DNA of 40,925 nt from Myxococcales bacterium (GTDB taxonomy: Bacteria > Myxococcota_A > UBA9042). A model generated the notes under the pieces. It worked only from the letters and a program-made list of their open reading frames with translations. It was not told the DNA's origin and did not search any database. This document shows positions 1 through 40,925 of the stretch, piece after piece. The stretch spans positions 1 to 40,925 of the forward strand of contig JAGSHB010000032.1 of the NCBI GenBank assembly GCA_023954815.1. The letters run 5' to 3'. The translations under genes were made by a program, and so were the position numbers. The stretch's first letter is position 1. Each line of letters starts with the position of its first letter.

Positions 1-1
1 C

Positions 2-3000
2 GACTGCGATGGCGCCACCGATGAGCTGTGTTTCAGTACGGACGCAGACGGGGACGGCGTAACCAAAGACAAGGACTGCAACGATGCCGATAGTGGCGTC
101 TACCCGGGGGCGAAGGAGACTGCATGCTGCGATCCAGCGCTCAAGTCTTCGCCCGCCCTCTCCCTGCAGGTCTGTGACCATAACTGCGATGGCAAGGTCG
201 CGTGGTGCGCGCCAGAGGACAAGGACTTCGACGGAAAGGTCGGCGGCGATGATTGCGATGACAACGACCCAAAGGCGTACCTCGGTGCGATCGAAAAGTG
301 CGGTGATGGCATCGATCAGGACTGCGACAAGAAGGACCTCGACTGTACCAAGGTCAACGACGGTGATGGCGATGGGTTCGCTGCCGCCGTGGACTGCAAT
401 GATTCAAACCCCAAGGTGAATCCGTGGGCCGTCGAGAGTTGCAACTTCAAGGATGATGACTGCGACGGCATCACCGACGAGGGCAATCCAGGCGCGTCGG
501 CTGGTGGATGTGGCAGCTCGACAGGCACGTGCAAACCGGGAACTGAGGTGTGCGTCCGCCAGAAATTCAAAGCGGTGCTGCTCTGCGTACCCGAAATCGC
601 GCCGGCGGCGGAGCTCTGCAACGGGCTCGATGACAACTGCAACGGCACAACCGATGAGTTCTTCCCGCTATTGGGACAACCCTGCGACGGGCCCGATCTC
701 GACAAGTGCAAAGCGGGCACCTGGACGTGCTCGGCCGATGGTAAGGGCTTGGTCTGCAACAACGAAACCGTCACCGACCAGATCGAGCTGTGCGACGGCG
801 TCGACAATGACTGCGACGGCGAGACCGATGAGCAGATGCTGTATTTCGGCAAGAACCTTGGCACGCCATGTGACGGTCAGGGCGCGTGCGGGTTGGGCAC
901 GGTCGTGTGTTCGCCTGAGCTTCAGGTGGCCGTGTGCTCCACCGATCTATTCGGTACCGAGCCGGCTGCGAAACCGGAGACCTGTGACAACATCGACAAC
1001 GACTGCGACGGATTGACGGACGAGGGGCAGACATTCCAGGGCAAAAAGCTCGGAAAGGCCTGTTTAGGCAACGGTGCGTGCGGCAACGTGCCAGGCTCGG
1101 TCGAGTGCGGCTCGGGCGGCAAGGCCATCTGCTCGACGATGCTCGGCGGCACCGCCTACAAGGGCTCGAAAGAGGTCTGCAATGGCGTAGATGACGATTG
1201 CGACGGGCGCGTGGACGAAGGCTTGGTGACGGCTGACTCGTCTTGCAAACTCAGCGGCTTGTGCACCACATCCAACGTTAAAGCGGTGTGTCTCGGCGGC
1301 AAATGGCAGTGCGACTACAAGGCAGTGCAGGGCTACCAGGGGGACAAAGAAGTGCTCTGCGATGGGGTCGACAACGACTGCGACGGCAAGACCGACGATG
1401 AGTTCGCGGTGGGCGTGCCTTGCGACGGCACGGACACGGACCTGTGCGCGAACGGCTTGGTCGTGTGTTCGGCTGACAAGCTGTTTTCCGAGTGTGGAGC
1501 GGAGAGCAAGAGCGACATCGTTGAGTCTTGCAACAGCGCCGACGACGACTGCGATGGCAAGACAGACGAAGATTTCCCGGTCAAGCAGCCGTGCGACAGC
1601 ATCGACGGCGACCTGTGCAAGAACGGCACATGGACGTGCGCGAGCGATGGTTCGAAAGCCGAGTGCATCAACGAGACAAAGACAGACATCAAGGAGCAGT
1701 GCACCGGCGTTGACGATGACTGCGACGGGCAGACCGATGAAGAGTTTGGTGTGGGCGGCAAGTGCGACGGGCCTGACAGCGACAAGTGCCAAAACGGCGC
1801 CAAGCTGTGCACGGTTGACGGCACCTCCACCCTCTGCGGCAAGGAGTCCATCAGCGACATCAAAGAGGTCTGCGACAAGGTCGACAATGACTGCGACGGG
1901 CAGACGGACGAAGGCCAGCTGTACGACGACCCAGAAGCCAAGAAGAAGCTGGGATTGGGTGAAAAGTGCAAGGGAATTGGTGGCTGTGGCTACGGCACGG
2001 TGGTTTGTTCGCCGACAAAGAAGACCGCGACGTGCTCCACCAACCCGGATGCCTTCCTCATCTTCGACGGCAAGGAGTTGTGTGACGGGCTCGACAATGA
2101 CTGCAACGGCCTGACCGATGACAACCTGACATGGAAGGGGCTGAAGAAGGGCCAGTCATGCGACGGGCTCGGTATTTGCGGCAAGGGTGTCGTGGAATGC
2201 GGCACGGACAAGCAGGTGACCTGCAGCACCCAACCCAACGGTACGACCGCACCGGGCGGCGGCAAAGAGACGTGCGACGGCAAGGACAATGACTGCGACG
2301 GCCAGACCGATAACGGGCTGACACTCAAAGACAGCAACTGCAAGAAAATGGGCGTCTGCGCAAAGGGTGGCACCAGCGCGGTGTGCACCTCGGCGAAGTG
2401 GCAGTGCGACTACAGTAAGGTGGTCGGCTACGAAGCGGAGGAGAAGACCTGTGACGGCATCGACAACGACTGCGACGGGCTGACGGACGAAGGTTTCCAG
2501 ATCGGTAAGAAGTGCGACGGCGATGACAGCGACCAGTGCAAAAACGGTACATGGCAGTGCAGCAAAGACGGCAAGAGCGCTGTGTGCACCAACGAGAAGA
2601 TCACCGATGTCATCGAGGTCTGCGACAGCCAAGACAACGACTGCGACGGTTTCACAGACGAGAACTTCACCTACGGAGATACCAAGTTAGGCGCTGGTTG
2701 CGACGGAAAAGGCCTGTGCGGACAGGGCACGGTGGTCTGCGGCAAAGTGACCAAAGTCGCCGTGTGCTCCACCGATCCTGATGGCACCTCTCCGCAAGCC
2801 AAGCCCGAGATTTGCGATGACCTCGACAACGACTGCGACGGCAAGACGGACAACGGTATGCTCTACAAGGGGCTGCCCAAGAACGCGCCGTGCAGTGGGG
2901 TCGGTGAGTGCGGTCTCGGCAAGGTCGAATGCAACCCCATCACCAAGGCGCCGGTGTGTTCGAGCAATGCCGATGGCACCGGCAGCAACAGCATCTTTGA

Positions 3001-4039
3001 GCAGTGCGACGGCAAGGACAACGACTGCGACGGTCAGACCGACGAGGACATCGACCCGTCCACCAACAATTGCAACAAGCTCGGTGTCTGCCAAAAGGCC
3101 GTAAAACCAGTCTGCAAAGCGGCGAAGTGGCTGTGTTCATACCAGGGGCACGGATTCCAGGCGAAGGAGACCTTGTGCGATGGGCTCGACAACGACTGTA
3201 ACGGCGTGACCGACGATCCCTTCCCGGACAAGAACAAAGCGTGCGATGGCCCCGATGCGGACAAGTGCGCCAACGGCAAGCTCCTATGTTCAAGCAGCAA
3301 GAAGAGTCTGGTGTGTAGCAAGGAGACGCCGGTCAGCACCGTGGAGCTGTGCGACGGCAAGGACAACAACTGCAACGGCCAGACGGATGAGGGTTTCTCG
3401 AAGGTTGGCTTGGTCTGTGATGGCCCCGACAGCGACAAGTGCGCCAACGGCAAGTGGACGTGCAGCGCAGATGGCAAGAGTGAGGTCTGCGGCAAGGAGT
3501 TTCCCACAAATGTGAAGGAAGTCTGCGATGGCAAGGACAATGACTGTGACGGCCAGACGGACGAGGGTTTCGCCGTGGGCACCTCTTGTGACGGACCCGA
3601 CAGCGACAAGTGCAAGTTCGGCAAGATCGTCTGCTCGAAGGGCGGCAAAGCGGTGTGCGGCGCGGAGAGCAAGTTGAACTTGAAGGAGTCCTGCAACGAT
3701 CTCGACGACGACTGCGATGGTCAGACGGACGAGGGATTTTCGGACAAGGGCAGCAAGTGCGATTCGTCGGCTGATATTGACGAATGTGCAACCGGTACGT
3801 GGGTCTGCTCGCCGTCCGGCGCGTTGGTGTGCAGCGGCGACTTTGAGTGCGCGATCGGCACCGCCTGCCAGAGTGGCAAGACCAACAAGGACCCCGACCA
3901 GTGCATCTGCGGCGGTTCGAAGGTGTGTTCAGCGGCGCAGGGCGATGAGTGCAACAACGGCACCTGCACCTGCAACGGTGGTGCCATCTGTGGCGGAGCG
4001 CAGATGTGTGTGTCCGGGAGCGGCTGTAAGGCGCAGTAG
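2..4039 (+). CDS. MopE-like secreted repeat protein, 5' end cut by window
   Basis: The frame is open from the first bases, so the N-terminus and any signal peptide lie outside; 1,345 residues are visible. From about base 440 it carries 19 copies of a motif close to E-x-C-D-G-x-D-N-D-C-D-G-x-T-D-E, the putative metal-binding repeat of MopE (Pfam Cu-binding_MopE), and its first visible residues (DCDGATDE) are the tail of another. Before the regular array are looser Asp-rich DGDGDG/DCND segments, which may bind calcium. Linkers between motifs are Cys-rich and of three recurring kinds (see findings). The C-terminus is a short Cys-rich tail with no sorting signal or membrane helix. Proteins of this class are usually extracellular or on the outer membrane surface; the copper or calcium ligand here is inference. 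The neighbouring lipA gene converges on it with a 46-base gap. Confidence 0.9.
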   Translation, partial: DCDGATDELCFSTDADGDGVTKDKDCNDADSGVYPGAKETACCDPALKSSPALSLQVCDHNCDGKVAWCAPEDKDFDGKVGGDDCDDNDPKAYLGAIEKCGDGIDQDCDKKDLDCTKVNDGDGDGFAAAVDCNDSNPKVNPWAVESCNFKDDDCDGITDEGNPGASAGGCGSSTGTCKPGTEVCVRQKFKAVLLCVPEIAPAAELCNGLDDNCNGTTDEFFPLLGQPCDGPDLDKCKAGTWTCSADGKGLVCNNETVTDQIELCDGVDNDCDGETDEQMLYFGKNLGTPCDGQGACGLGTVVCSPELQVAVCSTDLFGTEPAAKPETCDNIDNDCDGLTDEGQTFQGKKLGKACLGNGACGNVPGSVECGSGGKAICSTMLGGTAYKGSKEVCNGVDDDCDGRVDEGLVTADSSCKLSGLCTTSNVKAVCLGGKWQCDYKAVQGYQGDKEVLCDGVDNDCDGKTDDEFAVGVPCDGTDTDLCANGLVVCSADKLFSECGAESKSDIVESCNSADDDCDGKTDEDFPVKQPCDSIDGDLCKNGTWTCASDGSKAECINETKTDIKEQCTGVDDDCDGQTDEEFGVGGKCDGPDSDKCQNGAKLCTVDGTSTLCGKESISDIKEVCDKVDNDCDGQTDEGQLYDDPEAKKKLGLGEKCKGIGGCGYGTVVCSPTKKTATCSTNPDAFLIFDGKELCDGLDNDCNGLTDDNLTWKGLKKGQSCDGLGICGKGVVECGTDKQVTCSTQPNGTTAPGGGKETCDGKDNDCDGQTDNGLTLKDSNCKKMGVCAKGGTSAVCTSAKWQCDYSKVVGYEAEEKTCDGIDNDCDGLTDEGFQIGKKCDGDDSDQCKNGTWQCSKDGKSAVCTNEKITDVIEVCDSQDNDCDGFTDENFTYGDTKLGAGCDGKGLCGQGTVVCGKVTKVAVCSTDPDGTSPQAKPEICDDLDNDCDGKTDNGMLYKGLPKNAPCSGVGECGLGKVECNPITKAPVCSSNADGTGSNSIFEQCDGKDNDCDGQTDEDIDPSTNNCNKLGVCQKAVKPVCKAAKWLCSYQGHGFQAKETLCDGLDNDCNGVTDDPFPDKNKACDGPDADKCANGKLLCSSSKKSLVCSKETPVSTVELCDGKDNNCNGQTDEGFSKVGLVCDGPDSDKCANGKWTCSADGKSEVCGKEFPTNVKEVCDGKDNDCDGQTDEGFAVGTSCDGPDSDKCKFGKIVCSKGGKAVCGAESKLNLKESCNDLDDDCDGQTDEGFSDKGSKCDSSADIDECATGTWVCSPSGALVCSGDFECAIGTACQSGKTNKDPDQCICGGSKVCSAAQGDECNNGTCTCNGGAICGGAQMCVSGSGCKAQ

Positions 4040-4059
4040 GAACCGCGAGCTGGCGGTCC
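4039..4059. other. Stem-loop between convergent genes
   Basis: GGAACCGC and GCGGTCC pair around a 6-base loop with one bulged base. It lies between the stop codons of the MopE-like gene and lipA. It could act as a weak terminator in both directions, but there is no T tract on either side. Confidence 0.3.
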
Positions 4060-4085
4060 CGATAGGCAGCTTTCGCAGCGCCTAG

Positions 4086-5024
4086 CTACTTGTTTTCGAC
4101 CAATGCGCGCAAATAAAACTCGCCGGCGCGGTAGCTCGACCGGACCATGGGACCGCTGGCGACGTACTTAAACCCCATGCTCTCAGCCAGGGTCTTCCAC
4201 TGGGCAAAAACCTCGGGCGGGACGAACGATTTCACCTCGTGGTGCCACGGAGAGGGGCGTAGGTACTGTCCCAACGTCACCACATCGACGTCGTGGGCGC
4301 GCAGGTCACGCAGGGCTTGCTCTACCTCGGCCGCCTCTTCTCCAAGACCCAGCATGATGGATGACTTGGTCAGGCGCTCCGGGGCCCGCCGTTTGGCAAC
4401 CTGGAGCACATCGAGGCTCTGCTGGTAGGTCGCGCGCTTGTCCCGAACGCTGCGGCTGAGAGACGCGACCGTCTCGATGTTGTGGGCAAAGACGTGCGGC
4501 GCTGCATCGACGACGGTTTCGATATCGCGCTGCACACCCTGAAAATCGGGGGTCAGCACCTCGACCAGGGTGTCCGGGTTTCGGGCACGTACGCGGGTGA
4601 TCGCCTCGGCAAAGTGGGCGGCGCCGCCATCGGCAATGTCATCCCGGTTCACGCTGGTCATCACCACATAGTCGAGCCCCATCAGGGCGACCTGTTCCGC
4701 GGCGAGTTTCGGCTCGTCCGCGTCTAGCGCAGGCGGCCGCGGCGCGTTCTTGACGTTGCAAAACCTGCATGCGCGGGTACAGGCCTCGCCCATCAGCATC
4801 AGCGTCGCCGTGCCCTCATTCCAACACTCACCGATGTTGGGGCAGGCCGCTTCTTCGCAGACCGTGACGAGCTTACGCTCACGGAGGTTGCTTTTGATGG
4901 TCGAGTAGCGCTTTCCGCCAGGCAGTGTCGCCTTGAGCCACGACGGAAGCCGTGGGCGGGGTGGCTGATCTTTGGCTTTGGCGCGTTCTCGGAGAATCGA
5001 CAGCCGTTCGGGCGGTAGGCGCAT
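4086..5024 (-). CDS. lipA: Lipoyl synthase
   Basis: LipA inserts two sulfur atoms into protein-bound octanoyl groups to make the lipoyl cofactor of 2-oxoacid dehydrogenases and the glycine cleavage system. The 312-residue product has both iron-sulfur sites: the auxiliary cluster motif C-x4-C-x5-C at Cys56, Cys61 and Cys67, and the radical SAM motif C-x3-C-x2-C at Cys82, Cys86 and Cys89. The C-terminal RSSY, whose Ser ligates the auxiliary cluster, is at about 295-298. The frame extends upstream to 5126, but the ATG at 5024 has an AAGAGG ribosome site 6 bases before it and gives the usual length (E. coli 321). It is the last gene of a leftward run after the Kelch-like lipoprotein. No lipB is next to it. 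All catalytic residues are intact. Confidence 0.96.
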   Translation of the reverse strand: MRLPPERLSILRERAKAKDQPPRPRLPSWLKATLPGGKRYSTIKSNLRERKLVTVCEEAACPNIGECWNEGTATLMLMGEACTRACRFCNVKNAPRPPALDADEPKLAAEQVALMGLDYVVMTSVNRDDIADGGAAHFAEAITRVRARNPDTLVEVLTPDFQGVQRDIETVVDAAPHVFAHNIETVASLSRSVRDKRATYQQSLDVLQVAKRRAPERLTKSSIMLGLGEEAAEVEQALRDLRAHDVDVVTLGQYLRPSPWHHEVKSFVPPEVFAQWKTLAESMGFKYVASGPMVRSSYRAGEFYLRALVENK

Positions 5025-5172
5025 GACAGACCTCTTACAACGCGTCAGCTGGACCTCGGGTGGCCAACGCGGGACGCGCAATCGGCCGCGATTGGGCGGT
5101 GTGCGTGTCTCGGAGTCAAGCGGCAATGATACTGCGGGCCCTGTCAGTCGGGCAGAAGCGCTGTCTACAAAG

Positions 5173-6972
5173 CTACTTGCCGCAGATTACGGCCTCGTCC
5201 TTCGGGGCAGATACCACGACGCGGGCGGTGCTGGTCAGGGCTCCGTCTGGCGCCTTGGCAACCACGGCTGCTTGTCCGCCGGCGAGCAATACACCCATCG
5301 GCAGCGGGGCCGCCGCCACGCCAAATTGGCCCGCACCCAGGTCGAGCGTAGCGCTGCTCTTGAAGTCTACGGTGGCAGCCTTGGTGTCGGCCGGCGCAAC
5401 CAGAACATAGACCTGCTTGAGCAAGCACTCTGCGGCACTGGCTTCGCATGGGTCTGCAGCCGACAGGGCGATGAGGCCACCAGCGATGACGATATGGCCG
5501 TCGGGGCTGGTCTGCATGGCCATGCCGAGACCACCAAAGAGGGGTTTGCCGTCGACCGTCATTGGTTTGAGCTCTGCCTCACCCGTCGCTTTGGTCAGGA
5601 TAACTACGTAGCTGGGCACAGCTGACGCCGAAAGCGGATTGCTAAAGGGCATGCCGCCAGCGACGAGGAAGATGGCGGTGTCTTTCGACTGCGACAGGAG
5701 GGTCGCTGATGCGCCAACTGCGGCGAGTGTCGTGCTCTCGATCAGGCTTTTGTCACCGCTGATTTTGAGCTTTTCGCCCTTGCTGCCGGCCTTTTTGATC
5801 ACTTCCCCCATATCGTCGATCTTTTCTGAGGGGGCGCCGCCCCAGACGATGACGGTGCCGTCGTCCAGTGTAATCAGCGCCGGACGAATGCGGGCGGCGG
5901 CTAGCGTAATTGCCGCTGTTGTTCCGGCTTTTCCGTCGGCGATCGCACCCAAGTCGGTCAATCGGGTTGCGGTCGCTACGGCCTCACCGGACGTATCAAC
6001 ACCTCCTACGAAGAGTAGTTCGTCGCCGACGCGAGTCGCCGACGACAAGAGGTTTGCGCCCGCTCCAATATCCGCCGCACTGTTCATGGAGACCTTCGGC
6101 TGACCTTTGTCATCCGTGCGATCATCGATGATTTCGGCCTTCTCGCCGGGCATTGCCGCTGAGATGTTCGCGGGTACCAGCACCGGAGTCGCGACACCCG
6201 ACGCACTGCCAATAGCGTTGACGCTCCCGACCCCACCAGCGATGAGAATACGGTGCGCATCCAAACGCAGGGCGTGATGCCAAATGCGTGCCTCTCGAAG
6301 GAGCGGTCCGCGCCGAAAATGACCGGTATGGTGATCATAGCGGGCCGTCTCTCGGGTGCCGATTCCTGCCTTCTTGTCGCTGGTCCATTCGCCGATGCCG
6401 CCGCTCACGACGACGTCTCCGGATGGCATTGCGGTGCCCACAGCGAGGGCGGCTGCCTTCGGGAGTCCTGCGCTGATCTCTGGGATTTTGCCCTTGTCCT
6501 GCTCGGCGGTGCCGTCGTCCAGCCCGCTGTCGCCGGTGCAGGCGACTTTGTTCACAGGCAACAAAAACGCCCGCAGGGTACTTTCTTTTTGGCTTTCGAT
6601 AATGGCGTCGTTGCTCTGGCCCGCGAACCGTACAGTTTTGGCGCTATCACAGCCGTACACTTCGATGTCGAGGTCGTCGGTAATCGGAATTCCTTTCACC
6701 AACCAGGAGCCCGTCTTCACCACCGACGCCCGCGTTGCGCGAATCGTTTTGGGGGCCACCCCGGCTGCTTTGAGCACAACGACCAAGGTTTCGATGGTGT
6801 CCGGGACCGTGTGGCTGCCATTGCCCGTCGGCTGGCAGCCGCCGCTCAGTGCTGCAAACCGGAGGCTAAGGCCAGGCTCAGAAGCCGGTTCGCCGACGGC
6901 ACATCCAGCGATGGTGCAGGCGACCACACCGGAGAGAACACGGCGCAGGGTCAGTTTCGAAAGTAGGCTCAT
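5173..6972 (-). CDS. Kelch-like beta-propeller lipoprotein
   Basis: The 599-residue product starts with a basic n-region, a hydrophobic segment and a lipobox ending T-I-A-G-C, so it should be lipidated at that Cys and held on the envelope. From about residue 170 onward, short strands of the form hydrophobic-x-x-G-G recur (for example ILIAGGVG, LLFVGGVD, VIVWGGA, FLVAGGMP, IVIAGGL, LLAGGQ), each about 50-90 residues apart. That is the Kelch/galactose-oxidase-like propeller pattern common in myxobacterial lipoproteins. The ATG at 6972 is preferred to the one at 6993 because GGAG lies 7 bases before it and it starts the signal peptide directly. It sits 39 bases after the amidase stop, so the two may share a transcript. 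Ligand and function are unknown. Confidence 0.8.
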   Translation of the reverse strand: MSLLSKLTLRRVLSGVVACTIAGCAVGEPASEPGLSLRFAALSGGCQPTGNGSHTVPDTIETLVVVLKAAGVAPKTIRATRASVVKTGSWLVKGIPITDDLDIEVYGCDSAKTVRFAGQSNDAIIESQKESTLRAFLLPVNKVACTGDSGLDDGTAEQDKGKIPEISAGLPKAAALAVGTAMPSGDVVVSGGIGEWTSDKKAGIGTRETARYDHHTGHFRRGPLLREARIWHHALRLDAHRILIAGGVGSVNAIGSASGVATPVLVPANISAAMPGEKAEIIDDRTDDKGQPKVSMNSAADIGAGANLLSSATRVGDELLFVGGVDTSGEAVATATRLTDLGAIADGKAGTTAAITLAAARIRPALITLDDGTVIVWGGAPSEKIDDMGEVIKKAGSKGEKLKISGDKSLIESTTLAAVGASATLLSQSKDTAIFLVAGGMPFSNPLSASAVPSYVVILTKATGEAELKPMTVDGKPLFGGLGMAMQTSPDGHIVIAGGLIALSAADPCEASAAECLLKQVYVLVAPADTKAATVDFKSSATLDLGAGQFGVAAAPLPMGVLLAGGQAAVVAKAPDGALTSTARVVVSAPKDEAVICGK

Positions 6973-7011
6973 CTTGGGGCTCCAACAACGCATAGGGCCG
7001 GAGGATAGGAG

Positions 7012-10000
7012 TCATCGGCTCAGGTCGCAATGAACTCGCACGCAGCGCCAGCGTCTACGATAAAAAAGGACGCTGAGACAAAGCGCAAGCAGCCACCACG
7101 GCGCGGAGTCGAGCCGACGCGCACCGCTGGATATGTTGCACCCGCATCCATCGTCTGGCGGCACACGGGACAAGTCGCCACCGGCGCCGCCGTCTACGGT
7201 CCAACCATCAAGTTGTCCGAGCCCATCGAGTGAGGTGGCTCCGCCGTCTCCAGATCGTGAACCGGCATCCGTCGTCGGCGTCCCCGCGTCTGTCGTGCCC
7301 GCATCCGTCGCTCCGGCGTCTGAGTCTGCGCCGTCCGCAACCGCCGCCCCACACCCAGCCTTTGCGGCAGCAGGCGTCTTGAGCATCGTCAGCATGGCCG
7401 CGACGAGGCCGCGCCGGGTGCTTGTCGGGTAGAGCGCCGCGACAGGAAAGCCCAGGAGCAGTGTCGCAGCATCGCCGACTTGATAGTGAGCAGCAGCGAC
7501 GCCGGCTCCGCCTGTGTAGGACAATACGGCCGTGGCGCCCGATAGTTTGAGCACATCTGGCCAATCCACGTTGTACGCGTGGTGGGTGCCGTCATCGAAG
7601 GAGCCGCCAGCCCATGCCAGTGTGCTGCCGGCAGCGGGCGCTATGGAGTAGACCCCTGCGTCATCGTCTTCGTACCGAGCGCCAAACCAGGTCGCTAGCC
7701 AGTCGGCGCTGGCCTTGGAGCCCTTTTTGTCCAACGCCCACATGACCTCCGACCCACTCAAGATGACGCTGCGGCCGCCGCCAAGTTGGAGCCACTCTGT
7801 CAGTCTGTGGCGTTCGCTAGCGATGAGGACACCGTCGTTGGTGCTCTGCTCACCAGCTGCCCACACCACCAGTCGGACAGATTGGGGGATCGGAGCGCTG
7901 GCAAAGCCGCTGCGCGCCATCCCCGTGACGGCACGTCCCGAAATGGCCAGGGCATCGACCCACTCCGCCGCATAGTCGAACGTATTGACTTCGTCTTGGC
8001 GCAATCGCTGTACCGAGCCCAGATCCCAGGGAGTCATCTTCTCGACGGGCAGTTGCGAGGCCTGCAGCCGGGTGAACCCGTCTACCCAGAGCACCTCGGC
8101 CCCGGTTCCACAGCCGGCACTCGCTCCAACAACACTGGACGGCAAACTCGCGCCCCCCGCGTTTAGCGCGACAACCCGGGCAAATAGCGGCTTGTTATTC
8201 TTGGGCATAGTGAGGGTTGCGGTCGTCGATTTGACCACCAGACCAGCATCAAAAGCGCGGCCGTCAGCAGACTGTTGCACCACAAAGCTAGTCGCCGAAT
8301 CGCCGAGGAGACTGCTCGATTTGCCAAGCTTCCAGGTCAGCACGCCGTCGCTGGTCAGCCGTACGTCAGTGGGTGCGGACGGTGGCAGCAGCACCGGCGT
8401 TTTGTCCCGCTCCGCGAAGTACTTGATGATGCCCTTGACCATCGCGCGTGCCATAGCATGGCGAAATCGCGGCTCGCGGAGGAAATCCGCATCAGCCTTC
8501 GTGCTGTGAAAAGCGCCTTCTACCAAAACTGCGGGCATCTCAGGATTATGCGAGGGATTGACCTCGCCAAAGTAGGCTGAATACAGCCCCCTGTCTTTCC
8601 AAGCGGGGTCGAACTGCGCCCGGATGTCCGCCACCAGACTATTTTGCACGTGCGTGCCCAGCGCCGTGCTGCCTTTGACTCCCTGGTAGTTCTTGCTGCC
8701 GTTGGGCTTATTGGGACCATAGACGTAGGTCGACGTTCCCCGCGCAGGACCACTCGCCGCGTTGCTATGCCACGATAGATACACCGCATCCTCCCCGGTT
8801 TCGTGGTGCCAGGCTGCGAAACGAGACCGAGCGGAGACGTCATCGTTATTGTCTGTAGTGGAGGCGTTCCACACCACCGATGGGGCGCCTGCGTATTGGG
8901 CGTAGTACCTGGAGCACTCTTCCCACCTCGGTCGCTCCGACGTGGGACCACTCGCGGGAGGCTTTCCGTTTCCGCGGATGATCTCGCCCATGCCGCCGCC
9001 AATGCGCACGACATCCGCCACCACGTATTTATCGGTCTGGCCCTTGCTGTCGTTGTGCAGTCGGACGACGGCTTTGTCCTTGAACCAATACTGACCCAGC
9101 GCCGTCCACGTCTGGCCGTGGCGGCGCTGATCGATGCGGAGACTGTGTGAGCCGCCGCCATCGATGACTTCGTAGTGCGCGTCCGCGGCGCGATTGTTTC
9201 CGGCTGTGTACCCTACATATACGGTGTACAGGCCGGGTTTCTTGACTTTCATGGTCCATGTCGCCACCGCTGTCGGCTTTCCACCACTGACTTTCGTCGC
9301 ACGATAGCTGCCGAGCGCGAATGGGTTGACCGATCCGCTGTACGGCGACTTTTTCCCCGCAAAACCAGCCCCCTGGCCAGTTTGCCACGCGCCGGTCTCG
9401 CCGTAGCCACTCACCGAACTGTCGTCGATGAGCGCCATGTTGGGCTGTCTATCCAGCTCTCGTACACCAACGACCGTCGCGCCTGCATTGCGCAATAGCG
9501 GCACCAGATAGTGGGTAGCTGCCTCCGCGTTGACGAAGTCCTCCACGATGTCGTGGGTGTTGGGGCGCTGCGCGGTCCATCGCTTGAGCTTGGTGTTCCA
9601 GTACCAACCGTGCCCAGGGCTCAGATAGACAGTTTTGCCACTGAGGGCGCCCTTCGCCGCGCCAACCCAAGGCTGGCCCAGGACTGCGGGCGCTGGCGAG
9701 CGGCGAGGCGGGGAGGCTTGGCGGGTCTCCCAAGGGCGCTTGGGGACCGGAGGGCGCGGCATGATGGCCGTCGTGATCGACTGCCAGCGCGCCGTTTGCT
9801 CTTGTCGCCCGACCCAGTCAGTCGTATCGATCAACAAGCGGACATGGCGCACGTCCCACGAACGCAACACCTGGATATAATACCAGGAGACTGCCTCTAC
9901 GGTCGCTTCTTCGAGCCATCGCCGCTGCCGCCAATCCACCTCGAGTCGCACCGTAGCCCAGGGGGCTTGAATCTCTCGGCTCACCTCCGTCAGGTGCGCC

Positions 10001-10161
10001 GGCAGCTCACCGTGGACATGCGTCGGCGTTGCATCGGCAGCACCGCTGTGCGTCAACAGCATGAAAAGCAAGGAAAACCCAATGGTAATCCGAGCTAGGG
10101 CTAGCCCTGTTTTGATAGGTAGGGTATTGCAAGCCCCAGCTTGCACGGCACGGCGTGACAT
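7012..10161 (-). CDS. Secreted N-acetylmuramoyl-L-alanine amidase with MYXO-CTERM-like tail
   Basis: This amidase should cut the bond between muramic acid and L-Ala in peptidoglycan. The 1,049-residue product has a signal peptide (about 1-44), then a split Amidase_3 domain: zinc ligands His184 (SPGHG), Glu213 (NAEA) and His465 (SWHSN), and catalytic Glu548 (VLVEG). Between them, at about 250-394, is an inserted domain resembling the golvesin/Xly carbohydrate-binding type. A fibronectin-III-like segment follows (about 595-685), then a glutamine-amidotransferase-like alpha/beta segment. The end has DAG-rich linkers and a GCGC motif, a hydrophobic segment and an RRRWR cluster, resembling the MYXO-CTERM signal that myxosortase processes for surface anchoring. 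Ten further residues follow the Arg cluster, which is unusual. The ATG at 10161 was chosen over 10344 because GGAGG lies 5 bases upstream and because the longer form overlaps rseP. Confidence 0.9.
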   Translation of the reverse strand: MSRRAVQAGACNTLPIKTGLALARITIGFSLLFMLLTHSGAADATPTHVHGELPAHLTEVSREIQAPWATVRLEVDWRQRRWLEEATVEAVSWYYIQVLRSWDVRHVRLLIDTTDWVGRQEQTARWQSITTAIMPRPPVPKRPWETRQASPPRRSPAPAVLGQPWVGAAKGALSGKTVYLSPGHGWYWNTKLKRWTAQRPNTHDIVEDFVNAEAATHYLVPLLRNAGATVVGVRELDRQPNMALIDDSSVSGYGETGAWQTGQGAGFAGKKSPYSGSVNPFALGSYRATKVSGGKPTAVATWTMKVKKPGLYTVYVGYTAGNNRAADAHYEVIDGGGSHSLRIDQRRHGQTWTALGQYWFKDKAVVRLHNDSKGQTDKYVVADVVRIGGGMGEIIRGNGKPPASGPTSERPRWEECSRYYAQYAGAPSVVWNASTTDNNDDVSARSRFAAWHHETGEDAVYLSWHSNAASGPARGTSTYVYGPNKPNGSKNYQGVKGSTALGTHVQNSLVADIRAQFDPAWKDRGLYSAYFGEVNPSHNPEMPAVLVEGAFHSTKADADFLREPRFRHAMARAMVKGIIKYFAERDKTPVLLPPSAPTDVRLTSDGVLTWKLGKSSSLLGDSATSFVVQQSADGRAFDAGLVVKSTTATLTMPKNNKPLFARVVALNAGGASLPSSVVGASAGCGTGAEVLWVDGFTRLQASQLPVEKMTPWDLGSVQRLRQDEVNTFDYAAEWVDALAISGRAVTGMARSGFASAPIPQSVRLVVWAAGEQSTNDGVLIASERHRLTEWLQLGGGRSVILSGSEVMWALDKKGSKASADWLATWFGARYEDDDAGVYSIAPAAGSTLAWAGGSFDDGTHHAYNVDWPDVLKLSGATAVLSYTGGAGVAAAHYQVGDAATLLLGFPVAALYPTSTRRGLVAAMLTMLKTPAAAKAGCGAAVADGADSDAGATDAGTTDAGTPTTDAGSRSGDGGATSLDGLGQLDGWTVDGGAGGDLSRVPPDDGCGCNISSGARRLDSAPWWLLALCLSVLFYRRRWRCVRVHCDLSR

Positions 10162-10272
10162 GGCTGCCTCCGGTAGACGCAGGGCATATCCTATCTGTCT
10201 GCGGGTTTCCACTGCCCTGGCCGTGCGCCACCGCTGTTGCAGACTATGCTGGCCATGTGGCGCGTGCGCCCC

Positions 10273-10276
10273 GGAG
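10273..10276 (+). promoter_or_regulatory. Ribosome binding site setting the rseP start
   Basis: GGAG lies 5 bases before the ATG at 10282. Earlier in-frame starts (TTG at 10237, ATGs at 10246 and 10255) lack a comparable site, so 10282 is preferred. Confidence 0.6.
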
Positions 10277-10281
10277 CGTCG

Positions 10282-12012
10282 ATGTTTGTCTTTCACTTTC
10301 TCTTGCTGCTCGTCCCCCTCGTGTTCTTTCATGAGTTGGGCCACTTCCTTGTGGCGCGGTGGATGGGCGTACGCGTTTTGTCTTTTTCGATCGGGTTTGG
10401 TCCCGTCGTCTTCGAGTGGGAGTCGGGCGGCACTCAGTACGCCGTGCGTGCCCTGCCACTTGGCGGATTTGTTCGCATGCTCGGTGAAGACGCGCCCGGG
10501 GAAGACAACGAGTCAAGCGGCGGGCCGCCGGAACCCGACAGCTTCGCCGCAAAAGCGGTCTGGCGTCGTGCGCTTATTGTCGCCGCTGGTCCGATCGCCA
10601 ATTTCATCTTGCCCATGGTTATTTTGCTCGTCGGCTCGTTGATGATGGACGGTCAGGTCATCTCAAGTCGCATCGGAACGGTCTTGCCTGGTGGCCCTGC
10701 AGAGCGAGCGGGCTTGGTCACCGGGGATAAGATCGTCGAGGTCGATGGCGAAGAGGTACGTCATTTTCGAGATCTGCAGCGTGTCATCGCTGCCAGGCCA
10801 GATCAGAAAGTGACCGCGTTGATCGAGCGCAATGGCAAGAAGATCCGTCTAAGTCTGACGCCAGAGGCCAAGGTCGATGCGCGTCTGCCGGAGATCGGCA
10901 TCGTTGATCGCGTGGGACGCATCCAGGTCTTACCGGACACCCAATCTGCCATCGTCGCCGTCTCGCCCGATTCTGCGGCGTGGGCTGCAGGGCTACGCAG
11001 CGGCGATCGCATTGTCTCGATCGGCGGCGCAAAGACCCCCGGATATTGGCAGGCAGCAGAGGCGCTGGCGCAAGCGCGCGGCACGACTGTCTCGTTGACC
11101 GTCCAGAATCTGAAGCGGGGAAAGAAGCCCGATGCGCCGATGCACGACAAGGACCACCCCAAAACGCTGACCCTGGCCGTGCCTGCCGGTGATGCGGACG
11201 TTGGGGTTCATCCCGCTCAGGCGGTCGTGGGGCGCGTGGAGCCGGATACGCCAGCGGCCAAGGCGGGCCTGCTTGTCGGCGACGAGCTGACCGCTATCAA
11301 CGGAAAAGAAATAGGCAGCTTCTTCGCCCTCGTCGACGTGATTCGGAAGCCCTACGACAAGGCCCGCGGCGCAGAGGAAAACCTGGGTCTGGAGGGTGAG
11401 GAGCTCCTGACGCGGCTCAACGCCGCACTCAGCGAGCCCTTTGCGGTGACGTACCGCCGACTGGAGGCAGGCAGTGTTGTCACAAAGACCGCGAGCCTGC
11501 GTATGGATGTCGCCATCGACAAGCGCACCAAGCGCCCGAGGCTGCAGTTGGGCCTAGGTCCCGCCCAGCGTTATGAAGCGCCCGAGCGCATCGCCAATCC
11601 TGCGCCCATCCCGTACGCCTGGGAGCGCATGCACACCGAGATGGGCGAGGCGATCAAGGTCACCGGCCTCACCGTTGTTGGTTTGTTTCGCGGCCGGGTG
11701 CCCATGAAGGAGGTCGGCGGCCCCATCTTCATGGCCCAGCTCGCTTCGAAGACCGCAGATCTGGGCTGGGGATACTTCTTCCGACTCATGGTGTGGCTCA
11801 GTATCAACCTCGCCATCTTGAACCTGCTACCGATTCCCCTGGTGGACGGCGGGCACCTCCTTTTCCTGGCGATCGAGGCCGTCAAACGTGAGCCGGTGAC
11901 GCTGCGCACACGCATGATCGCGAGCTATGTGGGGATGGGCTTTATCTTTTTCGTCTTTGTGATGGTCATGAAAAACGATGTCGAGCGCCTGATCGAGAGC
12001 TTCGTTCAATAG
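10282..12012 (+). CDS. rseP: RseP-like site-2 intramembrane metalloprotease
   Basis: RseP cuts transmembrane segments of anti-sigma factors and leftover signal peptides in the inner membrane. The 576-residue product has the zinc motif HELGH at 17-21 inside the first membrane helix, GPIANF at about 103-108, and NLLPIPLVDGG at about 514-524 with the third zinc ligand Asp522. Two more helices flank that region. The periplasmic part seems to hold three PDZ domains, beginning near 130, 222 and 313, where E. coli RseP has two. The protein is longer than the usual 450 residues. It is transcribed divergently from the amidase with a 120-base gap and lies 22 bases before tsaB. No anti-sigma factor is nearby, so the substrate cannot be read from context. 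Confidence 0.93.
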   Translation: MFVFHFLLLLVPLVFFHELGHFLVARWMGVRVLSFSIGFGPVVFEWESGGTQYAVRALPLGGFVRMLGEDAPGEDNESSGGPPEPDSFAAKAVWRRALIVAAGPIANFILPMVILLVGSLMMDGQVISSRIGTVLPGGPAERAGLVTGDKIVEVDGEEVRHFRDLQRVIAARPDQKVTALIERNGKKIRLSLTPEAKVDARLPEIGIVDRVGRIQVLPDTQSAIVAVSPDSAAWAAGLRSGDRIVSIGGAKTPGYWQAAEALAQARGTTVSLTVQNLKRGKKPDAPMHDKDHPKTLTLAVPAGDADVGVHPAQAVVGRVEPDTPAAKAGLLVGDELTAINGKEIGSFFALVDVIRKPYDKARGAEENLGLEGEELLTRLNAALSEPFAVTYRRLEAGSVVTKTASLRMDVAIDKRTKRPRLQLGLGPAQRYEAPERIANPAPIPYAWERMHTEMGEAIKVTGLTVVGLFRGRVPMKEVGGPIFMAQLASKTADLGWGYFFRLMVWLSINLAILNLLPIPLVDGGHLLFLAIEAVKREPVTLRTRMIASYVGMGFIFFVFVMVMKNDVERLIESFVQ

Positions 12013-12034
12013 CTGTCCTCTGGTTGGAGCCCTC

Positions 12035-12727
12035 ATGCGCGTACTTGCCGTTAGCTCATCGAGTCCCCTGCAGACGGTTGCGGTGGCCGTCGATGACGTT
12101 GTTGTAGCCGAAATCGAACAACCCTTTGTTCGCCGTGCGCCCAGGCGCGTGCTTGCTGACATTCATCAAATGTTGGCTGCCGCAGGACTCGCACTCACAG
12201 ATATCGATCTTTTGGCCGCGGACACTGGCCCCGGTTCGTTCACGGGAATTCGCGCGGGGTTAGCGACCGTCCGAGCGCTGGGTTTTGCCAATCAGATCCC
12301 CTGTGTGGGCGTCGGATCACTCGCGATTATGGCCGCTGACGCCCCGTTGGCGGGCGAGACGACGACGGACGTCTGGATGCTGCTGCCCTCTCGCCGGACC
12401 ACCTGCTTTGTTCTTCCGTTGCAGGGTGCCCCAACAGGCCCGCCAGTAGAGATCGCCTACCCAGACCTTGCCGCCCATCTGCCGAAATCTGCCCGCCTTA
12501 TCGGGCCCGCACCGGCCTTGTCGGCTGCGAATTCCGCACACCCGGACCACTTTCAGTGCCGACGGCATGATGGTCCGCGCGCAAGTTCGCTCGCGCGGAT
12601 GGCCGCCACGCTTCAAGCAGGCGCTTGGTCAACCCTCACGCCGTGTTATATCGCCTCGACGGATGCGGAACGGAACACGGGTATCTATGTCGAAGCTGCC
12701 GTCATTCCAGCGCTAGCCCGTAGGTAG
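12035..12727 (+). CDS. tsaB: tRNA threonylcarbamoyladenosine protein TsaB
   Basis: TsaB is the scaffold partner of TsaD in making the universal t6A modification at position 37 of ANN-decoding tRNAs. The 230-residue product has the ASKHA-fold N-terminal strand pattern and the signature GPGSFTGIRAGLA at 65-77, typical of TsaB. Length matches the family (E. coli 231). A GGAG site lies 5 bases before the ATG. It follows rseP by 22 bases and is likely co-transcribed with it. The C-terminal half is less conserved than the N-terminal half, as is normal in TsaB. It is a housekeeping gene, so its position before the peptide locus need not be functional. Confidence 0.9.
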   Translation: MRVLAVSSSSPLQTVAVAVDDVVVAEIEQPFVRRAPRRVLADIHQMLAAAGLALTDIDLLAADTGPGSFTGIRAGLATVRALGFANQIPCVGVGSLAIMAADAPLAGETTTDVWMLLPSRRTTCFVLPLQGAPTGPPVEIAYPDLAAHLPKSARLIGPAPALSAANSAHPDHFQCRRHDGPRASSLARMAATLQAGAWSTLTPCYIASTDAERNTGIYVEAAVIPALARR

Positions 12728-12813
12728 GCCGAAACCGTCGATTAACCTTTTGGGTCCGAGCGGCAACCTACATATGAGACGCTGCGTCCTCCGCGACCAC
12801 GTCAGGAGAATCG

Positions 12814-13089
12814 ATGAAATATAGATTGCACCCAGGCGCTGCGCACCGTGAGGTGGCTGGTGAGTTCTTCGTCATCACAGCGGACCGCGCGCTGCATCAG
12901 TTGACCAACCCAACAGCGGCGACGATTTTTCGCACCCTGCGCGATGCCGCCGAGCCCGCGACGTTGAGCGCTGTTGCAGAGAGACTCACGCACGATTTCG
13001 AGGTCGAACAACCCCGTGCAATCGCGGACACACAGACGTTTTTGAGCACGCTGATCGAGCGGCAAATCGTAGAGTCGGTGTCGGATTGA
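12814..13089 (+). CDS. PqqD-like peptide-binding protein (RRE)
   Basis: This 91-residue protein has the size and pattern of PqqD, the RiPP recognition element that binds a precursor leader and presents it to a radical SAM enzyme. Features are an N-terminal beta strand, the segment VITADRALHQLTNPTAATIF that matches the PqqD 'l.. ...h.LN.ta..i..' core, and helices ending in a Phe-Leu-rich stretch (FLSTLIERQIV). An AGGAG site is 5 bases before the ATG. Gap to tsaB is 86 bases, so it may start its own transcript. Its likely partners are the putative precursor at 20361 and the radical SAM enzyme at 21458, seven kilobases downstream past the giant lipoprotein gene. Stand-alone PqqD-like proteins also occur with HprK-like kinases. 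The family call is firm; the partner is inference. Confidence 0.85.
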   Translation: MKYRLHPGAAHREVAGEFFVITADRALHQLTNPTAATIFRTLRDAAEPATLSAVAERLTHDFEVEQPRAIADTQTFLSTLIERQIVESVSD

Positions 13090-13278
13090 GCCGGTCGTTC
13101 GGTATCGGGGGATGAGCCATTGCGGCAATGTTCAAGAATTGGCAATCTATCGCGCGGACTGACCGCCTATCAGGGGGTTGCTTTGCGGCCTCCCCCGTAG
13201 GAGCCTGCCGCTGTCCCACGTGTCGCCCCCCGGTGACCCGATCGCATCAATGTCACGCCAGTGACTGAGGAAAAGCGT

Positions 13279-16200
13279 ATGAGAGTCATGAGTCTGGAAG
13301 CCCAGCTTCGCGTTGCAGCCATCCTGATTGTCGCCCTGGCGGCGGGATGTAGCACGAGCGATTCGGCCACCCCTGGGCCAGACGGGTTCGCTGATTCGAT
13401 CATTGATACCAATGACGGCGGCATCGTTGACACTGACGGGACCGATGCCGGCCCTGGCGTTGATACGCAGAACCAAGCGCAGGTTGATTTCCACCTGAAG
13501 CTCAAGACAGATGAAGTGCTGAAGGGCTCTGATAGCGTGATTCTGCCGACGACGCAGGACACAGAGCCAGATGAGGGCTTTCAGGCCGACGTCGTGGTCA
13601 CCGGAACCAACCTCGCCGAGGGGACTGAAATCACGGTCACTGTCGCAGGAAAGGCGGCGGGCAGCGGCACATTGAGCCAGGGTAGCGTGACGATCACCAA
13701 GGTCACTATCCCTTGTTCAGCAGTCGCTAGCTCCATTGTGGTCTCCGTGGCCAACGGTCCAAGCAAGACAAAGAGCGCGTTGGTAAACTGCAGCAACGCC
13801 TGCACCGCCAGCCTCACGAAGCCGGCCGACTGCCACACGACGGACGCAGACCCCAACAAGGACGGCTTCCAGGTCGCACTTGAGGTCGAGACCACGACGC
13901 CCGATTGCAGCCACGCTTACATCAAATTCACCGGCACGGACGGTACAGCCAGTGAGTCCGACAAGGTCGCGCTCAGTGGTCAGAGCAAAGTAACGGTCGT
14001 GGTTACGTTGGCCGCCAACGCCACAGGGCTGTCCAACGCCAGCGCTCAGGTTCAGGCCATCGTTGAAGATCAGGCTTTTCCTGAGCGTCCCAAGGGCACC
14101 TCACTTGAGCACACTGTCAAATTGACGACGGAGGCGCCTGTTCTTCAGATCCTCCAGCCTTCAGCTGCGACCGTCACGCTCGCTGACGACGCGAACGGCA
14201 ATCCCGTCGATGGTATCCAGCTCAACATCGTCGGCACTGCCTCGACCATGCAGCCGCTGGAGCCCGTCGAGGTGACCGTCAACGGTGTTGACGCCGGCAA
14301 AGCCAACATTGGCGCTGATGGTAACAGCTTCAAAACCACTCTGACGTTCGACAAATCCCAGGCCTACAAGATCGAGGTCAAGGGTACCAACAGCTGTGGT
14401 CTCTCCGGTGCGACGGACAAGACCATCACTGCATTCGTCGATCAGACAGCCCTCGTGATTTCGCAGCCCACGCCAAACGCGGTGCTGTTGGCCAAGAATG
14501 ACGGGGACACCAAGACGCCCGCGACCTACGAGACCAACGTCATCGTCAATGTCGCTAAGGGGACGCCGGGTGACACGGTCTCCGTCTTTTGCCGCACCAA
14601 CGCCGTTGGCAGCGCGTTCGAAAAGACCCCCGTCGGCACCGCCACTTATCCTGCAGGCGCTTCTGGCGTCTCTGTGCTCGCAGCGCTCGACACCGACGTG
14701 CTCGGCACAGCGATCGTATGCCGCGCATCCATTGATGGCGCGAACCCAGCGAGCAGCCCAGAGATCGCGTTTGTGGTTGGCTTGCCAGCCCCGTGCTTGA
14801 AAGTGCTGCTGCCGACCAAGAATGCTGCAGTGAAGGGGGCCGCCTTGCCCTTGACTGTCACGGCTACAAACCTCGACGGCCGCGTCGTTGAGGCCAAACT
14901 GTCCGTGAAGGGCGGCAGCACCTTCGTGGACGCGCCAGTGGGTAAGATTTCTCAGGGCTCGATGACGGTGAACGTCTCCCTGCAGAAGGGGAACCCCGCA
15001 GTTGCGTTGCCGGATGGCACTTATGTTCTCACGCTGGGCGCGAGCGATGCTTTTGGTAACCTAGCCAAAGAGTCGGTGTGCAGCGATTTGACGCGTACCT
15101 TCACGCTCGACAATACCGGGCCAAAGGTCGCGATTACTGCACCGACGAAAACGTCGCTTGACCCGGTGGTCGATGCAGATACCGACGCCAAGACGCCTGG
15201 CTACCAGACGAACGTCTCGATCAGCGTTTCGGGTGAAACCGGCGAGTCGATCGTGTGTCTGACCGTCGGAGCATTTAACGCACCTTGCCAAAAGGTCACT
15301 GGCGCTGGCTCGGTCACCTTTAGCAGCGTCTCGCTCCAGCCTGGGGCAAACTCGCTGGTGGTCACCGCCACAGATTCTCTCGGCAACAAGACGACCAATT
15401 CGCCTGCTACAGTCACCTTGATTTCCAATGCGGTCGTGGTGTCTTGGCTCGACCCGGCCTCCAACAAGGCCATCGCGTCGGATACAATCACGGTCAAGGC
15501 TAAGATTTCGAACCAGAAAGATGGAACCGCCATCACTGGGGCGAAGGTTGTGGTCTACGTCGGTGGCAAGGCGCAGCCAGCGGTCTCGGTGACCGAGTCC
15601 GCCGGTGGTCAGTACTCGGCCACCGTCGCTGGCCTCACCACAGGCAAGAACACGATCCAGTTTGTGGCTACGCCCGCCGGCGGCGGAGTCGAGGGCGTGT
15701 CGCCGCTACTCACGATCACCTACAAGGTCGGAACACCGACGGTGACGATCACGTCGCCGAGCGACAAGACCAGTTTCAACATCGCCTCGTCTGCCTGCTT
15801 GGTCACTTCCAAGGACTGCAAGACGAGCGCACAGATCCAAACGTCGAACGCCGCTGACGGCTCAGCTGTCGAGTTGAACGTCACCTGTGGCAGCAGCAAA
15901 AAGACCTTCAAAGGTAGCGTGAAAGCCGGAAAGGCAACGATCGCTGACGTCATCTTCACGCACGGTCAGTCGTGCACCGCAATCGCCACGGTGACGGATG
16001 AAGCTGGCCAGTCAGCCGACTCGTCCTCCATTGGTGTGTCGGTGGACCGCGTCGCTCCTGTCATTGCCTCACTCAACCCCAGCAAGACCTCCTTCCTGAG
16101 CGGCGACGACTTCAACAGCAATCCAGCCGATGGCATCCAAATCAACTTGAGCGCATCGGTGAGCGGCCTCGCAAAGGATGCGCCGATTAGCCTTGAGGTC

Positions 16201-19200
16201 TACGACGACGACGGCAAGAAGGTGAAGACCTACACCTCGAAGCCCCACCCCGCCATTCCAGAGACATCGTTCGCTTCTGTGGATTTCGAGCAAGTGACCC
16301 TGCCAGACGGTTTCAAGCTCAAGCTGAAATTCGCCACGGCTGATGCTGCTGGCAACAAGACCACCCTAGACAAGACGGTAAGCTCAGTCGCAAACGCGCC
16401 GGAAGTGCGGCTGACAAGCCCACCCTACATTGAGACGAAGAGCTGCACATCGAACGCGGCATGTGGTGTTGGCGTCTGCGTCGGTGGCAAATGTGCGACC
16501 GGTTGGAACAAGCTGTCGAGTCGCATCATCGGATTTTCGACGCTCGGCCTGCTTCCCGGCTCGAAAGCCCGGGTCTGCTCCAACAACGCCTCTGTCACCG
16601 GCAATGGTGCGTGCGCGACTCCTGGCTTCAACGCCGTCGCAGCGTCAGCTCAGATCGAGGTGACCGGCGGACTAGTCGATGTTTCGTCGCTCAAAGACGG
16701 TGACCACACCTTCATCGTCGAAGTCATCTTGCCCAACCTCAACGAGGGCGTGGCGGGCAATTGGGTATCTTCGACCAAGTCGCCCTTGGGCGTGACGGTC
16801 AGGAGCCGTCGCATCGTTGTCGACACGGTCGCACCTAGCATCAAGTCGATTCTCGCGCCGTCGAAGCCCGGAGTGCCCACTGGATGTCTGGCTGCGGCCT
16901 CGCAGACAGACACGAACGAGAAGCTCCCTGGTGGCACATTCAGCTTTGCAGCGACGACCACTGGTGAGAGCGCGAACATCACGATTTTCAACGGTAGCAA
17001 GAAAGTGGGCTCACAGGATGCGAGTGGCGCAACCACTGGTGTCGCCGTCACGCTTCCTGCAGGAAAGGTCGCGCTGAAGGCGATGGCTACAGACGCCGTC
17101 GGCAACGAGAGCGCAGCGTTTGATGTCGGTTCATTCACCGTCAACACAGTGGCGCCCATCGGTCAGTTTGTGCAGCCCAACAAAGCCGTATTGGTCAAGG
17201 GTGACGCTCTGGACGTGAAGTTTACGAGTTCTTCCAACGACGTGGAAGGTACGGCCTTGGTTCTGTCTGACGCAGGAAAGGTCGTTGGCACCGAGACCAT
17301 GACGAAGGGCGTCGCCACGTTCGCGCACGCGACGCACAAGGCGCTAAGCGACGGGACACACACCTTGACCGCCAAGCTGGTCGATACCTGTGGCAACGAG
17401 GTCAAAGTCGGCACGGTACCTTCCGAAATCAAGGTCGACACGACTGAGCCCACCGCGACCATCACGGCCCCCACTCAGGGACAGGTCTTCGGCGACAATG
17501 ACGATGCTAGCGCGTCCGCTGGCGGCTACCAGGTCAATCTCACCTTCGGGACGGCCAGTGGTGCCGCAACCTGGAAGGTCGATTTGGGCTCCGAGTGCGA
17601 CGCCACCTACAAGAACTGCAGCGGCTTCAAGTCGGTTGGTGCTGGCAAGGTCACCAACGCTGACGGCAACGAGCCAACCGTCGCTGTGACCATTCCCTTC
17701 GGCAAGTCCGACAACTTCGTCGCTCGGGTGACAGTCACCGACGATAGCGGCAATACGGCGTCGGTCGATCGCGGCTTCAAGGTCAAGCTGACCGGCTGCA
17801 AGGTCCTGCTGACCGGCCTACCAGCCTCCGGCAAGATCAATACCCAGTTCTGCCCGACCAAGGGCAGCGATTGCGCCAGCGTGAAGCTCAACCTGACTGC
17901 TGAGTACCTGGGCCCGTGCGGCAACGTGACCGAGGTGCGCTTGCTCAAGGGTTCTGCGACCGCCGCGTCCGCGACGCCAAGCGACTCCAAAGCCTCCCTG
18001 ACCCTGGATGTGAAGGACGGCGACGATACGAAGATTGAGGCGCTGGTGTTTGCCAAGAAGAAGCAGAATGGCTCGTCGGGCGCCACGAGTTTGCGTGTTG
18101 ACCTGTCCAATCCGAAGGTCGCCTTTGTTGCCACAAAGGTGCTTGGGTTCGACACCGCTGCCTCGGGCGCTACGGCGAACTACGGCGCTTCTGCCGACCA
18201 GGACAATGCTCAGAATGGTACTCAGGTTCACGCCGCGGTCCTGATCACGGACGGCAGCGTCGCTGGCGGGCAGATCACCAAACTCGAGAACACTCAGGGT
18301 TCGGCGACCACGCTCTCCTCGGCACTCAAGCTTCCGTTTGCTTTGTCCGGCACGGCCAAACAGCAGGTCGAAATCAAGTTCATCTCTCTGCCTACCGACG
18401 CCACGTCGAAGGTCACCGTCACGGTGGCCGACGCCATGGGCAACGTCGGTTCCGCGAGCTTTACCGCCATCACCGATGCCGTCGGCCCGGCTGCTCCCAC
18501 CCTGGGAGACATCACAGCGGCCGACGTCAATCCACGTCGTCCCTTCGTGAAGTTGAAGTTCAAGGCTGTCGCTGATAACGGCTCGACGGGGTCGGCCGCG
18601 AAGAGCTACGAGGTCCGCTACTCACGGAGCAATATCGCCTCGGCGACGGACTTTGATAAAGCCTGTGATGCCGCCTCACTGACGGCGAGTACGATTTCCG
18701 CTCCGAAGGCGCCCGGCGCCGACGAAGTGCTGACGGTCGAGGGCCCAGATGGTCGTGCATACGACGATTCGTGCAAGTTCGCCACGATGACCGACAACGG
18801 TGCGTCCAAGTTCTACTTCGCTGTTCGGGCAATTGACGCGGCAGGAAACAAGGGCGCCATCAGTAATGTGGTGTCGACCTCGGATGTGCGTCTGCGCTAC
18901 GCCAAGCTGACCGCAACCGTGTCGCCCTACAAGAGCAACTTCGCTTTCGCGTACCCCTACCCAATCGGCGACTTCAACGGTGACGGAAAGCAGGATGCCG
19001 CCGTGGCAGGCATCTTCGGCGCGCGCCTCTGTGTGCTCTTCGGTCACGCGGACAAGGACGGCATTGTCGGGGATTACGACATCACTGCGCAGACCGGCGC
19101 TTCGCACGCCTGCCTGAATAACACCACGTTGGTCGGCCTGTTGATCGCGTCTGCGGTCGACGTCAACGGCGATGGCTTCGACGATCTCGTCGTCGATGCA

Positions 19201-20331
19201 GACTCTGGTAAAGGCAAGCCGCGCTCCGTACACATCTACTTGGGCAACAAGGCTGGCACGCTGTCGTCGACGCCTCAGGTCAAGGTTACAAACATCACCA
19301 ACAACGGATCGTACGGGGTTAAGGCGCTGACTGCGGTCGGCAACTTCAACGGCGACACGACCAGCGGCGGCACGGCCATTGGCGACATCGCCTTTACGGT
19401 GACGGCGACGGCAACTAAGTTGTACGAGCGCGTGGTGATTCTGCCCGGCAACAGCGCGTGGTCTGCGTCTAGCGCTGTGACCATTGATGTGGAGAGCGCG
19501 GCTGACCGCAAGACCCACAACATGGTCACGGTTCATCGGAGCGACTCTGCAGGTAAGCCGGACTTTGGCTACCGCCTGCACAAGCTCGGCAACTTCGTGC
19601 GCGACACCGACGGCTCCGGCAAGCAGTTCGACGAGCTCGTCATCTCGCAGTACGCCAACACGCAGACCATCTACATCGTCAAGGGCCGCGAAGTGAGCGG
19701 CGACACAACCCTGACGGTCTCGAAGGACCTGACGGGCTCGGGCTCGGCGGACAAGACGACCTTGGCACTGCGTCCGGGCAACACGGGCGCGAACAACCCG
19801 CGTACGGTCATCCCGGTTCACTTTGATGGTGACAACCAGCTCGATCTGATGTTTAGCCACAACCCCTACAAGCAGCTCAATACGCTGTACTGGGTGCGCG
19901 GCAAGGATGCGGCCTCGAAGCTCGGCAAGGTGACGGTACTGGCGCTGACAGCCATCAACGGTGTCGCCAACACCTTCAGTCACAAGCTTGGGTATGCCTA
20001 CAAGACGTATGCCGATCCGATCTTCAGCCTCGGAAACTTTGGCGACCAGCAGGGCAAGCCCGCGACGACCATGGCCTCGACGCTGCCGAGCTACGCGCCT
20101 GGCGGCCGTACAACTGTCACCGTACGTCAGCCCATCGCACGGCCCGACAAGGCGACAGGCACGGAGCCGAGCTACCACGTTGCCGACCTGATCTTTGGTA
20201 ATCCCTTCGCAGCGGGAACGCAGACCATGGGCGCATTTACAGCGGCAGGTCTTGGCGATTTCAACGGTGACGGCTATCCAGACATGGTTATCGGTACCTA
20301 CAAAACTGGCTACACGGTTCTGGTCTACTAA
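13279..20331 (+). CDS. Giant Ig-like / FG-GAP lipoprotein, 2,350 residues
   Basis: The product begins with a signal peptide and lipobox L-A-A-G-C, so it is a lipoprotein, probably at the outer membrane. An Asp/Gly-rich spacer follows. Residues from about 60 to 1870 are a chain of Ig-like modules of roughly 100-130 residues, many opening with a strand ending in Pro (ITSPSDKTSF, ITAPTKTSL, ITAPTQGQVF). A Cys-rich EB-like motif (C-x5-C-x4-C-x4-C) is near 1055. The C-terminal 480 residues carry FG-GAP-type blade motifs: DFNGDGKQD, DVNGDGFDD, HFDGDNQLD and DFNGDGYPD, suggesting a calcium-binding propeller. The ATG at 13279 is preferred to the GTG at 13261 because GAGG lies 8 bases upstream and the signal peptide then starts directly. 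It sits between the PqqD-like gene and the putative precursor. Role in adhesion is a guess; function unknown. Confidence 0.88.
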   Translation: MRVMSLEAQLRVAAILIVALAAGCSTSDSATPGPDGFADSIIDTNDGGIVDTDGTDAGPGVDTQNQAQVDFHLKLKTDEVLKGSDSVILPTTQDTEPDEGFQADVVVTGTNLAEGTEITVTVAGKAAGSGTLSQGSVTITKVTIPCSAVASSIVVSVANGPSKTKSALVNCSNACTASLTKPADCHTTDADPNKDGFQVALEVETTTPDCSHAYIKFTGTDGTASESDKVALSGQSKVTVVVTLAANATGLSNASAQVQAIVEDQAFPERPKGTSLEHTVKLTTEAPVLQILQPSAATVTLADDANGNPVDGIQLNIVGTASTMQPLEPVEVTVNGVDAGKANIGADGNSFKTTLTFDKSQAYKIEVKGTNSCGLSGATDKTITAFVDQTALVISQPTPNAVLLAKNDGDTKTPATYETNVIVNVAKGTPGDTVSVFCRTNAVGSAFEKTPVGTATYPAGASGVSVLAALDTDVLGTAIVCRASIDGANPASSPEIAFVVGLPAPCLKVLLPTKNAAVKGAALPLTVTATNLDGRVVEAKLSVKGGSTFVDAPVGKISQGSMTVNVSLQKGNPAVALPDGTYVLTLGASDAFGNLAKESVCSDLTRTFTLDNTGPKVAITAPTKTSLDPVVDADTDAKTPGYQTNVSISVSGETGESIVCLTVGAFNAPCQKVTGAGSVTFSSVSLQPGANSLVVTATDSLGNKTTNSPATVTLISNAVVVSWLDPASNKAIASDTITVKAKISNQKDGTAITGAKVVVYVGGKAQPAVSVTESAGGQYSATVAGLTTGKNTIQFVATPAGGGVEGVSPLLTITYKVGTPTVTITSPSDKTSFNIASSACLVTSKDCKTSAQIQTSNAADGSAVELNVTCGSSKKTFKGSVKAGKATIADVIFTHGQSCTAIATVTDEAGQSADSSSIGVSVDRVAPVIASLNPSKTSFLSGDDFNSNPADGIQINLSASVSGLAKDAPISLEVYDDDGKKVKTYTSKPHPAIPETSFASVDFEQVTLPDGFKLKLKFATADAAGNKTTLDKTVSSVANAPEVRLTSPPYIETKSCTSNAACGVGVCVGGKCATGWNKLSSRIIGFSTLGLLPGSKARVCSNNASVTGNGACATPGFNAVAASAQIEVTGGLVDVSSLKDGDHTFIVEVILPNLNEGVAGNWVSSTKSPLGVTVRSRRIVVDTVAPSIKSILAPSKPGVPTGCLAAASQTDTNEKLPGGTFSFAATTTGESANITIFNGSKKVGSQDASGATTGVAVTLPAGKVALKAMATDAVGNESAAFDVGSFTVNTVAPIGQFVQPNKAVLVKGDALDVKFTSSSNDVEGTALVLSDAGKVVGTETMTKGVATFAHATHKALSDGTHTLTAKLVDTCGNEVKVGTVPSEIKVDTTEPTATITAPTQGQVFGDNDDASASAGGYQVNLTFGTASGAATWKVDLGSECDATYKNCSGFKSVGAGKVTNADGNEPTVAVTIPFGKSDNFVARVTVTDDSGNTASVDRGFKVKLTGCKVLLTGLPASGKINTQFCPTKGSDCASVKLNLTAEYLGPCGNVTEVRLLKGSATAASATPSDSKASLTLDVKDGDDTKIEALVFAKKKQNGSSGATSLRVDLSNPKVAFVATKVLGFDTAASGATANYGASADQDNAQNGTQVHAAVLITDGSVAGGQITKLENTQGSATTLSSALKLPFALSGTAKQQVEIKFISLPTDATSKVTVTVADAMGNVGSASFTAITDAVGPAAPTLGDITAADVNPRRPFVKLKFKAVADNGSTGSAAKSYEVRYSRSNIASATDFDKACDAASLTASTISAPKAPGADEVLTVEGPDGRAYDDSCKFATMTDNGASKFYFAVRAIDAAGNKGAISNVVSTSDVRLRYAKLTATVSPYKSNFAFAYPYPIGDFNGDGKQDAAVAGIFGARLCVLFGHADKDGIVGDYDITAQTGASHACLNNTTLVGLLIASAVDVNGDGFDDLVVDADSGKGKPRSVHIYLGNKAGTLSSTPQVKVTNITNNGSYGVKALTAVGNFNGDTTSGGTAIGDIAFTVTATATKLYERVVILPGNSAWSASSAVTIDVESAADRKTHNMVTVHRSDSAGKPDFGYRLHKLGNFVRDTDGSGKQFDELVISQYANTQTIYIVKGREVSGDTTLTVSKDLTGSGSADKTTLALRPGNTGANNPRTVIPVHFDGDNQLDLMFSHNPYKQLNTLYWVRGKDAASKLGKVTVLALTAINGVANTFSHKLGYAYKTYADPIFSLGNFGDQQGKPATTMASTLPSYAPGGRTTVTVRQPIARPDKATGTEPSYHVADLIFGNPFAAGTQTMGAFTAAGLGDFNGDGYPDMVIGTYKTGYTVLVY

Positions 20332-20349
20332 TGACTGGTACGGATCGTC

Positions 20350-20354
20350 GGGAG
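20350..20354 (+). promoter_or_regulatory. Ribosome binding site setting the precursor start
   Basis: GGGAG stands 6 bases before the ATG at 20361. The earlier in-frame ATG at 20331, which overlaps the stop of the giant gene, has no such site. Confidence 0.6.
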
Positions 20355-20360
20355 AGCAAG

Positions 20361-20555
20361 ATGGACAAGCAGGATCAGCACAAAGAACAGAGCCACGGGA
20401 CCGCCCAGGCGGAACTCCAGCCCAAGCTTCCTTATGAGGAGCCGACACTGGTGTCGACCGAAGGGCGTCCGCTGCACGCACTGCTCGGTTCACAGGCTTC
20501 GTGCGGTGACACGACCGGCGGTACCGGTGATCCGCCTTTCTGCGACCAAGTCTGA
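20361..20555 (+). CDS. Putative RiPP precursor peptide with lasso-type leader motif
   Basis: The 64-residue product has the build of a modified-peptide precursor. Residues 1-24 are hydrophilic and rich in Gln, Lys and Glu. Residues 25-35 contain Y-x-x-P-x-L (Tyr25, Pro28, Leu30) followed by Gly35, the motif that PqqD-type recognition elements bind in lasso-peptide leaders. The putative core from about 43 on is GSQASCGDTTGGTGDPPFC plus DQV, with Cys48 and Cys61 and four possible Ser/Thr targets between or just before them. It begins 29 bases after the giant gene and ends 25 bases before the HprK-like gene. Neither a hydrophobic signal peptide nor a bacteriocin double-Gly leader is clear, though a Leu-Leu-Gly-Ser at 41-44 could be near the cleavage site. 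Function as precursor is inferred from size, motif and neighbours. Confidence 0.75.
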   Translation: MDKQDQHKEQSHGTAQAELQPKLPYEEPTLVSTEGRPLHALLGSQASCGDTTGGTGDPPFCDQV

Positions 20556-20565
20556 GTCCGCTCAG
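20552..20565 (+). other. Stem-loop at the precursor stop codon
   Basis: CTGAG and CTCAG form a perfect 5-base stem around TCCG, with the TGA stop of the precursor inside the first arm. Placed between precursor and enzyme genes, it could lower read-through so that more peptide than enzyme is made, but it has no T tract and the stem is short. Confidence 0.35.
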
Positions 20566-20580
20566 CATTTGAATTAGCAG

Positions 20581-21468
20581 ATGTCCCGCACCACCGACAC
20601 GCTTGGCGCGAACTGGCCCCACTCCGTACTGGACTTCGCCGGCCGCCGGATCACCATCTCGGCCGGAACATTCCGCGTCGCGCTGACCCTCCCACAGCAT
20701 CCAATCATCGACAGCGCACTTCGCGGCTATGGCTGGCACGATCCGCCAGGCCTGCCAGCGCCGATCACCCTCGATGTCACGCTCTCAGACGATCCGCCCG
20801 TGCCCCACGCCTCTGTGCACGACTGGTCTGAAGCCGGTTTTGAACTGCGCGGCAAGTACGTCGACGGCCATTTTGATCTCTCACGTGGCACAGGGACGGT
20901 TCGTATCAAGATGGGGATCAAGAGCCCAGAGGATGTGCTGCGCGGCGGTATCCTGGAGGCCGCAATGGGTGCGCTACTGCACCAGGTGGTTCATGCCGGC
21001 GGGGTGATGGTGCACGCCGTGAGCTTGCTGCTTGAGGGGCGCGCTCACGTCGTCTTTGGCCACAGCGGCGCCGGAAAGACGACCCTTGGCCATCGCCTAC
21101 CTGCGTCTTTTCTCAACGAGGAATACGCCTTCATGGTGCCCGGGCCGACCCCCGAGCGTTGGCAGTGGCTGTGGTACGCCCAGGAGCGCGCGCCGCGTGT
21201 CGATCGCGCCGCCACGTTGCCTTTCGGAAATTTGTTCGCCATGGCCGCGGCGCGCGATGAGACCCGGTGTTGGCCGCTTGAGACCACCAAGGCCCCCGCA
21301 GCGTTGATGCCATCGCTGTACTGGTTGCCAGGCATGCCGAACGAGCTGCTATTGCACAATGTCCTGTCACTCGTACAGGCCCACCCCGTACGCTGGTTCA
21401 GCCACTGTCTCCAAACGCCGGAGACCGATGTCGCCGCACTAATTGGGAGCGACCACGATGTCCGCTAA
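20581..21468 (+). CDS. HprK-like kinase of the peptide locus
   Basis: This 295-residue protein resembles the HPr kinase-related proteins found beside PqqD-like proteins. The P-loop GHSGAGKTT is at 160-168 and follows a beta strand ARAHVVF-type segment; a short acidic stretch (FLNEEYAF) stands where HPr kinases have their Asp-Asp. The N-terminal 140 residues are unlike true HPr kinase. There is no HPr or phosphotransferase system gene nearby. In some lasso-peptide clusters HprK homologues phosphorylate the peptide's C-terminal Ser, but this precursor ends in Val, so a different acceptor would be needed. No good ribosome site precedes the ATG, which may mean coupling to the precursor gene 25 bases upstream. 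It overlaps the radical SAM gene by 11 bases. Kinase activity is inferred from the family. Confidence 0.75.
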   Translation: MSRTTDTLGANWPHSVLDFAGRRITISAGTFRVALTLPQHPIIDSALRGYGWHDPPGLPAPITLDVTLSDDPPVPHASVHDWSEAGFELRGKYVDGHFDLSRGTGTVRIKMGIKSPEDVLRGGILEAAMGALLHQVVHAGGVMVHAVSLLLEGRAHVVFGHSGAGKTTLGHRLPASFLNEEYAFMVPGPTPERWQWLWYAQERAPRVDRAATLPFGNLFAMAAARDETRCWPLETTKAPAALMPSLYWLPGMPNELLLHNVLSLVQAHPVRWFSHCLQTPETDVAALIGSDHDVR

Positions 21469-22639
21469 CGAAACCCCCTCCCTAGAGCGTCGACTCTCCG
21501 ACGCCTATAGCCGCGCAGATGTGCCCAGACGGGTGCACCTCGACATGACCTACCGCTGCGACTTGGACTGCGAGCACTGCTATCTGGACAACAAGACCAC
21601 GTGGCCCGAGTTGACCACTGCGGCCTGGCTTGGGGTTTTGGATGACCTCCACGAGATGGGCGTGCTCTATCTCCTTTGGAGCGGCGGTGAGGTGTTCGCC
21701 CGCGCAGACTTTGAGCAGCTCATTCGTCGTGCTGGCGAGTTGCGTTTTCTCAGTCGCGTGAAGACCCACGGCGGCAACATGACGCCGGAGCGCGCACAGA
21801 TCCTGAAAGAGAGCTTTGTGCAGCAGACGGACGTGAGCGTGTACTCCCTCGATCCGGAGATTCACGACGCGATTACGCGGGTGGCTGGCTCGTTGGAAAA
21901 CAGCTTGGCGGGCATTGATCTGCTTCTGGAAGCGGGTCTTCGCGTGCGTGTGTCGGTGACGGCGATGGAGTCAAATCGGCACGAGTTGGCTGATATGTCG
22001 CGGTTTTTTCGCGCGCGTGGCTGCGAATTCAGCATCAATCCCAACGTCATGCCAGATTCCAGCGGCACTGACATGCTCGATCCGCTGCTCCTCCAAGACG
22101 AGGGCTACATCGACATGGCCCGCGAGGTGTTGCGCATCGCTGAGCGTGATGACGCGCTACCGCGGCCCGGTCAGATCTCGCCGACTGGTGAGCCTTGCGG
22201 CGCAGGTCGCTCAAGCGCCTATATCGCACCAGATGGTGCGGTGTGGCCTTGCGTGATGTTTCCGATGTCCATCGGTCAGGTTCAAGAGCAGCCGTTTTCG
22301 ACGCTGTGGCATGAGTCGTCGGAGCGCGCCGCGCTGACGGAGTGGACCAACGCCGATCGCCAAGCGTGCAATAGCTGCGCGGGCAGCGGTGCGTGTTTCT
22401 ATTGCCCCGGCGAGGCGTACAAGCGCACCGGAGATTTCCGCACGGCTCCCGAAGTATTTCACTGGCGAACACGGCTGTGGATGCAGGCTTTTGAAGATGT
22501 GGGCGGCCGAACGTACTCCGAACAAGAGTGGCAGACCGTGCCTAGCGGTCATCATCCCCAGGACCAAGGCCGTAAGCGCAACTTCACCTTTCCGATCTAT
22601 CAACCATCGAAGGGGCGGAGAAAGAGCCCAACGTCATGA
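21458..22639 (+). CDS. Radical SAM/SPASM peptide-modifying enzyme
   Basis: The 393-residue product has the radical SAM motif C-x3-C-x2-C at Cys34, Cys38 and Cys41, then the SAM-binding SGGE motif near residue 75. The C-terminal third is a SPASM-type domain: a Cys in GEPCGAGRSSAYIAPDG, a second in VWPCVMFP, and a cluster C-x2-C-x5-C-x2-C (CNSCAGSGACFYC), able to hold auxiliary iron-sulfur clusters. SPASM enzymes include those that make thioether, C-C or epimerised bonds in RiPPs and PqqE. The ATG at 21458 has GGGAG 8 bases upstream and is preferred to the TTG at 21443. It overlaps the kinase gene by 11 bases and the peptidase gene by four (ATGA), so the three are translationally coupled. Which bond it makes cannot be told from sequence. 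Confidence 0.88.
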   Translation: MSANETPSLERRLSDAYSRADVPRRVHLDMTYRCDLDCEHCYLDNKTTWPELTTAAWLGVLDDLHEMGVLYLLWSGGEVFARADFEQLIRRAGELRFLSRVKTHGGNMTPERAQILKESFVQQTDVSVYSLDPEIHDAITRVAGSLENSLAGIDLLLEAGLRVRVSVTAMESNRHELADMSRFFRARGCEFSINPNVMPDSSGTDMLDPLLLQDEGYIDMAREVLRIAERDDALPRPGQISPTGEPCGAGRSSAYIAPDGAVWPCVMFPMSIGQVQEQPFSTLWHESSERAALTEWTNADRQACNSCAGSGACFYCPGEAYKRTGDFRTAPEVFHWRTRLWMQAFEDVGGRTYSEQEWQTVPSGHHPQDQGRKRNFTFPIYQPSKGRRKSPTS

Positions 22640-23022
22640 CCGACGGCTGGTGGCCAGTGCAGGGCGCATCGATGTGGCCCATCGTGCATGGCATGAGTTT
22701 GCACGCCCAACCCGCTGCAGAATTGGCTGTGGGCGATCTGGTCATATTCTTGGCTTCAACGGGCACCGACGTAGTTGCACATCGGGTCGTCCGAGTCGAT
22801 GGGGACGTTGTCACGACACGCGGCGACACCAATTCGTCCTGTGACCAACCCGTTCCCCGATCTTCGATTATCGGGAGAGTGGACGCGATCCGTTGGCGCA
22901 GTTGGACCCTCGCGATGCCGGCGCGCGGTCGACTCGCCACCGCGGAGCGCCTCTTCGGCCGGAGTTGGGCCCGCCTCGCTCCGAATCTACGCCGCGGTTG
23001 GCGCTCGATACGCAAAGTTTGA
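22636..23022 (+). CDS. SipW-like S24/S26 signal-peptidase family protein
   Basis: The 128-residue protein has the family motif G-A-S-M-W-P with the likely nucleophile Ser12, then AHRVV with His49 and the RGDTN...D segment at 62-70. That Ser/His arrangement is the SipW/archaeal type, not the Ser/Lys pair of LepB. No hydrophobic membrane anchor is visible, so it is probably cytoplasmic or peripheral, unlike ordinary signal peptidases. The C-terminal 40 residues are Arg-rich. It starts inside the radical SAM stop codon (ATGA). By position it is the natural candidate to remove the leader of the modified peptide, but this is inference. Its substrate could instead be a lipoprotein or other local protein. 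Confidence 0.75.
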   Translation: MTDGWWPVQGASMWPIVHGMSLHAQPAAELAVGDLVIFLASTGTDVVAHRVVRVDGDVVTTRGDTNSSCDQPVPRSSIIGRVDAIRWRSWTLAMPARGRLATAERLFGRSWARLAPNLRRGWRSIRKV

Positions 23023-23095
23023 CAGGTCGCTCGCCGGACCTCACGATCCGCCAGTATCTGCGCGCCGTCTCACGGGACGATCTGCGTCCAATACC

Positions 23096-23099
23096 GGAG
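23096..23099 (+). promoter_or_regulatory. Ribosome binding site supporting a TTG start
   Basis: GGAG lies 6 bases before the TTG at 23106, which begins a complete lipoprotein signal peptide with a basic n-region. The ATG at 23133 has neither. Confidence 0.5.
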
Positions 23100-23105
23100 C
23101 CCCCC

Positions 23106-24026
23106 TTGCCGTCGCGTCTACCGAATCACCTCATGGGTCTCGCGCTCGCCTTAACCGTGCTTGGTGCGTGTTCTGGGCAACGGGTTGGCCAGGTCGAAAA
23201 GGACGTACGCAGCCTCAAGGAAGAGCTGGTCGAGTTACGCCGCGGTCAATCCGCGCAACGGGTGCAGTTTGACGAGTTCAGAAACCGACTTGTCGTGCTG
23301 CAGGACAAACTCGACTCGGAACGGCTCGCGCGTACGCGCCGCGGCCGGGTTGCCGCCATGCCGCAGCTGCCGCACGTCGTTGTGCCGCCGCGCCGCGTGC
23401 AGCCGCGTCATTCCGAGCGTCGCCAGGCTCAGGCGCCGCTGCCGGCAGCCGGATCGCGCCATCAGGGTCGCGCTTCCCGAAGCATCGTTATTGGCCCGGA
23501 CAACGTCCCGCACGTCACCGACACCCAACCGAAAAAGAAGCGCAAGTCGCGCCGCACCGTTGCGGCTGGGCCTCGGTCGACGGGTGCGTCCAATACACCG
23601 CAGGGTGGTCTGACGCGTGAGGAAAGGGCGGCGGGTGCCTACCGGACGGCAAAGGCGCAGCTTGATGGTGGCCGCCTACGTGACGCACGCACGCAGTTTC
23701 AGCGCTTTCTGACGAAGCATCCCAAGCATCCACTCGCCGACAACGCGATGTACTGGATCGGCGAGACTTGGTACGCGCAAGCCCTGTGGATCAAGGCCGC
23801 CCGCGTCTTTCATGACGTGACTCGGCGCTTTCCCCTGGGAAATAAGGTGCCCGACGCGATGCTGAAGATGGCGCTGTGCTATCAGAAGCTGGGTGAGCGC
23901 AACGACGCTGCGAAGGTGTTGCGCGAGCTCATTCGACTGTATCCGGTAACGCCGGCCGCGGAGCTTGCACGACGCAAGCTCAGGCGCGCAAAGATGAACG
24001 CAGGTCTTCCTGCGGGTCAGCTATAG
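23106..24026 (+). CDS. CpoB/YbgF-like TPR lipoprotein
   Basis: The 306-residue product starts with a short signal peptide and lipobox L-G-A-C (Cys22), then a coiled coil with heptads (about 27-75), a long Arg/Pro-rich linker, and two to three TPR units in the last 120 residues (for example A-Y-R-T-A-K-A-Q-L and MYWIGETWYAQALW). That order matches CpoB/YbgF of the Tol-Pal system, which helps coordinate peptidoglycan synthesis with outer membrane constriction in division. Family CpoB is usually a cleaved periplasmic protein; here it seems to be lipidated. The TTG at 23106 was chosen by ribosome site and signal peptide; the open frame runs back to 22893. No tol or pal gene is in the window, so the link to Tol-Pal rests on architecture only. 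Confidence 0.78.
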   Translation: MPSRLPNHLMGLALALTVLGACSGQRVGQVEKDVRSLKEELVELRRGQSAQRVQFDEFRNRLVVLQDKLDSERLARTRRGRVAAMPQLPHVVVPPRRVQPRHSERRQAQAPLPAAGSRHQGRASRSIVIGPDNVPHVTDTQPKKKRKSRRTVAAGPRSTGASNTPQGGLTREERAAGAYRTAKAQLDGGRLRDARTQFQRFLTKHPKHPLADNAMYWIGETWYAQALWIKAARVFHDVTRRFPLGNKVPDAMLKMALCYQKLGERNDAAKVLRELIRLYPVTPAAELARRKLRRAKMNAGLPAGQL

Positions 24027-24030
24027 GAGG
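24025..24030 (+). promoter_or_regulatory. Ribosome binding site setting a TTG start
   Basis: AGGAGG overlaps the TAG stop of the upstream gene and stands 5 bases before the TTG at 24036. The ATG at 24057 has no purine-rich site, so the TTG is preferred and the two genes look coupled. Confidence 0.65.
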
Positions 24031-24035
24031 GGATC

Positions 24036-25187
24036 TTGGGTGCTCCTCATCGACGCATGAACGTTCGCTTGACCTCAGTTCGCTGGATTACGTGCGCTTT
24101 GGTGTTTGCTTCGGCATCTGTTGCCCTGGGCCAGGTGCCCTGGGGCTTCAACGACAAACAGCCCGCCATTCGCATGCAGCAGAGCGCGAAGAGCGGCGAG
24201 CGCACCTACACGGTCCTTCAAGGAGATTCCCTCTGGAGCATCGCACAGGGCCTCTACAATGAGCCGTGGTACTGGCCGTCCTTGTGGTCGTACAACCCGC
24301 AGATCACCAACCCCCACCTCATCTACCCAGGTGATGTGATCTACCTCAGCCGCCGCGCGTCACCCATCGGCAAGCGCCGTGCAGTGACCTTCGCGACCTC
24401 CCGTTTCAAGCGCCGCAAAGTGACGCCGACGACCCTCGCACGGCGCGTGGGCTACATCTCAGCACGTGACTACCGAGAGAGCGGAAAAATCGTCGGCAGC
24501 CGAGAAGAGCGCAACATGTTGGGCTCCCTCGACGAGATCTACACGCGCCTCCGCCTCAAGCGCTGCAGCGCGCAGAAACGGACCTCGATTCGTGATGCGG
24601 CTCGGGGCGCCGGTAAGAAAGACAAGAAGGTTGGCGTCCTCGGTCCCTGTGTGAAATCCGGCGATCGCTTCGTGGTGTATCGGCTCGAACGGCCGGTCGT
24701 TCATCCGACGACGCGCAAGACGGTGGGTTACAAGATCAATTTCGTGGGTGAGGCCGAGGTCATCAACACCAAGCGGCCTGTGGTGGGGATGCTGCTCAAT
24801 AAGGCGCACTCCGAGATCAGTCGTGGCGACCTACTCACCAACGTGTTCGAGCCCCTGAGCCTCGTCAAACCGAAGAAGAACAAGACGCAACTCGTCGGCA
24901 CGCTGGTGGACTTCCATCACGAGACCACTGCGACAGGTCAGCACAGCTATGTCTACATCGACAAAGGCGCTGACGATGGCGTGGTGCGAGGCAACCGCTT
25001 TGAGATCGTCTGGCGCGGCGACGGTCTGCGCGGCACATCGGTCAAGCGCGTTCAGGATTGGCCGGACGAGCAGATCGGTATCGCGATGGTCATCGAGTCC
25101 TATGATCGCCACTGCTTGGCCTACTTGACCCACTCCGTTCGAGAGTTGGAGCGCGGTATGGCCGCGGTGATGCCGAAGAACTTCTAG
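24036..25187 (+). CDS. Secreted LysM-domain protein
   Basis: The 383-residue protein has a signal peptide (about 1-32) and then one LysM domain at 57-105 (Y-T-V-x-x-G-D-S-L-W-S-I-A ... Y-P-G-D-V-I-Y-L), which binds N-acetylglucosamine in peptidoglycan. The longer C-terminal part, about 270 residues, is basic and contains no catalytic motif I recognise; it has several beta-rich segments (VGYKINFVGEAEVI, YVYIDKGADDGVV). It should be a periplasmic wall-binding protein. It follows the CpoB-like gene by nine bases with an overlapping ribosome site and is the last gene of the run, ending inside a strong terminator hairpin. No partner enzyme is seen. Confidence 0.82.
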   Translation: MGAPHRRMNVRLTSVRWITCALVFASASVALGQVPWGFNDKQPAIRMQQSAKSGERTYTVLQGDSLWSIAQGLYNEPWYWPSLWSYNPQITNPHLIYPGDVIYLSRRASPIGKRRAVTFATSRFKRRKVTPTTLARRVGYISARDYRESGKIVGSREERNMLGSLDEIYTRLRLKRCSAQKRTSIRDAARGAGKKDKKVGVLGPCVKSGDRFVVYRLERPVVHPTTRKTVGYKINFVGEAEVINTKRPVVGMLLNKAHSEISRGDLLTNVFEPLSLVKPKKNKTQLVGTLVDFHHETTATGQHSYVYIDKGADDGVVRGNRFEIVWRGDGLRGTSVKRVQDWPDEQIGIAMVIESYDRHCLAYLTHSVRELERGMAAVMPKNF

Positions 25188-25235
25188 CAGTGTGCGGCGT
25201 AATTAAAATTACTGTCGCAGCACACTGCTAGTTTT
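25184..25235 (+). terminator. Strong intrinsic terminator closing the 15-kb gene run
   Basis: CTAGCAGTGTGC at 25184-25195 and GCACACTGCTAG at 25220-25231 form a perfect 12-base stem. Inside, GTAAT (25199-25203) and ATTAC (25208-25212) form a second stem around TAAA. TTTT follows directly. The TAG stop of the LysM gene is part of the left arm. Confidence 0.82.
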
Positions 25236-25242
25236 CTTCATC

Positions 25243-25317
25243 CTTGGGGGGGGGCTAAGAGCGCCCCCAGTCGCGGCAAGCCGCGACTTCCCCATCCCAG
25301 CAGCCTGCGCCCCCAAG
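25243..25317. repeat. Nested inverted repeats in a gene-free stretch
   Basis: An outer pair, CTTGGGGG (25243-25250) and CCCCCAAG (25310-25317), encloses an inner perfect pair, AGTCGCGGC (25269-25277) and GCCGCGACT (25280-25288), with only AA between. A run of nine G follows the first TT. The stretch could be a folded RNA element, a REP-like element or a second transcription barrier after the terminator. Confidence 0.5.
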
Positions 25318-25648
25318 AACGTCCGTCTGCGAAAAATCGAGAAAAGGCGCAGTCTGCTAGTGTCGCCGCGAACGCCGTCGCCGGGTTCAGGTGGATGAGC
25401 CGCGCGGTGCTCCCCGCGAGTTGAAATCAACATAAAACGCCGGAAACACAAAGCGGTAGCGCTGTGCGGGCTGTGACCTATCGAGCGGCGAGCTCCTTTT
25501 TCCGACGTTGTGTCACGGCCCTGAAGTTAGCGGGGTTGAAGCAGACCCTTGCGAGGACCGTTTTTGCTGGCCCGATCCGGTTGCCTCGCGCACAGCTTCG
25601 ATCCTACACTCGGCCCGCTGCAAGCAATACGCATGGAGGACTGCGGGA
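25318..25648. other. Gene-free stretch upstream of the FHA gene
   Basis: I see no convincing gene in these 331 bases; short open frames here have no ribosome sites or family features. A small palindrome, GTTGA-AA-TCAAC, lies at 25420-25431 and the bases after it are AT-rich for this genome, so the promoter of the FHA gene is probably in this stretch. I cannot assign -35 and -10 boxes. Confidence 0.4.
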
Positions 25649-27604
25649 ATGTATCTGGAATACCGCGACGTCTCTGGAAACATGGTTCACCTGCCACTCG
25701 ACGAGTCGGGTGAGCCTGTGACCATCGGCCGAAACCCTGGGTCCACGATCTATGCAAAGGAGAGCACAGTCTCTCGAAATCACGGTCGCATCGGCTATGA
25801 CGGCGAGACTTGGTACCTCAAAGATCTGGGTTCATCGAACGGCAGTTTTCACAACAGCGAACGTACAACACGCTCTCAACTCACCGCTGGCGATCTCGTT
25901 CGTATCGGTGAAGTGTTTGAGATCAAACTGCTTCAGGGCGAGCCTGACGCCGAGCTGACACCCAATCGTGGCCAGCGCTCCCGCGGCAAGAAGCCGACCA
26001 CCATGGGGCGCGCTGACGGTGGGCGGCCAAAGCCGGGCGCGAGTTCGGCAGACGAGCGTCGCCGTCGCAACAAGGAGCGCGAGGCGGAGCGTGAGCGTCG
26101 CCGCAAGGAGCGCGAGGAACGTCGTTCCGGGCGATCTCCCGCTGCGGAACCGGCGCCGGAAAAGGCCAAAGAGCGTCTGGAACGCAAGCCTGCGCCAGCG
26201 AAGAGTGAGGAGCGTCGTCGTGCACGGCGCGAGAGTGAGGCGCGGCCACGTACGCCGCGGCGCACCCAGTCCACGGGCGAGAGCCGCGTTGTCTCAGCGA
26301 TGCCCGATCCCAACGCAAGTGGGGATGTCGCAGAGCTCAAGCGCAAGGTCGCTGCATTGGAGGCCGCGCTCGCAGACTCTGAGCGCCGCGCCACCCAGAT
26401 TGAAAACGACTCCAAGAGCGCCGAGGCCCGGGCGATGCGTTACAGCGTCGAGCTCGATGGTTTGGGCGACAAGTACATCAAGCTCAAGGAGCAGAACCGG
26501 GTCATGGGAGCCTCCCTTGAGGAGACCCGCGAGGACCAGCGCAAGCGCGAAGACAGCGCCTTCGAGGCGGAGCGCCGCGTATCCGATCTGGAACAGGAGC
26601 TGGAGAGCGCGCGCACCAAGGCCGCTGACGCGACCGAGCAGCTGTCTGGGCTCAAAGTTCGTTTGACGCAAAAAGACCGGCAAATCGAGGAGCTACAACG
26701 GCAACTCGACTTGTTGGAGTATGAGCTTCGCAGCCATCGTGACGAGATCGAGATGCTGCAGGCCGACTACAATCGCGGCGGCGGTGAGACCGACCGGCTC
26801 GAGCGCAAGGTCAACTTGCTGCAGGAAGTCATCCAGGAAAAAGAGTCGGTTATCGAGCAGTTGCGCATCGACCTGCGCGACAAAGACATCGAGATTCGCC
26901 AGGCACGGATGGGTGTGGGCATCAGCGATCTGGAGCACGAAAAACGTACGCTGCTCGAGGATTACCACAACGCCATGCGCCGCTCCGATGAGATGAGCGA
27001 TCGCATCGAGAAGCAGCGCCGTGAGACGGACGCCCTTCGTCGTGAGCTGGAAGACAGCAAGAAGGTTGTGGAAGAGCGCAAAGCCGGGCCGACGGACATC
27101 ACCGACCACCCCGACTTCAAGGCGAAAGTGCGCGAGCTCGAGCGGGCCGAGGAGCAGCTGTCGCAGGCCCAACGGGATATTGCCAAGGCAGAGCTGAAGT
27201 TGGAGAGCCTGGCAGCCGACTCGGAGAGCACCAAGAAGCTCGCCGGCGAAGTGTCCATGCTGCAGAAGAAGAACGACACGCTGCAGAGTCGACTCGAATC
27301 TGCCGAATCGCGCGTCGCGGAGCTGCAGGAGATCGAGGACAAAGCCCCCTCGGGCCCGACCATTCCAATCGGCGTCGACGAAGATATCGAAGCGCTGCAA
27401 GACGCAGCCGCGGCGAGCAAATCGAACGCCCGCCTGGTGCGCAAGTACGCGCAGACCCTTGAGAAGAGCTTGGATAAAGAGAGCGATCTAGGCGAAGCCG
27501 CCGACCTGCTCTACGACATCGCGGTCGTGCTGGTGCAAGACATCACCGAGCAGGTTCGCATGGTCAAAGAGCTTGAGCACAAACTCATTAGCGAGGAAGC
27601 ATGA
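25649..27604 (+). CDS. FHA-domain coiled-coil protein
   Basis: The 651-residue product starts with an FHA domain (about 20-95) that keeps the phosphothreonine-binding residues Gly27-Arg28, Ser42, His45 and Asn64-Gly65. Residues about 100-225 are Arg/Lys/Glu/Pro-rich and probably unfolded. From about 235 to 600 it is a long coiled coil with no membrane segment. The frame is open from 25508, but the ATG at 25649 has GGAGG about 9 bases upstream and starts at the FHA domain. The last four bases overlap the ATPase start (ATGA), so the two proteins are made together. FHA domains bind phosphothreonine proteins; a Ser/Thr kinase partner is expected but none is in the window. The likely role is a phospho-controlled scaffold for the ATPase, by inference. 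Confidence 0.88.
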   Translation: MYLEYRDVSGNMVHLPLDESGEPVTIGRNPGSTIYAKESTVSRNHGRIGYDGETWYLKDLGSSNGSFHNSERTTRSQLTAGDLVRIGEVFEIKLLQGEPDAELTPNRGQRSRGKKPTTMGRADGGRPKPGASSADERRRRNKEREAERERRRKEREERRSGRSPAAEPAPEKAKERLERKPAPAKSEERRRARRESEARPRTPRRTQSTGESRVVSAMPDPNASGDVAELKRKVAALEAALADSERRATQIENDSKSAEARAMRYSVELDGLGDKYIKLKEQNRVMGASLEETREDQRKREDSAFEAERRVSDLEQELESARTKAADATEQLSGLKVRLTQKDRQIEELQRQLDLLEYELRSHRDEIEMLQADYNRGGGETDRLERKVNLLQEVIQEKESVIEQLRIDLRDKDIEIRQARMGVGISDLEHEKRTLLEDYHNAMRRSDEMSDRIEKQRRETDALRRELEDSKKVVEERKAGPTDITDHPDFKAKVRELERAEEQLSQAQRDIAKAELKLESLAADSESTKKLAGEVSMLQKKNDTLQSRLESAESRVAELQEIEDKAPSGPTIPIGVDEDIEALQDAAAASKSNARLVRKYAQTLEKSLDKESDLGEAADLLYDIAVVLVQDITEQVRMVKELEHKLISEEA

Positions 27605-29262
27605 ATCAGCCCGCCAATCCCGTCCCCGCCGCCGCCGCTGCTGCTAGCGACCGCCCCGTCCCGAAGGCTGTCGACGACCTGCACTACCTGATTCGCGCAC
27701 AGTACAAGCTGGTCTACGTCGCCTCCGCCGAGGAGTCTCGGGTCGAGCGTTGGGTGCGTGAGCTCGCCCACCTCGACAGCGAAACCCTGCGCGAGCGTTG
27801 GGACATCACCAACTGGAAGAGCCGTCAGTTTATCACGTGGTCCTGCTCGCAGGGCTTTCGCAGTGATGCCATCGACGTGCCAGGTGACATCCGCGAGCCC
27901 ATTCGTGCCCTGGATTGGATCGCCAACGGTCTGACCCGCGACGCCGTGGTCGTGCTGCGTGACTTCCACCCCTTCCTCAAAGACCCCATGGTCGCTCGCC
28001 GCGTGCGTGACCTGGTCAACCTCTTTGACGGCGCTCAGACCAAGCGGACGGTGGTGTTCCTGTCGCCGCTCGTAAAGATCCCGATGGAGCTGGAAAAGGA
28101 CATCCAGGTCATCGATTTCGATCTGCCGGGTGTCGATACGCTGATCAACATCGTGCGGGAGAAGGCCTTCGGTGGCGCTCGGTCGCGGCGTTTCGGTAAG
28201 AACTTCCAGAAGGTGTTGGAGAGTCAGACCTTGCAGCGTGAGATCGCTGAGGCCGCGCTCGGCTTGACCGAGGCGGAGGCCCGTCAGGTCTTCGACAAGA
28301 CCTCCGTGCGCGACAAGATGTTCTCGATTCCGACCATCTTGCAGGAGAAGAAACACATCATCCGCAAGAGCGGCATCTTGGAGTTCTACGAGACCAAACT
28401 CGGCATGAACTCGGTCGGTGGTCTGCCTGAGCTGAAGGCGTGGTTGCAGAAACGCGAGTACAGTTTCACGCAAAAAGCCCGAGAATTCGGGCTGCCTGCG
28501 CCAAAGGGAATCTTGCTGCTCGGTGTGCCCGGTTGCGGTAAGTCGCTGAGCGCCAAGGCGATCGCACAGGCCTGGCAGATGCCCCTGCTGCGCTTGGACG
28601 TCGGTAAGGTGTTCGGTTCCCTGGTCGGTTCGTCCGAAGAGAATATGCGCCGCGCGATTCAGACTGCAGAGGCGGTTGCGCCGGCGATTATGTGGCTCGA
28701 CGAGCTGGAGAAGGGCTTCAGTGGCACCAAGAGCTCGGGTTCGAGCGATGGTGGTACGACGGCGCGTGTGTTCGCGACCTTCCTCACGTGGTTGCAGGAA
28801 AAAGAGTCGCCCGTGTTCGTCATCGCGACGGCCAATGACGTCTCTCAGCTGCCGCCCGAGCTGCTTCGTAAGGGTCGCTTCGACGAGATCTTCTTCGTCG
28901 ATCTACCCAATCGCGAGGAGCGTTCCAAGATTTTGGAGATTCACCTGACCAAGCGCGGCCGCGATAGCTCCACGTTTGATATGCGGAAATTGGTGGAAGC
29001 CTCCGCTGGATACTCGGGTTCAGAGCTGGAAGAGGTTATCGTCACCGCGCTGTACAACGCCTACGACGAGGGTCATGGCGAGACAGACATCACCACCGAC
29101 TCGTTGGTGCTGGCGATGGACGAGGTGATTCCGCTATCACAGACCATGCGTGAGCGGCTCGCTGGCATGCGTGAGTGGGCCAAATCCCGCGCGCGTCGTG
29201 CATCACCGCCAGATCGCGATGAGGACGAGGACGACGACGACAGCCCCCGTTTGGAGCTCTAG
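27601..29262 (+). CDS. Ycf46-like AAA+ ATPase
   Basis: The 553-residue product resembles Ycf46, the AAA+ ATPase first seen in algal plastids and cyanobacteria. Its N-terminal 260 residues are not a recognised ATPase domain. The C-terminal AAA module has Walker A GVPGCGKS at 308-315, Walker B IMWLDE at 363-368, sensor-1 Asn412 in ATAND, and an arginine finger Arg426 in RKGRFDE. All catalytic residues look intact. The last 20 residues are strongly acidic (DEDEDDDDS). It overlaps the FHA gene by four bases and is followed by the Ycf35 and DUF2997 genes. Cyanobacterial Ycf46 has been linked to inorganic carbon uptake; no photosynthesis genes are visible here, so its role must differ. Confidence 0.9.
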   Translation: MNQPANPVPAAAAAASDRPVPKAVDDLHYLIRAQYKLVYVASAEESRVERWVRELAHLDSETLRERWDITNWKSRQFITWSCSQGFRSDAIDVPGDIREPIRALDWIANGLTRDAVVVLRDFHPFLKDPMVARRVRDLVNLFDGAQTKRTVVFLSPLVKIPMELEKDIQVIDFDLPGVDTLINIVREKAFGGARSRRFGKNFQKVLESQTLQREIAEAALGLTEAEARQVFDKTSVRDKMFSIPTILQEKKHIIRKSGILEFYETKLGMNSVGGLPELKAWLQKREYSFTQKAREFGLPAPKGILLLGVPGCGKSLSAKAIAQAWQMPLLRLDVGKVFGSLVGSSEENMRRAIQTAEAVAPAIMWLDELEKGFSGTKSSGSSDGGTTARVFATFLTWLQEKESPVFVIATANDVSQLPPELLRKGRFDEIFFVDLPNREERSKILEIHLTKRGRDSSTFDMRKLVEASAGYSGSELEEVIVTALYNAYDEGHGETDITTDSLVLAMDEVIPLSQTMRERLAGMREWAKSRARRASPPDRDEDEDDDDSPRLEL

Positions 29263-29337
29263 CTCCGGCGATTTAGGTAGCCATCGTCCACACAATCAGA
29301 GCCCGGGTTTGGTTCGCCGAGCCCAGAAGGAGCGCTC

Positions 29338-29748
29338 ATGTCGCACTTCACGACAGTTCAGACCAAGATCAAGAATGTCATGCGCCTCGAGCTCGTGTTG
29401 GAGGAGTTGGGCTTCAACTTCACCAAGGCGGAGGTTGGCCAAAAGGTCCACGTGAAGGGCTACCTCGGCCAGACCACCGAAGCTGATTTGGTGATTCACG
29501 CCTCGAAGACCTACGAGATCGGAATCAACGTCGACGCTGAGACCGGCAACGCGACCTTCGTCGCTGACTGGGAATTCATCGAGCAGACCGCCGGTTACGA
29601 CCAGTCGGAGTTCACCCGCAAGGTGATGCAGCGCTACGCGTATCATACGGTCAAAGAAGAGGTGACCAAGCGCGGCTACACGCTCGAAGAAGAGACGGTC
29701 GACGACGAAAACCACATCCACGTGACCGTGAGCAGCTGGGGCGACTAG
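29338..29748 (+). CDS. Ycf35-like DUF1257 protein
   Basis: The 136-residue protein matches the DUF1257/Ycf35 pattern: start MSHF-T-x-V-x-T-x-I, then a helix with LELVLEELGF and a beta-rich middle (VKGYLGQTTEADLVI, YEIGINVD). An AAGGAG site lies 5 bases before the ATG. It follows the Ycf46-like gene by 75 bases and is followed by DUF2997, the same order seen in cyanobacteria and other bacteria. No catalytic residues are known for the family. It may be a partner or substrate of the ATPase, as inferred from conserved neighbourhood. Function is unknown. Confidence 0.88.
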   Translation: MSHFTTVQTKIKNVMRLELVLEELGFNFTKAEVGQKVHVKGYLGQTTEADLVIHASKTYEIGINVDAETGNATFVADWEFIEQTAGYDQSEFTRKVMQRYAYHTVKEEVTKRGYTLEEETVDDENHIHVTVSSWGD

Positions 29749-29785
29749 CAATCCTACCGCCCGCCCCCTGCACCAGGAGTTCCCC

Positions 29786-29989
29786 ATGGCCAAGCGCCGC
29801 GAGATCCAGTTCACCATCGACGAAGACGGCAACGTGTCCCTGCAGGTCAAGGGCGCGGAGGGCGGTGAGTGTGAGGCCCTGACCCGCGACATCGAGGAAG
29901 CGCTCGGTGTGGTGCAGAGTCGGGAGCGCACCAGCGAGTTCTACATCTCCAGTGAGACCGACGAGACCATCAGCCTCGATTCGGAGTGA
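29786..29989 (+). CDS. DUF2997 family small protein
   Basis: The 67-residue product fits DUF2997: an N-terminal strand EIQFTIDEDGNVSLQVKG, a G-x-x-C segment (GECEALT), and a helix with EEALGVV. A ribosome site AGGAG is 6 bases upstream. It is often found next to Ycf35 and Ycf46, which supports the call. The stop overlaps the next start (TGATG), so the two are coupled. It is too small for an enzyme with its own active site and may be a subunit. Function is unknown. Confidence 0.82.
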   Translation: MAKRREIQFTIDEDGNVSLQVKGAEGGECEALTRDIEEALGVVQSRERTSEFYISSETDETISLDSE

Positions 29990-30750
29990 TGGAAGCTGGC
30001 GCCCAAGAGGCCCGCGGGCGCGATTTGCTCCGTGGGTTCGCCGCGCAGATGGCTTGGCCGCTGGCGAAGGACATCCGGGGTCGCCAAGCTTTTTCGCGTG
30101 GGATCCTGCCGCTGGATAGCCAGCTAGAGCGGCGGCGCAGTTTCGCCGTCTTCAAGGCCCACGAATTCAAGTTCGACAAGCTCAGCGAGATCGTTGAGGC
30201 CCGCACCCAAGAGCAGCAGACCTACGCCGCGACGTTTCGCTACATGAGCGATCACGGCATTCCGGGTGATGTGCTGGAGGCGATCGAGCACAACCACTAT
30301 CCCCAGTTCAACCTGCGCAACATTGGCCGGGTCGAAAAGACCGATGTCGACCCAGAAGACCGGCTTCGTATGGACCGCAAGCAAGGGGTGTCCGCCAGGG
30401 CTGCGGATGACCTGTTTGAAGAGGTCAGAAGCGCCGAGATGCCCGAGGTTCAGTTCGCCGAGGTGTGGAGCGAGCGGCTGATGAAGACCGTGCGTGGCAG
30501 CTTCCGCCGGCTGATGATGGAAGACCCCTGGGAGCACCGTTTCGGCGCTGAGGCCAAGGCCAACTACGACGGTCCGGTCTATCAGTTCGTTGTCGAAGGT
30601 ACGCACCCAGAGGACATGCCCGGTGCCTGGTTTGGACCCGAGCCGATCCGTGGGCCAGCGAAGCGGATTGTGCCGCGTGGGCAAGAGGGCGCCGACCGTG
30701 CGACCAACATCTACGACATCATCAAGATCGTCTCAGCAGGCAGCGAATAG
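29989..30750 (+). CDS. Conserved-looking unknown protein linked to the Ycf46 unit
   Basis: I do not recognise the family. The 253-residue protein starts within the DUF2997 stop codon (TGATG); the GTG three bases earlier is an alternative start. It is soluble, with no signal peptide or membrane segment. A mostly helical N-terminal half contains Arg-rich segments (LERRRSFAVFKAHEF), and the C-terminal half holds FRRLMMEDPWEHRFG and YQFVVEGTHPEDMPGAWFG. There is no nucleotide-binding or catalytic motif I can name. Tight coupling suggests that it works with the ATPase, Ycf35 and DUF2997 proteins. It is the last gene of the unit; the next gene converges on it. Confidence 0.7.
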   Translation: MEAGAQEARGRDLLRGFAAQMAWPLAKDIRGRQAFSRGILPLDSQLERRRSFAVFKAHEFKFDKLSEIVEARTQEQQTYAATFRYMSDHGIPGDVLEAIEHNHYPQFNLRNIGRVEKTDVDPEDRLRMDRKQGVSARAADDLFEEVRSAEMPEVQFAEVWSERLMKTVRGSFRRLMMEDPWEHRFGAEAKANYDGPVYQFVVEGTHPEDMPGAWFGPEPIRGPAKRIVPRGQEGADRATNIYDIIKIVSAGSE

Positions 30751-30785
30751 CCCGTATTTGCAGGGTTTGAGCGCAAGTTGGTCTA

Positions 30786-30817
30786 GCTGCTGCATCGGAC
30801 TTCGGTCCACGGGCAGC
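30786..30817. other. Stem-loop with UUCG tetraloop between convergent genes
   Basis: GGAC-TTCG-GTCC (30797-30808) is a stem capped by a stable UUCG loop, with outer arms GCTGC (30786-30790) and GCAGC (30813-30817). It lies between two convergent genes and could slow RNA polymerase or protect RNA ends. There is no T tract, so I do not call it a terminator. Confidence 0.4.
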
Positions 30818-30852
30818 GCTATCGAGATAGACCTTCGCGTCAATTGCGATGA

Positions 30853-33714
30853 CTACGGCTGTTCGTCATCTGGCACAGAGGGCGCCACTGGCGGTTTGCC
30901 GCCTGGCGGGGGAAGCGGCGCGTCGTCGCCCAGCGCGCCTTCGTGACCGAGCCCAGCTTGCTCGGGCACCTCTGAGCCATCGGCACCGCTGCCGAAGACA
31001 ACCTCACAGCTACCCAAGCGTGCTTTTTCGGCCGCGGTGATCTTCTCGCGTTTGAGCATCACACCACCGATCCAGCACAGGTACTTCTGCCAGGACGGCT
31101 TGACCTTGCCCTTGGTGAACTGATGATAGAAAGCCTTGGGGTTCGGAATGATGCTGCCCAGCCAGATGGTCTGTAGCAGGGTCAGCTCGAGCGGCGGACG
31201 GTTGAAGTAGTGGCTGGCCGCGGCGCGGATACCGTAGATCTTCGGCCCGAACTCGATGATGTTGAAGTACAGCTCCAAGATCTGATTCTTCTCCAGCTGA
31301 CGTTCCATCTCCCAGGTGATGATCGCCTCTTGCAGCTTGCGGGCGAGGGTCTTTTCACGCTCGACGAAGAACAGGTTCTTCACCACCTGCTGACTGATGG
31401 TCGATGCGCCGCGCACGAAGCGCCCTTTCTGCAGATTGGCGACGAAAGCGCTGCGAATCTGGTTGAGCGAAAAGCCTTTGTGCCAGAAAAATGAGCCATC
31501 TTCTGTGGTCGTCACCACCTTGACCATGTTCTCGCTCATCCCCTCCAGCGGCGCCCAACGGTCACTGCCAGGGCCGGTCACGAAGGTGTAGAGCGAGTCG
31601 TCCCGTTGCCTGGCGTGGTGTTCAAATGGCGCCTGCAGCACATCGAAGCGGATGTATTTACCCAGACTGTCGATCTCGATCTTGCGGAGCAGGGGCTTGT
31701 ACTCAAGTTTCAGGCTGCGCATGTCCTTCGTGTCGAGTCCGAGGTTCAAGCGCAGCGAGGCTGTGCCGCGGCAGCTCATGCCTTTGAGCATCGGCGCGAC
31801 GTTGGGCACCAGGGCATCGACGATATCCTGGCAACGTACCGTCGGCATCTTCACGTGCAGATCGAAGGCGGGGGCTGAGCGATAGCGCAGAACCGAGCCG
31901 TCGATGAGCGCCGTGACCTTACCGACGGAGGCCTCGCCATTGGTCAGCCGGACCATCTCACGGCCGAGGTCGAGGACCAGGCGCCCCTTGCCGCGGAGGC
32001 TCAGGTCGGACAGCAGGTGCCGAGAAATCCGCCGCGCCCGCACATCGAGGTGACTCAATGCGGCTTCGCCGTCGACCGAGATCGTTCGGTCCTTGGCGTT
32101 GACCACCACCTGAAATCGCGTGTCGTGGAGGCTGCTGTTGCCGTGCACGTAGACGTTCGTTGGTAAAATTGCTGCGTAGGGTGCAAGTGGTAGCTGGTCG
32201 AGGCGCACGTTGAGGTGCATGTCCCCTGACTTCGTGTCGACCCGGCCTTCGATGCGCTGGGTGCCCTTCTTGCCGGGCACGGAGAAGTCCAGCGCTAGGG
32301 TCACTGCGTCGCCCTTGTGGACGACCGTCAGGTTGTAGTCCGACACCTCTCGGGCCAAGCCGGTGGCGGAGCGCTCGCCGCGGAATCTGGCGCTGCCGTG
32401 TGTGACCTTGATCTCGTCGATGGGCAGGGCGCTGAGTGTGCTGTGCAGGCGGCCGAGTTGAGCCTCCATGCGCTCCGATGCGCTACTGAGTAGCTTCCGC
32501 AGCCCCTCACGCACGATTTGACCCGGCGCAGGCTTGTTGGCGGTCTTGTGCGACCCGCGCTTGTTCGGCTTGTGTTTGGCCAACGCCTTGCGGCGCTGTT
32601 TGCGGCTGCGCTTGCCGCTGTCTTTGCCGTCTGTATCCGTACGCCTCGTGGCTTTCGGTAGCAGCGCTCTAGCCTTGGTTTTCCGGCGGTTTTTTGCAGA
32701 TTTAGCGTCCGCTTTGGTGCCTTTGTCCGGCCCCGCGTCATGCTGGTCATCATCTGTCGACGGGCGCGTGCCGATGACCACCGGCCGATGTAATTCCACC
32801 CGCCGCACGTGTCGAAGTGCGAGCAGCGCCGCCGACGGGAGTCGAGAGCGGATGCGCGCTGGGATCTTGTCTTCGGCGATCGGATTCATAGACAGCTTGG
32901 TACTCACCCGCTTGACCACCAAAGACAGGCGCTGTGAGCCCCGCTCCTTGGAGATCCGAATACCGGTGACGTCGAGCTGGCCGTCGCTGGTGAGCGATAG
33001 GCCCTCAATGCCCGCGCGAATCCCACCAGCTTGCAGCGCAAAGCCAGCTGGCAGGGCGACATGGAGGTCCCCTGTTCGATCTGGGAGCTTGACCGTGCCA
33101 CGCGCACCGACGGCGCCAGCGATCCCCTCGATCTGTGTGCGAGCAGACCATGTCAACGCGATCGTCTCTTGAACGGGCGAAGTGTCCTCCAACTCAAAGG
33201 AGGCATGACGCAGGTGCAGGTGCCGCAGATCTACCCCCGAGGGCGTCTTGAGTGGGCTACCCTTATCGTCGTCGATCCGCAGCTGCATTCCGGCGACGCT
33301 CACCTTCGGAACGTGGCGAGAGAGGTATTGTCTCAAGCCGCCGATTTCGCCCTTCTTCCCCGTATTTGTACCCCGGAGGCTGCGCAACAGCCCGTCGACA
33401 TTGAGCCGGCCATCCTTGGCGCGATGTAGCCTGAGACGCGGCTCAGTGACAGCGACCTCCTGCAGAAACACCTTGGGATTGCTGACACCATGCAGGTCAA
33501 ATCGTACGGAAATCCGCCTGATCTTGGCGATGGTCCCGCCTGTAACCGGATCGCGCAGTTCGACATCATCGAGCGTCACTGCGGAGAGTGGCTGAAGCCA
33601 AATATGACCGATGCGTAGCTCGACACCGCGGCGTGCTGCAGACGCAACCAACTTTGATTCGAGGCGTCCAGTAACGGTCTCTGGCAATGCAAAGAGCCCG
33701 ACGCCGATACCCAA
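30853..33714 (-). CDS. AsmA-like protein fused to GT51 peptidoglycan glycosyltransferase
   Basis: The 953-residue product has an N-terminal region of AsmA/DUF-like beta-strands (about 20-330 and 430-720), split by a very basic Lys/Arg stretch (about 330-410). A GT51 transglycosylase domain follows at about 730-870, with catalytic Glu738 in TTEDGSFFWHKG, GASTISQQVVKNLF near 769, and LELYFNIIEFG with the second Glu near 821. It has no penicillin-binding transpeptidase domain, so it resembles the monofunctional type that polymerises lipid II. The listed start is a TTG without a ribosome site. The same frame continues upstream to about 33795 and supplies the rest of a membrane helix (ALWLAQGFVALVGLGIGVGL), so the true start is probably upstream and may be a CTG near 33795. 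The C-terminal tail is Pro/Gly-rich. Confidence 0.82.
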   Translation of the reverse strand: MGIGVGLFALPETVTGRLESKLVASAARRGVELRIGHIWLQPLSAVTLDDVELRDPVTGGTIAKIRRISVRFDLHGVSNPKVFLQEVAVTEPRLRLHRAKDGRLNVDGLLRSLRGTNTGKKGEIGGLRQYLSRHVPKVSVAGMQLRIDDDKGSPLKTPSGVDLRHLHLRHASFELEDTSPVQETIALTWSARTQIEGIAGAVGARGTVKLPDRTGDLHVALPAGFALQAGGIRAGIEGLSLTSDGQLDVTGIRISKERGSQRLSLVVKRVSTKLSMNPIAEDKIPARIRSRLPSAALLALRHVRRVELHRPVVIGTRPSTDDDQHDAGPDKGTKADAKSAKNRRKTKARALLPKATRRTDTDGKDSGKRSRKQRRKALAKHKPNKRGSHKTANKPAPGQIVREGLRKLLSSASERMEAQLGRLHSTLSALPIDEIKVTHGSARFRGERSATGLAREVSDYNLTVVHKGDAVTLALDFSVPGKKGTQRIEGRVDTKSGDMHLNVRLDQLPLAPYAAILPTNVYVHGNSSLHDTRFQVVVNAKDRTISVDGEAALSHLDVRARRISRHLLSDLSLRGKGRLVLDLGREMVRLTNGEASVGKVTALIDGSVLRYRSAPAFDLHVKMPTVRCQDIVDALVPNVAPMLKGMSCRGTASLRLNLGLDTKDMRSLKLEYKPLLRKIEIDSLGKYIRFDVLQAPFEHHARQRDDSLYTFVTGPGSDRWAPLEGMSENMVKVVTTTEDGSFFWHKGFSLNQIRSAFVANLQKGRFVRGASTISQQVVKNLFFVEREKTLARKLQEAIITWEMERQLEKNQILELYFNIIEFGPKIYGIRAAASHYFNRPPLELTLLQTIWLGSIIPNPKAFYHQFTKGKVKPSWQKYLCWIGGVMLKREKITAAEKARLGSCEVVFGSGADGSEVPEQAGLGHEGALGDDAPLPPPGGKPPVAPSVPDDEQP

Positions 33715-33830
33715 CCCAACGAGGGCTACGAATCCCTGAGCGAGCCACAGCGCGATGGGGCGGGCTGTGGATGCAGTGGAGGGAGAGCTAGACAGGGCGA
33801 ACTCGCTTGCAGCAAGGCAGGAGCGCTTGG

Positions 33831-34328
33831 TTAGTTGTCGAAGCTGCTCGATCCCGAGGTCGCGACAATAACACCGATGAACGCCGCAGCGACGCCCACG
33901 CCAGCGGCGATCATACCAGCGGTCTTGCCATTGGAGAGCAGATCAACTTCGTAGCTCTTCAGACCGGCGAGCGGCAGCAGCGTGTCGCGATCGGATGCTA
34001 CGAGCTGGCTCGAGTACATCGAGAAGTTGAACGGCGTGACCTGGTAGCGACGACCGCCTTCTGAGCGCACGAAGATCTTCGTGTTGCGGTTCACTGCGAC
34101 CTGCTTGGTCTTCAGTGTCGTCACCGTGACGGCGTCGTTGGCTCCGCGCTTGAAGATCGCCTCGCGCTCCTTGTCCTTGAGCTTGTCAGCGAGACGGCGG
34201 TCTTGGGCCAACGCCTGACGAGACTGAAGCTTACGGAACTCAACTGACGGCACCTGATAGGTGTTGTAGCAGCCGGTAAGGCCCGTGAGCAGGGCGGTCA
34301 TTGTCAGAATCGCAAGACACTTCTTCAT
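33831..34328 (-). CDS. Small lipoprotein with C-terminal membrane helix
   Basis: The 165-residue product has a signal peptide and lipobox L-T-G-C, so it should be a lipoprotein. The middle is basic and beta-rich with no family motif I recognise. Near the end, GMIAAGVGVAAAFIGVIV is a hydrophobic segment with small residues, perhaps a second membrane contact. A GAGGG ribosome site stands 6 bases before the ATG. It lies 83 bases downstream of the GYF_2/DUF4234 gene on the same strand and precedes the glycosyltransferase gene. The position suggests an envelope role, but there is no evidence for a specific one. Confidence 0.75.
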   Translation of the reverse strand: MKKCLAILTMTALLTGLTGCYNTYQVPSVEFRKLQSRQALAQDRRLADKLKDKEREAIFKRGANDAVTVTTLKTKQVAVNRNTKIFVRSEGGRRYQVTPFNFSMYSSQLVASDRDTLLPLAGLKSYEVDLLSNGKTAGMIAAGVGVAAAFIGVIVATSGSSSFDN

Positions 34329-34411
34329 CGATGTCCCTCAGAGTTGGACCTGCCGGCGGGACCGGCGTGGCAATGCTGCGTGGGGGGAGCCCGGCAGCCG
34401 CGGACGTGGAC

Positions 34412-35239
34412 CTAGGAGTCGGGCTGAGCGCCACAGGCCTCCCAGACCGTATTGAGGTCCTGCTGAACCAAGTAGTAAAATCCGTAGGGGAAGCAGAACA
34501 TCAGCAGCAGTAGGATGACGGCGCGATCTTCGATCTCGACACCCGCCTTCTGACCCATTTCGGGCAGCGCTTTGATCATCTTCCACAGAAGCAGCAGGAA
34601 TAGCGGGCCGCAGAACAGTCCACCAAAGAAGAACGCCGGCTTGAGCTCTTCGCGGCCCAAGAACGTGTTGATCTCGTTGAGGCGTTTCCACAGCCAGACA
34701 AGGCCGTAGATGCCGCAGGTGACGACCGTCAACAGGACGACCTTGACGGGGCTTGTCCACTCACCGTGAGGCAAGTTCGCTCCGCCGCGGCCACCGGAAA
34801 ATCCGCCGCCACCACCGCCGCCAGAGAAGGCACCGCCACCGCCACCACCGGACGCGCGCGGCGCAGGTGCGGGCTCGGGCGCAGCGTAGGCTGGCTCAGG
34901 CTCAGGCTCAGGCGTAACTGGGGTCATCGCGACCGGCTCGGGGGCGGTGTAGGTCATCGCAGCGGGCTGGGGCTCGGGCTCGGGCTCGGGCTCAGCTGCG
35001 GCGGCACCATCCATTTCGTCGAAGAAATCCGGAGGGATCTCCATGGCGACTGTGGCCTCGTTTTCTTCGATATTCCACGCACCGGCCATTTCTGGCACCA
35101 GGGCGGCGCCAATCCACTCACTCTTTGTGTCGTCATAGATGTACTGGTCCTGCGGTAGTTCGCCGGTCCGGGCCATCTCTCGCAAAGCGCCGATCTCGAA
35201 TTGGACAGCTTTTCCTTCACGGTGCAAATGGAACGCCAT
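34412..35239 (-). CDS. GYF_2 / DUF4234 membrane protein
   Basis: The 275-residue protein begins with a GYF_2 (DUF4339)-like domain (about 1-50: FHLHREGKAVQFEIGALREM), then a Pro-Glu-rich linker and a Gly-rich stretch. The C-terminal 100 residues resemble DUF4234 with three membrane helices (KVVLLTVVTCGIYGLVWLW, AFFFGGLFCGPLFLLLLW, VILLLLMFCFPYGFYYLV). The ATG at 35239 has GAGG 8 bases upstream; the open frame extends to 35335 but has no good site. The N-terminal domain should face the cytoplasm. GYF_2 domains are thought to bind protein partners; none is known here. The linker coding region has tandem hexamers. Confidence 0.78.
   Translation of the reverse strand: MAFHLHREGKAVQFEIGALREMARTGELPQDQYIYDDTKSEWIGAALVPEMAGAWNIEENEATVAMEIPPDFFDEMDGAAAAEPEPEPEPQPAAMTYTAPEPVAMTPVTPEPEPEPAYAAPEPAPAPRASGGGGGGAFSGGGGGGGFSGGRGGANLPHGEWTSPVKVVLLTVVTCGIYGLVWLWKRLNEINTFLGREELKPAFFFGGLFCGPLFLLLLWKMIKALPEMGQKAGVEIEDRAVILLLLMFCFPYGFYYLVQQDLNTVWEACGAQPDS
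34893..34994. repeat. Tandem hexamers encoding Pro-Glu repeats
   Basis: GGCTCA occurs three times at 34893-34910, and GGCTGG-GGCTCG-GGCTCG-GGCTCG-GGCTCA at 34965-34994. On the minus strand these encode Pro-Glu dipeptides in the linker of the GYF_2/DUF4234 protein. Such arrays can slip in replication and change linker length by two residues at a time. Confidence 0.75.
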
Positions 35240-35478
35240 GGTCTGATCCTCGAGCGCCCAGCGGGGCAGGGGCACAGTAGTGTTGCTCACTTGTAGCGAT
35301 ACCCGTCTCCGAGTTGTCGCTCGCTGCTGGTTCAACCACCTATCGAGTCGGGCGCGTGCCAGACCTGATTTGCGGTGACCGTGCGGCAGATCTTATGGGG
35401 CCTGAGCGGGTCCCCGTCAATGCCAATTGGCCCTACGCCCCTTCATAGATGGGGTGCGGAGACCGCCCGGACATTGCA

Positions 35479-35498
35479 GATTCGCAGAGCGGCGAATC
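35479..35498 (-). other. Stem-loop at the stop of the DUF507 gene
   Basis: GATTCGC and GCGAATC form a perfect 7-base stem around AGAGCG, overlapping the DUF507 stop codon. Read on the minus strand it stands where a terminator would, but no T tract follows, so it may instead mark an RNA end or pausing site. Confidence 0.45.
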
Positions 35499-36024
35499 AG
35501 CCGTCGACTTCAAGGCCCTTGAGGCGCTTCATGTCACTCATGACCTTGTTGTACTCGATCTCCCAGGAGGACGTGCCTTCCTGCAAGTTCTGAATGCGGC
35601 GACGCACCTCTTCATCGAGATCGTCGTCGACCTTCAGATGCTGACGCAGTACATCGCGCAGCACTTTCCGAAGCTCGTGATCTTCGACGAAGATCTCGGC
35701 GACGTGGCGGCTATGGAATAGGCACTCGATCACTTGCCGAGTGAGGTAGTCCATCGCTTTGTCGCCGATGCCGAACGAACGCTCGTCGGCGATCTTGCTC
35801 TTGAGTTTGTGAAGTTGCCGAAATTCGAGCCCACCTTTACTGATGAGTTCGCGGGCGTGATTGACGATCTCACGCTCAGTACGAATGTACTCTTTCAACA
35901 CACTTTCGATGTCGAGGAGGACTTCGCCCTCCATCTCCGGCTCGGCTTCAACGGCGCCAGTGCTGGTGAGCACATTGACCATATCAGTCGAGATCGGCGT
36001 GACCTTGCCAGCGTACAGCCTCAT
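35497..36024 (-). CDS. DUF507 family protein
   Basis: The 175-residue product fits DUF507: it starts MRLY and runs as helices with a central EREIVNHARELI and a charged C-terminal helix (LDEEVRRRIQNLQEG). No signal peptide or membrane segment is present. The GGGAG ribosome site stands 7 bases before the ATG. The family is common in deltaproteobacteria and related groups, and its function is unknown. It is followed by a strong hairpin at the stop codon. Gaps of roughly 260 bases on both sides mean that it is probably its own transcription unit. Confidence 0.85.
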   Translation of the reverse strand: MRLYAGKVTPISTDMVNVLTSTGAVEAEPEMEGEVLLDIESVLKEYIRTEREIVNHARELISKGGLEFRQLHKLKSKIADERSFGIGDKAMDYLTRQVIECLFHSRHVAEIFVEDHELRKVLRDVLRQHLKVDDDLDEEVRRRIQNLQEGTSSWEIEYNKVMSDMKRLKGLEVDG

Positions 36025-36296
36025 CGACGTACTCCCGGTTGGTTCGTTGTGAATTCGCAGAACCTGCTCCGTGCGGCGCCTTACCTAGCACACCCGGACC
36101 CCTCGGTCTATCGCAGACTCACCGATGCTGGATTTGATAGGCGGACATGCACTTGGCCGGTGCCCTTGATGCGGCACGCCATGCGAGAGGCGAGGGAGCC
36201 GTGGCTTGGCACGACCGAGGGCCCTCTATACCCCACCTATAGAAGAAGAAAATGAGTAGCGTTGCACGATAGCCATGCACAAGACGCGGCTGGCAG

Positions 36297-39236
36297 CTAC
36301 GAAGTGCCGACCACCCATGGCTTATGGAAGCTCTCGATCTTGGAGACAAAGAACGCGAACTGCGAGGCCGTATTTTCGCCGGTATCGACGCGCAGCATCT
36401 TGACCGTACGTTTGCCCGAAATCTCCGTCCGCTGGGCGACGTAGCCCTCTTCGATGTAGATCTTCAGGGCGTTGCTCAGGTTGACGTGGCTGATCGCCTC
36501 GCGGCACTGCACTTCCCCGAGCTCATAGCGTTTATCCGCGATCGCCTGACAGTGGGCAACGAACGCTTTGTCGGTCATCGGGGCCTCACCCAACGCCGGC
36601 AGCGCACGGCCGAGGACGAGATAACTCTCGATGAAGTTCTGGATCAGCTTTGCGTACAGCTGCACCAGCGGCCGCAGCCGCGCACTGAGCTGCATACCGC
36701 CGTCTGGGCGGGTACGTAGCCAACCGTTGTCCATGAAGGTTGCGACCGACCGTTGATACTGCACCTCAAAAGTGACGGCGGGTTCGTACACAAACTCGTA
36801 CTTCAGTAGACGACTGAGCAGCTTCGTGTCGTCCGACAGGCTGTCCGGATCAACCCGACCCTCATTGTCCATACCCGCGATGAGGGAGGCAGCGAGCAGG
36901 GCGTCGGGCACGAAGATGTGGATGAGGTTGTTCTTGTAATAGTCCAGGTGCAGACGGCCGTCGCGCTTGACGATGAAGACCTCGTCGTCGTCGTCAAAGG
37001 TCTTGCGGAACATCCAACCCGATTCTTCGAACATCTCCAGTGCGCCGTTGAGAAAGGGCTCCACGGCTTGGCCAAGCGCCCGTGCTCGCTGGCTCTGGGC
37101 ACCCAAGGGGTCAATAGCGCCGCCCGATTGCCGCTGCGCCACGCGATCCTGGGTCTCAGCGAAGGCGAGCTTCTGTCGCTGCATCCGCATCGCCGTCCCC
37201 AGGGGACCCGCCAGCACCGCGCCGCGGCGGACAGCTGTGTCGAGCAAGTGACCGACCCGCGTAAGTAGATCTGTGCGGCTGATGCCGCGATTGATCTTGG
37301 TGAGCAGCACAGCGGCTGTCAGCGCGGTTGGCGTGAGCACGGCGGCTTGGTTGATCCCGCCGAGTATGTGGTAGCCGCAGACTTTGACCGCCCGCGAAAA
37401 GTCTTCAGCCTTGTAGCCTGCACCCGGCGTCACACCCTCCTGCTCCAGGAGCGCTCGCACAGACAGCGGCTCAGCGAACTGGACCCGCATGCGGCCGTAT
37501 TTGTGCACAAGAACGCGGGTTGCCCCAAGCAGATCGCCGACGCCCTCGCGCTTCTTCTCGCCGCCTTCTAGCTCCCGGCGGTACGCCGCCTCTTCGATCA
37601 TCCGCTCATAACCAAAGTTGGTCGGCGCGATCATGACGTCGGGTACAACGCCATCGGCCACGGACTGCAAAATCATGCGCAGGATGCCGTAGCGCGGCGG
37701 GAGCAGCTTGCCGGTCCGCGAGCGGGTTCCTTCGATGAAGAACTCGAGCCAATGATCGTCTTTGAGCAGCTTGGTGACGTAGGCCTCAAACGCCGCGCCG
37801 TAGATGGGCTGACCGCGGAATGTGCGCCGCAGAAAAAAGGCGCCGGCGTGCCGAAAGCACCAGCCAACCGGGAAAAAAGACAGATTCGCGCCAGCGGCAA
37901 TGTGTGGCGGCACCATGCCGTTGCGGTAAAAAATGTAGCTGATGACCAGGTAGTCGATGTGGCTCTTGTGACTCGGCGCGATCACGATCGGGCCACGCTT
38001 GCCGGCCTGTCGAATCCGCTCCAAGCCCTCCGCATCGACCTCGAGACCGGTGTAGATGCGCGCCCAGACCAGCGTCAGGATCAAACTGAAGATGTCGATC
38101 ATCCACATGCGCAGATCGGCGGCGATTTCTATGAGGTTGGCTGAGGCCTCTCTCTTCAGATCATCGAGGGAGCGATCGTCGTCGGCTCCCGCCGCAGCTT
38201 GCAGTCGGCTCTCAAAGCGGGGATCGGCGAGAATTTCGTCTGCGAGCTCGCGGGGCGGCTTGACACGACTGCCCCTGATTACGCGATCTTCACTGGCGAA
38301 CCGTTGTTGAATGACCAGTCGCAGACGCTCCGCCAACAGCCCGGTGTCGCTGGCGTTTTCGTGCTCAAGTAGAAACTCAGCAACGTTGATGGGCTCGCCC
38401 AATCGTACAAAGGCGCGACGATGATTGAAGATGAAGCTGCCGAATTTGCGGAGCGTGCCTGGCGCTTCTGGATCGCCGAAGAAGGTCTCCAGGATGTTGG
38501 TGCCGTCGCCGCTGGGGTTTCGCTCCCATACCAGCACCTGGGGAACGATGAAGAGCGGAAACGTCACCTGACGCTGCGTGATGATCAGATTGGAGAGATG
38601 TGGATCGGTCGGCGCGCTGGCGCCCAGTTGGGTAAAGCTGAATCCCCGTCTCAGAAACAGGAGCACCGAGCGCCTACGCCGCAGCAGGCCGGTGACGATC
38701 TCACCATCTGGGCGGCGCTGCGCTTTGGACCAGCGGCGCCGCCACCACAGCTTCAGCGCCATTCTCCAGGGCTGGAATGCGGTGAGGGCTGGGCCATTGG
38801 TGAACTCGGCCAGGGGCAGGCGGGCGCGCACGAAGGCGAAATTGAAAAACAGGGTGTCGAGCAGGCTGACCGTCTTCATCACGTAGACGGGGACGCCCTC
38901 TTTGGCACATGTGGCGATTTCGGTGTCGATCTCAGGCGGAAAGCGTACGGGGCCGAAGAAAATACCCGCGAGCCAGCGCGCCAGAAGACCAAAGCGGGTC
39001 GTCATGCGGGAGACGTGGGCGAGCTCTGCCTCGCTCAGGCCGTCGCTCACAGGCTCCGGCAGGGTCGCGGCGACGAGGCGTTCGGGCGTGGGTCGCGGCG
39101 TGCGTGGGTCGATCTGAGGGATATTGAGCTGGGACACACGCCGACTGCCAGCGCCACCGCTGTGAACTCCGAACTCCTTGGGTTGCTCCGACTTGGAGCC
39201 CGAATCCGACGAATGCGGCGGGGGAAGGGCAGTCAC
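36297..39236 (-). CDS. plsB: Glycerol-3-phosphate 1-O-acyltransferase PlsB
   Basis: PlsB acylates sn-1 of glycerol-3-phosphate, the first step in phospholipid synthesis, at the inner membrane. The 979-residue product has the acyltransferase motif H-K-S-H-I-D at 423-428 (catalytic His423 and Asp428), GAFFLRR at 465-471, and FIEGTRSRTGK at 500-510, which binds glycerol-3-phosphate. An N-terminal half (about 100-290) has an acyltransferase-like pattern without a catalytic HxxxxD. It is longer than E. coli PlsB (807). The start is a GTG at 39236 with GGAG (39242-39245 on the plus strand as CTCC) 5 bases upstream. It stands apart, with 272 bases before DUF507 and a 291-base divergent gap upstream. 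Confidence 0.93.
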   Translation of the reverse strand: MTALPPPHSSDSGSKSEQPKEFGVHSGGAGSRRVSQLNIPQIDPRTPRPTPERLVAATLPEPVSDGLSEAELAHVSRMTTRFGLLARWLAGIFFGPVRFPPEIDTEIATCAKEGVPVYVMKTVSLLDTLFFNFAFVRARLPLAEFTNGPALTAFQPWRMALKLWWRRRWSKAQRRPDGEIVTGLLRRRRSVLLFLRRGFSFTQLGASAPTDPHLSNLIITQRQVTFPLFIVPQVLVWERNPSGDGTNILETFFGDPEAPGTLRKFGSFIFNHRRAFVRLGEPINVAEFLLEHENASDTGLLAERLRLVIQQRFASEDRVIRGSRVKPPRELADEILADPRFESRLQAAAGADDDRSLDDLKREASANLIEIAADLRMWMIDIFSLILTLVWARIYTGLEVDAEGLERIRQAGKRGPIVIAPSHKSHIDYLVISYIFYRNGMVPPHIAAGANLSFFPVGWCFRHAGAFFLRRTFRGQPIYGAAFEAYVTKLLKDDHWLEFFIEGTRSRTGKLLPPRYGILRMILQSVADGVVPDVMIAPTNFGYERMIEEAAYRRELEGGEKKREGVGDLLGATRVLVHKYGRMRVQFAEPLSVRALLEQEGVTPGAGYKAEDFSRAVKVCGYHILGGINQAAVLTPTALTAAVLLTKINRGISRTDLLTRVGHLLDTAVRRGAVLAGPLGTAMRMQRQKLAFAETQDRVAQRQSGGAIDPLGAQSQRARALGQAVEPFLNGALEMFEESGWMFRKTFDDDDEVFIVKRDGRLHLDYYKNNLIHIFVPDALLAASLIAGMDNEGRVDPDSLSDDTKLLSRLLKYEFVYEPAVTFEVQYQRSVATFMDNGWLRTRPDGGMQLSARLRPLVQLYAKLIQNFIESYLVLGRALPALGEAPMTDKAFVAHCQAIADKRYELGEVQCREAISHVNLSNALKIYIEEGYVAQRTEISGKRTVKMLRVDTGENTASQFAFFVSKIESFHKPWVVGTS

Positions 39237-39527
39237 GATGTCTCCATGCCAGCGTCGATCGTAGGCCGGGCCTCAGACGCGGGTCAATGTCCGCTTGTAT
39301 TCGATTCGTCCCATCCATGGGCCGCGGCTCTGGTGCGGTGTTCATGCAGGCGCTCGTGCGACCGTGATGGAGCGATGCTGTGGCGCGACACCTCTTGCGC
39401 CTAACACCTGACGGAGCGAGGCTAGGCGCCGATGGGCCGTCGATGCGCGGTTGATGGGTATAGGCCGACATAAGCGGTCACAACACCGCAACGTGCCAAG
39501 TGGCTCTCCCCGAGCTAGGACAGCGAG
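39237..39527. promoter_or_regulatory. Divergent intergenic region between plsB and the next gene
   Basis: No gene is visible in these 291 bases, which separate divergent genes, so promoters of both are expected here. I cannot pick out convincing -35/-10 boxes; the bases are GC-rich and hold no strong inverted repeat. Confidence 0.4.
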
Positions 39528-40430
39528 ATGCACAGTGTTCGTCGTTGCTTTGGTCTGACCGTTGCCGGTGGTCCTCAGCTTGCGGCGGCGCGATTGGCCC
39601 TCCGTGGTCCGCCCGGAAAAGGGCTCGCCTTCGCAGAACAATGGCGCCGTGCACCGCGGCGTGTGGGCCGGGTGCTGTGCAGCAGCGCTCTATCTGAGAC
39701 GTGGCCTGCCAATCGCGCTCTCGGATTGCCTTGGGGCGCACCCCTGCAGTTAGGCAAGTTGACGGTCGCGTTGGGCCCAGCGGGTGCGAGCCCAGAATCT
39801 GCCGTGCTCCGCGTTCAGGTTCCGGAAGGCCTGATGGTATGTGCGCTGGCCGCGCGCGATCGGGCATTGCCGGGGGCCGAAGCGGCCGATGTTGCGGGCG
39901 CAGACATTTTGCTGCTCGACGGAGCAGGGCTGACCAATCCGGCGACCGAAGATGCTGTCGCTCTCTTGGCGGTCGGGTCTTTGGCAGCAAGCGGCGGCGG
40001 CGTGATTCGATTGGACGACGAGCGCCTCGCAGTTGCCCTGGCTCACGTCATCCCGCCGGCCGTTCAGTTGGTGGCGCCTGCCGGCATCGCACGTCGGATC
40101 ACCAGCCTCGTCGGCCGACCAGTGCGTCGGCCGACCACTGCACCCAAGCGCGGTACGATCTCGTTGTGGCCAGCCAATCAACCCCTCTCAAACCCTGATT
40201 TTCCGGGCCGATTGCACATTCACTGGCCTGGATCCACGCCCATCGATGGTTGGACGGGGGTGCCTTGGTCGGCTCAATCCGATGAGGCCGGACTGCGCCG
40301 GCTGATCGATCGCAGCGGTGCAAGCAACGTAGTGGTGTGGCATGACGATGCGGACGTGGTTCGGCGGCTCGACGATATCACCCCGGCGTTGTGGCATCTG
40401 ACGTCAGAGGCCCAGCTGCCGCTGATGTAG
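39528..40430 (+). CDS. Unknown protein resembling a degenerate metallo-beta-lactamase nuclease
   Basis: The 300-residue protein has no signal peptide or membrane helix. Its middle, about 70-190, follows the order of a beta-CASP-type metallo-beta-lactamase nuclease: LQLGKLTVALGPAG (compare l.PAGH), SAVLRVQVPEG, ADILLLDGA, and SGGGVIRLDDERLAVAL. The metal-binding His of the PAGH motif is replaced (PAGAS) and the Asp of the GD motif is absent, so catalysis is not expected if this reading is right. AGGA lies 7 bases before the ATG. The next gene starts 72 bases later. The family call is tentative and based on pattern only; otherwise it is an unknown cytoplasmic protein. Confidence 0.4.
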   Translation: MHSVRRCFGLTVAGGPQLAAARLALRGPPGKGLAFAEQWRRAPRRVGRVLCSSALSETWPANRALGLPWGAPLQLGKLTVALGPAGASPESAVLRVQVPEGLMVCALAARDRALPGAEAADVAGADILLLDGAGLTNPATEDAVALLAVGSLAASGGGVIRLDDERLAVALAHVIPPAVQLVAPAGIARRITSLVGRPVRRPTTAPKRGTISLWPANQPLSNPDFPGRLHIHWPGSTPIDGWTGVPWSAQSDEAGLRRLIDRSGASNVVVWHDDADVVRRLDDITPALWHLTSEAQLPLM

Positions 40431-40502
40431 CGAGGTGCCTCTCGACAGGGGATCGCCCAGGCGCCACACTTCGCCCGCAAACGGCTCGCCAACGGAGGCG
40501 CC

Positions 40503-40925
40503 ATGAACCCGCAAGCTTGGCTCCATGAACTCGGCCGCGGCGACGCGATCAAACGATCGCATCCCATCGAGAAGATGGTGTGCAGCATCGGCACCGATCG
40601 GCACAGCGACATTCGACTCAAAGGGCGCGGCGTCGCCGCTGTTCATGCTCAACTGCGTGTGGGCAAACGCGGAATTCAAATCGAGGCGGTCGCTGGGGAG
40701 CGTTTGGTCATCAATGGGCGGCGCGCTGATAGCCGTGACTTGCAGCAAAACGATGTGATCGACATGGGCAGCGTGCGTCTCCGCTTTGAGATGCGGGTTG
40801 CGCGAAGAAGGGCCGCGCCGGCCCCAAGTGCCGCCACTGGCGAGCGCATTCGTTCGACGCTGGAGGCGCTCGCCCGCTTTTCCGAGAATTTGGCCGGCAG
40901 CTACGAAATCGACGATCTGCTTGAG
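40503..40925 (+). CDS. FHA-domain regulator, 3' end cut by window
   Basis: Only the first 141 codons are visible, and the frame is open to the last base. The start has a strong GGAGG 4 bases before the ATG. Residues about 20-97 form an FHA domain (IGTDRHSDIRL, then VHAQLRV and VINGRRA), though the usual Arg after Gly-x-x is a Thr here and the Ser-x-x-His is only partly kept. From about 115 the sequence TLEALARFSENLAGSYEIDDLLE matches the lead-in to a GAF domain. FHA-GAF proteins in myxobacteria are often sigma-54-dependent activators or cyclases, but the output domain is outside the window. Confidence 0.75.
   Translation, partial: MNPQAWLHELGRGDAIKRSHPIEKMVCSIGTDRHSDIRLKGRGVAAVHAQLRVGKRGIQIEAVAGERLVINGRRADSRDLQQNDVIDMGSVRLRFEMRVARRRAAPAPSAATGERIRSTLEALARFSENLAGSYEIDDLLE

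Follow-up and report, generated by a model that had tools for sequence, protein, structure and literature searches.

RiPP pathways are usually mined for secreted antibiotics, signals, and small cofactors. The RiPP-type machine analyzed here occurs in single copy, is inherited vertically, and is tied, across a bacterial class, to a single giant surface protein. It lies in a 40,925-nucleotide stretch (contig JAGSHB010000032.1 of assembly GCA_023954815.1; hereafter the window) from a Myxococcales bacterium whose genome is 6.44 Mb and 97% complete. We propose that the locus is a dedicated, vertically inherited RiPP-type modification cassette working with a giant cell-surface lipoprotein, a reading to which we assign a probability of roughly 0.7.

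Genes and enzymes of the locus

The unit is read in one direction on the forward strand. It opens with a discrete PqqD-like RiPP recognition element (RRE; 12814–13089; PF05402, 31.7 bits, over cut-off), upstream of which lie rseP and tsaB. There follow a predicted giant surface lipoprotein of 2,356 residues (13261–20331; PF19077, PF13517, and PF01839 over cut-off), a 64-residue precursor peptide (20361–20555), a predicted HprK/PEPCK-fold kinase (20581–21468), a radical SAM/SPASM enzyme (21443–22639; PF04055 at 67.4 bits and PF13186 at 39.8 bits, both over cut-off), and a SipW-like (S24/S26) candidate Ser/His/Asp peptidase (22636–23022), with genes for a TPR (YbgF-like) and then a LysM protein downstream. 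A preliminary description, made from the sequence alone, had set out the RRE, peptide, kinase, radical SAM, and peptidase genes in one direction, and all five were found where it placed them; it passed over the 2,356-residue ORF between RRE and peptide, which belongs to the conserved unit. Its statement that the last three genes overlap holds outright for the radical SAM and peptidase genes (4 bases) and, given a TTG start, for the kinase and radical SAM genes as well. On the reverse strand, a 687-residue open frame antisense to the giant gene (18676–20739) is probably a shadow ORF of high-GC coding sequence. Elsewhere in the window, 7012–10344 (reverse strand) encodes a 1,110-residue protein whose sequence, judged by eye, looks like that of an N-acetylmuramoyl amidase ending in a sorting-like tail, and 25508–29262 (forward strand) holds an FHA-domain coiled-coil protein followed by an AAA ATPase.

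An RRE stands at the same place in same-family loci wherever the contig extends so far, and the lasso-RRE models match that of the window weakly, below cut-off (NF033530, 27.5 bits; TIGR04353, 17.4 bits). The kinase had no Pfam match over cut-off, and since a PDB sequence search with it gave nothing useful, a structural route was taken. Its AlphaFold2 model, built on 29 aligned homologs, has a pLDDT of 91.5, and the top Foldseek matches are PEPCK (6e-8) and HPr kinase (4.7e-5); H145 and the P-loop residues G165, K166, and T168 are invariant. On this model the kinase has an HprK/PEPCK fold, an identity that comes via structure, not Pfam. The radical SAM enzyme carries a CX3CX2C motif at Cys39–Cys46 and SPASM cysteines at 252, 270, 309, 312, 318, and 321, all in conserved columns. 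SkfB is its nearest solved enzyme by sequence; against the AlbA, SkfB, and StsB models the protein stays far under cut-off, and it is weakly similar to the PqqE and mycofactocin maturase models. A role in anti-phage defense was considered and set aside, since in PADLOC the radical SAM domain gave nothing beyond a weak viperin-like match.

The SipW-like protein matches TIGR02228 below that model's cut-off. Its predicted structure (pLDDT 93) has an S24/S26 fold with no membrane segment, and Foldseek aligns it with LexA, the C-terminal domain of lambda repressor, and the human signal peptidase complex. Ser12, His49, and Asp64 are invariant and Asp70 nearly so, and the protein is likely to be the leader peptidase of the precursor. 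A second YxxP locus, in a same-genus genome (L050, 9346–11782; G002:C862), encodes a YxxP ORF, a Transglut_core3 protease, an RRE (PqqD), an HprK-like protein (weak profile match), and a radical SAM/SPASM enzyme. There a leader protease of lasso type, Transglut_core3, is combined with the radical SAM cassette and takes the place of the SipW-like one, as would be expected if both were leader peptidases; within this group, proteases of the SipW-like and B2-like kinds may thus substitute for each other in leader removal. Four genomes (G030, G025, G023, and that of L095) gave neither a TIGR02228 nor a Transglut_core3 match, and a replacement protease was not found in them, which counts against the pathway proposed below.

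The precursor and the inheritance of the unit

A ribosome-binding-like GGGAGAG precedes the ATG of the 64-residue peptide at 20361; an alternative in-frame ATG at 20331 would give a peptide of 74 residues. The leader motif Y25-E-E-P28-T-L30 is followed by LLGS and Cys48, and a further cysteine lies at position 61. The peptide has no signal sequence, and an NCBIfam search with it gave no convincing match to a named family. The preliminary description had taken this small ORF for a precursor with a Y-x-x-P leader, and its homologs are indeed present in neighboring genomes: an ORF of 40–120 residues with [YW]xxP and a downstream Cys occurs in 29 of 30 gaps between giant and kinase genes, against a mean of 1.3 and a maximum of 4 when the same gaps were shuffled (first-order Markov, 200 shuffles) and a single such ORF on their reverse strand. 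The thirtieth gap, that of locus L048, has YxxA instead of YxxP.

The precursor consensus in the window's family is PYxxPxVxT....L..LL[AG]S.C, and core sequences are highly variable within the window's class. An equivalent of Cys48 is present in every precursor; Cys61, which the preliminary description had paired with it, is not conserved, as 14 of the 36 class precursors have a single Cys after the motif. Ser or Thr stands at Tyr+18 in 28/36 class precursors versus 3/22 precursors elsewhere.

Relatives of the radical SAM enzyme were found in 31 of 36 genomes, the closest available one at 58% identity. The 20 loci examined from the same family all keep the order rseP-tsaB-RRE-giant-peptide-kinase-radical SAM-SipW-ybgF-LysM, contig permitting; the preliminary description had suggested a search for the gene order in other Myxococcota genomes. 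Throughout this family the locus is single-copy, nearly universal, and fixed in its housekeeping position (rseP-tsaB ... ybgF-LysM), and the core gene set recurs in other families of the class. No transporter is found among the conserved genes of the unit in same-family loci. Across 43 genomes of the class that are at least 85% complete, with the family radical SAM enzyme called at E < 1e-80, giant and enzyme are both present in 34 and both absent from 6, while the giant occurs alone in 3 and the enzyme alone in none (Fisher p = 1e-5, uncorrected for relatedness). In the three genomes with the giant alone, the matches lie close to contig starts or the radical SAM gene is fragmentary. A complete Myxococcota-type cassette with its giant was also seen in a bin labeled as a Klebsiella pneumoniae MAG (L052, CAMDBH010000004.1), a label that is almost certainly wrong.

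The locus has a small precursor ORF with a conserved leader beside modifying enzymes, an RRE over cut-off, and an enzyme set conserved and co-inherited across class genomes, all of which uphold its earlier description as RiPP-type. Being single-copy, fixed among housekeeping genes, devoid of a conserved transporter, and tied to one giant, it does not look like a product-diversifying biosynthetic cluster.

Giant partners within and beyond the class

The giant has a signal sequence with a lipobox-like Cys30, Big_13 Ig-like repeats, and C-terminal FG-GAP repeats. On its sequence the giant is predicted to be a lipoprotein, the Cys30 column being conserved in 26/30 homologs. Many other cysteines are conserved, and conservation extends over the full length. 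It is single copy per genome and is co-inherited with the radical SAM enzyme.

The radical SAM alignment, run against the GTDB genome collection, yielded 80 loci, of which those outside the class, being seeded by radical SAM similarity, are not an unbiased census. Purpose-built profiles detected kinase together with radical SAM enzyme, in most cases along with an RRE and a SipW-like protein, among Elusimicrobiota, Acidobacteriota, Chloroflexota (Anaerolineaceae), Planctomycetota, Methylomirabilota, Omnitrophota, other Myxococcota, and single Pseudomonadota-labeled bins. A small YxxP ORF adjoins the kinase in most of these loci. Examples are KPYEKPxLxxVxLRPEEAVLGxCK in Acidobacteriota and Myxococcota and KKxYxKPxxKTEKVFETAALACGKC in Elusimicrobiota; exactly three Cys are found in 21/22 precursors outside the class, the first of them at Tyr+20 in 17/22. 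In the radical SAM tree, whose root is arbitrary, one side of a supported branch (75 rows) contains all 67 kinase-associated rows, and sub-clades follow the kind of partner (window type, C25 type, Elusimicrobiota type).

Analogous machines accompany other giant secreted proteins in these groups. The radical SAM gene has a same-strand ORF of at least 800 residues within 2.5 kb in 26/36 kinase loci versus 4/22 loci with no kinase (Fisher p = 1e-4, uncorrected for relatedness). Giants with a gingipain-type peptidase C25 domain (Pfam), in some cases accompanied by DUF11, Ig, or cadherin-like repeats, occur in Acidobacteriota, Chloroflexota, Myxococcota, and a deltaproteobacterium, and the C25 profile is enriched in kinase-bearing loci outside the window's giant type (18/31 versus 1/22 others; Fisher p = 4e-5, again uncorrected for relatedness). 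The GHG...C dyad is visible in most of the C25 giants; GHG is absent from those of L103 and L123, whose C25 domains may be inactive relatives. Elusimicrobiota loci encode fn3 giants of about 2,000–3,100 residues (Pfam). In L084, L086, L100, and L107 the SipW-like domain is itself the N-terminal part of a giant ORF of ~2,450–2,830 residues, followed by a hydrophobic segment and an extracellular part; L085 has the same fusion start on a cut contig, and all five fusion loci are acidobacterial. Our literature search found no description of C25 or gingipain with radical SAM or HprK.

Proposed pathway and comparison with known systems

We propose that the 64-residue precursor docks on the PqqD-like RRE through its Y25xxP28 strand, so presenting the core to the radical SAM/SPASM enzyme, which would most likely install a radical cross-link, for example a thioether, at the conserved Cys about 20 residues past the Tyr. 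The HprK-like kinase would phosphorylate the Ser/Thr just before this Cys, by analogy with the kinases of linear polyphosphorylated peptides (LPPs) and paeninodin, and the SipW-like Ser/His/Asp peptidase would then cleave off the leader while the RRE holds it. We infer these steps of docking, radical modification, phosphorylation, and leader removal from domain identities and conservation, from radical SAM RiPP biochemistry, and from the LPP system, which has been studied by experiment (PMC13381572). With so few Ser/Thr at Tyr+18 outside the class, the kinase cannot in general serve to phosphorylate that position, which leaves its target uncertain; a universal LPP-type phosphoserine was rejected on this ground.

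The short modified Cys core would finally act on or with the giant, as a ligand, cap, regulator, or attached group. This last step is drawn from genome context only: co-inheritance in the class, recurring giant secreted partners in other phyla, and the peptidase-giant fusions of Acidobacteriota point to it. Against a partnership stand the lack of a conserved transporter and of a signal sequence on the precursor, and co-inheritance of giant and cassette need not mean that they touch. Should the link prove functional, the cell surface would be equipped or controlled by radical SAM chemistry, with the fusions, the kinase, and the conserved Cys as concrete handles on it. More tentatively, and at somewhat short of even odds, we suggest that the cassettes form a RiPP-type class spanning at least five phyla in which the modified Cys peptide serves giant extracellular proteins as a dedicated partner instead of being secreted as a natural product. 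A cross-linked peptide might, for example, cap, regulate, or be joined to Ig/FG-GAP, C25, or fn3 giants, the leader peptidase at times being built into the giant's own N-terminus. Co-inheritance in the class and the related cassettes beside giants in distant phyla suggest a form of peptide modification that has not been described before and is linked to the bacterial surface.

The same genes might instead make an ordinary secreted RiPP, a bacteriocin or signal of sactipeptide or ranthipeptide type, kept beside a surface protein that is uninvolved. A radical SAM/SPASM enzyme, an RRE, and a variable core containing Cys are indeed the usual layout of such systems, and SkfB is the nearest solved enzyme, but natural-product clusters are not expected to sit in single copy at a fixed housekeeping position in nearly every member of a family, to lack a transporter gene, or to travel with giants that recur, in places fused, in other phyla; we regard this reading as unlikely. 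That the locus is an LPP member whose main modification is the kinase reaction, with the radical SAM enzyme for tailoring, seems to us quite unlikely: the YxxP leader, discrete RRE, HprK-like kinase, and SipW-like protein with its Ser/His/Asp residues all fit, as does the LPP phosphoserine spacing of the Tyr+18 Ser/Thr in the class, whereas the NTP transferase, the MsbA-like transporter, and the HQxIxFET part of the leader are absent, a radical SAM enzyme and an invariant Cys are present, and precursors of other phyla are mostly without the Ser.

A cofactor made from the peptide, redox or catalytic, for use by the giant and akin to PQQ or mycofactocin, would agree with the PqqD-like RRE, the weak similarity of the SPASM enzyme to PqqE and mycofactocin maturase models, vertical inheritance, and a partner protein encoded alongside. 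Yet Cys is the sole constant of a core that otherwise varies, and the partners (Ig/FG-GAP, C25 peptidase, fn3) are unrelated in type, which makes a cofactor highly improbable. We accordingly prefer a modification cassette working with the giant.

Our literature search found no published name for this combination of genes. With sactipeptides and ranthipeptides (SkfB, AlbA, StsB, SCIFF) the locus shares a SPASM radical SAM enzyme, a Cys-containing peptide, and an RRE, but it differs in pairing a YxxP leader with an HprK-like kinase and a SipW-like peptidase, and in scoring far under the AlbA, SkfB, and StsB cut-offs. The SynChlorMet cassette, which going by its model names places a P-loop HprK-like protein beside PqqD-like and radical SAM/SPASM proteins, was rejected as a match: all of its NCBIfam models score far below cut-off (ScmC, 13.9 versus 125 bits; ScmE, 84.5 versus 400; ScmF, 56.6 versus 400), and there is one radical SAM enzyme here, not two. 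A literature search under the name SynChlorMet found no paper. Lasso peptides of the paeninodin type with an HprK-like kinase share the YxxP leader, the discrete RRE, and the kinase, but the unit has a radical SAM enzyme instead of a Transglut_core3 protease and a macrolactam synthetase. Transglut_core3 (B2) has no match in the whole host genome, by which lasso identity was rejected, and an Asn-synthetase-like macrolactam cyclase is absent from the conserved-unit genes, in agreement with the preliminary description of a lasso-type leader outside a lasso locus.

The closest resemblance is to the LPPs of Bacillota, described in 2026, which combine a YxxP leader, a discrete RRE, an HprK-like kinase, the SipW-like LppS, an NTP transferase, and an MsbA-like transporter (PMC13381572). 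The LPP kinase phosphorylates core Ser3, and LppS, which needs its Ser/His/Asp triad, cuts the leader only together with the RRE; the leader consensus is YxxPxVLxHQxIxFETxxS with the phosphoserine at Tyr+18, and the word "radical" is absent from the main text of that work (PMC13381572). The preliminary description could match the locus to no named class. Its YxxP leader, RRE, kinase, and SipW-like peptidase do correspond to the LPP core, while the radical SAM enzyme and the giant stay unmatched. Both systems also lack a lasso cyclase and join a conserved leader to a variable C-terminus. What sets the locus apart is its radical SAM/SPASM enzyme, conserved core Cys, and giant surface lipoprotein; neither an NTP transferase nor an MsbA-like transporter occurs between the PqqD and LysM genes in the window or in the conserved order, and only YxxP and, in most class members, the Tyr+18 Ser/Thr are shared with the LPP leader. 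LPPs belong to Bacillota, whereas the cassette of radical SAM enzyme and giant occurs in Myxococcota and other phyla. HprK-like kinases of RiPPs and leader peptidases of the SipW-like kind, both described from Bacillota not long ago, are here extended to many phyla. On the best reading, the locus is a RiPP-type system that is LPP-like in logic and distinct from LPPs by its defining parts.
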